A DNA stretch of 64,000 nt from Carallia brachiata (taxonomy: Eukaryota > Streptophyta > Magnoliopsida > Malpighiales > Rhizophoraceae): NCBI GenBank assembly GCA_021464245.1, contig JADCRB010000066.1, forward strand, positions 248,001 to 312,000. Reading direction: 5' to 3'. A program made the position numbers and the translations under genes. The notes under the pieces were generated by a model. That model saw only the letters and a list, made by a program, of their open reading frames with translations, did no database searches and was not told where the DNA came from. Each line of letters begins with the position of its first letter. Positions within the stretch are counted from its first letter, which is position 1. Positions 1 to 64,000 of the stretch are shown piece by piece.

Positions 1-1362
1 AATGGCTACTCTAATCCATTATATGTCATCTAACATACAAAACGAAGCACTTGCGTTTGTGCTATTCAAATGTTAACTTTGTGGGTAATAGCTTCACCGC
101 AAATTCCGGAGTACAGCAAAAGCAGAGAACCTGGCACCTATTAAGTTCACTACATCATCCAAAGGTGCATTGATTGAAAGATAAACAAGCCAACCAAAAC
201 CGAAAGTTCTATTGTTTTCTATATTTAACCTTCCAGGTCCACTACATTCTGAACAAACCTTAGACAAAGGACCAGTTAACAAACATAAAGCAGATGCAAT
301 GCGCATTTTCTTCCCCATTCAGCACTTTTCAGGCCACCGCTCTCTCACAAGAAACCGGTCTCCCCGTGCTTGACAAGCATATACCACCTTGAAGACAAGT
401 AAAATCCTAACCAACAGAAAAGGTTGTATGAGACAACGCAAAACAAAAAGAAAAAAAAATCTTTCCAAAGTTATGTCTTGCAAGGCAACCTGGGTTGTCT
501 CGAGCATATCGAGTCCGGCTTGGTTTGCAAAGGTGAAAACTGGCAATGCCTGCGTGAATTACTGTTTCAGATCAAATTACTTGACTACAAATATACCTAT
601 AGGATTTTAGTCTGTGTTAGATGAAGAATCTCATCTTTCAGGGTCTGCGCTGTAACCATTATCAGACTTGAACCATCAACATGGAAATTATGCAATTCAG
701 ATTTGGAAATCAAAAACAATGTTTTTTACATGATAAAGCTTTGCTAGCTCAACCAGTACAGCACGAAAGAGAGATGAAATCACCATATTGTGTTTAGAAT
801 CCACTCCACTTTCATAAACAGAAACATTCACTCTTTTAAAAAGCATAAAAAAACTGATTTCAATGTATTTTAAAAGGCATCACGCTGATGGAACAGCATC
901 TACTTGCGTCATCAGAAGAGACCACAACTCACAAGAGCACAGATAAGATGCAATTTCTGTGATTTCACCCAGATATCTTAGAGTCCATTCCAAACTAATC
1001 ATATCATAAGCAGAACAGGGGAAAACAGGTGGTGGTATGGTTTTCATGAGCACCTTTAGAGAGCAGCACATGATAGCATCCAAGTGATGCCACAAGGCTT
1101 TGAGGATGGACTCACTTCCTTCGCTGTTGGATTTAAGTAGCTCCACATCCAAGTAGCTCCTGGAAAATATTATAAACATGTAATGAAAGTACACAAGCGT
1201 TTGCAAGAAAGAGCTGTTTTAATCATGACATTAAGTTTTAAGGGAACATTCAATTTACTTCCTTTTCATTTGCTGCTTCGTAATTCTGATTTAAATGAGT
1301 TTTTTTCTCTGCCCAAAACAAACTGACATTGATTCATTAATTAATCTAATTAGTATTCTCTA

Positions 1363-2042
1363 TGTAAAGCGTAAATTTCAAGTCTAAAACAATTAAACTC
1401 GAAAATACAAAAATAACTTACAAATAAAAATTGTAAAGTAAAAGAAAATTTACGTGGGGTCGATCTCCGTAGATCCTCCGATTAGTGTTCCTTTTTTGAC
1501 TCCGTCAAGGGCTGCAGAGCTTGATCTGACAGAAATAATTTCCACCGCTTTTCTTGAACTGGATAGACTGAAACTGTGTCTGATTTGGATGTTTTGACTA
1601 CGTTTAGGAATCGAGACTTGATCTGAGCCGATCTGACTTAATTTCACCGAGGGTCGAATGGACTGTTCTCGAATGAGTGCTGGATTTTGCTGAGGCCGTA
1701 TGAGACTTAATCCCAGCCGGATTTTTAATATTTTGATTTTTTTTTTTTTACTATCTCTCTTTTTTTTTCTTTTTTTTTTTTTCTTTCTTTTTTTTTTCTT
1801 TTTTTCGCTTGCTCGCTGCCCTTTTTTTTTTTTTTCTGTGCGTCGCTGCTGCTGGCTGCCTTCCTTCTTTTTTCTTTTTTCTTCTGCTTGCTCTCAATTG
1901 GGGGGAGGCCATTTATAGGCCTCCCCATGTGCCACCAACCAATTGGTTGGTGGCATTAGGCAAAGGTTGGCAGTTGCCAACCTTCAGGTTGGCGGCTGCC
2001 AACCATTATTATTTTTTTTTTTTTTTTATTTATTTGTTTACA
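1363..2042 (-). repeat. 3' LTR of the Tat element
   Basis: This 680-bp direct repeat matches 10724-11408 along its whole length. On the plus strand it starts TGTAAAGCG and ends TTTGTTTACA. It holds long T-rich runs (1738-1810 and 1826-1880) and a palindrome cluster: a perfect 24-bp palindrome at 1931-1954, then two shorter inverted repeats at 1965-1982 and 1987-2004. Confidence 0.95.
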
Positions 2043-2056
2043 AATGCCCCCACTTC
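2043..2056 (-). other. Polypurine tract of the Tat element
   Basis: Read on the minus strand this is GAAGTGGGGGCATT, immediately before the TGTAAAC start of the 3' LTR. A purine-rich stretch here is where plus-strand DNA synthesis is primed. Confidence 0.75.
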
Positions 2057-2874
2057 AAGGTCGGTAAGAAAAATTTTACAGAGATAATTCGACCGAGTCT
2101 TGAAGTCCAGTTTGAAATTTGGAAAGTCCTGATGAACATTGAATCTTGGAGTCTTCTATCTTTGACCATGTCCGCTGTTGTTGGATCGCAATAGGAAACC
2201 GATATGATCTTGAAGTTAGCAGCCCAGCCAATATAAAATTGAAGTCTTGGCTCCAGGTGCGTTCGAGCTTCCATGGCTGGCAAAGGCTGGCAAAGGTTCT
2301 TTGAAGTTCCAAAGCTCTGGTGAGGATGATCCAGTAGGCAAAGAACTTGAACCTCCCCAAGAGGAAGGCCCAGGACCTTGGAACTTCAAGACCGGCACAC
2401 AGAGAGACTGACTGTAGTGATGATTCCTAAGTCTGCTTCGACGTAAGGAGAGTAGTTGGAACTTCCCCGTACATCGCCGCATCCAAAGGAAGATTAGGAT
2501 AATTGCAGCGTCTCATCCCTCTGTAGTAGATGTGAACTAAGGAGAGTAGTTGGAACTCCATGACACCGATGGCGTTAGGGATCCCTCGAGGAAGACTACT
2601 CCTTCTTTTCTTAGCTCGTGCGCCTCCAACTTCTTGATCGAAGAACTTCCTGAGACAAGTGCAGAGACTAGCCATTTTCTTTTGAGAAAGAAGAGCTGAG
2701 GGGTGAGTATTATAACTCGGGAATGCAAGATATATATACATGCGATAAAGTTTTTTTTTTTTTTTTTTTTTTTTTGAAAAGTCAAAAAGAAGGTACGCAG
2801 ATTCGAGTAGGGCCATCCACGTCCCTTTCCTGCATAAGAGACAACAGAGGCAGCGGCTGACGCGTGACACGAAA

Positions 2875-2951
2875 GTCGTTACCGTGTGTTGCAGAAGTCG
2901 TTGCCGTGTGCTGCAGAAGTCGTTGTCGTGTGCTGCCAAAGTCGTTGCACC
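2875..2951. repeat. 22-bp tandem repeat in the 3' region of the Tat element
   Basis: Three full units (2875-2896, 2897-2918, 2919-2940) and a half unit (2941-2951), each beginning GTCGTT and containing CGTGTG(C/T)TGC. Units differ by one to four bases. The array lies just downstream, in element sense, of the open frame that follows the homeodomain. Confidence 0.9.
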
Positions 2952-3578
2952 TTATCTTGTCGGCCGTCCTAGCGGGGCCCGAGGCGCAGCTCCAAGTCAG
3001 CTCGACCTCGTCTGGTGGGCCGATGATGTTGACGTCGCTTTCCGGCTGGTTGATGCTGCCGGAATATTCTGGAAAGAGAGGCAAAATTTCGCCGGAATGA
3101 CTCCTGTGTGCTAGAAAAATTCCTCCTAGACTTAAGTATCTAGGAGGGATGAACCCTTGGCTGACTCCGTGAAACCACCAGGACCAGTATGTATGCTCCC
3201 ATAGGCTACGGCTTTGATGAACTACCGTGGAGAGACCATGCATTGGTGGTAGAATTGGGCCGGACTTCATTTGAGGGTGAAGCTTGTACTGGTGAGATCT
3301 ACTATAGGAACAACAGGCTGTGCTTTGGAAATACCATCTCTCAGCCCACTGTTTCCCTCTGTCTCCGATTCTGGAACCAAAAATATACATTTTTTCCTTC
3401 GACTGCCCCTAGCGGGCGAAGTCGTGAGACAAGTTGGAGATCTGTGTAGAGTTAGGACAATACCTCCATCGTTGTGGAAGACTTCCTCCAAAATTTGCAG
3501 TTGTGCCATGGTCGGTTGCCACCTTGTGCGAGGTGACCTTTCTTCTCCCTTGTCTTGAGGTTCTGCAACTGGTTCCAT
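2940..3578 (-). pseudogene. WUSCHEL-type (WOX) homeodomain ORF carried inside the retrotransposon
   Basis: The minus strand from 3578 opens MEPVAEPQ and enters a WOX-like homeodomain: helix 1 reads RTRWQPTMAQLQILEEVF, helix 2 reads PNSTQISNLSHDF, and the turn plus recognition helix read LGAVEGKNVYFWFQNRRQRE. The three parts lie in three frames, so two small frame breaks fall inside the domain, near 3455 and 3410. The EGKNV(F/Y)xWFQN signature is typical of the WOX family, whose homeodomain is a few residues longer than average. An open frame without clear similarity continues to about 2940 (ending near DEVELTWSCASGPA). The ORF lies between integrase and PPT, in the same sense as gag-pol, so it would travel with the element. 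A DNA-binding role is only inferred. I did not recognise the C-terminal part. Confidence 0.8.
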
Positions 3579-3699
3579 CTTTCTTGTGGCAGAGGAGCAA
3601 GGTCTTGGTATGTGGTGAAGATCGGTTGAGACTGATGCTGAGTTTCAGACTCAAACCTCCGTCGCTTTTATATTTTTGGGCCGTTCACAGTTTATACTC

Positions 3700-3965
3700 A
3701 TGCGGGCCAGGAGTTGGATTGGATTTGAACTTGGTTCTGGACTGTGTTTGGAACTTGGAATTTTTTGGTTTTGGGCTTTGAATTGAATTTGGGTCGAGTG
3801 TTTGGGTTTTGGATTTGGATTTTTGGATTTGGGTCGAGTGTTTGGGTTTGGACTTTTGGATTTGAGTGAGTTTGGGTTTTGGATATGTTTGGTGTTTTCT
3901 GAATTGGGCTCAAGTGTTTGGGTTTGGATTTTGGGTTTGGATTTTCGCTTGGATTTTCAGATCGG
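3700..3965. repeat. Degenerate G/T-rich short repeats in the 3' region of the Tat element
   Basis: About 260 bp built from variants of GTGTTTGGGTTTTGGATTTGG, including three copies of TTGGGTCGAGTGTTTGGG or close variants. On the minus strand it reads as low-complexity N/P/K/Q peptide, which I do not believe is coding. Confidence 0.7.
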
Positions 3966-3998
3966 GACTTCGATTTTTTTTTTTTTTTTTAAACATAT

Positions 3999-5040
3999 TT
4001 ACACATAATACTGTTTCAGAAATTTACCATTGATTGGGCCGATTCGGACGCCTTCTTGGTCTGACAGCATGTAAGCGTTGTGAGTGTAGGCCTCCTGCAC
4101 TAAGTATGGCCCGTCCCATTTGGAAGTAAGCTTGTCACCAGGCCGATGCTTCATGTTGATGGGCCGTCGCACTGCAAGAACAAGGTCTCCAACTTGAAAA
4201 GATCGAGGCGGACCCTGCGGTTGAACGTGTTGGTGAGCCGGGCTTGGTAGCACTCAAGTTGCTGTTGTGCTTCGAGCCTCCTTTCATCGAGGCTTCTAAC
4301 TCATCCAGACGTAGGCGAGCATTCTCCTCCTGTGTGAGTCCTTCCAGAACAGCCATGCGCAGGGATGGAATCTGTGTTTCCAACGGCAGTATTGCTTCGA
4401 CACCGTAGACAAGTGAGTATGGCGTCGCCTGTGTTGGAGTCCGGTAAGTTGTACGATACGCCCATAATGCCTCCGGAATTCTGTCATGCCAATCTCTTTT
4501 GGATTTAGAGACTACCTTCCGCAACAGGTTGCATAAGGTCTTGTTGAATGCTTCGGCCAAGCCATTTGCTGGGGCATTGTACATGGATGACTTGTACTGC
4601 TTGAACTTGAACTTCTCGCAGAGCTTGTCGATTAAGCTGTTGTAGAACTGCTTACCATTATCAGTGATGATGAATCGAGGGACTCCATAGCGATAGATCA
4701 GCTGAGTCCGGATGAAATTGGCAACATGCTCCTTCTTTACCTCTCTAAGTGGAATGGCTTCAGCCCATTTTGAGAAGTAGTCGGTTGCTGCGAGGATGTA
4801 CAGGTGACCCAGGGATGACTTTGGCAAGGGCCCCACTAAGTCGAGACCCCAAGCTTCAAAGGGCCAGGATGAGACAGTTGGATGCAGTGGCTCCGGTGGT
4901 TGATGTATGTAATTCGCATGAAATTGACAAGCTTGACAAGTTTTAGCAAACTCAATGAATCACGTACCATGGTTGGCCAGTAGTATCCCATCCTTCTGAG
5001 TTGGAAGTGCAACTTAGGCCCGATTGATGTCCGCCACAAA
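3999..5040 (-). pseudogene. Integrase of the Tat element
   Basis: Integrase joins element DNA to the chromosome. The zinc-binding part near 5000-4900 shows YYWPTM and, in another frame, a CQACQF pair. The core reads PLPKSSLGHLYI, ATDYFSKWAEA, TDNGKQF and NGLAEAFNK. The second catalytic Asp and the Glu are separated by 35 residues, and the first Asp (in the GLDLVGP wording) is just upstream across a frame change near 4836. The C-terminal part (4253-3999) has VGDLVLAV, KWDGPY and RIGPINGKFLK before the stop, and no chromodomain. The core and C-terminal parts are in different frames, so there are at least two breaks. Confidence 0.9.
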
Positions 5041-5339
5041 CACCAGAATGTGCTTCAGTGAGAGCCTGTTTTGCCTCTTCATTGGCTAGGCAGCGAAGTA
5101 AACTCCATCAAAAGACCTTCGATACAGAGCATCCTTGAGATATATGAAGCGGGGAGCTCGTCGTTGAATTTCTGTCTTATGACGACGATCTTCGGGCAGC
5201 TTCCCGTGCTGTAGGTAGTCAATGATTGGTTGGCGCCAATCCTCGTCCTCCGCGAGACGTACAGATACAGCGTTGGCTGCTGTAGTTTCTTCATCATCCT
5301 TTGTGGCACTATCCATTTCTGGCATACGGCAACAACTGT

Positions 5340-5732
5340 AGCCTGGATTTCTGACTTTGCAAGAGAAGTAGGGTTAGCCAACGCGTCTGCCTGAGTGTTT
5401 TCTCGTCGAGGCACATGCTCCAAGGTGATGCTTTCAAATTCATCCATTAGCTGTCGAGCACGTTGATGGTAAGGCGCAAGGTCCTCTTTCTTCACGTCAT
5501 ACAATCCTGTAAGTTGGTTGATGACGAGCTGGGAATCTCCATGGACTTCTATAGTTGGAATCTTCATATCGACAGCCATTTGAAGACCAATGATCAAAGC
5601 CTGGTATTCAGCAACATTATTTGAACATAACTCACCGAGAATGATAGCATATGGTAGTATTTGTCGTTGAGGAGTGACAAACACTATGCCGGCACCAGCA
5701 CCATCACGCCTTGCTGCACCATCAAAGAACAT
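5340..5732 (-). CDS. Second (archaeal-type) RNase H domain of the Tat element
   Basis: The domain opens MFFDGAARRDGAGAGI and continues with NNVAEYQALI, HGDSQLVINQ and TQADALA. These supply the catalytic set Asp, Glu, Asp, Asp of RNase HI-like enzymes, and all four look present. It lies between the first RNase H and integrase, where Tat elements are known to carry this extra domain. It is separated from the first RNase H by a frame change near 5735. The linker toward integrase (to about 5079) stays open, with weak similarity. Confidence 0.88.
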
Positions 5733-5739
5733 CGTCCAT

Positions 5740-6178
5740 GGTGGAGTGTCTCAATGTAAAAGACCTCTTCATCTGGAAGATCATCTGTGAACTCCCAATC
5801 TGACGGAATAGGGTGATCTGCAAGGAAGTCTGCTAGAGCTTGTCCTTTGACTGCTTTTTGAGGCACGTAGACAATGTCGTAGCTTTGTAGGATTACTGCC
5901 CACTTGGCAAGTCGTCCTGACAAGATTGGTCTGGATAAGATATATTTGACAGGATCAGCTCTGGCAATGAGACGTACCGTGTGAGCTTGCATGTAGTGCC
6001 TCAGCTTGTCAATGGCAAAGAACAGTGCTAGACATGTCTTTTCAATGGGCGAATAACTCAGCTCCGGACCGTTTAGTGTTCTGCTCAAGTAGTACAGGGC
6101 AACTTCCTTTCCCTGCTCGTTTTCCTGTGCAAGCAAGGCTCCCAAAGATCTTTCCTGCGCTGCAATGTAGAGAATCAA
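5740..6178 (-). CDS. First (Ty3/Gypsy-type) RNase H domain, catalytically degenerate
   Basis: The domain starts LYIAAQERSLGALLAQE and runs through YYLSRTL, SPIEKTCLAL, HYMQAHTV and QALADFLADH, so the fold is clear. The usual first catalytic Asp (LxxDAS-type motif) is Ala here, and the conserved TDH motif is replaced by ARAD. The Glu is kept. Loss of catalysis in this domain next to an intact second RNase H is the known pattern for the Tat lineage. Confidence 0.85.
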
Positions 6179-6189
6179 CGACTTTCCTT

Positions 6190-7317
6190 GAATTGGAGCT
6201 CCAGGACTGGTGGATTGGAAAGGTACTTCTTTATGCTCTCAAAGGCTTTGCTGCAAGCTTCGTCCCACTCGAAGTTGACATCCTTCTTCATCAACCGATG
6301 GAAAGGTTGACATCTCCCAGCTAAATTGGAGATGAAACGGCGAATGTAGGCCAGCTTTCCTTGTAGACTTCGCAGCTCGTGCAGGTTTTTAGGTTCAGGC
6401 ATCTTTTGAATTGCCTCAACCTTTGACTGATCAACTTCGATTCCACGATGGCGCACCACGAACCCAAGAAACTTTCCTGATGTGACACCGAATGCGCACT
6501 TGAGAGGGTTCATTTTGAGCTGATGCCTCCGAAGTCTTTCGAACACTGTCTTGAGATCCTCGAGGTGGTCTTTGCGCTTCTTAGTCTTTACAACTAAGTC
6601 ATCAACATAACATTCTACAATCTTGTGCAGCATGTCATCAAAAATTTTTTGCATAGCACGTTGATAAGTGGCGCCAGCATTTTTCAATCCAAACGGCATA
6701 ACTTTGTAGCAGTATATACCTTTTGGGGTGCGGAATGCTGTCAACTCCTCGTCTTCTGGTGCCATTCTGATTTGGTTATAGCCTGAAGAACCATCCATGA
6801 AAGACAATGCTTCGTGACCCGTTGTTGCATCGACTGTGATCTCCGTTATGGGCAATGGAAAGTCATCTTTCGGGCAGGCCTTGTTAAGATCTCGAAAATC
6901 AACACATACCCTCAACTGTCCATTCTTCTTTCTTAGGGACAATGTTGGCAATCCACGTTGGGTAGGTGACCTCTCGGATGAAGCCGGCATTGATCAGCTT
7001 GTTCACCTCCTCCTCGATTTGTGGAATGAGTTCCGGGCGGAACCGTCGTTGTGGCTGCTTGACAGAACGGACACCCTTCTTTACTGCTAGACGATGCACC
7101 GCAATTTTGGGTCAAGTCCAGGCATTTCTTTGTAACTCCATGCGAACACGTCCCTGTATTGACTTAATACCTGAACATATTCTTGCTCTTCTTCTGCAGT
7201 AAGTAAAGCACTTACAAATGTAGGTCGAGGATCTTCCGGAGAGCCAAGATTGACCTCCTTGAGTTCATCAACAGTTGCTTGGCCACCATCTTCAAGTTCC
7301 GGGGGAGCCTCCTTCAC
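6190..7317 (-). pseudogene. Reverse transcriptase of the Tat element
   Basis: RT copies element RNA into DNA. In order on the minus strand: RFRPELIPQIEEEVNKL (palm entry, about 7040), WIANIVP, a frame break near 6930, NGQLRVCVDFRDLNKACPKD, MDGSSGYNQI, MPFGLKNAGATYQR, the catalytic YVDD at 6609-6598, FLGF, and the RSLQGKLAYIRRFISN connection before RNase H. The frame is open from about 6990 to 6175. The upstream piece (7317-7087), with VLSQYRDVFAWSYKEMPGLDP, is the conserved lead-in to RT in this group. Confidence 0.92.
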
Positions 7318-8104
7318 TTCACCATCTGATGAGTCGGAATCAGCCTCCTCGCTAATTGTGACATGAAATGCAGAACCTCTGACTTCACCTTCTTTGTTTG
7401 ACTGGATAAGCCTGTCTTGTTGGTGGTGGTGATGGCACGTGCATCAGCTGCTCGGCTTCGGCTCTTTAGCGTGATCCGCACAGGTGACTTCTCCTGATAG
7501 CCTAAGCCAGGTCGGGACTGTGATGTTTGAGAAGCGGCGCCATGTGTGGACGGCAGCGTACCCATTGTGCTCGGGTTTGAAAGTCATAGCCCGCCTTTGC
7601 CAAAAGCTTGTATGCATTAGGATCAAATCCTTCATGTGTTCTTCTTTCTGGAAGTGAGCCGCCTTCGACTGCCCCCGTGTGGTTTGACGAAGCCTTTTAA
7701 TGGTTTTGAAGACAAAACCGGCTCAATCTTTGGTATCGGCAGAGTGTAAGTCTCCTTCAGGTTGTGCAGCTCCTTTGTTTTGGGTTGGCTATGACCTTGC
7801 TCCTGTTTAAGATCAATACAATAAGAGAAAGGGGGTTGACCTTCTGAGCGTCGTGACTTGGCACATAGCGTAGGACTGGAGTGGAGCTTGAAGATGCAAC
7901 ATCCTTGACGGAGTTCAGCAGGCTGTGGCAGCTTTTCATTTGTTGGAGCCTGGGGTTGGGCATTGGCAGGTTCTTCGACAGCTTTTCCCTTTTTGTGGAT
8001 GCCCCCAGTCCAAGTAGCTTTTGACGGAATGATCTCCGGATTGTCTGTGTCAGTGTAGAAGACTGCATCCGCCAAATGTGATTCAGCATCATCGAACGGC
8101 TTTA
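7318..8104 (-). other. Poorly conserved spacer between protease and RT in the Tat element
   Basis: The protease frame stays open to 7632, and a different frame carries coding-like sequence from 7565 to 7314. I recognise no domain. It is the variable linker usual between protease and RT in this group and shows at least one frame change near 7600. Confidence 0.55.
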
Positions 8105-8440
8105 AGTCAGCATTGACCTTTTGAACGCCACCATTGTAGTACTTGAAGCACTGATGCAGGCTTGAGAGCACAACTCCATTTCCATGAATCCACGGTCGTC
8201 CTAGCAACATCTTATATGTGGTACGTGCATCAATCACGTGAAATAGAGTGCTAGAAGTGAGATTACCGATAGTTAGCTCCAAGCGAATCATCCCAATTGC
8301 TTTCTGTCCTCCTTGATTAAAGCCATGAATCATCAAGCGGCTGTCTGATAATTCATCAATGCCGATGCCGAGCTCCTTTATGGTGGATTTTGGGATAATA
8401 TTGACTGCTGAGCCATCGTCGATCAGAATACGTCGACCTT
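8105..8440 (-). CDS. Aspartic protease of the Tat element
   Basis: A retroviral-type aspartic protease that cuts the polyprotein. The active site reads RRILIDDGSAVNI (minus strand, about 8425-8387), followed by MIHGFNQGGQKAIG, LELTIGNLTSS and the closing LLGRPWIHGNG flap-end motif. The frame is open through the whole domain. The first Met in the frame (8336) is internal, because the domain is made as part of a polyprotein. Confidence 0.88.
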
Positions 8441-8447
8441 CTGTTCT

Positions 8448-10480
8448 TCACATAGCCTGATACATACAGCGGCCGATTGTGGGGTTTGGACCCCAGCAGG
8501 AGATCCTCATCTGAAAATGAGATAGCAGAGTAACATCCGACGTGATTTTGGTCCGCCTTGCTCCGCGAGCTGAATTCTTGATGGCGTTCAGCTGAGGTCT
8601 GGAGAGTATTGCGACTTGATTTTGCCACACTTCTGTTGATTGCAAAGCTATAAACAGCTGAGGGTTAGCGAGAAGGGTTTGGAGAGCTTCATATACCTTC
8701 TCTGTTGTCGACTTTTTGTTGTCGAGCGGCTCCTGCTTGTGGTGTGTCACCTCTTCTGATGGTTTTGAAGTGATGGTGGTCTGGTTTGCAGAAGTTATGC
8801 CTTCCTGGTCCAGAATGATTTTATTCTGGCTTTTGAGCTTCATGATTAGCTCCTTCAGGACGAAACACTTCTCGGTTGGATGACTTACTATCCGGTGATA
8901 TTTGCAGAATCTCGGATCGCTGACTCGATCCTTTTCATTCGGCCGCTTGCACTCTGGGAGTTCGATCAGCTTCGCCTCCAAGAGTTGTTCAAGAATGTCG
9001 GGGACGTCTGAGTCGGGGAATGGATACTGCTTCTGCTCCAGCTCTCGCAATGTCACCTTCCGCCTTTCCTGTTGTTTTGGCTGAGTTATTTGGGTCGGAG
9101 GATTTACCTTAGCTTTGGCGCCCACTTTTACTGGTGCGGCTTCAACAGTCATCACTTCCTTTCCTTTTCCGGAGCTGTTGGGTTTCTTAATCTCCCTTCT
9201 GCCCCCTTGCTGGTCCAACTGGATGGGAACCGTGCCTCCGGAAGTCTGGATGCTTATCTCCATATCATGTGCGCGGGTCGCCAGTTCTTCGAAAGTTCGG
9301 GGTTTGACACCCTGCAGGATGTATAACAGCTCCCAATGCATTCCCTGGATGCACATCTCCACGGCAGAAGTCTCCGTCAGGCGATCTTTGCAGTCCAAGC
9401 TGAGGGCACGCCATCTGTTGATGTATTCGACAACGGGCTCTCCTTTCCTTTGTTGGTGCTGGTAAGCTCCATCATACTTACCGTCCTTCGAGTGCTGAAA
9501 AATCTGTTGAGGAACTCTCGTTGTAGCTGTTCCCAACTGTCGATCGATTCTGGTTCAAGATTTATGAACCAGGTGAAAGCGGTCTCCCTGAGTGAACGAA
9601 CAAACTGCTTCACCAAGAGATCTCCGTAAGTCCCTGCGTTGTTGCAGGTTTCAACGAAGTAGGCGATGTGCTGTTTGGGATCGCCTCGTCCGTCGAATTG
9701 TTGAAATTTGGGCGGCTGGTAGCCCAAGGGCATGTTGAGACTTTCGATCCGTCTGGTGTACGGTTTGACGTACATCTGCGATCCTTGGAAGGATGTAGCT
9801 TGTTGCAGTCGGATCGTATTGGCTATCATTTCCTGCAATTGTTGAACAGATAGCGAAGCTATAGAATTTGAGGGTGGCAGCTGTGTAGAACTACCTGGTC
9901 GCTTTTCTGCAGGGAAGACGTCGGCTGGTGTGGCTTCTGGAGTGAAACCGGGTGGATATGGTTGCTCTTCGCGGATTTCGGGATCAACTTGGATCGGGGC
10001 TTTTCCTTTGAGAGCTGCGATCTGTTGATCTTTTTCCTCCACGACTCTGATCAGCTGTAAAATTTTGTTCTCCAATTCTGAAATCCTTTCCTCTGTGCTG
10101 GTTGTGTTGGTCATCATGACGGCAACAGATGAGGCTCCGGGAAAGACTGGGGGAGAAAACTCTTCTGATTCTTCTGTGTGGATCTCTACAGAATGAGTTG
10201 GATTCTGTTGAGCGGGTTTCGTCGCGTTGCCCCTGACTTCGATCGGGGTGGGTGATCGACTCCTCCATGCGGCAAGAGAGTCAGGGGAGAGATCCTGTTG
10301 TGCAAGCTGTGGACTCTCCATTTCGACATTTTGTCGGGTTTGGACGGCAAGAAATTGTGTCCGTCCCCGGGTTTCTGGACCTGCGTACCCAGGTAGGGTA
10401 GTTGATGCAGGCAATGGAGCCGTTGCCTTCTTGTTGTGGCAGCTTGTACTCTTTTCGGTGCCATTTGATGTGCTGAACAC
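8448..10480 (-). pseudogene. Gag of the Tat element
   Basis: Gag forms the particle around element RNA. The N-terminal part is low complexity with a coiled-coil stretch (RISELENKILQLIRVVEEKDQQI). The conserved core runs from MPLGYQPPKFQQFDGRGDP through FVETCNNAGTYGDLL, FVRSLRETAFTW and SWEQLQREFLNRFF. A frame change near 9445 leads to EPVVEYINRWRALSLDCKD, SAVEMCIQGMHW and PRTFEELATRAHDMEI. A CHC-type zinc motif, CKYHRIVSHPTEKC, lies near 8910. Candidate starts are Met 10480 and, in another frame, Met 10464 (MAPKRVQAATTRR). A second frame change near the start is likely. Confidence 0.88.
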
Positions 10481-10489
10481 CTGTAAAAT

Positions 10490-10672
10490 TTTTTTTTTTT
10501 TTTTTTTTTACTTTTTTTTTTTTTTTACTTTTACTTTTTACTTTTTTACTTTTTACTTTTTTTTTTTTACTTTTTTTTTACTTTTTACTTTTACTTTTTT
10601 TTTTACTTTTTTTTTTTTTACTTTTTTTTTACTTTTTACTCTCGGCTCCCCTTTTACCTCTTTTTTTTTTTT
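10490..10672. repeat. T-rich / ACTTTT simple repeat in the 5' leader of the Tat element
   Basis: About 180 bp of T runs broken by regular AC (TTTACTTTTACTTTTTAC style). On the element's sense strand this is an A-rich GTAAAA tract between PBS and Gag, so it would lie in the 5' untranslated leader. Confidence 0.85.
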
Positions 10673-10699
10673 ACGGAACAAGAGATGGGAGGTGAAGAT

Positions 10700-10717
10700 G
10701 TCCCACCGAGCGTGCCA
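10700..10717 (-). other. Primer binding site of the Tat element
   Basis: On the minus strand, six bases after the LTR end (CTTTACA), comes TGGCACGCTCGGTGGGAC. It starts TGG, as expected for pairing with a tRNA CCA end. I cannot assign the tRNA with confidence. Confidence 0.7.
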
Positions 10718-10723
10718 AAAATT

Positions 10724-11408
10724 TGTAAAGCGTAAATTTCAAGCCTAAAACAATTAAACTCGAAAATACAAAAATAACTTACAAATAAAAATTGTAAAGT
10801 AAAAGAAAATTTACGTGGGATCGATCTCCGTAGATCCTCCGATTAGTGTTCCTTTTTTGACTCCGTCAAGAGCTGCACGAGCTTGATCTTGACAGAAATA
10901 ATTTCCACTGCTTTTTCTTGAACTGGATAGACTGAAACTGTGTCTGATTTGGATGTTTTGACTACGTTTAGGAATCGTAGAGACTTGATCTGAGCCGATC
11001 TGACTTAATTTCACCGAGGGTCGAATGGACTTGTTCTCGAATGAGTTGACTGGATTTTGCTGAGGGTCGTATGAGGCTTAATCCCAGCCGGATTTGTAAT
11101 ATTTTGATTTTTTTTTTTTACTATCTCTCTCTTTTTTTCTTTTTTTTTTTTCTTCTTTCTTTTTTTTTTCTTTTTTCGCTTGCTTCGCTGCCCTTTTTTT
11201 TTTTTTGTGCGTCGCTGCTGCTGGCTGCCTTCTTCTTTTTCTTCTGCTGCTTTCTAATTGGGGGGAGGCCATTTATAGGCCTCCCCCATGCCTGCCACCA
11301 ACCAATTGGTTGGTGGCATTAAAGGCAAAGGTTGGCAGTTGCCAACCTTCAAGGTTGGCGGCTGCCAACCATTATTTTTTTTTTTTTTTTTTTATTTATT
11401 TGTTTACA
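10724..11408 (-). repeat. 5' LTR of the Tat element
   Basis: A 685-bp repeat matching 1363-2042. It carries the same T-rich runs and the same 24-bp perfect palindrome (11294-11317), followed by the two GGTTGGC inverted repeats. It should hold the element promoter. I could not pick a TATA box with certainty. Confidence 0.95.
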
Positions 11409-11939
11409 CTCTACTTGAAAGCAATAACAACAGCTCAAATGCAGGGAAAATCAGTCAGAACATTCTGGAAAAATCATCCGGTTTTAAATTATAGATTGAG
11501 AGAAGGGATGAATACCACAATTCAGCTGCAAAGAGAAGAATTGGTTTTTTTTTTTTTGGGGAACAAACATACAACACTCCATATAATCAACGGACTCATT
11601 AGAGTTAGTGTAGTGCAGCATTATGGCACAACAACACAGTTGACATAATATCATACCTATAGCTCTGGCAGTTCCAATAAGCAAGTGTTTGTGCTGCAGG
11701 AGCACCAAGTGGTGAGTGGAGGCCAGAATGTGAACCCAAATGGGAAGGGGAGAGTACCAACTCCACTCTCTGGATAGAACATATGATACTGCGACGGGCC
11801 ATTGATGCAACATGATCTTGCATATGACCCTCGAATGCAAACTCAAACACGATTGTCATCACATACACAAATCATTAGTCCAGCAGAATAATCATTGGAT
11901 GCTCTGTCTTCCTCCAGCAGGTCCAATTTCAAGAGCAGA

Positions 11940-12536
11940 AGGGAATAACAAAGATATTCAAACCAATATGACTACAAGCAATTGAGTTCTTGAACCCCTT
12001 CTTTCTGCGTCAAACTGAAACGATCCAAAGCCTCATCCGCCAATTCATTTGCAGCAAACCCCATGAATGTTATGTAATTGAACTCCGGAAGCTGAAAATG
12101 ACTTCAACATTTTCTCAAAGTCGACTGCAAAATCAAAATATCCACACAACAGTTGAATTTCTTCTGGTATGCATAACCTACTCCAGATAAAAACATCGAA
12201 ATAAGGGTGAAAAAATAACAGTTTCTGAAAGAATTTATAATTTAACACGTAGAAAGAATCAAAGACAATCCTTCCTTCACCAGAAGGGTGTCCCTCAGAT
12301 GAGAGAAGACGGAAAGGGAAAAAAAAATAAAAAACAGAGAAAAAGTGGCAATATAAATTCCCAGGTCGCTGAAATATGAAGATTAGACATGTAAATCGTT
12401 TTTATTTATAGAATTATAGGATTTTGATTCAGAACAAATGAAGATTAATGATGTCGCTTGTAATATTTGTGTACATTGTCTCGTGATTAAGGGAAAAAAA
12501 ATTTACAAAAAGAGCTTAAAAAATCTAAGCATATTT
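11940..12536. other. 3' flank of the first NLR, duplicated near 36.2 kb
   Basis: Bases about 11985-12210 match 36220-36425 with scattered differences (for example TTTCTGCGTCAAA and TTGAATTTCTTCTGGT in both). This is the downstream flank of both NLR copies and marks one end of the duplicated block. I see no gene in it. Confidence 0.7.
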
Positions 12537-12571
12537 TATTATTATTATTATTATTATATTATTATTATTAT
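12537..12571. repeat. (ATT)n microsatellite
   Basis: About eleven ATT units with one interruption. Confidence 0.9.
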
Positions 12572-12706
12572 AACAACAAAAACTGCTATCCTAGTTGACC
12601 AGGGGCAAAGAAGGAGATGAAGAAAAACGAAAGTAAATTTGCACCCAAAAAAAAAAAAGCAAAAAGGACATAAATAAAAGTAAAAGACAAACCTTGTTTC
12701 GTGGTC

Positions 12707-15660
12707 TCAAAATATTCTGACATCAATATTAGGAGAGATTTTGGACCAATCTTCTCCCTTCTCCTTCTTGTAGCGTTTTGCCAGAAGATCGCTTTGGTCG
12801 ACTACCAGTGTAAGAAGCATTGTATTTTGCAGAATATAATTTGGCAATGCCTTTAAATCCGGGCAGTAATGAATTTTCAAAGTGCGAAGGGATGGCATTA
12901 TTGCAATAGAAGGAGATTTGGCAGTGCCATCATTATTATAATTATAATCATCCCACTCTTCCCAGCTAGTCATGTAATTGAATACAAGTTTTGTCAATTT
13001 GGGGAAAGCAGCAACAACAACTACCGGTGAAGAAGAAGAAGAAGATGATGATGATGATGCTGATATAATTTGGCTCTTTCTGTCACCACCAATTTGAGGA
13101 GTTTCTATTCCTAAAAGCTCAACCCCTACTTTTTTAACACTCCACATTCTATCCAAGACAAGAGTTTCAAGAGACGGCAACTTACCCAATGAAGGCAAGT
13201 GTGAGCACTGAGGACAATCAGATAACTTAATATGCCTCAGATTCGTTAATGAATTGATCATCCAACCAGGAAGGGCCGTACCTTTGTAGCTGCTTATCTC
13301 ATGAATCTCCAAGTTTGGAGATGGCTCCAAGGCTTCTAGCAAATGATCTAATTCTTTTTTCCTTCCTCGTCTTCTCTGGACTTAAAATGTAGTTGCAATT
13401 GAGTGATGTCTTGCTTTTTCTTGAGCTCTGCTTCCTTGGCCTCACACGCATGATTATGTGCACCCAAATTTTTTATGTGAAGCCTTCCTTGAAGTTGGTT
13501 CAGATTCTTCAATCGCCAAGAGAGAACGCATTGCCATCACAACCAACATCAACCACCTCTAATGTCTTCAGACCAGTTATTTGCGCAATTCCTTTTGGCA
13601 ACCTACCAGGGCCTTCGTAATTATGAAGATGCCTTAACTTAATTAGTTTTCGAATCCCAAGAGGCAACTGCAAATAATCACTGCATGAAGAAACATCTAT
13701 GGTCTGCAAATTATGCAGTTCACATAGTGTTTCAGGCACTTTCTTCAAGTTACGATTGTAAGACAAATCAAGATATCTCAAATGAACCAAATTACTAATG
13801 GAGGAAGGGATCTCCGCATAGTCACATTCTTTGAGGCCCAACGATCTTGCATGTGTTAATTCACTGAAAAAACTTGATAAGCCTGTTGTTTTCCGCGACA
13901 ACCAGATACTGCCATCGGGTTGGCCGAAGAATGATTCAGAACGAGCTGCAAACCTGGTTCCTCTTCCAAATTGCAAAAATAATAGGCTTCGCATTTTTCG
14001 AATGCCTTTAAAGGTATCCAAAGATAGCTCATGTTTTGGAAGCATCAAACCTAAATGACGCACATTTTGGGATACAGAACCCATGATTGACTCCATTGGA
14101 CCATTGTGCCACACACTATGACATTCATTCCGTGCAATTATATGAACAAAATCATGCACTATGTCATGCATTTTACAGCTATAGATAGTATGATCATCGA
14201 CTGTTTCTTTTAAGAAATCTTGAAAGAAAGAACGCATTGCTAAATTTTGGAAGTACTGTTCTCCAATTCCCTCCAAATCATCGCTCTGTTTTTGCTTAAG
14301 AAAGCCTTGAGCCATCCACAGTTCTATCAATTGTTTCCTCTCAATCTCGTAATCCTTTGGGAAGATAGCACAATAGGAGAAACACTGTTTCAGTGCTGGA
14401 GACAAATCAAGATAGCTCAACCATAAAGCGGGAAAAATATCCCTTTGAAATTCTTCTAGTTCCCAAATCTCACTTTTTAAAACACTTTCCCACTCTTTTC
14501 TAGATTTTCTAATCCTTAGATAGCCCCCCAAAACCTTTGCTGCAAGAGGCAAACCCCTGCACCTCCTTGAAAGGTTTTTACCAATCTCTTCTAAACGTTT
14601 GCATTCTTCAGTACCCCTATCAAACAATGCTATTTTACTCACAATTAACCAACATTCCTCATCAGACAAAATCCTTATCTTCAAAATATCATCTTTGAAA
14701 CAATCCATAACCGACGCAACATTCTCTTTGCGTGTGGTCACCAAAACTTTACTTCCGGGTAAACCACAACTTAGAGATTGTTTTAACCTATGCCACTTGT
14801 CAGGGTTTTCTTCCCATACATCATCCAAAATTAAAAGAAACTTTGTTCGCTGAATAGTTTCCCTTATATTTTGCAACAAGCTTTCTAATTCAGTGACTTT
14901 TGGAGTAGACTTTAAAAGAGATTCAAGAATTGCCTTAGCAACTCTAGTCTCATCGAAAGAATCTGAGACACAGACCCAGATTCTCTCATTAAAATACTTC
15001 TTTATCCTATCATCATTAAAAGCAAATTGTGCAAGAGTTGTCTTGCCGATACCTCCCATCCCTACCATAGAGAGAACACGGAGGTCTACCTTGTTACCAT
15101 CACTCGACAACTTATTTATTAATTCACTTTTTTCCTCCTCCCTCCCCTTCACATCTTTATGTCAATCATAGAAATGGTCCTAGGTTGCTCAGTTATTGGG
15201 TTTCCTTCTTTTGGAACAAAATGGTAGCGTGCTTTCTCCTGGGCAATATCGTCTAACCTTTCTTTCAGCTCTTTTATCTTGTTAGCAATGTCATGACGCA
15301 AACCAACTTGTTTCCAACAAAAGCAAGGTGACCGTAAGAAGGAGCTTACCTTCCACCTAGGCTCGGGTTCCTGTTCATCTCCAGGTTTGTTTTGTGAGCT
15401 GAGAATTGCAGCTTCCCAATCGTCCAACACGTCCCAATGTCGTAAGCGACATCTTTGAGTTTCTCCAGCCAGTCTCTGACGGTGACCTCCTTCACTTGCT
15501 TTGTCTCTGCATCGGCGATCACGGCTTGGATAGCAGTGAGATTGCCGGTCAGCTTCTCAACTTCCTTTTTAACACCCACTACAAGCCTCACCTCTTGCTC
15601 AAGCTCGCGAACCATGATGGAAACCAGCTGCTCCACCGAAGAAACAAGTGCCTCAGCCAT
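12707..15660 (-). pseudogene. CC-NBS-LRR disease-resistance protein, RGA type, frame-broken (copy 1)
   Basis: An intracellular immune receptor of about 980 residues with no intron. Start MAEALVSSVEQL (15660) opens an Rx-type coiled coil (AIQAVIADAE, DWLEKLKDVAYD). The NB-ARC domain (15152-14100) has P-loop GMGGIGKTT, RNBS-A RIWVCVSDSF, kinase-2 LLILDDVW, RNBS-B GSKVLVTTR, CRGLPLAAKVLGG, RNBS-D LKQCFSYCAIFPKDYE and MHD in SCKMHDIVHDF, all intact. Leucine-rich repeats follow (LRYLDLSYN, LPLGIRKLIKLRHL, LPSLGKLPSLETL) to the end EDWSKISPNIDVRIF. A polyserine run lies near 13060. Compared with copy 2, it has a 2-base loss near 15430, an indel near 15155, a 1-base loss near 13512 and one near 13345. 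The motifs are conserved, so the breaks are recent or are consensus errors. Confidence 0.92.
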
Positions 15661-16920
15661 TAGTATATTGACAACACAAAGTAGAAAACTGATGGATTAG
15701 AGTAAGTGAAAGCTGAAACATGATATGGACAAGTATTATTTCTTCTGCTTTGGTTGATGTCTGAGGAGGCTCTTTGTGTTCCCTTAAATAAGACAATGAT
15801 GCTTACTACAGAAACAAATTCATCAATTGTTCATGCGAGCTTCAATGTAAGTGCTAAGCAAAGTATCAATAAAAGGACAATATTGTTCCTTACTTCCACA
15901 ATGAAGGTGGAATCCATGCTTTTGCTTTCCCTTTTGCTTTGATTATTTTTGTTACTTTTAGCATACAAGTTTTTAGCACATATATATACCTTCCTTACGG
16001 TAATCACAAAGGACATTCTAAATTTGACAGCTAATAAATCAACAACATAATAAAAGTTGCATTATTATTTATGCATGTTAATTGTTATATCTGATAAATA
16101 ATTTTGTAAATTATTCATTTTATAGTGTTTGAGACTCGTACATCAAATGTTTTTGCTAATTAATCCTTTTCAACGTATATTTCACTTTATTTTAAAAAAT
16201 CTGACATCAAATTCTGTCTACACTAATGTAAGGGTATATGAAAAAAAAAAATAATAAACTAAAGCAAGGAAGAGGCACCTTTTGTGTAGTTCACAAGAAA
16301 AAGGTATGTACATGGAAGAATTACTTGTTGAGGGGTTTATTAAGGCGGAAGGGCCTATTCCCACGCCAGGAATTTGTCATGGCCAAGTTAAAAGGAATCT
16401 TCTAATTTTATTGGATTAATTCAATGAAATATGGTTACTTATTGAAATTTGATTCCGCTCGTTGAGTGGGTTGTAACTTGTAATTATTTATTAAAAAATT
16501 ATTAAAATGAATTCGATTTAATATAATATAAGATATATTCTAAAAAGTTAATATTAATTGAAAAATAATGAACTACAGTTATTGGCATTTTTTTTTACGT
16601 ACAGTTATTGGCATTTAATTGTAACTATATGGCATGAAAGTATTTATTTTATATTTATATCATATTTATATCATACTAGTTGACAATTAATAAAATAACT
16701 GGAGGAAGTGTCTTCAATTGTAGTATCCATAATTTTCAACGATAATTGAAAATTATGAATTGTAATTATTAGCACCTAATTATAATAGTATAGCGTTAAA
16801 AAATTTATATGATATTTAAGTTATGTTTAAATCATATTAAATTGTAAAATACCAATTAAAGAGAGTATAATAATAATTGTCTAATTAAAGAAAAGCTTGT
16901 TCGGAACTTTCTCAATATAC
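15661..16920. other. 5' flank of NLR copy 1, duplicated at 39552-40660
   Basis: No gene seen. The first 250 bp (GGTTGATGTCTGAGGA ... TGCGAGCTTCAA ... GTTCCTTACTTCCAC) hold the presumptive promoter and recur at 39600-39770 and, diverged, at 22895-23285. Beyond it is AT-rich sequence with the shared motif GGCGGAAGGGCCTATTCCCA (16344 and 40118), showing that the duplication includes over 1 kb of upstream DNA. Confidence 0.75.
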
Positions 16921-17990
16921 TACTTAAATTATTTAAATAAATAGATTTTCACGTTCCAAACCCTTTTTTTTTTTTTTTCTTTGAGCTCTCGCATGCATGG
17001 CACAACACATTCCCAACGTTTTATCGAATAGGTCACATCTTCCTCAAAAGTTGTTCTCTGACTCCAATTTGGAGCAATCATTCGAAACAATTTTTCTACT
17101 TTCAAATCATTTTTTTTTTTTTTAGTTTTTAGAAGCTGAAGACGAGCTAATTGAGGAGGCGATGGTGAGCTAACAAGTGAGTATGAAATTTTTTCTTTTC
17201 TGATTGGAGGAAAAACCCCAATCAAGCAGCCTCTCAATTTTTTTTTTTTTCAATTTCAGTTAAATAAGTGCAACTCGCCTTTTAAAGCAAACTCGACATT
17301 TGTGGACAGAAACTAGCCCCAAGTGAACCATTAAGTATAATCTCTTCTAACAAAGAAGAATGAGCCTAAATTGATATATTTATTCGCTAAAGATCAATTT
17401 CACTCAGTATCTTTTTGTATTTTGAATAACATTTTTTAAATTCAATTCAAAATATTAATTTTATCAGACTAATTTAACCCTTCCATTAAGTTCATAATTA
17501 AAAATGCTGAAACGGTGCCACGTGAGCATGGCACGTCATTGATTTTCAGAAAAATCAGGTCCGCGGAATGATATTTTATACAAAATATTAGTAATTTTGC
17601 TTGGAAAAATAAAAATAAAAATTCCAATGGTGAGAAACGAAAAAAGAAAACAAATTAAAATTTTCTTATTTGAATGAACACTAGTTTCACCTCCATCACC
17701 ATCATCGCCGACCACAACCACCGCCTACCTTACCTCCCACACTCTTCCCCAAAAAAAAAAAGAAAAAAAAACAACAACAAGAAGAAAGCAAAATCAAGAA
17801 AAAGGATAAATCAATAGACAAGAGACCACAACAATACAAGATATAAAATATCAAGATTTGTATGGCTTACCTGTTCCATAAAGAAATTCAAGTGACGACG
17901 AAGGCGGTGGCGGATAACATGTTTTCTGGTGACCAAATGGTAGCCGAGATTGATATACATACCAATGCAATTTCATTCACGGACAAACAA
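16921..17990. other. Intergenic, part of the duplicated NLR block
   Basis: Diverged similarity to 40640-41750, with shared stretches such as AGCTCTCG, TTTTCTGATTGGAGGAAAAA and ACTCGACATTTGTGGACAG-like wording. I see no convincing coding sequence. Confidence 0.55.
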
Positions 17991-18028
17991 TATCTGCAAA
18001 ATCATCAATGACTAGCAATGCCAATAAA

Positions 18029-18400
18029 TTACAACTCCATTGACAATTGCATTGATCTTTTTTCTTCAATTTTGTAATCTTCACCATCTCTTGTCTCTTC
18101 GATCTCCACAATATTGACGCCATTGTTTACACCGATGCCCGCTCCCGATCTCCATTCTGAACCGACCTTCCTAACTGCCGCATCCTCCCTCACCACTCTG
18201 TACACAGACACCGTCGGAATACTATTAGCAGCAGGCGCCGCCCCCCAATTACTATTAGGAGCGGAAGAGGGGAAGTGGACAAGGAAGTACTGAGTGTACT
18301 TGTCCACAGCAACGGTGGCCTTCGAGTTGTTAAGTGGAGGAGGAAAGGGCGTCGGCGGTAACCGTGGTGACGGATGTGAAGCTGGTGTTCGTTCAATTGA
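18029..18400 (-). CDS. Unrecognised ORF fragment (copy 1), conserved in both NLR blocks
   Basis: The minus-strand frame reads VDKYTQYFLVHFPSSAPNS, NWGAAPAANS, PTVSVYRVVRED and RKVGSEWRSGAGIGVNN, then an acidic tail (VEIEETRDGED). The second block has the same protein at 41832-42203, preceded by a proline-rich part. Several substitutions between the copies sit at variable residues while the main motifs are kept, which suggests a former gene. I do not recognise the family. Copy 1 lacks the proline-rich N-terminal stretch in frame and has lost bases around 18350. It may be a pseudogene. Confidence 0.4.
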   Translation of the reverse strand, partial: SIERTPASHPSPRLPPTPFPPPLNNSKATVAVDKYTQYFLVHFPSSAPNSNWGAAPAANSIPTVSVYRVVREDAAVRKVGSEWRSGAGIGVNNGVNIVEIEETRDGEDYKIEEKRSMQLSMEL

Positions 18401-18639
18401 GAAATCTTTAATTTTTTTTGTTTTTTTGGATTTTCACTTTATTGAAATTCTTAATTTTTTTTAAAAAAATTATTAATATTATGCAAAAAAAAAAAAAAAA
18501 AAAAAAAAAAGAAGGCATGTCAGCAGTCTACGCTGAACAAGCTATACTGATTTGTCCGAAAATTAATGATGTTGCATATTACGTGACACCATCTCAGCGT
18601 ATTTAACAGTAAAATTTAACAGAATGGTCACAGTAGTCT

Positions 18640-19231
18640 GACCAAATCAACGTTTCTAATCCAATTTAAGAAGACAAAAAAAAGTTCAGACAAGAATTAA
18701 TGAAAAGATGTGGCACTTATTTTAATTTTAAATATTTATAAATTTATTTAAAATTTTTTAATTTTTTAATTAAATTTTAAATTTTATAAATTAGTTCTTA
18801 CATTGACAGAAGTGATTAAACTAAAAAAATAATAGTTGATCAAATAGAGATAAATAAAAAATTCTTAAATATTATTTCTTCATTTTAATTAAGTACTTAA
18901 CATTCTAAACGTTTTCAATCAAGTTCTAAATGATTTAAAACTTTTTCAATTGAGTCCACTAATTTCAAAATGGTGATAATAGGGTATTTTGGGTCTTTTT
19001 TATTTATTATTATTTTTTGTCATTTTTTATTAGTTTTTTCATTTTAAAATATTTTTTAAAATGTTACAACTAGAAAATAGGGAAAAAACTGTATATATGG
19101 TTTTTTTCTCATTTTCATTTGGTCAACAGTTAGTTTTAATAATTTGACTGACTTTCGTTAACAGAAGAACTCGTTTGTAAAAAAATTGAAAAGTTTAGAA
19201 CTCGATTAAAAAAATATAAAAGACAACAAAT
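18640..19231. other. AT-rich intergenic sequence
   Basis: No coding signal, RNA gene or clear repeat seen. An A-run of about 27 bases lies just upstream at 18485-18511. Confidence 0.6.
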
Positions 19232-19236
19232 AATAT

Positions 19237-21079
19237 TGGAGACACGGAAACGAACATCAACAAAAAATATAGAAGTATAGAGAAAAGAAAAACATGAAAA
19301 CACGAAAACGAACACCAACAAAATTATAAAAGTATAGGGAAAAGAAAAATAGACAAACAGATATAACGTGGTTCAGTTTAGAGTTTACATCTACGAGCGA
19401 AGACGGATAAAGAATATTATTAACAAAGTAAATAAAGAAATTATAGTATCTCATAAAAAGTTTACTATTCTCAAAAGTCTAAATAGACACTCACTCTATT
19501 TGCACAAATCTCATAACAAACTAAATACTCAAGAATACAAGACTTGATATTAAGCCACAAAAGCCTCTCTTTCTTTATATTTCTTACAAATCTATCCATA
19601 AACCCAATACCACCAATATAAGATATCATAACAGACATGTTTATAACACATAAATAACACTATCAAATTGGTACCTCTTAGTACCGCAAAGTAATACAAC
19701 TCTCCTTGCCAATAAAAACTCATATTTATATGTGGGGGGAGCTAGATGAAAAAGGAAGACAAATTAATATCTGGACAGATCACCATAAATAACCTTTTCT
19801 TTTTTTAGTATTTCCTTCTCTCCACTCCAAGTTTGTTTTGTCCTCACTTCACGCATATTTTGTTATCACTTCACGCAGCATTTATTTAACGACTACATTT
19901 GGGTCTGACACTAATAATTCTCTTCCTCAAACCCAAATGGGAAAATTTTCGTATCCTTCTTATAAGAATTAAGTGAGATAGTAACAAAATAAAAATTCCT
20001 CGAAATTATCTTCTCCAAAGTGAGTTGAGATGGGACTTGAGACTCCAAGTGTAATTTTGCAAAATTTCAAAAGCCGTCACATGTGGTCACAGAACAACAA
20101 TTTTCTTTTTCGAAACAAAGCAAACCTATTTAGTCAAGAATACCTCAACTGCAACAAAAAACTGTTACTACGATCGAATTTCTTGATAATAAAATTTGTT
20201 GATATCAAACCTGAACTCCTTAGAATAGAACCTTAGCTATAACCTGTCCCTCGTCGAACGGTCAGCTCTGATACTACTATTGGGAAATTCTACCTTACTA
20301 AACTGAAGCTCCGATACTACTATTGGATTCCAGAAACGCGGAAATGAGTACGAACAAAATTATAAAGTATAGGGAAAGGGAAAATATAGATACACAGATA
20401 TAACATAGTTCAGTTTAGGGCTTACGTTCATGAGCAAAGACGGATAAAGAATATTATTGACGAAGTAAATAAAAAAATTACAGTGTTTCATTAAAGATTT
20501 ACTATCTCAAAAGCCTAAATAGACACTTACCCTATTTATACAAACCTCATAGCAAATTAAATACTCAAGAGTATAAAAACTTGATACTAAGTGACAAAAG
20601 CCTCTCTTTCTCTTAGTATATTTATCACAAATCCATCTACAAACCCAATACTACCAATATAAGATATTTATATCCATCTACAAACCCAATACTACCAATA
20701 TAAAACTTGATACTAGGTGCAAAATCCTCTCTTTCTCTTAGTATATTTATCACAAATCCATCTACAAACCCAATACTACCAATATAAGATATCATAATAG
20801 AATATGTCTGTAACACATAAATAATACTCTTAAACTGGTACCTCTTAATATTACAAGGTAGTAGAACTCTCTCTGCCAATAAAAAAACTCATATTTATAT
20901 ATGGAAGAACTAAACAAAAATGGAGACAAATTAATATGAATAGATCACCATAAATAACTTTTTTCTTATTAATAGTCTCTTTCTTTCCACTGAAAGTTTG
21001 CTCTGCCTCCACTTCACGCATATTTTGTCCTCATTTCACGCAGCATTTATTTCATGACTGAATTTGGTTGACGCCAACA
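19237..21079 (-). mobile_element. Non-coding LTR retrotransposon (TRIM/LARD-like)
   Basis: Two direct repeats, 19237-19910 (674 bp) and 20324-21079 (756 bp), flank about 410 bp without coding sequence. On the minus strand the LTRs start TGT and end CCA. The flanking 5-mers AATAT (19232-19236) and AATCT (21080-21084) fit a target duplication with one change. Next to the right LTR, on the minus strand, is AGTAGTATCGGAGC, close to the initiator-Met PBS TGGTATCAGAGC. A second copy, AGTAGTATCAGAGC, lies 44 bp further in. The right LTR is longer because of an internal duplication of about 100 bp around 20640-20790 (ATCCATCTACAAACCCAATA three times). Divergence marks it as old. Confidence 0.75.
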
Positions 21080-21084
21080 AATCT

Positions 21085-22320
21085 TGATGTGTGAGTTGTT
21101 GATGACGAGTTCATGAGATGGGTTTCTTTATGAAAATGATTGTCCTTCTTTTCTACGATACTTGGTTTGCGCTTGTTTGATTTGATGGAAAAGAGGCTTG
21201 GATCTGGGTCATGTGCATTTTAGTTGCCGTGGGGTAAGGGGGTTGGAAATTGTTTTTCTTTTTCTTTCGGAAATTTTGGGTTGCCCTGAGAACTAAAATC
21301 TCACTCCCAGTGCTTTTTTTTTTTAATTGATTCGGGGGAGTAGGTTTCTGAAATTTGTGTTGTTATGTGTGAAGTACCTTTTTAAAAGGCAAATTTTAGT
21401 GTAACGGAAAATTTTAACTTCATGGTCACGGGTTCAATTTGTAAAAATATATGTTTTTTGATAAAACAAAAGAAAGTTATGTAAATTAACTACTCTCTAG
21501 ATTCTACAAACATGAGAACCTCGGGTATGGAGATGCCTTTTTTTATGCTTGAAGTCTGTTCATGTGATTCTGTTTGAGGAGAGCAATGTTTGATCTTGTG
21601 GGAAGCTAGTCTTTGAATCAAGTTATGTTTCAGATGACTTAATTATAATAAATTTTGAAAATTTAAGACTGAAATAAAATAGTAAAAAAATTAAAGATTT
21701 AATTGCAAAAATTTAAAAATTTTAAATTAATTTTCCTTCATCCCAATCCCAAAATAAAGAGAGTTCTATTCCGAATTATGTTTGCGCGTTCTTGGACAGG
21801 ATTCAGATCCGAATAGAGTTATGGTGACTAGTTTTAAAATTTTTTTTTAATTAATTATTTTATTTTATTTTGAATTAAATGTTAGGTGTACATCTCATAT
21901 TATCAATCTTTCATATGTAGACATGTTCACGTTTATAGATTAATCAAATTCATTAATATACATTAACGGCAAGATAGATTTATTACATATGCTTGCCAAA
22001 ACAGCCTTATTACATGATGGTGAAGTTTCTTGGTGTCAAGCTACTCTTAGCTATGTTTTTACTCTCGTTGAATCTGATGTACATGCTCTTTTAAGATGAA
22101 TGAAATGCATTATTTTTTCCCGAAATAAAAAAAAAAGACAGATTTATTACAAAATTTGTTTTTTGGTTAATCAGTAATTTATATCTAAATTGATTTTGTT
22201 ATGAAATTGTGAAAAATTGTTATATTTTATTAAAAAATAAAACAACGACAACAACAACAACAAGAAGGAAAGAGGTCCTACACAAGGAAAGAGTTCAACG
22301 CTATGATCTTTGCTTATTTA
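21085..22320. other. Intergenic, with a possible LINE 3' end near 21.98-22.13 kb
   Basis: No gene is evident. At 21980-22132 a short plus-strand stretch ends in an A-rich tail (CCCGAAATAAAAAAAAAA), which resembles a truncated LINE 3' end. The rest is AT-rich. Confidence 0.4.
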
Positions 22321-22560
22321 AACCCCGAAGCTAACATGCTCTGTATTCAGGCATGTTAGCTGTCGTTTTTGTATGTGGAGAGGGCAATTCTGTTGCCCAC
22401 TATTTAGCTAAATCCTCTAGTTTGGTAGCTGATGAATCAGTGTGGGCTGGTGTTGTTGTCTCACCACTGTTTGCTTCTTTGCTGGAACACGACGTATGAA
22501 ATAAGTAATGCCTCCTCTGTCTAATAGAATGGTTTTTTGATCAAAGAAATATAAAGATTA
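22320..22560 (+). mobile_element. LINE remnant: end of an RNase H domain
   Basis: The plus-strand frame reads GEGNSVAHYLAKSSSLVADE, SVWAGVV and LFASLLEHDV before a stop. The pattern GNxVAHxLA ... DExVW is the usual C-terminal end of the RNase H domain of plant L1-like LINEs. Nothing upstream is recognisable, so it is severely 5' truncated. A close copy lies at 44690-44870. Confidence 0.65.
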
Positions 22561-22894
22561 ATATATGAGATGATTTTTGTCAAACTAAATGTTAGAGTTT
22601 AATATATGATTACACTTGTATCTCAACAAACAGTTCAAATTTTTGGGTTGATTGATTTTCTGAAGTAGTCTCAAAAACTTTATAACTAGCTAAGAGATCA
22701 TGGATTCAAATCGTCATCTCTCATTCATCGCATTTAGTTATGATTTTTCCCAGAAGCTCTACGCTGAAAAGTTCAGATAATTTCATATGTAAGTTATTTC
22801 GTGGAATTTGACCAGAAATTCAAGCAGGCCATGAATGATAAGAAATTCACAAAGTAATGATATTCATCGAATAGTGGGTGTGTTTGTCTAACTA

Positions 22895-23285
22895 GGCAGG
22901 AAATTGATGGATTAAAGGAAGTGAAAACCGAAATATGAGGGACAAGTGTTAGAATTTCTTTCTGCTTAGGTTGATGTCTTGGAGGCTATATTTATTCCCT
23001 TGAATAGGATAATGATGCTTACCAAAGAAACGAAATCATCAAGAACTGTTAATGCGAGTTTGTGATGTTAGTGCTAAGCAAAGCATCAATTAAAGGACTA
23101 TATGGTTCCTTACTTCCACAATGACCGTGGAATCCGAGCTTCTGCGTTGGCTAGAGTAAAAGTGTGATAAAAATTTGATAATCTTCATCATAAGCAACTA
23201 TTCATGCGAAGTTTTGCAATTGGTAAGCAGCAAAGTATCAATAAAAGCACAATATGGTTCCTTACTTTCCAGAGGAAAAAGTTTG
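22895..23285 (-). promoter_or_regulatory. Orphan copy of the NLR 5' flank, with no NLR coding sequence
   Basis: The stretch GGTTGATGTCTTGGAGGCTA ... GATAATGATGCTTACCA ... GTTCCTTACTTCCACAATGA matches, with changes, the region just upstream of both NLR starts (15700-15915 and 39600-39770). The sequence where the ATG should be (left of 22900) is not NLR. A third NLR appears to have been deleted, leaving its promoter region. A second partial copy of the GTTCCTTACTT part is at 23255-23270. Confidence 0.6.
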
Positions 23286-24848
23286 GAAGTTTGATTAGAA
23301 TGTCCTCATTAGATATTTAGAAAGAGTAATCAATTATTAATTTTTTACAACTGTCAAAATAAAAAAAAGTAAAAAAAAAATATAGTAACAGTTGAATATT
23401 TTTATTTGAAAAGAATAATTACTTGTAAATTTTTTGTAACTATTATAATAAAAAAATAATAAAAAAAATAATAATTTATATTTTAATCTTTTAGTACTCT
23501 TTTTATCAATATAATTACAATTAATTACTTTTTTTAAATATTTCAAAATAAAAATCAGAACGTCCCAATGGACGCCAAAACCAAAGCCCTTCTCTGATTG
23601 CTGCGGAGGGAGCAACTACAGCCGCCAAATGTCATCAACCGAATTTTAAACTCACTGACGTGGATGCACTGATGTCACTGTTGGTTTGATTAAAATGAGT
23701 CGCATCATCCGTCCAACGTGTAAAGTGAATCACAGTTTTGGAATATAAATAGATTACGGTTTCTCTGTTAGAAACCGAAGAAAAGCTTTTGAAGCAAATA
23801 TGAGCTACAAATTGAAATTAAAACGCTAATGAGTAAGCCCGTCTTTGTTTGGGGGAGTCAGTGTCGAGAGTTGGCGTGGGCATTTAAGTTTGCAGTCATC
23901 TTCAATTGCGGGTAGTCAGATGAATTTACTAAAAGCAGTTTATTGGTCGATAGTTTCAGGCATAAATTTGCACTGTACTGGCAATATAGTCAGTTAGAGG
24001 AATTAGCATAGGAAAGTTACAATTACAAACGCAGGTTCGGTAAAGGCTTTTTGTCTGGAAGTTAAGATAGAAAAACAAAGGGAAATTAGAAAAGAAATTC
24101 GTAGAAACTTGGTTGTTTTCAGTCTAATTTGTGTAGCAAAAGATGAAATACAAGCATATGTATCATGGTAGAAATTTTAAATTCCAAAATTAAAAGAGAA
24201 GATAAATATTAGGTAAGTAAATTTAATAATCAGAATACTGGCAGATTGGTATTTTTAATTTGTTTAAAAAATTAGCATAATTAGAGGATTGCAAATTTGT
24301 GCTGTACAAATTGTAACCGACTACAAATATGGAAAGTACATCCAACTGAGCTGTAGATACATTCAAATGCATGTTGGTTATGTTTGGTATGTCTCGCTTG
24401 GTTATTTTCGATCTTGCAACATGTTTAATTTGTGTTCATGTATGATACTATATGGAAGTCAGTTTTTGTTAACACACATGTCAATTGCTACATGCGATAG
24501 GTAGTGAAATTATTGTCAATGGGAAGAGGGAAGAAAAACTGCAGGAATTCCAGCAACCCGAACAGGTAAATGGAACCTAACTTGCATCTGCTATGAGATC
24601 TGATCCATGAAGTTCATAGTTAGTGACAATGTTCAACTAATTTGCAGAGTTCCGGTGAGTTGCAGAATTTGGCTATAAAACTAATGGCCAAGCACATTTC
24701 TTCATTCAGAAAAGATTTTGAAAGAAATGTGAAGCAGAGGACAGGAGCTATGGTGGTTGGAATGGTTGAGCATAGAGATGACAATGAAAGCGAACACACA
24801 TACAGAAGCCATCATGGAATGAAGAGGAAGAGACGCATCCATAGTGTG
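23286..24848. other. Intergenic, no confident gene
   Basis: A plus-strand ORF at 24642-24869 runs into the TRIM at 24849. Its peptide (KHISSFRKDFERNV ... MKRKRRIHSV) is not one I recognise. The possible upstream exon ending AACAG|GTAAAT at 24565 does not join it in phase. The rest is AT-rich without signal. Confidence 0.4.
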
Positions 24849-26145
24849 TGTTGGTTTTATGAGGGATGAAAGGGAAAGCATTGAAGCTGAAAATGAGGCA
24901 TTGAATGAGTAGCATGAGCATTGGAACAAGAAAGTGCAGCAGAGACAAAGATGCAGAAAAATTACAGCAGAGAAATGAAGTTGCAGAGGGTAAAAACTTG
25001 CTGCAAAAATGACAGCAAGGAGAAGAGAGACATAAAATGACTTCCTCTACTTCATTAATTAAGAAAACCTCATTATATAGAGGTAGATTTATATTCAAAA
25101 TTTAAAGAAAAGCTGCAACAAATTAACTGTTACATAACAGCTCTTTTACATTTCAAATTTGAAACTTAAACTTCAAATTCTAGAGGGAAGTGTTGAGGAT
25201 GCAGCAGCACCAATTCTATCACTCCTCCTTGGTGATGATGCATTGAAAACAAAAAGTTCTTTGATGAAACTGATGTGATTCTTCTTTGATTGCTCCTCTT
25301 TGAAGGATTTGCTGAGATTTGAAGAAAAAAGTTGACTTTGTTGTTGTTGTTGATGGCATGAACATCCCTATACAGACTTTGCAGCAGGAATGGTATTGGA
25401 GTTCATTTTTTAACCTCTCGAACTCATGATAGAGGGCATTGATGGGTGAGTTCATTCTTTAGCCTCCCGAACTCAAGATGGAGGTCATTGGTGCTTTGAT
25501 GAAAGGTTTTTGATGAGTGTTGCATGAGCAATGAGAAATTTGATGATGTTTTTGAGATGATTTTGAGAGAAGAGATGTTCTTTGAGGGTGGAAAATGCAA
25601 CTAAGATTTTGAGAGAGATGAAAAGAGTTGCTGCAGAGAATGAAAGGAACAAAGATGATGATCTACTGCTGGAAATGATAGCAGTAAGATGATGTTCTGA
25701 TTTTTAGGGAATGTGACTGATTTTTTTGAAAGATCACAGGCCCCTCAAGATCATTATGCTCTGATACCACTTTGTTGGTTTTATGAGGGATGAAAGGGAA
25801 AGCATTGAAGCTGAAAATGAGGCATTGAATGAGTAGCATGAGCATTGGAACAAGAAAGTGCAGCAGAGACAAAGATGCAGAAAAATTACAGCAGAGAAAT
25901 GAAGTTGCAGAGGGTAAAAACTTGCTGCAAAAATGACAGCAAGGAGAAGAGAGACATAAAATGACTTCCTCTACTTCATTAATTAAGAAAACCTCATTAT
26001 ATAGAGGTAGATTTATATTCAAAATTTAAAGAAAAGCTGCAACAAATTAACTGTTACATAACAGCTCTTTTACATTTCAAATTTGAAACTTAAACTTCAA
26101 ATTCTAGAGGGAAGTGTTGAGGATGCAGCAGCACCAATTCTATCA
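24849..26145 (-). mobile_element. Young TRIM (miniature LTR retrotransposon) with seemingly identical LTRs
   Basis: LTRs at 24849-25221 and 25773-26145 are each 373 bp, and I see no difference by eye. They start TGTTGG and end CTATCA. The 5-bp duplication GTGTG is at 24844-24848 and 26146-26150. The minus-strand PBS TGGTATCAGAGC (25758-25769) is a perfect match to the initiator-Met tRNA complement, three bases from the right LTR. The PPT next to the left LTR reads AAGGAGGAG on the minus strand. The 551-bp interior has no gag or pol. It holds a partly duplicated motif (GAGTTCATT ... CGAACTCA(T/A)GAT near 25400 and 25450). It must have been moved by another element's enzymes. Confidence 0.93.
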
Positions 26146-26289
26146 GTGTGCATATCTACGCTCGATGCAAAGGATGAAAGTAAGAGAACTGAGTACTGCA
26201 TCTGCAGTGGAAAAGGTTATGAGTATTGTTATCCTACTTTAACCAATTTGCGGTGCAAAGAGCATTAAGATTTCCTGGAACTGAGTATT

Positions 26290-27470
26290 GCGTGGTGAAG
26301 ATGTATTCTGCAATGTAATGTTGTATTCAGATTTTTTAACTCTCAATTGCTATTAGAGGCTGTAGGATTTTGTAACAGAAAATGTAGCAAGAACACAAAG
26401 CTGCAATATTATGTTTTCTGGTTTGTTTGGTTTTTGTAATGAGCCTGAGAGGAACAAGAGAAGTTTTTCAGCATGAATCATCCATTTCATTGATCATTCA
26501 ATATATATATGTCCTTAATCATGACATCTTGACTTTATAGTACAAATTCAAAAATATACATAAAGCTGAAACATGTCATCAGCTTATGTAAATGACAGTA
26601 TTTTTCAAATTTAAATTACATAGCTTTTAAAATTTTTTAAACTTAATCACATCATTACATTGAAAAGTGAGTTAACAAAGGACACAAGGATATCTCCAGC
26701 AGCTCCTTTGCCAACCAACTTAACTGATTTCTTGAATTTAGTGACAAAACATCTCCAAAATATGCCTGAACCATCTGCTGCCAGGAATGCATAGCAGCAA
26801 CGCCAACCCATCTTCAGAGACAATGAGCTCTAGTTTAAAACACTCTGTGAAATTAGTATGGTTACGAAGCCAGTGTTATTCAGTGGCGTTAGTATGATAA
26901 TTTCAACCTATGTTAGTTAGAGATAGTCAACCGTCTCAAATTACTGGTGGGAGGTTAGTGGTTACTCGGTGGCATTAGGACGATAATTTGGCCTCCATAA
27001 AGAAATAGGATAGCTCATTTAAGTTTGTGAACATAATTGGTGACAACAAACTTGGCTGGATTTACAGCAAATTTCCAAATTTTGGCTATCATCTGCAATA
27101 ATTATATTAGATAATGATAAATGAGATAGCTTGGCATAGAAATTTACCGACACGATGCCTCTTGAATTTCGAATACACCACTTGCAGAAGTTGACATGCA
27201 TATGCATAAGACATACCATAAATAAATACTAATTCTAAGCAGTCTTCTATTAGCACTTGTCTCCGACGATTATTACAAGTAATAAGAGTACATTTTGTTA
27301 CATTGCGACTATATAATTTTGTAGCTGAAGTATCAAATTTTCAAATTTCATAATGTGTAATTGCAATAGAAGTATGTAAAACGGAATTTTGACTTCAAAT
27401 TGACTGTGTCAGTACGTGTCTAAAATATATTACCATTACCATAACTAACTGACACAATTATTCAGGCCAG
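26290..27470. other. Intergenic, AT-rich
   Basis: No coding sequence recognised. The part around 26380-26700 has GCAG-rich and TATATATA stretches reminiscent of the TRIM LTRs nearby, but I could not find matching ends or a target duplication. Confidence 0.4.
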
Positions 27471-27547
27471 TAATGCAGTATTTCAATGCAAAAATCAGAA
27501 AACTAGCTAACACGTTTTTGGTTCTCGAACAGCTGGCTTCAAACGAA

Positions 27548-27645
27548 ATGGCGTCTGTGTCTACCATTGGAACTCTGCTTGTTCTCCTCTTGGTCACCCC
27601 ACCGGGTATTGGTATGCAAATTTGTACAAAGGCCTGCCGCATTCT
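27548..27645 (+). pseudogene. Short ORF with signal-peptide-like start, interrupted by a TRIM
   Basis: ATG at 27548 opens MASVSTIGTLLVLLLVTPPG, a hydrophobic leader, then MQICTKACRIL, where the TRIM begins at 27646. With the TRIM and one target copy left out, the frame would stay open from 29511 for about 38 codons. I do not recognise the protein. It could be a small secreted peptide gene or chance. Confidence 0.3.
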
Positions 27646-29510
27646 TGAAGGAAAAGATGAGTTTATGACTTTAGACTGAAACTGAAAAATTACAGCAGAG
27701 TAGAAAAGAAAAACAGTGGAAGCATTGCTGCAAAAACTGCAGCAGAGAAAGAAACGAAAAATGGGAAATCACAGCAAAAGGTGAAGCCAAAAGGCTTACA
27801 TTTCATTGACTTTAACACTCCATTATATAGGAGTTTAGCACACTAATAGGTACAAGAGAAATGATGAACTTAAACATCAAACTTTCCACCTACTCCCACT
27901 AAAAGTAAGATTCATGCAGAAAATTCAGTTTTACAAAAGGTTATAGCAATTGTCATTTCATACAAATCATAAATTACATTCTAACTAAAAACATTTCATT
28001 TGATCTAAGTGTTCCAAGCTTTAAAGGTTGAAATATGACAGCATAGTGCCATTTTCCAACACTCCTCCTTAACACTATTGCTAGAAAATTGAAAATTTCT
28101 TCATTCAAATTGACTTGACTTCAATTTTTCTCCTCCTGAAGTCATGATGGAGGGTCTTTAAAAGGTGACTTCATTATTTTTCTCCTCCCGAAGTCATGAT
28201 GGAGGTCTTGAAGGATTGAGTTCATTTTTTCTCCTCCCGAACTCATGATGGAGGTCTTCAAAGATTGAGTTCATTTTTTTTCTCCTCCCGAACTCATGAT
28301 GGAAGTCCTCAACTTGACGAGAGAACATTGTTGATATATGAGTGTTGCTTGTGCAACTTGAGTGGTTTGTAAACCAAGATTTGAAGCTGTTTTTTTTTTT
28401 TTTTTTTTTTTATATCAAGAGTTCTAAACCAGAAATATGCAGTTTGAAGCAATGATACTGCAGAAAACCAGTTCAGAAACTAGAATTTGTGAAAAACAGA
28501 AAGGTTGCTGTAAATTTTAGTGCAGTAGAAATGCAGAACCACAAAGCAGAAATGTAGAAACATTGCAGTAACAGTTTGAAGCAGTAAAACTGCAGAATTT
28601 GCAGTAGTTCTAAAAGTGCAGTATAAAGAACTGCAGAAATGCAGATTGCTGCATTTGAGAGTGCAGAAATTTCAAAATGCAGTAAAGATTTTGAAATGCA
28701 GCAGAAAATTAGATGATAGTGTAGCAGAAAGTTAAGTGCAGCAGAAAATGAGAACTGCAGAAATGATAATGCAGTAGAATATTGAGAGATGCAGAAAATG
28801 AGCATTTTAAAACCAGATTTTGGCCTAAAGGAAGAGTTTCAAACCAGTTCAAAAGCTGGAAATTGCTGCAGAAATGTATGAATTGCAGCAGAGGAGTTTT
28901 TGCAGAAAATGAGTGCAGCAGAGTGCACAAAATGAGTGTTGAAACAGAGATGAAGCTGCAAAACACCATCGAGGATGATAAAATGCTGCAGAAAATGAAA
29001 GGGTAGAAAGATGATGATAGAAAACTAAGTTTGGACCCAAAAAACAGATTTTGAAAGGTCCCCAAAGATCATTAGATGCTCTGATACCATTTGAAGGAAA
29101 AGATGAGTTTATGACTTTAGACTGAAACTGAAAAATTACAGCAGAGTAGGAAAGAAAAACAGTGGAAGCATTGCTGCAAAAACTGCAGCAGAGAAAGAAA
29201 CAAAAAATGGGAAATCACAGCAAAAGGTGAAGCCAAAAGGCTTACATTTCATTGACTTTAACACTCCATTATATAGGAGTTTAGCACACTAAATTAGGTA
29301 CAAGAGAAATGATGAACTTAAACATCAAACTTTCCACCTACTCCCACTAAAAGTAAGATTCATGCAGAAAAATTCAGTTTTACAAAAGGTTATAGCAATT
29401 GTCATTTCATACAAATCATAAATTACATTCTAACTAAAAACATTTCATTTGATCTAAGTGTTCCAAGCTTTAAAGGTTGAAATATGACAGCATAGTGCCA
29501 TTTTCCAACA
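27646..29510 (-). mobile_element. Second TRIM, related to the one at 24.8 kb
   Basis: LTRs at 27646-28061 (416 bp) and 29092-29510 (419 bp) differ at only a few positions. They start TGAAGG and end CCAACA. The target duplication ATTCT is at 27641-27645 and 29511-29515. The PBS TGGTATCAGAGC lies on the minus strand at about 29077-29088, two to four bases from the right LTR. The PPT (minus) is AAGGAGGAG, as in the first TRIM. The interior (28062-29091) lacks gag and pol. It has four CTCCTCC(C)GAA(C/G)TCATGATGGA repeats (28120-28310) and a long region rich in GCAGAAA/CTGCAG words (28440-28990). Shared PBS, PPT and internal motifs show both TRIMs belong to one family. Confidence 0.92.
28120..28315. 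repeat. Four degenerate repeats inside TRIM 2
   Basis: Units of roughly 55-60 bp, each with TTCATTTTTTCTCCTCCCGAACTCATGATGGAGGTC or a variant, in direct order. Two similar units lie in TRIM 1 (about 25400-25490). Confidence 0.8.
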
Positions 29511-29515
29511 ATTCT

Positions 29516-30820
29516 ACTCCACAACATGAAGCAGGCAACAAATTTTACCACCACCATCATATATCATTTTGACTTTTTCCCTTGCTTCTTCTTTATCACT
29601 TCCTCAATATACATTATACCTTTGCCTTCGTAAACTTTAGGAGGCTTGCAGCTACAAATAGCAGCAGCAAACTAGTGAACCCTTTGATTGTCGATTCTAG
29701 TGCAGCAAAGTATGTTGTTTTTAAAGCAGAAAACACGTATAGCAGGAGGGACAGTGAGTTCTACCTTATGACTTTATCCCAATTTGAGAAATAAGAGTCG
29801 ACCTTCTGCTTCAGCCCTGGCTTTGTATCCAACCGCAACAATATTGAGAAAGCAAAAAAATCTGACTTTCATTATCGTTTAGCCAATTGATCGCCTGAAA
29901 TCCATAAGAAAAAACAAGCAACATTAATTTTAAAATCTATTGTTAAATAGATGTAAATTACTAATTTAAAGGGCGTCTGAATCCACGAAACTCCAACAAA
30001 GTCAGATTAAGATAAGATGTAAGACTCATTTCAGTGTGTCTTGCAATAGATAACGTGTGTCTTGCAAGACAATGAATCTTTCAAGACTCATTTTAGTCTT
30101 ACATCTTAATAGTTGAAAATTTTACAAAGGACAATGTAATGTATCTTGTAAGACTCATTTCAGTGTTTTGGATAGGAAAACCTTGAAAGTTGGGATCTTG
30201 GGTCGAAATTGTTCCTTTAGCGTAAATGGGATAGTAGCAAATTCAACAAAAATTGTACAGAGAGACAAAAATTCGTTGTTCCATGCCATCACTAATTGCT
30301 CTAATAAAATATATAACCTAGAAAATTTGAAGTACTAGTCAAATAACAGTTTTGAGAATTTATAAATGATCCTTTGCAATTAAAAAAATATTTTCTATTC
30401 ACCATCTTTATGTCATTTTCAAATTATATTGCCTTTTCATTTGGGTCTATCACACGTACTCTCCATACCATAACATGTTCATCTACTCTTTCTTCTTGTT
30501 TTATTTGTACTGCATATTGATCATGACATCTAAAATCTATATTTTAGCGTCACAGTTTCTATTTAGCTATCTTGTTCATTTCGGCTATACACAACTGGGG
30601 TTTTAATCTTCCTGAACATGGACTCTGAAAAAAAAAACGACCACCTTCCTCTTTTCCACTTGCCTTCACAAACGGCTGCAGCAATTACGTCCTTGGAACT
30701 CATGTCCGATTCTAATTCAGTTGCAGATACCACCCCCTTCCCTCAATCTAAACACTTTTAACTTAGAACCAACAAGAAAGAGTCTGTTATGAAAATAGAT
30801 TGCTTCTCACAAAAAAAAAA
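29516..30820. other. Intergenic, no gene recognised
   Basis: A 70-codon plus-strand ORF at 29582-29794 shows no family features. Around 30020-30170 the words GTAAGACTCATTTCAGTG and CAAGACTCATTTTAGTC recur a few times in both directions. Confidence 0.5.
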
Positions 30821-31089
30821 ATAATTTATGAAAGTAGACCGACAGCAAAACAGTCAATTTCGACACCATCTCCATGAACATGTTCACAGGTGAGCACGAA
30901 CAAACTCATGCCACTAAATCCCCTCACTTTAAAAAGTTAAAATTATACCAAACAACAGCAGGTTATTTTATGACACATATATTACTTATCAAAATAAAAC
31001 AAAATTCATTTATGAATATAGACAGTCATCAAAACAACCACTTTCGACACCATCTCGCTAAGCATGCTATCAGTTAAGCACGAACAAAC
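30821..31089. repeat. Imperfect direct duplication, about 85 bp, two copies
   Basis: Bases 30821-30905 and 31008-31089 share TTTCGACACCATCTC and GAGCACGAACAAAC-like ends with about 75 to 80 percent identity by eye. Nature unknown. Confidence 0.7.
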
Positions 31090-33460
31090 ATTAGTCTGCT
31101 TCTAATTGCTTCTTGGTCTACTGTAAGTCCTGGATAGCCACACAAATCATCCAGTCAAATTACAGCTTTTAAATCCTAAACAGCAATTAAAAATATGGCT
31201 TTTAAATCCTATACAGCAATTACAAAATAATGGTCATTCAACTCAACAATTCAATAAATAATTGTGCCAGCATTTCGCAAATTAATTTACCTCACTTTTC
31301 TGCACTCCTTGCCCGCCTCCACTTTCTTCAATGTCTGCCTCATCTTTGCTCGCTCCCCTGGTTCCCTTCATGATTTGCCCATTGCAGCAAAGCACTGACT
31401 TTCCAGCTCCGATACTCTTGACTTTCTGACAAATTTTTTCTCTCCCACACTCTTCTGCTCTACTACCACGTCAATGTCTTCTTAGTTTCTCTTCGGATTT
31501 GCGTGCTTTTAGTCCCTGCAACAACACACATCCATCAACTTCGGCGCTTTCCTCATAAATTCTACCTTCTTCCATACTTATCTCTAGGGGAAAGACATCG
31601 GCGCAAAACCAATCTTTTTCTCTGATTTGGACCTACGTTTTTTTGGGGCCAAAACGTATCAATTCTATACATCGCTCCTTTGCCACGTAAGAATTAATTC
31701 TATACAAAACATTTCCGTTACTGGGACTGGGCATCCCATCTTTTGCTTTGGCAAAAGCGAAAGTATGATTCAATAGTTGTTACCTCGTGGCATATAAGCT
31801 AACGCCGATTCCTTTCTTATGGGACATCCTAAATCCTGTGGCTAACAACAAATGGTCTCGCCAAACTTCTCTGGTTATTGGGCAGGAAAGGGTCAGATTT
31901 ACTGAGCCTTATTTTAATTCTTTATACTCTGCATAATGAGTTCACCAAATATAATTCATAATGTAGACATGTGACACACCGACAAGAGAATTAATTTCGA
32001 TACAAGAGCTTTCCAGGTGTTTAGGCTGTTGTAGGGGAATGCAAATGATCAGCTTCCTTTAGAACTTGGGAGCAGCTTCTTTAGCGAAGAAGCTTGCTGG
32101 AACTGCAAGCTCCTGCTGCAAAAATGACTCGACTAGCATAGAGCTCCACATGGACCAAAGGAGAAAATTAAGAATTAAGTTGAAGCCCTAAAAGAAAAAT
32201 ACTATGGAATAAATATTCATAGTTTACAAGTGGAGGTCGTGAAGGCGGACCGCACCAAATATTGCTTGACGTCTGACTCAACTCAACTAGCATTAACTAA
32301 GAAATTAATGGCCCTTAATCTGAAACACTATAAGCAAAAATAGTTTAAGCACAGAATCACTCCAAACTTAATTGACATAAAAATTGTTTAATTTGAAACC
32401 CAAATGATTCATATATGAAAATTACCCAAACTCAAATATCCAAAAGTTCCAAATTTTATTATATTCACTCAAAAATGATGCAAGAAAGAAGAGAGAAATT
32501 TTTTATAAATTTTAATTTTTTTTATTTTTATTAATTTTAAATTAAAATGACAACGTGATATACTACTACGTAATCAATCATTTATATGTAAATGTGTCAT
32601 ATGTGCATATTAATGAATTCCATTAGTGTTACCTGACGATGCTTTATATTTATTACAAAATATTTAATTATACTATATTCATTATTTTTTAAAAATTATG
32701 CTTAGATTTATTATGTGAGACTATAATTCTTTTTTATATAAATAATAATATATATCACGAGATTTATCGATCAAAATAGAATGAATTATTAACTTTTTTT
32801 CTTTTTTTCAGTTTAATAGTGTTAAAAAAAAGGAGATTCTTTTTATAATTATAAATTTTGAAATACCTCATAATATAATTTTTGTAATATATATTATTAT
32901 TCTTTTTGTATTAACTTTTTTTTTTTCTTTAAACTCTATAATCTGTATAGCTACTTGCGACAGACTGGAAATATAATGTATTCGAAACTCAGACCAGCTG
33001 ACGGTAGAAATGTCCCTGAATGTGAAGGAGACTTGAAAACAGCACAATCCAATTCAAACCTATTTGCCGCGTCAATTTACGCATCTCCAAAACAAAAACG
33101 TTGCACAAACGGAGTAAAGTCACAGCGTAAACGCGGAAAAGGGAGAAAGAGAGAAGGGAGACAGTTAGACTCATAGTGGGTTTTTGTGATTTTTTTAATC
33201 TTTTTTAAATTTTATTTATATATATAAGGGATAAGTTCAATGTATACTTGATATATGAATATAAAATTCTTAAAATTATATATAACAAACACAACCTTAT
33301 ATGTAACATACAATATATATATATATATATATAATTAAAGTTAATATATAATAAATTAAAATTTTAAAAAAAAAGTTAAATGATCGGGTTTTCCGGGGAA
33401 AAGGCGGCGTGCTCCCATCACGACTCTTTCCAAATTGTTTGGTGCGGTAAAGAAAGTAAG
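31090..33460. other. Long intergenic stretch, very AT-rich from 32.4 kb
   Basis: No gene, RNA or complete element seen. An (AT)n run lies just upstream of 33335. A 73-codon ORF at 32955-33176 looks like chance. Confidence 0.6.
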
Positions 33461-33468
33461 TGCAAACA

Positions 33469-34090
33469 TAGAGTTATCAAAATCTGACTTAATTTCATGA
33501 ATTGACTCAAATTCGTTCGAAAAAACATGATTCAAATTCGATTGAAAAATAATTAAACCTAAAATGACTTAAAAATTTGGGGCTAAACCCGAACCTGATC
33601 CGTATGACTCATCTGATCCGATTTTTTTTTCTTAAAGGAACAAAATAAAATAAAATAAAAGGAGTTTAGTAAATTTTATATTATAAAAAATATAGATCCT
33701 ACTATATAAATATAAATTTTAATTATAAATATTTTAAGAATATTTTAAAATTTTTATACCGTCTCAAATTTTATTTTTAAATTTTTAGAATGTTTTAAAA
33801 GAATTTTTTAAAATTATTTTTGATCATATAATTTTCTTTGATTTTTAAAAATTTTAAACAAAATTTTTGTAATTTTTTATAAATTTTCAAAATTTTTAAT
33901 AAAAATTGTCATATCATCATTTGTATAACGTAATCAACTTATGAATTGACTCGAACCCGATTCGAACTCGAAATGACCTAATTCAAAATGACCTAAATAT
34001 AACTTGACTCATAAGTAAGCCGGCTCAAAGTGGCTTGAAACCAAAATAACTCAACCCGAACTCAATCCAATAACTCATTTTGACATCTAT
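33469..34090. mobile_element. Possible non-autonomous TIR element
   Basis: The left end ATAGAGTTATCAAAAT and the reverse complement of the right end ATAGATGTCAAAAT are alike. Internal words GACTTAATTTCATGAATTGACTC and AACCCGAACTCAATCC are typical of plant miniature elements. No clear target duplication was found. Confidence 0.35.
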
Positions 34091-36600
34091 ACGTAAACGT
34101 ACAAGGTTGATCGCTGGTAAAAAAATTAAATGGTCACATATTCGATTCCCATTTCTACTTAAAGTTTTTAGAGGGGAAAAAAATCGTTCCAAATAAAAAG
34201 TAGGATCAGCAGTCATTTTTATGTACGCGAGTTGATAGACACTTATTAGAAGCACAAGCATTTAAACATTAGAAGCACAATATACTAAAAATCTTTTGGT
34301 CACCAAGTTATAATAAATTGAATGTAGTGTTATATTTGTCAAAACACGTAGAGACGGTGATAAAATTAATTTACCAACTCAAAAAATTTCGAAATATAAG
34401 AATATAATAGTTAGAGAAATTTTTTTTTGGCTCTTAATAGTTAGAGAAAGTTGCCACTTAGACTCATGAAGCTTTTTTCGTCTTTTGCATCTTTTCTTTT
34501 GAGATTTGATCCCAATGGCGCATGGCATTCTCGGATATAATATAATTGGCTAGTGGTAGGGCAAGTGATATTTTTTTTTTTCTTAAGAGCTTGTTGAGTA
34601 ATACATCAAATAATGTGTAGTTTTTTTTCTTTCATAAAGCTCTCTAAATAAAATTATAATTTAAAATTTTAAAATAAATTTTAAGCTACAAATATTGGTG
34701 TGACCACGTGGCAAGGAAAGCAATTAATACAAGAGAAAGAAGTGGACGATAAAGTGACTTTTGACTTCATGTTAATTTCGGATGAATTGGAAAGCTACTC
34801 ACACCCACTCATTCTTGCCGTTAGATGTTACTTTTAGATTTGGTGGAGTGGACAGCACCCGGCATCAAAGCCATTTGGCAGAGTATCTATAGTGTAAAAG
34901 CTCAAATGCTCGTTTTAAATCCCATTACAACAAACCATTTTTATGATTTTTTTTTGACAGATCCATTTTTATGATTAGACAGTGAACCTATGCCAAACTT
35001 TATGATTATAATGGGATATCATTTTCTCTTCTTTGTGCTTTTCTAGAAAGCTGTAAAATCATTCTTACATTGGTTTGGGTTTGCCATAAGTATGTAACTT
35101 GATAGAAAGAAGCTGTTGATGGAGTGGCAACAAGTGACGACAGTTGATCCTGAACGATCAAGTCATGAATACTTTGTTGGGATTTAGTTCGTTTAATTCT
35201 TAATTGTAGGTCCCCGCATACTAAGACTTCGTGTGATTACCCTCAATGTAGTTTTGTGTCACAGTTTTGCTCTCCAGCGACCATTTGAGTTGAAGTATAG
35301 ACTTGGACTTCTCCGCGTCCTGTTTATTCATTCCCATGGAGAACTTTTAATTAAAGCTTATTGCAGTCGCCATCTTTTTCTTTTCTCAAGAACAAGAGTT
35401 AAAATCTACACCAGAATGAAGAAGTTGCACGCGCATAAAGATTACGTCTTGAATTAGGCAAGAAGAATTAATTGTATCAGCAAGAGGTAGAATCTTAAAG
35501 CAACGTCAAACCCTTATTATTGTTGTCGAATGAGAAAGGGGAAAACAAATGATGTTTGCCATGATTGGAAACTAAGGACTTCTACAATGACAATAAATAA
35601 ACACTATCCCAAGTCAGAAATTGTTAGTACAGAGTAAATTGGGAGAGGGAATTAAATTTCTATGATGTCAGCCATGAGCTTCCAATTGGTTCCTCCTTGA
35701 GCTTTCTCAGCAATGAGAATTCTTCAACCAGGATATTTAGTACCAGTCCCTTCGGTTGACTCAATATCTGCCAGTGCTGCGCTGCATTTCATGATGGCAT
35801 GTCCATCAGAGGTGGCAGAAGCTAGACAGCGGCAACAAAATTCTTGGCAAATCCAAGTTCCAGAAAACTAAGTTTTCCTTTTTCCAGATGAAAGGCTCAA
35901 TATGCAAAAGTTACAATTTCAAATTCATGTAGCAGATTCAAGTAGGCATTGTTTCAAGTTTTGAACGCTATAACTAAATGGCATACCTTTGTTTCCTTTT
36001 CATCTACATTAGCCAGACAATCTGCAACAGCTTTCCAACTTATTTTTGTCTATTTGGCCTACGATACAAGCAATCACATTAAACTTCCCAAGGTATATAA
36101 TCAAATAGCTATAATTGGGAACTTCCCAAGGTATACAATCAAATAGCTATAATTGGGAACAGAAGAAAATGGGGAATAAGTAAGATAACACAAACCAAGA
36201 TGGCTACAAGCAACAAGTTATTGAACTCGTCTTTCTGCGTCAAATTGAAATGATCGAAAGCCTCATCCACTTATTCATTTGTAGCAAATCCCATGAATAA
36301 TAAGTAATTGAACTCCAGGAAACCGAAAATGACTTAAACATTTTCGCAAAGTTGACCCCAAAATCAAAATTTCAGTTGAATTTCTTCTGGTGTGCGTAAC
36401 CTATTCCAGAAACAAAACATCAAAATAATGGGAAAAAAAAAATTAAGACAATGATAATGATATAGACGATTATTGGAATCACTGTTCTGTGGTTAAACAA
36501 ATGACTTCAAGAAAGTGTCAGCAACAAACAAGGAGAAGAGAAATAGGAAATACATACCCAGGGACCGCGGGGCAGGGGTGGCTGCGGCCACAGAAAGCAG
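34091..36600. other. Intergenic, no gene recognised
   Basis: Plus-strand ORFs such as 35233-35457 have no family features. The right end (36220-36425) is the duplicated 3' flank of the NLR copies. A 38-bp tandem duplication is listed separately. Confidence 0.5.
36082..36157. repeat. 38-bp tandem duplication
   Basis: AACTTCCCAAGGTATA ... TATAATTGGG occurs twice back to back (36082-36119, 36120-36157) with one difference. Confidence 0.9.
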
Positions 36601-36612
36601 AGAATACCATTG

Positions 36613-39551
36613 TTATATTCTGACATCAGGGATGTGAGAGATTTTGGACCAATCTTCTCCCTTCTCCTTCTTGTAGCGTTTTGCTAGAAGATTGCTTGCA
36701 CTAATCGCCAGTGTATGAAGCATTGTATTTTGCAGAATAAAATTTGGCAGAGCCTTCAAGTGTCGACACTCATTAATGTGCAAAGAGTGAAGGGATGGCA
36801 TTATTGTAATGGAAGGAGTTTTGGTAGTGCCATCATTATCATAATAATAATCATCCCACTCTCCCAGCTATGCATGTAATAGAATTCAAGGCGTGACAAT
36901 TTTGGGAAGGCAACAACAACTACTGGTGAAGAAGAAGAAGAAGATGATGAAGCTGATATAATCTGGCTCTTTCTGTCACCAAGTTGAGGAGGGGTTTTTA
37001 TTCCTAAAAGCTCAACCCCCACTTTTTTGACACCAAACATTCCCCAAAACATAAGAATTTCAAGGGACGGCAACTTACCCAATGAAGGCAATTGCTCACA
37101 CGATGCACATTAATAACAAAATAGACCTCAGATTCGTCAATGACATCATCCAATCAGGAAAGGTAGTACCTTTGTAGCGGTTTATTACAAGAGCTCCAAG
37201 TTTGGAGATGGCTCCAAGGCTTCTAGCAAATGATCTAATTCTTCTTGTCCTTCCCCGTCTTCTCTAGACTTAAATTGTAGATCCAAACGAGTGATGCCTT
37301 CCTTTTTCTTGAGCTCTGCTTCCTTGGCCTCGCGCACATGATGATTATGTGCACCCAAATTTTCTATGCTAAGCCTTCCTCGAAGTTGGTTCAGATTCTT
37401 CAGATCGCCAAGAGAGAACGCATCGCCATCACAGCCCACATCAACCACCTCTAATGTCCTAAGACCAGTTAATTGTGCAATTCCTTTTGGCAACCTACCA
37501 GGCCTTCGTAATTATGAAGATGCCTTAAGTTGATTAGTTTTCCAATCCCAAGAGGTAACTCCAAATCACGGCACTTAGTAACATCTATGGTCTGTAAATT
37601 AGGCAGTTCACATAGTGTTTCAGGCAACTGTTTCAATTCCCTATTGCGAGACAAATCAAGCCACCTCAACTGAACCAATTTACTAATGGAGGAAGGGATC
37701 TCTGCAAAGTCACCATTTTTGAGGCCCAACGACCTTACATGTGTTAATTCACTGAATAAACTTGATAAGCCTGTTATTTTGCTTGACAACCTGCTACTGT
37801 CACCGCGTCGGATCCCTAACAATTCTAAAACAGCTGACACCTCGCTTCAAATGGCAAAAATAATAATAATAGGCTTCGCATTTTTCGAAGGCCTTTAAAG
37901 GCATCCAAAGATAGTTCGCGTTTTGAGAGTGTCAAACCTAAATGACGCACATTTCGGGATACAGAACTCATGACTAACTCCATAGGACCATCGTGCCGCA
38001 CACTATGACATTCATTCTGTGCAATTACTTGGACAAAATCATGCACTATATCATGCATTTTACAACTATAGATGGTATGATAATCAATTGAATCTTTCAC
38101 AAAATCTTGAAAGAAAGAACGCTTTGCTAAATTTTGGAAGTAATATTCTCCAATTAACTCTAAATCATCATCGTTCTGTTTTTGCTTAAGAAAGCCTTGA
38201 GCCATCCACAATTCTACCAATTGTTTCTTCTCAATCTTGTAATCCTTTGAAAGATAGCACAATAAGAGAAACATCGTTTCAGTGTTGAGACAAATCAAGA
38301 TAGCTCAATAGTAAAGGAGGAAAAATATCCCTTTGAACTTCTTCTTGTTCCCAAATCTCACTTTTTAAAACACTTTCCCACTCTTCTCTAGATTTTCTAA
38401 TCTGCAGAATGCCTCCCAAAACCTTTGCTGCAAGAGGCAAACCCCTACACCTGCTTGAAAGGTTTCTACCAATCTCTTCTAAACGTTCGCATTCCTGAGT
38501 ACTCCGATCAAACAATGCTATTTTACTCACAATTAACCAACATACCTCATCAGACAAAATCCCCACCTTCAAAATATCATCTTTGAAACAACCCATAGCC
38601 GACGCAACATTCTCTTTGCGTGTGGTCACCAAAACTTTACTTCCGGGTGAACCACAACTTAGAGATTGTTTTAACCTATGCCACTTGTTGGGGTTTTCTT
38701 CCCATACATCATCCAAAATTAAAAGATACTTTTTTCTCTGAATAGTTTCCCTATTTTTTGCAACAAACTTTCCAATTCAGTGACCCCTGGAGTTGAGCCT
38801 AAGAGAGATTCAAGAATTGCCTTAGCAACCCTAGTCTCATCGAAAGGATCTGAAACACAGACCCAAATTTTCTTATCAAAGTAGGCCTTTATCCTATCAT
38901 CATTAAAGGCAAATTGTGCAAGAGTTGTCTTACCGATACCTCCCAACCCTACTATAGAGAAAACACGGAGGTCTAGCCTGTTACCATCACTCAACAACTT
39001 ATTTATAGTACACTTTTTTCCTCCTCCCTGCCCTTCACCTCTGTTAGGTCAATCATAGAAGTGGTCCTAGGTGGCTCAATTGGAGGGTTTCCTTCTTTCG
39101 CAACAAAATGGTAGCGTGCTTTCTCTTGGGCAATATCGTCTAACCTTTCTTTCAACTCTTTTATCTTGTTAGCAATGTCATGACGCAGGCCAACTTGTTT
39201 ACAACAAATGCAAGAGGACCGTAAGAAGAAGCATACCTTCCTCCTAGTCTTGGGTTCCTGTTCATCTCCAGGTTTGTTTTGTGAGCTAAGAATTGCAGCT
39301 TTCCAATCGTCCAACACGTCCTCAATGTCATAAGCAACATCTTTGAGTTTCTCCAGCCAGTCTTTGACCGTGGCATCCTTCACTTGCTTTGTCTCTGCAT
39401 CGGCGATCACGGCTTGGATTGCTGTGAGATTGCTGGTCAGCTTCGCAACTTCCTTTTCAACACCCACGACAAGCCTCACCTCTTGTTCAAGCTCACGAAC
39501 CATGATGGAGCCCAGCTGCTCCACCACTGAAGAAACAAGTGCCTCAGCCAT
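36613..39551 (-). pseudogene. CC-NBS-LRR disease-resistance protein, RGA type, heavily frame-broken (copy 2)
   Basis: Paralog of the NLR at 12707-15660 with the same order. It starts MAEALVSSVVEQLGSIM at 39551. The coiled coil is intact through DVAYDIEDVLDDW. A frame break comes just after GREEEKSVL (39005), then P-loop GLGGIGKTT, RIWVCVSDPF-like RNBS-A (KIWVCVSDPF), a break near 38740 before DDVWEENPNKW, GSKVLVTTR, CRGLPLAAKVLGG, and a break near 38285 that splits the SYCAIFPKDYE region. MHD lies in SCKMHDIVHDF, followed by LRRs in at least four frames (37840, 37493, 37091, 36801) and the end EDWSKISHIPDVRI. It has more breaks than copy 1, including in RNBS-D and in the LRRs, so loss of function is likely. 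Confidence 0.9.
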
Positions 39552-41740
39552 TGGTATATTGACAACACAAAGTAGAAAACTGAAAAGTGAAAGCTGAAAT
39601 ATGATATGGTTGATGTCTGAGGACGCTCTTTGTGTTCCCTTAAATAAGACAATGATGCTTAACTACAGAACAAATCATCAACTGTTCATGCGAGCTTCAA
39701 CGTATGTACTAAGCAAGGCATCAATAAAAGGGCAATATGGTTCCTTACTTCCACGATGACGGTTCCTTAGGGTAATCACAAAGACATTCTAAATTCTGCA
39801 GCTAACAAACCAATATTGTAATAAGGTTGTATTATTATTTATGCAAGTTAATTGTCATATCTGATGAATAATTTTGTGAATTATTAATTTTATAGTGTTT
39901 GAGACTCGTATATCAAATGTTTATGGTAATTAATCTTTTTTCAACGTATCATATTTCACTTTATTTTTAAAAATCTGACGTCAAATTCTGTGTACATGCA
40001 CTGATGTGGGGGTATATGAAAGAGAAAAAAAAAGGGGAAGAGGCATCTTTTGTGTAGTTCACAAGAAAAATGTATAAACATGGAATAATTACTTGTTGAG
40101 GGGTTTATTAATTAAGGCGGAAGGGCCTATTCCCACGCCAGGAATTTGCCATGGCCAAGTTAAAAGGAATCTTCTTATTTTATTGGATTAATTCAATGAA
40201 ATATGGTTACTTACTGGAATTTGATTCTGCTCATTGAGTGGGTTGTAATTATTTATTAAAAAATTATTAAAATGAATTCAATGAGATATATTTTAAGAAA
40301 CTAATATTAATTGAAAAATAATGTAACTGTAATTATTGTCACTCAATTGTAACCGTTGAGAATGCAAGTATTTATTTTATATTTATATCATATTTTATGT
40401 CGCACCAATTTACAATTAGTAAAATAATTGGAGGAAGTTTCTTCAATTGCAGCATCCATAATTTTCAACAGTAATTCAAAAATCACAAATTACAATTATT
40501 AGCGCCTAATTGTAACTGCACAATGTTAAAAACTTTATATGATATTTAAGTTACGTAAAATAATAATTATAGAGAGTAAATCAATAATTGTATGATTAAG
40601 GAGAAATTTACTCTAAACTACTTAAATTTAATAAATAAATAAATAGATTTTCACCGTTCACGCTTTTTTTTTTTTGGGAGCTCTCGTGTACGCGGCACAA
40701 CAGATTCCCAACGTTTTCTTGAATAGGCATTCGAAACAATTTCTCTATTTTCAAAAGTATCTTAAGCATTATAAATTTTTTTTTTCAGTCTTTAGAAAGT
40801 GGAGACGAGCTGGTTGAGGATGGGATTGTGAGGTAAGAGGTGAGTGCAAAATTTTTTCTTTTCTGATTGGAGGAAAAAACCCCAATCAAATCAGCTAAAG
40901 CTGGGTCTCTTAAACTTTTTTTTTTTTTTAATAAAGATTTTTCGCACGAAATCAAGCACACGAAAATGCACGAAGCCTTTGAACCTAATGGGCGGAGTGT
41001 CAGTTTTCTTTTGATTTTGATTTTTTTTTTTTGGCTTTTTGATTTTTCTTCTTGAAAATCATATTATAGATCGATATTAAATATATTTAAAATAATACTA
41101 AATATTATTTAAATTTTATTTTTTATTATAAAAAATTAAATTAGAGTAAAACTAAATATTATTTAAGATAATAATAAATACTATTTAAGATTTATTTTTT
41201 TAATAAAAATTTAGTTTAAAAAATTAAAATCCAAACTCATAATAAATTTTGTGAGATTTTCGTGATGCCGTTATGTGCAATATATAGCATCACCCCCATT
41301 TTTTTTTAATTTCAGTTAAACAAGTGCAACTAACCTTTTAAAGCAAACTCGAGATTTGTGGACAGAAACTAGCCCAAATTGAACCATTAGGCATAATCTC
41401 CTCTAACAAAGAAGAATTAGCCTAGATTGATATATTTATTAGGCTAAAGGTCGATTTCATCCATTATTTTTTCGAGTCTCTTAAATCTTGCTCACAATGT
41501 TTTTAAATTTGATTCAAAACGTTAACTTCACTCGACTAATTTAATCCTTCTATTAAGTCTACAATCAAAAATGCTGAAGTGGCACCACGTTAGTACGACA
41601 CATCATTAATTTTAATTTTCGGAGAAATCAGCATGACATGACATTTAGTATAAATTATTAGTAATTTTGTTTTTAAAAAAGTTGAAAATTTCTATAAAGT
41701 GAATAACATAAAAAGACAAAAAATTGAAGATTCCTTAATT
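39552..41740. other. 5' flank of NLR copy 2 and following intergenic, duplicated at 15.66-18.0 kb
   Basis: The start repeats the copy-1 upstream region (GTTGATGTCTGAGGACGCTC and GTTCCTTACTTCCACGATGA). The rest aligns in patches with 16-18 kb. About 180 bp at 41060-41240 is not in copy 1. No gene seen. Confidence 0.65.
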
Positions 41741-41831
41741 GAACTCCGCAAGCTTCACCATCTCTTGTCTCTTCGATCTCCACAATATTGATGCCATTCT
41801 GTACACCGATCCCCGCTCCCGATCTCCATTC

Positions 41832-42203
41832 TCACCCGACCTTCCTCACTGCCGGCATCCCATCCTCCCTCACCAGTCTGTACACAGACACCGTCGGATT
41901 ACTATTAGAAGCAGGCGCCGCCCCCCAATTACTATTAGGAGCGGAAGAGGGGAAGTGGACGAGGAAGTACTGAGTGTGCTTGTCCACGGCAACGGTGGCT
42001 TTCGAGTTGTTGAGTGGAGGAGGAAAAGGAGGTGGAGGAAAAGGCGTCGGCGGTGAGAGAGGTGGTGGTGGTGGTGGCAACGGTGGAGCTGGCGTTCGTT
42101 CAATTGAGAAATCTTTAATTTGTTTTCTTTTTCTTTTTTTTCCGTTTTCCACTTTATTGAAATTCTTAATTTTTTTCAAAAAAATGACTAATATTATTCC
42201 CAA
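41832..42203 (-). CDS. Unrecognised proline-rich ORF fragment (copy 2)
   Basis: The minus-strand frame has ERTPAPPLPPPPPPLSPP and further PFPPPP runs (about 42103-42020), then VDKHTQYFLVHFPSSAPNS, NWGAAPASNS and PTVSVYRLVRED, and a stop after AVRKVG. Copy 1 at 18029-18400 continues beyond this stop with SEWRSGAGIGVNN. The proline run followed by a conserved globular-looking stretch suggests a remnant of a real gene that travelled with the NLR block. Family unknown. Confidence 0.4.
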   Translation of the reverse strand: MGIILVIFLKKIKNFNKVENGKKRKRKQIKDFSIERTPAPPLPPPPPPLSPPTPFPPPPFPPPLNNSKATVAVDKHTQYFLVHFPSSAPNSNWGAAPASNSNPTVSVYRLVREDGMPAVRKVG

Positions 42204-42349
42204 AATGCCATGTCAGCAGCTTATGCATAACACAGCAGAAGGTGCTATGCTGATTTGTACGAAAACTAATGATGTTGCATACTATGTGACGCCGTCTCAG
42301 CGTATTTTAACAGAATGGTCTAAGTAGCTTAATGAAATCAACGTTTTGA

Positions 42350-43628
42350 ATCAAATTAGGAAAAAAAAATATGGAAAAGATTTAAGAAACGCAAAAAGAT
42401 ATTAAGGAAAATAAACCTTTAAACCTTTAAGTCTTCTTATTATCGATTTATTAATATACAAATAAATTTGTAAAATTAATAAATTTAATATGACTTTTAA
42501 AAATAATATCAAATAAAAAAAAAATCTAAAACAAAAGTTTTAATTTGTATCCAGGTAAGAGTACCCGCAGACGTAACCTGGATTTTTTCTGAAGGTTAGC
42601 TTGTTCTTCAGATTCAATGCTGGAGGGTGAATCTCTGAAGCTCCAATGTAGTTATGATTTTTCCTAGAAGCTCTACAGTGAACAGTTTAGCTAATTTCAC
42701 ATCTAAACTATTTTAAGTTATGATATTCATAAAAAAAAAAAAAAAGGTTATGGTATTCATCAAATAGTGGATGCTAAATTAGAAAGAGAAACAGAACAAA
42801 GAAAGCAGCATTGACAAATGACAACTCCAAATATGTGAGCCCGAGAGGAAACTTGGTGTACCCACCAAAATGTCTTCACCAAAAAGACAAGAAAAAAAAA
42901 AAGGATCTTCATAGACTTTTGCTGCAATTCGATCGTTTAAGGCACTCATTTTAATTTTGTCAACTTGGCCAGCCAAAATTAACAATTAAACAAAGTTTTA
43001 ATGTAAGTCATAAAGTTTTTTTTTTTAAAAATACGGAAATACTCTTGCAACATTGAAATCGTTACGCAAACTAGTTAGCCTGCAAAATTATATGATGCAG
43101 GGAAATGGATGAAATTGACTGACATTTGTGTGGAAACAAGAAAATCTAATGTTGAATGGGCTTAATTTGACTTCTTCAAAGAAAATGAACAGTGAGTTCA
43201 TTTTCAAACATTCATAAAGTAACTCGTTTTGTGATGTTCGATCGAAGATGGACTACCTCATTGTGACCATTGTAAGACTCGGGCAACGAAGCAAAGAAAG
43301 AAATAAAAAAATGGCAAAAATGTGAACAAACCAACCACACAATCTGACCTGACCATTGACTGAAGATAGGTTTATTCAAGTCAGTTAACCATTAATTAAC
43401 AAACCTTGGTGTAATAATAACGTTATTCAATCTTTTAAAAATCAAGGATAAAACTATTTACATCCCACTCTTTGCAGAATTGACAGCATTAGAACTTCGT
43501 GCATTCGAAACCCTCGTTTAACCATCACTTAATAAATTTATTCAAAATATGCATGTTAAGCGACGGTTAAAATAATGGAAAATCAAACTTCTACACTGCT
43601 TAACGTGAACTTTAATGCAACTTCGAGT
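42350..43628. other. Upstream region of the first cysteine-rich peptide gene
   Basis: No gene seen. Bases 42780-43060 and 43080-43210 have close relatives at 45140-45350 and 45400-45540 (TTTAAGGCACTC, CAACTTGGCCAGC, GGAAATGGATGAAATTGACT), which shows that the tandem repeat unit reaches about 1 kb upstream of the ATG. Confidence 0.7.
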
Positions 43629-43638
43629 CCATAAAAAG
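43629..43638 (+). promoter_or_regulatory. Putative TATA box of peptide gene 1
   Basis: CCATAAAAAG, 61 bp upstream of the ATG. The second copy has CATAAATAGA at the equivalent place. Confidence 0.5.
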
Positions 43639-43698
43639 ATCTCTCAAGGTGCCAAATTCTCACACACATAGATCGTATAACTCTGAAACTTAAAATCA

Positions 43699-44054
43699 AT
43701 GGTAAGCAAGTCTCTGAAGCCATCTGTTCTGGCGACCGTCCTCATCATTGCTATGGTATTTTCTCCAATGATACCAGGTGAAGCAGGTCGTCCGAATAGG
43801 CAAGGTAATTAAATAAGTACCAATCACCTACAAAAAGTTAATGATTTGTTCCATAATCACGGATATTTTGGGCTTATGTTGATAATAATCTTGCAGTTCT
43901 CCAGTACAACCCCGTTCCCGTCTCCATCTCCCGTGGTCCACGACGGCCCATATGTCCGGCCTGCTTGTGTTGCGGGCCTGCACCACCAGGCGGGTGCTGC
44001 CCGTGCTCCGGTTATTCAAGTTCTAGTTCAGTTGCTGAGGCCGGGTCTCCATAA
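43699..44054 (+). CDS. Small secreted cysteine-rich protein, tandem copy 1
   Basis: Two exons: 43699-43804 and 43897-44054, with a GT-AG intron of 92 bp in phase 1. The 87-residue product begins MVSKSLKPSVLATVLIIAMV, a signal peptide with likely cleavage after GEA. It is followed by the conserved GRPNRQVLQ, then ISRGPRRPICPAC, LCCGPAPPGG and CCPCSG, and ends AEAGSP. Six cysteines lie in a short Pro/Gly-rich block of the form CxxCxCCx7CCxC, here with seven counting both pairs. The protein is predicted to be exported to the cell wall or outside the cell. The exon structure is identical in the copies at 46203 and 47978. I do not recognise the family. It could be a signalling or defence peptide, which is inference from size, secretion and tandem amplification. 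Confidence 0.7.
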
Positions 44055-44689
44055 AACTGTTTTGAATGTTTGCATAACTTAGGTGCTTTCGAGACATATG
44101 AATGAGGAGACAATTGCATCTTCCTGTTCTTTTTAGTAACTGTCTTGTGGAATATTATAATCTGATTATGTAATCACTACCCCCGAACGAACGAAAGGAG
44201 ATTTATGTGCGTACAAAATATTAATTTAAATTAATTAATACTGCAATCGAACTCAAGAAAGACTCATTTCAAGTCTAATAGTGTTCTAATTTGGGTTCTT
44301 TTCAATGGGACAGATTGATTAAAGGCGTTAACAATATAAAAAATTAGTTTCGACTGACAAATATAATGACTGTCATACCGACAATAGAAATTAGAATATG
44401 AATAATTAAAAAAAATTATCAACCTACAAGCCAATTGCACAAGGATATGCCATTTACATGCCCCTTTGCTTTAGCACCCACAAAGTCTTAGGGCATCCTG
44501 AAACTTGTAATAGGACATGGACTGTACTCAGATTGCCTTGTAAACAATTTTTGCTGGGTTGTTTATAAACACTGGTAACTGGTAAACATGCCTGCTACTA
44601 AAATGTCATACAAAGCTCCTCTGTCAAACTCAAGTCCATGTGAGGACTTCTTTGCCTCCCAAGCTATTCTCAATTGTTTCTTTAATACT
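44055..44689. other. Downstream and intergenic region
   Basis: No gene seen. The first 120 bp resemble the 3' flank of the second peptide gene (GAGGAGACAATTGCATCTTCCTGTTC and relatives). Confidence 0.5.
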
Positions 44690-44870
44690 TTGTGTTCCAG
44701 CATGTTAGCTTTCGTTTTGTATGTCGAGAGGGCAATTCTGTTGCCCACTATTTAGCTAAATCCTCTAGTTTGCTAGTCGATGAATTAGTATGGTCTGATG
44801 TTGTCCCGCCACCGTTTGCTTCTTTGCTAGAACATAACATATGTAATGCTTCCTCTGTTTAATGGAATGG
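44690..44870 (+). mobile_element. LINE remnant: end of an RNase H domain (second copy)
   Basis: Reads EGNSVAHYLAKSSSLLVDE, LVWSDVV and FASLLEHNI on the plus strand, nearly the same as 22320-22560. Sequence to its right (44930-45060) also resembles that at 22740-22870, so the two sites share a duplicated block and not two independent insertions. Confidence 0.6.
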
Positions 44871-44929
44871 ATATATATATACTTTAATATATGATTTCCT
44901 GATTTATACTAACTGATTAATTACAATTG

Positions 44930-46130
44930 TGCTCTCTTATTGTGATTTCTCTAAGAGAGTCTATCTGAAGTGTTTGGATAATTTCATATCTAAGTTATTT
45001 TTGGATTTTCAGCTAAAATTGAAGCAGATGAATCAAAAGAAATTTAAGAAGTCACAATTGATTCATAAAAAGATCTTACATTTGTCTAAAAAAAGAACCC
45101 CGGGGTGGTTGGGGGGGGGGGGGGGGGGGGGAGGGAAGGAAAATAGAAAGAGAGAAAGAAGAAAGAAAGCAGCATCGAAAACACAAATTTGTGAGCCCCC
45201 AAGGAAACTTGGCCTTTGGTGCATCAATCAGAATGTCTTGGCTAAAAAAAGGGACTTTTGCTGCAACTTGATTGTTTAAGGCACTCGTTTATGTCAACTT
45301 GGCCAGCTAAAATTAACGCTTAAACGAAGTTTTAATTCATGTCATGAATTTAATAAAAAAAGTACGGATTGCACCATTGAATTAGTTAGGTAAACTAGTT
45401 AGCCTGAAATTTGTATGATGTCAGGAAATGGATGAAATTGACTTGAGATTTGTGTGGAAACAAGAAAATCTAATGTTGAATGAGCCTAATTTGACTCCTT
45501 CAAACAATCCTGAAAATGAAGTTTTGAGTTCATTTTCAAGCTTTCATACGGCAATTGATGTGAACATCAATTGAGCACGATGTGACCATTGTGACTTAGT
45601 AGTCACAGTTTTGAATCTTAAATATGATCACTTTACAAAATTAAAGAGAATATGATCATTAATCTTTTTAAAATTTTACAAATATAAGAGTTTTATGCAC
45701 TGAGTTGCCTAATTTTTATTGTGATTATATTATGAGTCTCCAGCCATTAAGCAAAGAAAGAAATTATAAAAAATAAAAAATAAAAAAAAGAGGGGAGAAA
45801 TCAGACAATGAGACCATGTTAATCACACAATCTGACCACATCATTGACTAAACATAAATTTATTCAAGTCAATCAACCGTTAATTAACAAATTTTGATAT
45901 AATTATAACGTTACTGTATTTTTAAAATTGATAACAAAACTGCTTACATCTAATTCTTTACAAAGTCGATGGTATAAAAATCAAGTACACTCAAACCCCA
46001 TTTAAATGTCACTTAATAAACTTATTCAAAATATTCATGTGACCTCATAGGGTCCATTAAATGACGGTCAAAACAATGGAAAATCAAACTTCTACACTGT
46101 TTAAAATAAACATTAATGCGACTTCGAGTC
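44930..46130. other. Upstream region of the second cysteine-rich peptide gene
   Basis: Repeats the upstream region of gene 1 with moderate divergence. No further gene seen. Confidence 0.65.
45111..45131. repeat. Poly(G) run of 21 bases
   Basis: Twenty-one consecutive G, preceded by CGGGGTGGTT and followed by AGGGAAGG. It lies in the upstream region of the second peptide gene and is absent from the matching place in the first unit. Confidence 0.95.
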
Positions 46131-46140
46131 CATAAATAGA
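46131..46140 (+). promoter_or_regulatory. Putative TATA box of peptide gene 2
   Basis: CATAAATAGA, 63 bp upstream of the ATG, at the same place as in gene 1. Confidence 0.5.
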
Positions 46141-46202
46141 TCTCCTCAAATAGCCAAATTCCCACACACATAGATCAGACAACTCTCTGAAACTTAAAAG
46201 CA

Positions 46203-46557
46203 ATGGCAAGCAAGTCTCTGAAGCCATTTGTTCTGGCGACCGTCCTCATCATTATTATGGTATTTTCTCCAATGATACCATGTGAAGCAGGTCGCCCAAA
46301 TAGGCAAGGTAATTGACTAAGTACCAATCACTAACATAAAGTTACGATTTGTTCCAGAATTATGAATATTTTGGGCTTATGTTGACATTAATCTTGCAGT
46401 TCTCCAGTCCGTCCCTGTCCCTGTCCCCATCTCCCGAGGTCCACGACAGCCCATATGTCCGGCCTGCGTGTGTTGCGGGCCTGCACCACCAGGTGGGTGC
46501 TGCCCGTGCACTGGTTGTCCAAGTCCTAGTTCAGTAACGCAGACCGGGACTCCATAA
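46203..46557 (+). CDS. Small secreted cysteine-rich protein, tandem copy 2
   Basis: Two exons, 46203-46308 and 46400-46557, with a 91-bp GT-AG intron in phase 1. The exon lengths (106 and 158 bp) are exactly those of copy 1, and the product has 87 residues. It starts MASKSLKPFVLATVLIIIMV (signal peptide), then CEAGRPNRQVLQ, VPVPVPISRGPRQ, ICPACVCC, GPAPPGGCCPC and TGCPSPSS. It has one extra Cys before GRPNRQ and one near the C terminus compared with copy 1. Changes are concentrated outside the Cys/Pro block and the frame is intact, which argues for a working gene. Confidence 0.72.
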
Positions 46558-47977
46558 AACTGGTTTGAATGTTGGCACAATTTAGGTGCTCTTGAGAATA
46601 TATATGAATAAGGAGATAACTGTATCTTCCTGTTCTTTTTAGTACCTGTCTTCTTACATATGTACCGTTGATCAAGGAATAATTAACCACAGATTACGAA
46701 GGATATGTTTAATTAGCTAAGTGAAAATAACTGCCGGAGAATCCCATTTCTGATCATCAAGAAATTACCTCAACGAATTTGTTATCCGATGAAGCGCGTA
46801 TGCAATGAAGTCCATTTATTTTTCTTCTTGTTAAATTGATGTTGACATTAAAGATGATAAAAAAGAAAAAGTTTCCAATGAAAATTTTCACTAAACAAAA
46901 ATTAAATGTAATAATTCTTCACATTCTACTTTAAGGAAAGCAAATTATAATTATTTTAATATATTTTCTTAAAAATAATTACTTGCCCACCAACTACAGT
47001 TCTTGAACTCTAAGTTTGCTGCAATTGAACAAAATAAAACGTAGACAGACTTGATTGCAAACGATAAATACATACCTTGATCATCAAATTAAATAGAAGT
47101 AAATATAAGGAGGAGTACACTCCTTATTATTCGGTGAAGGTTATTAATTTTTTTAAAAATTATGTAAAGTCAAAACATATATTTATCATCACTTTTATAC
47201 TCTCAAACTCTCATATTATAATCAAAAGAAAGCTTTAATAAGTAATTTTACCACTCGAACCATACACTCAGTGGTACAAATTCATTTTCTCAATCACTCA
47301 ATTTCTCTCGTAGATTTTGTCAGGCAGATTATAATTTAATTCTAATAATTAAAATAAAAAACAAAAACCAAGTAATTCTGGACTAAATTTTCCCGGAACT
47401 TTTGCAGTGCCCCGCCGCCACATCTGCCTCCTCTGTAGTCCCATCATCGTTGTGATCATCCTCATCTTAATATTAGTGGGTGATAAAAAATAAAAAATTG
47501 TGACAATGGGGCTATACCGACCACACAATTAGACCAGACCATCGACCGGAAAAAAATATTCAAGTAAATTAATGATTACTTACATGTACTAATAAAATTA
47601 TTTTATTGTAATATATAAATTATAGGCTTAAGTTGTCAAGAGAAAATTAATTTTTCAAATACCATTAAAATTCACTATATTTGATCTCTTATAAAATTAT
47701 TAGGAGTTTTTAATCACACTCTATTTAACCATTACTTAATAAAAATATTTATGTGTCCATCAAGTGATGGTCAAAATAATGGAAAATCAAACTTCTACAC
47801 TCCCAAAACATAGACTTCCAATGCAACATCTATAATTAAGTTTGGTCAAAATAGTGGAATGTCAAACTTCTGCATTCCATAGCATAAACTTGTAATGTAA
47901 CATCTACAAATCAATCTCCTCAAGTAGCCAAATTCTCACACACATAGCTCATATAACTCTCGTTAAACTTGTAAACA
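46558..47977. other. Intergenic between peptide genes 2 and 3
   Basis: AT-rich. Bases 47500-47960 again resemble the upstream regions of genes 1 and 2 (AATGGAAAATCAAACTTCTACACT and CAAATTCTCACACACATAG), and a local duplication repeats the ATGGAA(A/T)(A/G)TCAAACTTCT(A/G) word at 47770 and 47850. No gene seen. Confidence 0.6.
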
Positions 47978-48330
47978 ATGGCAAGCAAGTCTCTGAAGCC
48001 ATCTGTTCCGGTCATCATTTTCATCATTGCTATGGTATCTTCCGCAATAATACCATGTGAAGCAGGTCGACCAAATAGGCAAGGTAATTGAATATAAACC
48101 ACAGCCAAAATTTTTTTAAGAAAAAATTTTCTGATTTTTTGCAAATTATGGACATCTTAGGCTAATGATGATATTAATCTTGCAGTTCTCCAATCCGTCC
48201 CCCTCCCCCCAGGCCACGACGGCCTATGTGTGCGGCCTGCGCTTGTTGCCGGCCTGCACCCCCAGGCGGCTGCTGCCCGTGCTTCGGTTGTTTGGATTCT
48301 GGTCCACTTACTGAGTCCAAGTCTCCATAA
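47978..48330 (+). pseudogene. Small secreted cysteine-rich protein, tandem copy 3, frameshifted
   Basis: Exon 1 (47978-48083, again 106 bp) encodes MASKSLKPSVPVIIFIIAMV and CEAGRPNRQ. Exon 2 starts at 48186 after TTGCAG but has 145 bp instead of 158. Thirteen bases are missing from the Val/Pro stretch before the Cys block, and 13 is not a multiple of three. The Cys-rich block (MCAACACCRPAPPGG and CCPCFGC) is still there but out of frame with exon 1. In the exon-1 frame the tail becomes Ala/Val/Leu-rich (AAAARASVVWILVHL). No TATA-like CATAAA is seen upstream. Probably a recent pseudogene, since the out-of-frame block has stayed clean. Confidence 0.7.
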
Positions 48331-48482
48331 AACTGATTTCAATGTTGGCACAAGTTAGGTGCTTTTGACTTTTGAGTCATATACATGAATAAGTGGTTGA
48401 AATGTCTTTTCCTGTTGTTTTTAGCACCTGTCTTCTTCTGGACAATGGTAATAAGTTATGTAATCTGTACGACAATTATAAT

Positions 48483-49092
48483 CATAGTTTTAAAAATTAG
48501 ACCGGACCGATCGGTCGGACTGAAAAATTGATGAACCGGAGGTCGGTTCAGTTTAATTTTCTGATAAAACTGGAATAGGAAATGAACCGCCCAAAAACCG
48601 GTGAACCGGCCGGTCGGACCGAAAAATCGGTGAACCGGCCGGTCGGACCGGTGAACCAGTAACCAGGTCACCTGGATCAAAACGATATCGTTTTATTTAT
48701 TTTTTTGGATTAAAAATAAGAATAAATAACACTTATTTATATTAATAAAAAATGTAATATTTTTAGATTATATATTGATTTTATGATATTTATTTTTAGA
48801 TATGAATATTCGATTAATAGTTTTATAATATTTTATTTTTGATATTTATACTTTATTAATTTATTTAATTAGAAAATTATCATAAATATCTTGTATTTTA
48901 ATTTTATTTTAAATTTAAGTAGATTCATATTCTATTTTTTATATTTATACTCATTATTTGTTATTAAAAAATGAAAATTATAAGTATTAATTATTATTTT
49001 ATCAAATCAGAATTGACCCGCCGATTGGACCGCTAAACCACTAACTCAGTCTTCTCACCGGTTCAATAATTGGTCCGGTTTTTAAAACTATG
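48483..49092. mobile_element. Non-autonomous TIR element (hAT- or MITE-like)
   Basis: A 610-bp element with terminal inverted repeats CATAGTTTTAAAAA and TTTTTAAAACTATG, extended inside by GACCGGACC / GGTCCGG. The 8-bp flanks ATTATAAT (48475-48482, 49093-49100) match. Because that word is itself palindromic, it could be an 8-bp target duplication or part of the TIR. It holds two direct copies of CCGGTCGGACCGAAAAATCGG-like units near 48530-48640. No transposase. Confidence 0.75.
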
Positions 49093-49099
49093 ATTATAA

Positions 49100-50000
49100 T
49101 GTGATCAAGTGTTGATCAAGTGTTACTTGAAACTGAATGTTAACAATTTCTAAATATTTACTGCTGTGAGCTGCCAAATGGCATAAGCAAGTGCTAATTA
49201 CAGACCCTATTACTTCAACACATACAAAGTCTCAGGGCATACTGAAACTTGCAATAGGACATGAAACCCATTGTAGCTGACTGCTCAAAAAAGACTAAGA
49301 TTCTTTATGTTGACTGTTTCTCCATTTTTTTTTGTTATATTCAGATTGCTTTGTGAAAAACTTTTTGCTGGGTTTGGTTATAAGCGTTGGAAATTGGTAC
49401 ATGTGCCTGTTGTTGTGCACTTGTATGTCAGACAAAGCTCTTCTGTTAAGCTCAAGTCAAGGAAACACAATAGGGAGAATTCCTCAATATCCGTGTAATT
49501 TGATGTGCTCACAATAGCTGCCCAATTCCAGAGGCAATACATTTGATTGAAGCATGATTATCAATAGCCCTAAAGCTGCCATTTTTTGCAATACATTTGA
49601 TTGAAGCCTGATTATCAATAGCCCTAAAGCTGCCATTTTTTTTTCTCCAAAATTAGAACAAATAGACTTGAATTTTTCCTCATAACTGCAGCCAAATAGT
49701 GCATTCCTTTGGCTCACCACTTTAGTTTGAATCTAACATGGTGGTTTAGGCCAAGAGATGGAAGCAGCTTAATTACGGAACTAACATTAAGAGCCTTCAA
49801 ATTGTCACTAGCCTTTGAATGCAACTCAATCTGATAATCTGCCAAGTAATACTGCCAATCCTGCCAATGTTTGATATTGTCCTTACTGTAACTGGGTGGC
49901 ACTCCTTGTATGCTGACCAACTTCTCACATATGTACTGTTTATCACGAAATAATTAACCCCAGATTATTAATATCTTTAGTTGACCTAAGTAAACTAATT
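49100..50000 (-). other. Unrecognised, retroelement-like decayed sequence with a 54-bp tandem repeat
   Basis: Minus-strand frames at 49920-49714 (YYLADYQIELHSKASDNLKAL) and 49720-49484 look like decayed coding sequence, possibly a LINE. I recognise no motif that proves it. Bases 49534-49587 and 49588-49641 are a direct duplication (GCAATACATTTGATTGAAGC start). Confidence 0.35.
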
Positions 50001-50457
50001 GTCAACGAGCAATTATCACAATGAGTTTGTTTCCTAATCAAGCACCATTTGGCATAGCAAAGGAACTGATGTTCTAGATCAAAATCCTGTGTGGAATCAC
50101 TGGCTTCGTCGTGAAGGGAGATTGGTCAAGATTGAAATCCAGGGCCGGGATCGATTTCCAGATGGTGTTCCATGACTTGGACAGTAATGGCAGCCCTGCC
50201 TGCGTATTTGGGAAGCTGGTCAAATAGGATTTGTTTTGCATAATGGGTTCTGCCAATTGGGAGATTCGATCCTGATCATGGCACTCGTTCACTGGTTTAT
50301 CTTCAGCCTTTTTTTTTTTTTGTTTTTGTTTCCAGACCCAGCTAAATCTTCTGTGATTGTGAATTTGTGATTTGTGATTCTTAAAATAATCGAACTCAAT
50401 TACTTCTGCAATGGTTTGGTTTCGAACTGGTAAATAAACAAACTGGAGTGACTGCAA
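50000..50457 (-). pseudogene. F-box protein N-terminal fragment (copy X)
   Basis: The minus strand has HDQDRISQLAEPIMQ, the usual F-box opening, then a disturbed stretch, then LPLLSKSWNTIWKSIPALDF and NLDQSPF. In a shifted frame it continues EHQFLCYAKWCLIRK. F-box proteins recruit targets to SCF ubiquitin ligases. Here only about 110 residues remain, with frame changes inside the F-box and after it. The LRR and FBD parts are absent. The part from 50457 to 50330 upstream of the F-box is probably untranslated. Confidence 0.65.
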
Positions 50458-50459
50458 AT

Positions 50460-52940
50460 GAATAAATTCTGAAGTCAGAAAAGATCCACGGACGCATAAA
50501 AATTAAGCGCAGAAATCTACGAATTATAACCAACTGATTATCTTTCTAATAAAATCCTAAATTTATGTAACAAAAAATAAAAGTATTTTTTATCTATTTT
50601 TTTTTTGTAAAAATTAATTTTTTTAGTATAAAAATAAAATTATTAATTAAACATGTCCATTTCGCATCTCAATTTCACGCAATTATATAATTAAACCCAT
50701 CTGTGCAGTCACAAAATTCTTTGTACACCTGGAGATATTAGTTGTGTGTTCAAGTCCTGATGGCTGTTTGTTTTGGCTTCCTTTGCAACAAAAAAAATAT
50801 CTTAGAAATCGTGCTTCTTTGCAGCAAACAAGGTGATTTAAAAGCCCATCTGGAGCTGTCCGGATGGTACACGGACTACGGATCCATATGGAGGTTGGGA
50901 GTTCGATGTACTCTCGACTCCTCAACTAAGCCTCACAATTTGTGTGACCAATTTGGAAATTCTCCTTTAGACGCTGTGTACCTCAGCTTGCCGTGTTTAC
51001 AGACTTGTTACGTCTCTCCCCAGTAACTGCCAACCATTTTGATGTAAAAAAAATAATAATAAAAACAAGGTGATTTAAAATAAATTTTGATTCTTTAGCC
51101 TCCTCGTAACAAAAAAAAATTAAAATTTGATTTTTAATAATAGATCACTTGCCAGTTATATATAATTTAGATATTATGTAATCTCTAATTTTTTTCTTGA
51201 CCTTCTCCACATCACATGTGGTCACAAATCATTATTAATATGTAAAATATGAGAGTTACTTTTATTATTTAGTTGGTAATACTATTAATTTTTAATTAAT
51301 AAAAAAATAATTTCATTGATGCATAAAACACTCTCAAAAGAGATAGCAGATCCATAGAAGAAAAGTCCCTTTATGCTAGAGTTGTCATAGGTTGGCCATA
51401 ATAGGAGATCTAATACGATTCTATTCTTAAGCCACCGACTTTTTTTTTAAAGAAAAAAAATTCCATCGCTAATTGTTAATCTTTGTTAGACCTTATTAAT
51501 CCTTATCTTTTTATATATCTCATATTTGGCCCTAAATGTTAATATTTTTCAATTAAGTCTTAACATCACATTTGATCATCACTTAATAAATTCATATTCT
51601 TGGATTAAAATTGACATAAAATACATGTAATGGCCACATGAATGTTGTCTTTTAAAAGATGGTTTGAAATTTCCCTTTGTACGCTAATATAATAATAATA
51701 ATAATAATAATTTATATGTCATAAACACATCAAATTCAATTTTCATCAGATGCACATCAAAATCAAGTTTGCCACTAGAGACAATTACATAACATTTAAG
51801 TTTTTGTCCCATGAAGTATCCAACCGAGAAGAGGACACATTACGCCGTTTCCAACCATAGAGTCTATGTACTACAATTGCGTTTAGCTTTTAATGCACAA
51901 CAAAAAATTAACAACACTACAAAAGCAAGTGGTCCACTGTGGAAAAGTCAAACACCAATTAATTAGCTTTTGTTGAATAGTTAGTGTTCTGATTATGAAT
52001 GCTTATCCTTAGGATAAGTCTCATGAAAGGACTCCTTGGGCAAAGCCTTTCCAAATTGCAATTGTCTGATATTCAATAAAAATAAATAAATGAATGAATG
52101 GCTGTGAACTCCCGCTTATATGATCGTTTCCTTTTTTTTTATACTAGGAATATTTATAAGAGTATTATCTATTGCATCATTGACTAGGCTCAGCAAATGT
52201 TGCCGATATGTTTAAATATTTTTTAGAGGCCCCTCGTTGGATTCTATTGCCAAATGAAATTAGACGCATACTTTGTTGAGCAAGAGTTAAACTTCCAGGT
52301 CTAGCTTGTCCCAACTCTTAAATAGATATAAGCACTAAAAAACATTGCTCACAGATACCCATATATCTTCTAAAATCCTCCTGGAGTAAAAGCATGTCGG
52401 CTTTAGCTCTATTTGTTTTTGTTTATTGAATGTCATGTCAATTTATACGATAATTTGGTGTTACAATGCTCAAGACTTCGAGAGCTTGGGAAAGGGTCAG
52501 ATGAACAGACTATTTCTTCAACTAGAATTTATCTCATTTAAATCACAATAGAGTAATCTTACTGTTAAAATAAAACTCGTCTTGATACAATAATATTATG
52601 TAAATTGACGTCAGTCACTCAAATTTGGTAATATCTTACATAATATCGTATAAGATTGTTGTTTTGAACTTGGTAGCTCCTATGGACTTGGAACTTTCAA
52701 CTCAAGACTCCTGCATGGCAACAGGTCCACGACAACTGCAAGTTGGTGGCAGTCTCATATCCAGAATGGCAAGATTTAATTTTCTCCAAGGCAGTACTTG
52801 GATATTTAGAATGACTTATAGCTACCTTCTTATTGTTGGAATTATAGGCCTTCTCGATATTAATTTTATTTTGGTGAATTTCAAGCCTTCTCTCGCAGAC
52901 AATGAAATCAAAATCTTAATGAAGTTTCTTTCTTCCCCTG
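50460..52940. other. Intergenic, first copy of a tandem block (second copy 55.2-58.55 kb)
   Basis: Bases 50690-51030, 51060-52100 and 52120-52940 match 55160-55500, 55530-57530 and 57560-58550 with many small differences. It is the spacer between the F-box fragment and the receptor-kinase exon. No gene seen. The 108-codon ORF at 52625-52951 corresponds to sequence just upstream of the kinase start and lacks family features. Confidence 0.65.
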
Positions 52941-52947
52941 AGACAGA

Positions 52948-53107
52948 ATGAGTCTAAAATGTAGAGAAGCATGAGCTTGGAGATCCATTCTGTGGTTTAT
53001 TGCCCTCTCTAACATATCTTTTGACGCCAAGGTTTCAAGCTTTAGCAATTCAGATAGTAACTTTACCATCCAAAAGCAAGCCAGAAGGGAACTTGATGAC
53101 ATAGGCG
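52948..53107 (+). pseudogene. Orphan first exon of a malectin-like LRR receptor kinase (copy X)
   Basis: Matches exon 1 of the gene at 58556 almost base for base: MSLKCREA, then TGA where the other copy has TGG (Trp), then RSILWFIALSNISFDAKVSS and RRELDDIG, ending at the same GT donor. Homology continues about 65 bp into intron 1 and stops at 53173, where a TIR-bounded element begins. All later exons are missing. Confidence 0.85.
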
Positions 53108-53173
53108 GTACGTACTTTGTTTCCGGCAATCTGTATAGATCAACCATTTATTAATCCATATGGAGTTTGTGTA

Positions 53174-54861
53174 GGGTTCATTTGACATCGTTTTTGTTTT
53201 ATATTTTTTGTTTATTTAAAAAAAAAACAAAAAATATGTTTAGCAACTTGTTTTTATTTTTCGTTTTTATTAAAATATTCAAAACATTTTTCAAAGAAAA
53301 AAATAAATTAAAAAGACAATGAAATAATATTTTTCTAATTTATTGTTTACTTCCTTCTTTATACTTTCTCTCACAACTTTGTCTTTATATATTTACTTCT
53401 TTACCATTTCTCGCTTTGTTTATTCTCTCTTTATTCTTCTCTATTTTTTTTTTCTCTACCCATTCTCTCTCTACATAATCACTTTCCATCCTCTCTCTAC
53501 CATCTTCTCTACTCTTTCTCTCTCAACCCACTTTCTACTTGTTCTCTCTCTACTCTCTCTCCATCCACTCTCTCTACTCATTCTCTCTCTACCCTCTCTC
53601 TCTTTCTCTCTCTCAACCGTTCTCTCTAATCATTCTCCTTCTACTCACTCTCTTTACTTATTCTCTCCTCACTTGTTCTTTCTTTATATTTTCTCTCTAA
53701 CTCTCTCTGTGTATTCTTTTTCTAGCTACTCTATTTACTATTACTTTCTTTACTCATTCTCTTTTCTTATCAACTCGTTCTCTCTCTATCTTTTTTCTCT
53801 CTTTCCTCCCTTTTCTCTCTTTATTCTTTTTCCCTCTCTCTCTAATCATTCTCTTTACTTTTCATCTCTCTATTAACCATTCTTTATATTTTTTTTTTCT
53901 CTCCCTCATTCGTCTCTCTCTATTCATTTTTTATCCTCGCTTTCTAATTTTTTTTTTTTACTTGTTATCTCTCTATCAATCATTCTTTACATATTTTCTT
54001 TCTCTATTCATGCTCTTTTTCCTATTTTTCTTACTATCCTTTCTCTATGTACTTTTTTATTGTTATAAAAAAAAATACAAAAGTTGACAATGATAAACAC
54101 ATTGTTATCATACCAGACTGGGTTACACAATTAGACTGAAAAATATATGACTCGGTCAAATTTGGCCAAACTCGACTAAACCTGATAACCCAGTAAAACT
54201 AAAACTCGCCCGGATTTTTACCAATTCAAAAAATCACATTTTTTTTGTAATTCAAAAATATTGGATTTTTTGATCCACTTTTTAGCACTTATCTCATAAT
54301 AATTTGCTACTGATTTCAATTATTAATGAATTAATATCTACTTTTTATCACAAATTTGTTTATTTGAGTTTTTTTTTTTATACTCCTTAAGTATTAGAAT
54401 TTGGAGATTGATTTTGAATTCTCATAAAATACAGTTTGAGAAAAAATGAGTATATTGAGTTAATACCAATTGAATAGAAGATGCATATTAAGATTTAAGA
54501 TGAAATTATATACGAATATCTTAAATATTATTTAATGAATAAAAATAAATATATTAAATTATAAGAATAATGTATTATTCTAAATTTTTACATTTTAGGA
54601 TTAAATATTTTTATTTATTGTAATTCATGTGATGTGAATTTTTTATTACTATTATTATTGTTATTATTATTATATTTTTAATTATTTATGTGGTTCAACT
54701 AGTAACCCAGCAGTTTAACAAGTGACCCGATGACTCTACTTCTTGACCGAGTCATCGACCAGGCCGAGTTTAATAAATATAAAAATTCAACAAACAGTAA
54801 AAATATTAAAATAAAAAATAAAAATAATAGTAAAAAATTTACAGTGTTATCAAATGAGCCC
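53174..54861. mobile_element. TIR-bounded non-autonomous element at the junction of the tandem copies
   Basis: The left end reads GGGTTCATTTGACATCG and the reverse complement of the right end reads GGGCTCATTTGATAACA. The left subterminal TTTTTGTTTT ... AAACAAAAAATATG is typical of plant non-autonomous DNA elements. No target duplication is seen. The left flank belongs to receptor-kinase intron 1 and the right flank to the F-box fragment, so the element replaces the junction of the duplication. A nested inverted pair (ATGACTCGGTCAA near 54145 and its complement near 54745) suggests a second element inside. Confidence 0.6.
53335..54060. repeat. Long pyrimidine-rich (CT/CTTT) low-complexity tract
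   Basis: About 725 bp almost free of G on the plus strand, made of CTCTCT, TTCTCTCTAC and CATTCTC words with a loose period. A 177-codon Leu/Ser/Phe ORF on it is a by-product of composition. Confidence 0.9.
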
Positions 54862-55150
54862 TTTTCGAGATGGTGTTCCAGGACTTGGACAGTAATGGCA
54901 TCCCTGCCTGCCCATTTGGGAGGCAGGTAAAATAGGATTTGTTGCATAATGGGTTCTGGCAATTGGGAGATTCGATCCTGATCATGACCCTCATTCACTG
55001 GTTTATCTTCGGCTTTTTTTTTTCAGACCCAGCAAAATCTTCCATGATTGTGATTTGTGATTCTTAAAAAATCGAACTCAATTACTCCTACAACGGTTTC
55101 GTTTCGAGCTGGTAAGTAAACAAATTGGAGTGACTGCAAATGAATAAATT
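54862..55150 (-). pseudogene. F-box protein fragment (copy Y), truncated
   Basis: HDQDRISQLPEPIMQQILFYLPPK on the minus strand, followed by WAGRDAITVQVLEHHLEKG, where homology stops at the TIR element. It matches copy X (50110-50400) but lacks everything after the first half of the F-box. Confidence 0.65.
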
Positions 55151-55159
55151 CTGGCATAG

Positions 55160-55675
55160 TAGTACTGCAGTCACAGAATTCTTTGTACAGGTGGAGATAA
55201 TGGCTGTGTGGTAAAGTCCTGATGGGCTGTTTGTTTTGTCTTCCTTTACAAATTACAACAAAAAAAACATCTTGCATATCGTGCTTCTTTGCAGCAAACA
55301 AGGGGATTTAAAAACCAATCTGGAGTTGCCCGAATGATACGCAGACTATGGATCCGCAGCAGGTTGGGTGTTCGATGTACTCTCAACTCCTCAACTAAGC
55401 CTCACAGTCTGTGTGAGCAATTTAGAAATTGTCTTTCGGATGCTGTTTATTTCAGCCTGACGTGTCTTCGTACCCGTTACCTCCCTCTCCATTAACTACC
55501 AACTACTTTGATTTTTTTTTAAAAAACAAAAAACAAGGTGATTTAAAATAAATTTTGATTCTTTAGCCTCCTCAAAACAAAAAAAAAAAAAAAAAAATTT
55601 GATTTTTAATAATATATCACTTGCCAATTATATATAATTTAGATATTACATAATCTCTAATTTTTAATAATGTAT
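55160..55675. other. Intergenic, second copy of the tandem block
   Basis: Close match to 50690-51200. No gene seen. A-runs at 55581-55599. Confidence 0.6.
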
Positions 55676-56397
55676 CACTTGCCGTCTGAGCCTCGTCCCC
55701 AGCAGCAGGCGTCGTTTTACCGATTGCCTGCGAAGCCGCCACCGAAACTGTCCTCCTCGCTGGCCCCTACGTACCGGTCGCCAGAGCAGCCACCGGAGCT
55801 AGTTCTGCAACTGCTGATATGGGCGCCGCAGGTGCCGCCTGCGTTGCTGTACCCTCCCCTGACGTCGCCACCTTTGTCGCTGTCCATCTTCCTGCCGTTA
55901 TCGTCTCCCTCCAGCCAGGCGCCGCCACCGCCGTGGTCGCCGCCGATCAGGGTCCCTTCTGTCTTCGATTAAATCTGTTGGGAAGGATTTTGTTATTTGT
56001 GGGCTAAATGGGTGTACTGTTGTTATTTTGCTGTTAGTAGGATAGTAGAATTTTAGGAAATCGGTGGTAAAAATATTTCATAGATTTTTGTTATAGATCT
56101 GTTTAAATTGTGGTGTGTTCTGTTAGTGATAGTTCTATTCGATTAGATTAAAACTAGTTAATGATTTATTATTAGTTAAATTTAATTATTGGTAATTTAT
56201 ATCCTCTTTAGAGGATTGTATTGTAATAGGTTGTATGTTCGATGTGTGAAAGATAACTATAATTTTAGGAAATGTAGGTCTTTGAAGTCGTATTTCTTCC
56301 TTATTTTATGCAGATATTTTCGACACTTTAAAGTCGATCGTGTGTACTATCTTAAGAAATATTAATAAAATATTTTATTTTTATCCAAAAAAAAAAA
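55676..56397 (+). mobile_element. Poly(A)-tailed insertion with a GC-rich ORF end (LINE-type or retrocopy)
   Basis: Sequence present in copy Y but absent at the matching place in copy X (about 51200). It begins with some 300 bp of GC-rich DNA coding for an Ala/Val/Pro-rich peptide (GAAGAACVAVPSPDVATFVA ... LRLNLLGRILLFVG, stop near 56006). It continues with an AT-rich 3' part and ends AATAAAATATTTTATTTTTATCC followed by 13 A. This is the form of a 5'-truncated LINE or reverse-transcribed mRNA. I do not recognise the peptide and found no certain target duplication. Confidence 0.55.
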
Positions 56398-56399
56398 AA

Positions 56400-58550
56400 T
56401 TCCACTTTCTCAACATTACGTGTTGCAAATCATTATTATTATGTACTGAGAGTCCTATTGGTTTTTTACTGATAAAAAATTAATTTCATTGCCGTATTAA
56501 ACACCTTTAGAAGAGATAGCAAGATCCATAGAAGAAAAGTCCTTTGTGCTAGAGTTGTCGTAGCTTGGCCATAATAAGAGATCTAATACGATTCTATTCT
56601 TAAAAAACTCACCCTTTTTTTAATAGAAAAAAAAATCATCGCTAAATATTAATCTTTATTAGGCCTTATTAATCTTTATCTTTTTATATATCTCATAGTT
56701 GGCCCTTACGTGTTAATATTACAATTAAATCTTTATATCACATTTTATAATCACTTAATAAATTCATATTCTTGGATTAAAATTGACATAAAATACATGT
56801 AATGGCGACATGAATCTTGTCTGCTAAAAGATGATTCGAAATTTCCCTTTGTACGCTATTAATAATAATAATACTAATGATAATAATTTATGTGCCACAA
56901 ACACATCAAATTCAATTTTCATCAGATCGATGCATATCAAAATCAAGTTTGCCACTAGAGACAATTACATAACATTCAATATGTCAAAAAAAAAATTACA
57001 TAACATTCAAGCTTTGGTCTCATAAAGTATCCAACTGAGAAGAGGACACGTTACACCGTTTCCAGCCATAGAGTATATGTACGACAATTGCTTTTAGCTT
57101 TTAATGCACAACTAACAACTATAAATTAACAACAGTACAAAAGCGATTGTTAGACTGTGAAAAAGTCAAAAGACCAACCAATTAGCTTTTGTTGAATAGT
57201 ATGTGTTCTCATTCTTGGATGCAGAAGAAAAGACGTAGAATAGATGGAAATATTTTTTTTACAATCAGTTAATTTATTTGTGTAATTAAATATTTAATTT
57301 ATATAATAAAAAATACATAAAAATATATTTTTAAATTTTATTATAATAATTTATCATCTGATTACACAAATAATCTAACTAATTATATAAAAAAATTTTC
57401 TCATATACACCAAATCTCGTCCCTCTATTTTTTTCTTATTAGAAATGCTTATCCTTAGAATAAATCTCGTGAAAAGACGCCGTGGGCAAGGCCTTTCCAA
57501 ATTGCAATGGTCCGATATTCAATAAAAATAAATAAATGAATGAATGGCTGTGAATTCATGCTTATATGATCTTTTCCTTTTTTTTTTTATACTGGGAATA
57601 TTTATAAGGGTACGATGTATTGGATCATTGACTGGGCCCAGCAAATGTTGCCGATCTGTTTGAATAATTTTTAAGGGCTTCTCCAGTGTGTAATGGTGTG
57701 GACAGTAAGAGTCTATCATCGCTTAATTAGAAATCTTAAATTTGAGTTCTTAAAAATGCAGTGACGTTAAATATTTGTTGGGAGATTTTTACTACTCTTT
57801 GAAACTCTATCCATATCGGTCCAGATTAGTCAACATGTTGAATTAGATACTTAATGATTTTAGACAAAAATAAAAAAACAATTAGGGGCCCTCGTTGGAT
57901 TCTATTGCCGAATGAAATTAGATGTATATTTTGTTGATCAACAGTCAAACTTCCAGGTCTAGCTTGTCCCAACTCTTGGATAGATATAAGCACTAAAAAA
58001 CATAGCTCACAGATACGCATGTATCTTCTAAAATCCTCCCGGAGTAAAAACATGCCGGCTATGGCTCTATTTGTTTCTGTTTATTGAAAGTTATGCTCAA
58101 GACTTCCAAGCTTGTGAAAGGGTCAAATGAACTGATTGCCTCATTTTTATACTTTTTAAAGTAATTTTACTATTTAAATAAAATCGCCCTGATACACTAA
58201 TTTTATGTAAGATTGACGCGACTCAGGCTTGGTAATATTTTACCTGATATCGTACAAGATTGTTGTTTTGAACATGCTAGCACCTATGGACGTGGAGCTT
58301 TCAACTCAAGATTCCTGCATGGCAACAGGTCCACGACTTGTGCAAGTTGGTGGCAGTCTCTTTCATATGAAGAATGGCAAGATCTAATTTTCTCCATGGC
58401 AGTACTTGGATATTTAGAATGACTTGTAGCTGCCTTCTTATTGTTGGAATTATAGGCCTTCTCGATATTAATTTCATTTTGGTGAATTTCAAGCCTTCTC
58501 TTACAGACAACGAAATCAAAATCTTAATGAACTTTCTTTCTTCCCCTGAG
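56400..58550. other. Upstream region of the receptor kinase gene, second copy of the tandem block
   Basis: Resembles 51200-52940. No gene or RNA recognised. Two inserts of about 100-200 bp (around 57230-57410 and 57680-57880) are not in the first copy. Confidence 0.6.
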
Positions 58551-58555
58551 AAAGA

Positions 58556-61500
58556 ATGAGTCTAAAATGTAAAGAAGCATGGGCTTGGAGATCCATTCTG
58601 TGGTTTATGGCCCTCTCTACCATATCTTTTGACGCCAAAGTTTCAAGCTTTAGCAATTCAGATAGTAACTTTATCATCCAAAAGCAAGCCAGAAGGGAAC
58701 TTGATGACATAGGCGGTACGTACATGTTTCCTGCAATCTGAATAGATCAACCATTGATTAATCCATGTTAAGTTTGTGCAATAGAATATATAGCTAAATC
58801 TGTCCTTTATCTGCTTTGAGATTCATGGTTAATGGTGGAAACTTCCTTTTGAAACATGCAATTTAGTATTGTATTTTCCAGGAATACAGTCAGATATGAT
58901 GCATAGCTGCAAATTGATGTTTTACTATTCAATTGAAAGTTTAAGATGTTCACTTTGTTCTGTAACTTTTCTTAGTTTTTGAATCATGTCACAGGGAACA
59001 TAAATATTGACTGTGGGATACCAGATGAATCCAGCTACCATGATGCCAAAACTGGGCAGGAATACAAATCTGATAGATTATTCATCAACTCAGGAGTGAA
59101 TCATGACATATCATCCAACTTCACTTCTGATGCTGTTCCAGTGTCATTTAGAAACGTTAGATCCTTTCCTCAAGGGAACAGAAACTGTTACAACCTAAGA
59201 CCACCAGAAGGCAAAGCCAAAATCTACCTGATTAGAGCCTCATTCATGTATGGAAATTATGATAATCAGGACAGGCTGCCGCAGTTCGACTTGTATGTTG
59301 GAGTTAACTTGTGGGATTCTGTGAAGTTTGTCAATGCATCACATATTGTGATCAAGGAGATTATTCATGCACCGGTCACGGATAACATATATGTTTGCCT
59401 CCTAAACACTGGCTCAGGAATTCCTTTTATATCAGCTCTGGAGGTACGTCATTTTCATAATTCGACCTACGAAACTGCATCAGGATCCTTAGTTTTGTAC
59501 CAGCGACTCGATTTTGGTTCAACAAGCAATGAGATAGTAAGGTTAGTGTCTTCTCGTAATAAGCTGACTTCTTTGAATTTTCAGTAAATTAATAAGATCG
59601 ACTAGGACCATTGGTTCTGCATTCTGCTATCAAAGTACATGATGTGCACTGATGATTGGAGTGTTGCTGTGATTTAGACTCCTGTTGATACTTTGTGCAC
59701 TGCTCAGGTTTCCTGATGATGTTTATGATCGCATATGGACTCCGTATGAGTGCCCTTATTGCGGATCAAGGGCCACCAGCTTCACCGTTGATTCCGTGAA
59801 CTCACTATTTTCAACTTGCCATCCAAGGTCATGAGAACTGCTGCACTTCCAATAAACGTTAATGACTCACTACATTTCGAGTTTGACATTGGCGATCCCA
59901 CTTTAAAATCTTACATATACATGCACTTTGCTGAGCTTCAAAGCCTGCAAGAAAATCAACATAGAGAATTCAACATTACTTTAAATGGAAACCTGTTGAA
60001 GAAGGCATAGTTCCCAATTACCTGCATTCGACAACTGTACCAAGCCTGCAGCCAGTGAGGGGAGCCAAGCTGAGCTTTTCTTTATACAAGTCAGAGAAAT
60101 CTACCCTTCCTCCCATTCTAATGCAATGGAAATATACACGCTCAGAGATTTTTTACAGGCACCAACGGATGAAGAAGATGGTATGTTCTCTCATGTATGC
60201 AATGCTTTTTGTATGAAACTTGAATCCAAACTCACCATTTCTCATAATCATAGTCAATGCCATTGAGGTTGTCAAGTCAGACTATGGGTTGGATAAAGGT
60301 GGCAAGGTGATCCATGTGCACCGTTGTACCCTTGGAATGGCCTGAATTGCAGCTACACTGGTTATCATCCCCCGCGAATTACCTCTTTGTAAGCGAAGAA
60401 CAATAACCAACTTAACAATGAAAATGAAAACATCATCAGATTATCACAAAGCTATTTGATTCCTTACAGGAATTTGTCAACGAGTAACTTAATGGGCCAG
60501 ATATCTCCATCACTATCCAGTCTTAAATTATTAGAGCACCTGTAAGTGGACAACTGCCACGGTTCGTTGATGATTAGTTTAGCAATTCAACTCCTACATG
60601 TGTGTTTCTAATGAAATCAGCATGTTGTTTTCAGTGATTTGTCACACAATAGCTTGACAGGACCAGTGCCAGAATTTCTGGCAGAACTAGCAAACCTGAG
60701 AACCTTGTAAATTGTCCTATCCTTTGCAATGTAAGTCAATACTTACTGCAACCAAAATGAGATTGTTAAACTAAAATTGCAGAAATTTGGAAGGAAACGA
60801 GCTCTCGGGTACAGTTCCTTTGCCTCTGATTGAAAGATCCAATAATGGGTTGCTAATACTACGGTTAGTGAACTTATGTTAATTTGATGGCAAGTAAGTC
60901 TGTTTTTTCCCACTTCAATGACTCTGCATGAAAAATAAGCTTCCCTTTTAAATTTTTTGGCTTCATTAAAAGTGTAATCTTATTGTAGGGTGGCTGAAAA
61001 TCCGAGTCTCTGCCTGTCAACTCCATGCAATGAAGAGCAAAAGAAAAGTATTGTGGTTCCAATTGTTGCAACTGTTGCATCCTTGCTGCTGGCCATCTTT
61101 ATCGCATTGGCTGTTCTGTATAAATACAAGAGGAAGAAAGGTATGCACATGTACTCATATACCAGCAGCATTCTGAAATGAAACATAAATCACAAAAGAA
61201 AAACAGAAACCAATTAATCGCCTTGTCGTTCCACTTATAATGGATTGCTAATGAACAACTCCAATGATATGTGCAGCTATCCGTACCTCTGTCAATCCCC
61301 GAAAAGAAGAAGGTTCGTCAATAAAGACAGACAGCTGCCAATTCACCTATCTTGAGATTACCAGGATTACCGATAACTTCCAGACAGTTATTGGGAAAGG
61401 AGGTTTTGGGACAGTTTACCATGGCCACTTGGTAAATGGCACACCTGTTGCTGTCAAAATGGTATCTCCAGGTTCAGTTAGTGGTTCAGATCAGTTTCTA

Positions 61501-62849
61501 ACTGAGGTATGATACTTCATCCAACAACTCAAATTCACCCTCAAAGGCTTGTTAGTATTCCAACTGCAAAGATTTTGTCTAATGCTAGCGTTTCTGCAAA
61601 ATGAACTATATTTTTGAATAGGCTCATCTCTTGATGATAGTCCATCATCGGAATTTAGTTTCTTTCATCGGTTATTGCAATGAGGGAACTAATATTGGGA
61701 TCGTCTATGAGTACATGGCTGGTGGAAACTTAAACCAATACCTACGAGGTATCAACAATTTTCATTCCTTCAAGTTCATTGCTTGCAAATTGGACCACTC
61801 TCAATGGACATGTTAATTTTTCAGATAAAAGAAATAAGGCTTTGAGTTGGAAAGACAGACTGCAAATTGCACTGGATGCAGCACAAGGTTATCAAGCAGA
61901 CAGATTAACGAAAAACTTAAATTTCTGATACATGTTTGAGTTAGAAGTTAACAAAAGCTGAAGAAGCAAAGATAAATTTTGTGCAGGGCTACAGTACCTG
62001 CATCAAGGCTGCAAGCCACCTATAGTTCACAGAGATGTAAAGAGTGCAAACATCCTGTTGGATGAAAAACTGCAGGCCAAGATTGCTGATTTTGGGCTGT
62101 CAAAGCTTTTCCCAAGTGAAAGTAGGAGTCATATGTCTACTCAGATTGCTGGCACTATCGGATATGTTGATCCTGAGTAAGTCATTTTGGCACCAACAAG
62201 TTATGTTTTTGGTCCTTTAGAGCTGTTGGCCCAGGAGTTGGGGATGGGGACGATAAGGAACGGATCTAAAGTTTGAACTCCCAATTTCTTAGCTAAAGGC
62301 CATAGCTTCCAATCACTTCAGCTATTATTGTGTCCTCAGACTAACAAGTTATTACATTAACCAATGTTTTTCCAAGGACTTGTTGATTAAGATTTTTTTT
62401 TTTTTTTTACATTTTGATGCAGGTATTATGAATCCAACAGGCTGACTGAGAAAAGTGATGTGTATAGCTTTGGAATAGTTCTATTGGAGCTGATCACTGG
62501 CCAGCCCGCAATAATAAAAAGTCATGACGAGAACATACATATTGTTCGGTGGATTAGTCAATTTTTGGCAAGTGGAGATATAAGAAATGCAGTTGATCCA
62601 AGGCTAAAGGGAAATTTTGATACCAACTCTCTGTGGAAGTTCACGGAGATAGCAATGTCATGTGTGCCATCAATTTCCATACAAAGACCAACAATGAGCC
62701 ACATAGTGATGGAGTTGAAAGAGTGTCTGAAGGCGGATATGGCTGGAGAACAGACAAGGGAAGTGGAGGGGCAAGCAATGAGATCAAGCAATTCTTTTGA
62801 TATGAGTATTGTGGATCTTGAAACAGAAATGGGGCCAGCAGCAAGGTAG
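58556..62849 (+). pseudogene. Malectin-like-domain LRR receptor-like serine/threonine kinase, ectodomain frame-broken
   Basis: A plasma-membrane receptor kinase of the LRR-I class. Exons by GT-AG and phase: 58556-58715, 58995-59541, 59708-60180, 60254-60388, 60470-60541, 60635-60706, 60783-60863, 60989-61140, 61277-61506, 61622-61748, 61825-61887, 61987-62176, 62423-62849. Order: signal peptide, malectin-like domain (NINIDCGIP, NYDNQDRLPQFDLYVG, YDRIWTPYE, MRTAALPIN, YMHFAELQ), two 24-residue LRR exons, a membrane segment (IVVPIVATVASLLLAIFIAL), and a kinase with [31 protein letters not shown] and GYVDPEYY. It is an RD-type kinase that looks complete. Frame breaks: near 59812, 60003 and 60120 in exon 3 and near 60295 in exon 4. 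From exon 5 onward the frame is clean. Either the ectodomain is decayed or the consensus has errors. Confidence 0.9.
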
Positions 62850-64000
62850 AAATTAGACCTATATTTCATATAGACAGAGTTTCTTGTTCTCATTGAAAAT
62901 TATTGCAGAATGTGCATCTACACCTATGCATACATGATACTGAGATTGTGTTTTTTATCAATAACTATAGCATTTATATTTTGTATACTGATCCTCTAGA
63001 TTTTAATCATATTTTTTTTGTAAAAAACTTGATTTTGATTGAGACTCAGAAGTCAAGATCTTTAACCATAAAACTATTCCAATATTATTGAGCTAAAGCT
63101 CATTGGACTTCCTAAATGAGAATTGCACAGAAAAGATTTCATCTAAGGTATTTGGCTCATGGCCTTACTTGATCAGACCTTAAGGATGTAGTCCGTATTT
63201 AATGGGAATTGAAACTATAAGTTTCTTTTTGGGCCAACACATTTTTTACCGCTTTAAAGTTATATAGCCGACACATTGTAATTGATTATTTTTTTTTTTG
63301 TAATCAGACACTTTTCTTTACAAGAAAAAATAAAAGTATTTTTTTTATCTATTTTTTTATTATAAAAAAATCGTTAGTTTATAAAAAAAATATTAATTAC
63401 AATGTGCCTATTCCACATGTATATTAAAAAAATGCTTCCATTTGGCTTCCTGAGCACATACATATGTTTTTTTTGATTGCATGTTTAACCTATCAAAAGA
63501 GATAGGTGTATGCATTTTTATATACTCAAAATACATTTATTTAATAAAAAAATTAATATTTTTTACCACTTTAAAGTTATAGAGAATCTTATATAAAATC
63601 TATATTTTATATTCTAAAATAACGCACATATATATCTAAATTTAGTTTTTTATTAAAAGAAAAACAAAAAAACTATTTTTTTATAACTTCGTTATAGGCA
63701 CCGAGCTTTTCTCGTACCTATAGTTGGGCCCTTAAACTATTGGGCCGAGGGCATATTCATCTGTTTAGGTTAGCCCCAGTGGCTCTAAGAAATGGCAAGT
63801 CCAGTTATCAATTTCTAGGCTTCATCATTGGTGGAAAAATAATTTTCTTCACTTTATTTTTTTATTTTTTTGGGATTGCCTGAACTTCTGTTCTTGAGAG
63901 CATCTTCTTATTGTTGTCTATTACTATTCCTACCATACCTCATATACCATGTTTTAAATCTCATAAATATTTTGAAAAGAAGGTAACTTTTTGTTTCCCT
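62850..64000. other. 3' flank of the receptor kinase gene and intergenic
   Basis: AT-rich, no gene recognised. T-rich runs at about 63288-63299 and 63340-63360. Confidence 0.6.

What the first reader, a model, noticed from the sequence alone, without database searches (positions are those of the whole stretch)
2940..3578. A WUSCHEL-type homeodomain carried by a Tat retrotransposon
Between integrase and the polypurine tract, in the sense strand of the element, three frames together spell a WOX homeodomain: RTRWQPTMAQLQILEEVF, then PNSTQISNLSHDF, then LGAVEGKNVYFWFQNRRQRE. WOX proteins are plant stem-cell regulators and are not a standard part of Ty3/Gypsy elements as far as I know. Its place inside the LTRs means it moves with the element. 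It may have been captured from a host gene or be an old accessory gene of this Tat family. An element-coded DNA-binding protein could steer its own transcription or insertion. The copy here is frameshifted twice inside the domain.
Basis: partly seen in the sequence, partly recalled or inferred. Interest (0 to 1): 0.88.

Follow-up and report, generated by a model that had tools for sequence, protein, structure and literature searches.

The report
Retrotransposon carrying a WUSCHEL gene
A jumping gene present in many copies in a plant genome carries its own version of WUSCHEL, the plant's master stem-cell regulator, and some copies still encode the full-length protein, which suggests that the element may have kept it for its own use.

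Summary
The window holds a complete Tat-type LTR retrotransposon (1358-11413, minus strand, 5-bp target duplication). Between integrase and 3' LTR, in sense, lies a broken WUSCHEL gene (3578-2969): homeodomain, WUS box, EAR-like end. A frameshift-tolerant WUS profile scores 69 there; next best in the window 21, best of 600 shuffles 25. All 40 copies chosen by integrase DNA alone hold it, 6 with a strictly full frame. Of 20 copies chosen for homeodomain score and open frame, 19 have 207 codons from ATG to stop. Host WUS lies in separate exons and the element gene is uninterrupted, so a spliced mRNA was probably captured. The homeodomain keeps the base-reading residues of WUS and models onto WUS crystal structures. 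Synonymous sites against host WUS are saturated while half the homeodomain residues remain, so the protein was constrained somewhere on that path; direct tests of selection inside the family are mixed to negative. LTRs show no consistent excess of WUS motifs. Open-access paper searches showed no retrotransposon-borne WUSCHEL, and a protein search (120 of 419 hits listed) no close relative. What the gene does for the element is unproven.

The parts
1358..1362 (.). target-site duplication CTCTA, left
   Evidence: sequence
1363..2042 (-). 3' LTR (TG...CA)
   Evidence: 668 aligned columns, K2P 0.053 against the other LTR
2043..2057 (-). polypurine tract (TGAAGTGGGGGCATT) next to the 3' LTR
   Evidence: a like tract precedes the 3' LTR in 19 of 19 copies examined
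2873..2948 (.). 22-bp tandem repeat, 3.5 copies, between the WUS gene and the 3' LTR
2969..3578 (-). WUSCHEL-like gene, broken in this copy by at least five frame changes; open 203-207-codon versions exist in other copies
3345..3530 (-). homeodomain, two frame changes inside
3070..3087 (-). WUS box, here ILPLFP; TLPLFP in most open type A copies, ILPLFP in type B
2972..2998 (-). EAR-like C-terminus DLELRLGPR
3665..3702 (-). two TATA-like boxes (about 3696 and 3672) upstream of the ATG, possible internal promoter
   Evidence: TATAWA within 130 nt of the ATG in 67 of 67 places that could be read, out of 71
3783..3957 (.). tandem-repetitive spacer between the pol stop (about 4000) and the WUS gene
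4138..4959 (-). integrase core (PF00665); continues to the pol stop near 3999 in another frame
   Evidence: E 6.5e-11; SH3_Tf2-1 at 4002-4253, E 1.2e-4, below cut-off
5082..5750 (-). second RNase H (RVT_3, PF13456), the Tat hallmark
   Evidence: E 4.3e-25
5687..6238 (-). RNase H of pol (PF17917)
   Evidence: E 6.2e-24
6178..6993 (-). reverse transcriptase (PF00078)
   Evidence: E 6e-35
7635..8447 (-). probable protease (weak gag-asp_proteas match)
   Evidence: E 0.0035, below cut-off
8451..10507 (-). gag region, by position only; not scanned against Pfam
   Evidence: open frames of 368 and 376 codons
10724..11408 (-). 5' LTR
11409..11413 (.). target-site duplication CTCTA, right

Best explanation
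A Tat-lineage LTR retrotransposon took up a spliced host WUSCHEL mRNA long ago, probably by template switching during reverse transcription, and has carried it since as a separate accessory gene downstream of pol. Shown: the gene is in every integrase-picked copy examined, in sense; in complete copies it lies inside the LTRs; homeodomain, WUS box and EAR-like end are in WUS order; a good number of copies are open; two divergent versions (A and B) both exist open. Inferred: the protein is made, perhaps from its own TATA promoter or from the full-length RNA. It binds WUS-type sites (TGAA, and perhaps also TAAT, because the position of WUS Ser36 is Arg) and recruits TOPLESS-type co-repressors through the WUS box and EAR motif (that role of the motifs is recalled). 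It thereby acts in trans on host genes, most likely in shoot stem cells and the germ-line precursors that descend from them, making those cells more permissive or longer-lived for the element. Identity and capture: about 0.97. Kept because it benefits the element: about 0.6. The particular meristem mechanism: about 0.3.
For: Element anatomy and target duplication. Homeodomain statistics. 40 of 40 integrase-selected copies have WUS-like sequence, 6 strictly full. 19 of 20 copies that were picked for homeodomain score and a listed 229-codon open frame have 207 codons from ATG to stop; L028 has 193, and L010 is open but reads another stretch in place of the WUS box. Four independent insertions with identical 5-bp duplications around LTRs that enclose the gene (L010, L019, L021, L024). 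Homology is to WUS: all 120 listed hits of 419 carry PF00046 and most named ones are WUSCHEL, best E 3.0e-18, identities 31-53%; RW-to-WFQN spacing is that of 174 of 190 database homeodomains. Co-linearity with WUS including TLPLFP and LxLxL. In host L040 and L041 the homeodomain and the WUS-box end are separate open frames over 0.6 kb apart; splice sites were not checked. Of 27 homeodomain columns at least 97% conserved in 174 WUS-type proteins the element keeps 23 (A) or 20 (B); of the 30 others A has the commonest residue in 8. Against host WUS pS is 0.81-0.87 and pN 0.32-0.35. AlphaFold homeodomain pLDDT above 90 over most of it; Foldseek to WUS-HD/TGAA TM 0.93 (target), rmsd 1.1. Base-reading residues R38, Q89, N90, R94 named in PMC7203112 are kept.
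Against: Direct tests of selection inside the family are weak or negative. On a tree of 61 distinct copies N/S is 1.66 on internal and 1.78 on terminal branches (p 0.36); homeodomain 1.26 against 1.67 (p 0.24), linker 2.39 against 2.20, WUS box to end 2.35 against 1.65; stops 1 against 10 (p 0.08). In the 40 rows from the integrase sample and the window: 1.58 against 1.98 (p 0.17), homeodomain 1.52 against 1.53 (p 0.57). Pairwise homeodomain dN/dS is 0.10-0.46 with Fisher p 0.001-0.05 for eight of nine pairs, but after allowing for transition bias p is 0.010 and 0.012 for the two pairs with L017, which was picked for its homeodomain, and 0.11 and 0.18 for the two pairs without it; the ninth pair, L068-L089, has 0 synonymous and 5 nonsynonymous changes there. 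The linker is near neutral. 34 of 40 copies with identical integrase DNA lack a strictly full WUS frame, so not every mobile copy needs it in cis. The 19-of-20 figure is from copies picked for openness. No consistent excess of WUS motifs in LTRs. No expression data.
Confidence: 0.68

Rival explanations
1. Passenger: a WUS mRNA was captured once and merely hitchhikes. Many copies look open because they come from recent bursts, not because the protein does anything.
For: 10 of 19 full-length ORFs compared are identical at the DNA level, and the 40 scored of 1212 candidates match one ORF at 99-100%, so much of the openness is recent copying. Internal and terminal branches do not differ in N/S. 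Copies with identical integrase DNA carry broken versions.
Against: Two versions that differ by about 17-18% of residues and by dS 0.33-0.45 in the homeodomain are both found open with homeodomain, WUS box and EAR-like end. Homeodomain changes avoid the columns conserved in WUS (23 of 27 kept against 8 of 30) and synonymous sites are saturated against host WUS, though part of that constraint may have acted before capture.
Confidence: 0.33
2. The protein binds the element's own LTRs and controls the element's transcription, as retroviral regulators do.
For: DNA-binding residues are intact. Of 8 LTRs, TGAA is in excess in L010 and L019 (p 0.02, 0.05) and TAAT in L021 (p 0.05). Antisense 3' ORFs of Retand elements were proposed to have such a role (PMC11963269, abstract).
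Against: In the 8 LTRs there is no TTAATGG, no TCACGTGA and no tandem TGAA; TGAA is short in the two window LTRs and in L021, and seven motifs were tried in each of 8 LTRs, so a few p values of 0.02-0.05 are expected by chance.
Confidence: 0.15
3. The protein steers integration, as chromodomains do in chromoviruses, by tethering the pre-integration complex to WUS-bound chromatin.
For: It is a putative DNA-binding protein that the element always carries in the copies seen.
Against: It is a separate gene about 0.44-0.55 kb after the pol stop in four copies measured, not fused to integrase. Insertion sites were not analysed here.
Confidence: 0.07
4. The homeodomain is a chance reading or an unrelated nested pseudogene.
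For: The window copy is broken in several places.
Against: Profile score 69 against 25 for the best of 600 shuffles; WUS-like sequence in the same place relative to element sequence in the window, in 20 homeodomain-picked and in 40 integrase-picked copies.
Confidence: 0.01

Closest known systems
Tat lineage (Ogre/Retand) Ty3/gypsy retrotransposons with extra ORFs (PMC6317226, passages; PMC11963269, abstract, passages and section 11 part 1)
   Same: gag-pol with a second RNase H between RH and integrase, region with tandem repeats and an extra ORF between pol and 3' LTR
   Different: Extra domains that PMC6317226 names as most prominent are PMD (Ogre) and Transposase_28 (Retand). PMC11963269 states that none of the sense ORFs it found there encodes a known domain. 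Here the extra ORF is sense and is a full-length WUSCHEL.
Phalaenopsis Tat elements with a captured AlkB-type m6A demethylase (PMC9289625, abstract, section 12, passages)
   Same: Tat element that fixed a plant regulatory gene as an extra ORF in many copies
   Different: An RNA demethylase, not a developmental transcription factor. That survey of 121 angiosperm genomes reports B3, LOG-like YgdH, ArgoL2 and others; 'homeo' and 'WUS' do not occur in its main text; its figures and supplements were not seen.
Host WUSCHEL (WUS clade of WOX genes), structure in PMC7203112 (passages)
   Same: homeodomain with WUS spacing, WUS box, EAR-like end, base-reading residues
   Different: Uninterrupted frame, 203-207 residues, about half of homeodomain residues changed against host WUS, Ser36 position is Arg, carried in many mobile copies
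ALOG domains derived from DIRS1-type retroposons (PMC3537659, title and abstract start in a search listing only)
   Same: traffic of a developmental DNA-binding domain between retroelements and plant genes
   Different: Opposite direction: element to host
Retroviruses that captured cellular growth regulators (v-onc; recalled, no call)
   Same: an LTR element carrying an intronless copy of a host cell-fate regulator
   Different: No transformation or infection is shown here; the gene is long established in the family

Membership tests
Tat lineage of Ty3/gypsy (Ogre/Retand type) | second RNase H (RVT_3) between RH and integrase | tested here: met
   window 5082-5750; definition from PMC6317226
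Tat lineage of Ty3/gypsy (Ogre/Retand type) | LTRs TG...CA, target duplication, PPT | tested here: met
Tat lineage of Ty3/gypsy (Ogre/Retand type) | RT phylogeny with reference Tat elements | not tested
   no reference element set was used
Retand sublineage | antisense Transposase_28 ORF between pol and 3' LTR | tested here: not met
   no Pfam match (E up to 0.1) in the 4 antisense ORFs of at least 90 codons of one copy (L017) and in 4 plus-strand ORFs of the window; two copies only, and a genome-wide search did not complete
Ogre sublineage | plant mobile domain ORF | tested here: inconclusive
   no Pfam match in the ORFs scanned of the 3' region; the 5' side was not scanned
WUS clade of WOX proteins | homeodomain with WUS spacing | tested here: met
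WUS clade of WOX proteins | WUS box TLxLFP | tested here: met
   TLPLFP in 16 of the 19 open copies (not in L009, L010, L021) and in L068, L089; ILPLFP in the four type B copies
WUS clade of WOX proteins | C-terminal EAR-like LxLxL | tested here: met
   LDLEL(H/R)L at the C-terminus of 19 of 20 copies
WUS clade of WOX proteins | branching inside the WUS clade | tested here: inconclusive
   element copies form one clade (100/100) on a 1.15 branch, in the group that holds WUS and the other host WOX rows and apart from the rows that I labelled WOX13, but the fork is open (63 columns)
WUS clade of WOX proteins | DNA binding and TOPLESS recruitment | not testable with these tools
   residues and motifs kept; activity unknown

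The most novel reading that the evidence does not exclude
The element deploys its own WUSCHEL in meristems as a selfish stem-cell factor: it prolongs or opens the stem-cell state in the cells that found the germ line, or switches off silencing there, so that new insertions are inherited. That would be a plant counterpart of retroviruses that captured growth-control genes, but long established and spread over many copies. The natural Arg at the Ser36 position, one of the three changes that PMC7203112 used to shift WUS towards TAAT sites, would be part of a changed target set.
Probability: 0.25. Interest if true: 0.95.

Novelty: new variant of a known kind. Interest (0 to 1): 0.8.

Why it matters
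Extra ORFs in plant LTR elements are often of unknown role. Here a complete master regulator of plant stem cells, with DNA-binding and co-repressor motifs, is a regular part of a retrotransposon family with many copies. In plants the shoot stem cells give rise to the germ line, so a WUS gene inside a transposon makes directly testable whether a transposon manipulates the stem-cell niche. It also gives a natural WUS homeodomain with many changes and intact base-reading residues, and it means that homeobox surveys of such genomes can be swamped by element copies, as the search was.

Tried and rejected
LTR regulation: eight LTRs were scanned for seven WUS motif forms, no consistent excess. Viral contig scans with a WUS protein and with the element's RT confirmed no relative. 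A first protein search with the broken copy found one hit; the native copy gave 419. Internal-versus-terminal selection test negative. A first LTR pairing script failed and a second misplaced LTR starts; one search is the one used: it found PPT and 3' LTR in 19 of 19 copies and paired 5 of 19 with a 5' LTR, 4 with identical target duplications. The conserved-column count picked the wrong 16 proteins by a script error and is replaced. LTR ages are not trusted as dates: the window and L021 have LTR pairs that differ by K 0.053 and 0.055, yet a 601-base RT stretch of the window is identical at 39 places, the window's own among them, and one of the others lies, by its position, in the element of L021. 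Sister Tat families without the gene, and the gene in other species, could not be examined.

Full report
What is in the window. The first 11.4 kb hold one complete LTR retrotransposon on the minus strand: LTRs at 1363-2042 and 10724-11408, flanked by CTCTA on both sides, with protease (weak), reverse transcriptase, RNase H, a second RNase H of the RVT_3 type, and integrase in that order. The second RNase H between RH and integrase is what PMC6317226 gives for the Tat elements of angiosperms, Ogre and Retand. Between the pol stop near 4000 and the polypurine tract at 2043-2057 lie about 2 kb with tandem repeats and the feature of the finding.

Is it a homeodomain? The pieces were tested apart and joined with X. 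The third piece alone reaches PF00046 at E 1.1e-4, the first 0.023, the middle has no homeodomain match; joined, 3.5e-12, and the best solved structure is WUSCHEL at 8.5e-13. A profile from 107 WUS/WOX proteins, aligned to DNA with frameshifts allowed, scores 69.2 here; the next best place on either strand of the window scores 20.9, and the best of 600 shuffles of the region 24.5. So it is not chance.

It is in the whole family as far as sampled. The window's own genome (337.5 Mb, 164 contigs, unnamed) could be searched. A PF00046 search scored 150 of 1347 candidates; 81 of the 150 rows score 49.4-49.6 bits, 80 of them over profile 2-56, none with a stop. I fetched 20 places from that group, all listed with a 229-codon open frame, so they were picked for score and openness: 20 of 20 are copies of this element with the gene (flanks matched by blastn), and 19 of 20 have 207 codons from ATG to stop; L028 has 193, and L010 is open but reads another stretch in place of the WUS box. 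Twenty further homeodomain places gave ten with the element's ORF (their flanks were not compared) and ten host WOX genes, among them two host WUS genes, L040 and L041 (WOX names given by eye). To avoid choosing by the homeodomain, I took the 40 copies scored for an integrase DNA query (of 916 candidates) and fetched what lies downstream: 40 of 40 hold WUS-like sequence by tblastn. In L078 only the part after the homeodomain matched and in L103 only residues 1-70. Six (L068, L074, L079, L089, L094, L097) have a strictly full frame, and the rest are broken to varying degree. A DNA search with one open frame listed 1212 first-look candidates, of which 40 were scored, all at 99-100%; the copy number is therefore high but was not counted. 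In 19 of 19 copies a PPT and 3' LTR follow the gene; 5 could be paired with a 5' LTR, and 4 of these have identical 5-bp duplications, so the gene lies inside independently inserted elements.

What the protein is. The native protein has homeodomain, linker, TLPLFP WUS box and LDLELHL C-terminus in the order of WUSCHEL. A protein search (5.8 billion sequences) with the native copy gave 419 hits; the 120 listed all carry PF00046, most named ones are WUSCHEL, best E 3.0e-18, identities 31-53%, so no listed database protein is a near relative of the element gene. RW-to-WFQN spacing is the WUS spacing (174 of 190 database homeodomains; 16 are one residue shorter). On a homeodomain tree of 42 rows the element copies are one clade (100/100) on a branch of 1.15, in the group with WUS and other host WOX rows and apart from the WOX13-type rows, without a resolved sister. 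AlphaFold gives the three helices at pLDDT above 90 over most of the domain and low confidence elsewhere; Foldseek's best matches are WUS-HD chains (TM 0.93 over the target, rmsd 1.1 for 6ryd_B). The residues that PMC7203112 names as reading bases (R38, Q89, N90, R94) and the contacts K82, N83 and Y86 are kept in type A; type B has Y86F. The position of Ser36, one of three that this paper changed to shift WUS towards TAAT, is Arg in the element (sequence, counted back from R38).

How it got there. In host L040 and L041 the homeodomain and the WUS-box/EAR end are separate open frames 0.6-0.7 kb apart, with a middle piece visible in L041; splice sites were not checked. The element has one uninterrupted frame. 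Uptake of a spliced mRNA during reverse transcription is the simplest reading; it is inferred. Against host WUS, pS is 0.81-0.87 (saturated) and pN 0.32-0.35, so the separation is old and the protein was constrained for at least part of it. Where the constraint acted, in a host ancestor or in the element, this does not say.

Is it selected in the element? There are two versions, A (L017 type) and B (L074, L079, L094, L097; the window is a broken B). Between them homeodomain dS is 0.33-0.45. In the window against six type A copies, the 100-base bins 3200-3400 have 15-22 mismatches, while pol has 0-5 and the non-coding bins outside the repeat tract 0-11, which suggests that the gene block has been exchanged between element lineages. 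Both versions have open copies with all motifs. Homeodomain dN/dS between them is 0.27-0.46, and 0.10 for L017 against L089. With transition bias taken into account, the probability of as many synonymous changes is 0.010 and 0.012 for pairs with L017 (chosen for its homeodomain) but 0.11 and 0.18 for two pairs from the integrase sample. On a tree of 61 distinct copies internal branches do not show a significantly lower N/S than terminal ones (1.66 against 1.78, p 0.36; one row, L103, dropped for coverage), nor does any part of the gene, nor the integrase sample alone (1.58 against 1.98, p 0.17). The change pattern itself favours constraint: 23 of 27 columns conserved in WUS are kept in A and 20 in B, against 8 of 30 other columns in A. 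I read selection as more likely than not, not proven.

How it may work. Two TATA-like boxes lie about 119 and 94 nt before the ATG; TATAWA is present within 130 nt in 67 of the 67 places readable there (4 of 71 were not), which would allow separate transcription. The WUS box and EAR motif recruit TOPLESS-type co-repressors in WUS (recalled, no call). I therefore prefer a trans-acting regulator of host genes. LTR self-regulation has no consistent support from motif counts. PMC7560203 (abstract start in a search listing) states that descendants of shoot stem cells are progenitors of germ cells, which is why a stem-cell regulator could pay off for a transposon; this step is inference.

What is known. 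Six paper searches aimed at this in open-access PMC text listed no paper on a retrotransposon-borne WUSCHEL; only listings and the passages named here were seen. PMC11963269 (abstract, passages, section 11 part 1) says that none of the sense ORFs it found between pol and 3' LTR in Retand clusters encodes a known domain, and reports antisense Transposase_28; PMC6317226 (passages) reports PMD, Transposase_28 and Athila ORF-1; PMC9289625 (abstract, section 12, passages) screened 121 angiosperm genomes and describes B3, LOG-like YgdH, ArgoL2 and a demethylase, without the words homeo or WUS in its main text; PMC13317346, a 2026 review of gene capture, and PMC12085086 have no 'WUS' in their main texts. 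Most subscription papers, figures and supplements were not seen. The find is a new and unusual gene in a known kind of element.

Noticed in passing
window 4300-4900 and 6300-6900, minus strand: The window's integrase stretch of 601 bases is identical at 40 listed places and its RT stretch at 39 (the window's own among these), while the 3' regions of the 40 differ from the window by 3-14% and LTR pairs of the window and L021 by 5%. Either pol is homogenised by conversion or recombination, or the assembly was over-polished in repeats.
   Followed up: partly
L017 and L097 types, ORF codons about 20-120: The WUS block of types A and B is more divergent than its flanks, which suggests exchange of the gene block between element lineages.
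   Followed up: partly
P0086, P0098, P0100, P0106; P0003, P0007-P0009, P0011, P0107: Short (129-174 aa) divergent WUS-like proteins occur several times in Rosa chinensis and in Ipomoea or unnamed entries, one of them annotated as ABHD17B; they might be further duplicated or captured WUS copies.
   Followed up: no
window 12710-15161 and 37828-39662, minus strand: Two NB-ARC/LRR-like resistance gene stretches (named by eye, not scanned against Pfam); DNA near them is 82-84% alike (pieces of 11941-13000 against pieces of 36172-36902).
   Followed up: no
window 58976-59584, plus strand: 203-codon open frame that reads like the extracellular part of a malectin-type receptor kinase (by eye).
   Followed up: no
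PMC9289625 section 12: LOG-like YgdH domains, which act in cytokinin activation, were reported in Citrus LTR elements; together with this WUS it hints that such elements collect meristem regulators.
   Followed up: no
L012, L014-L016 with L052, L054-L056: Copies of the recent burst have the start of a 5' LTR 0.7-1 kb nearer to the gene than L010, L019 and L024, so a shorter internal region may be spreading.
   Followed up: no
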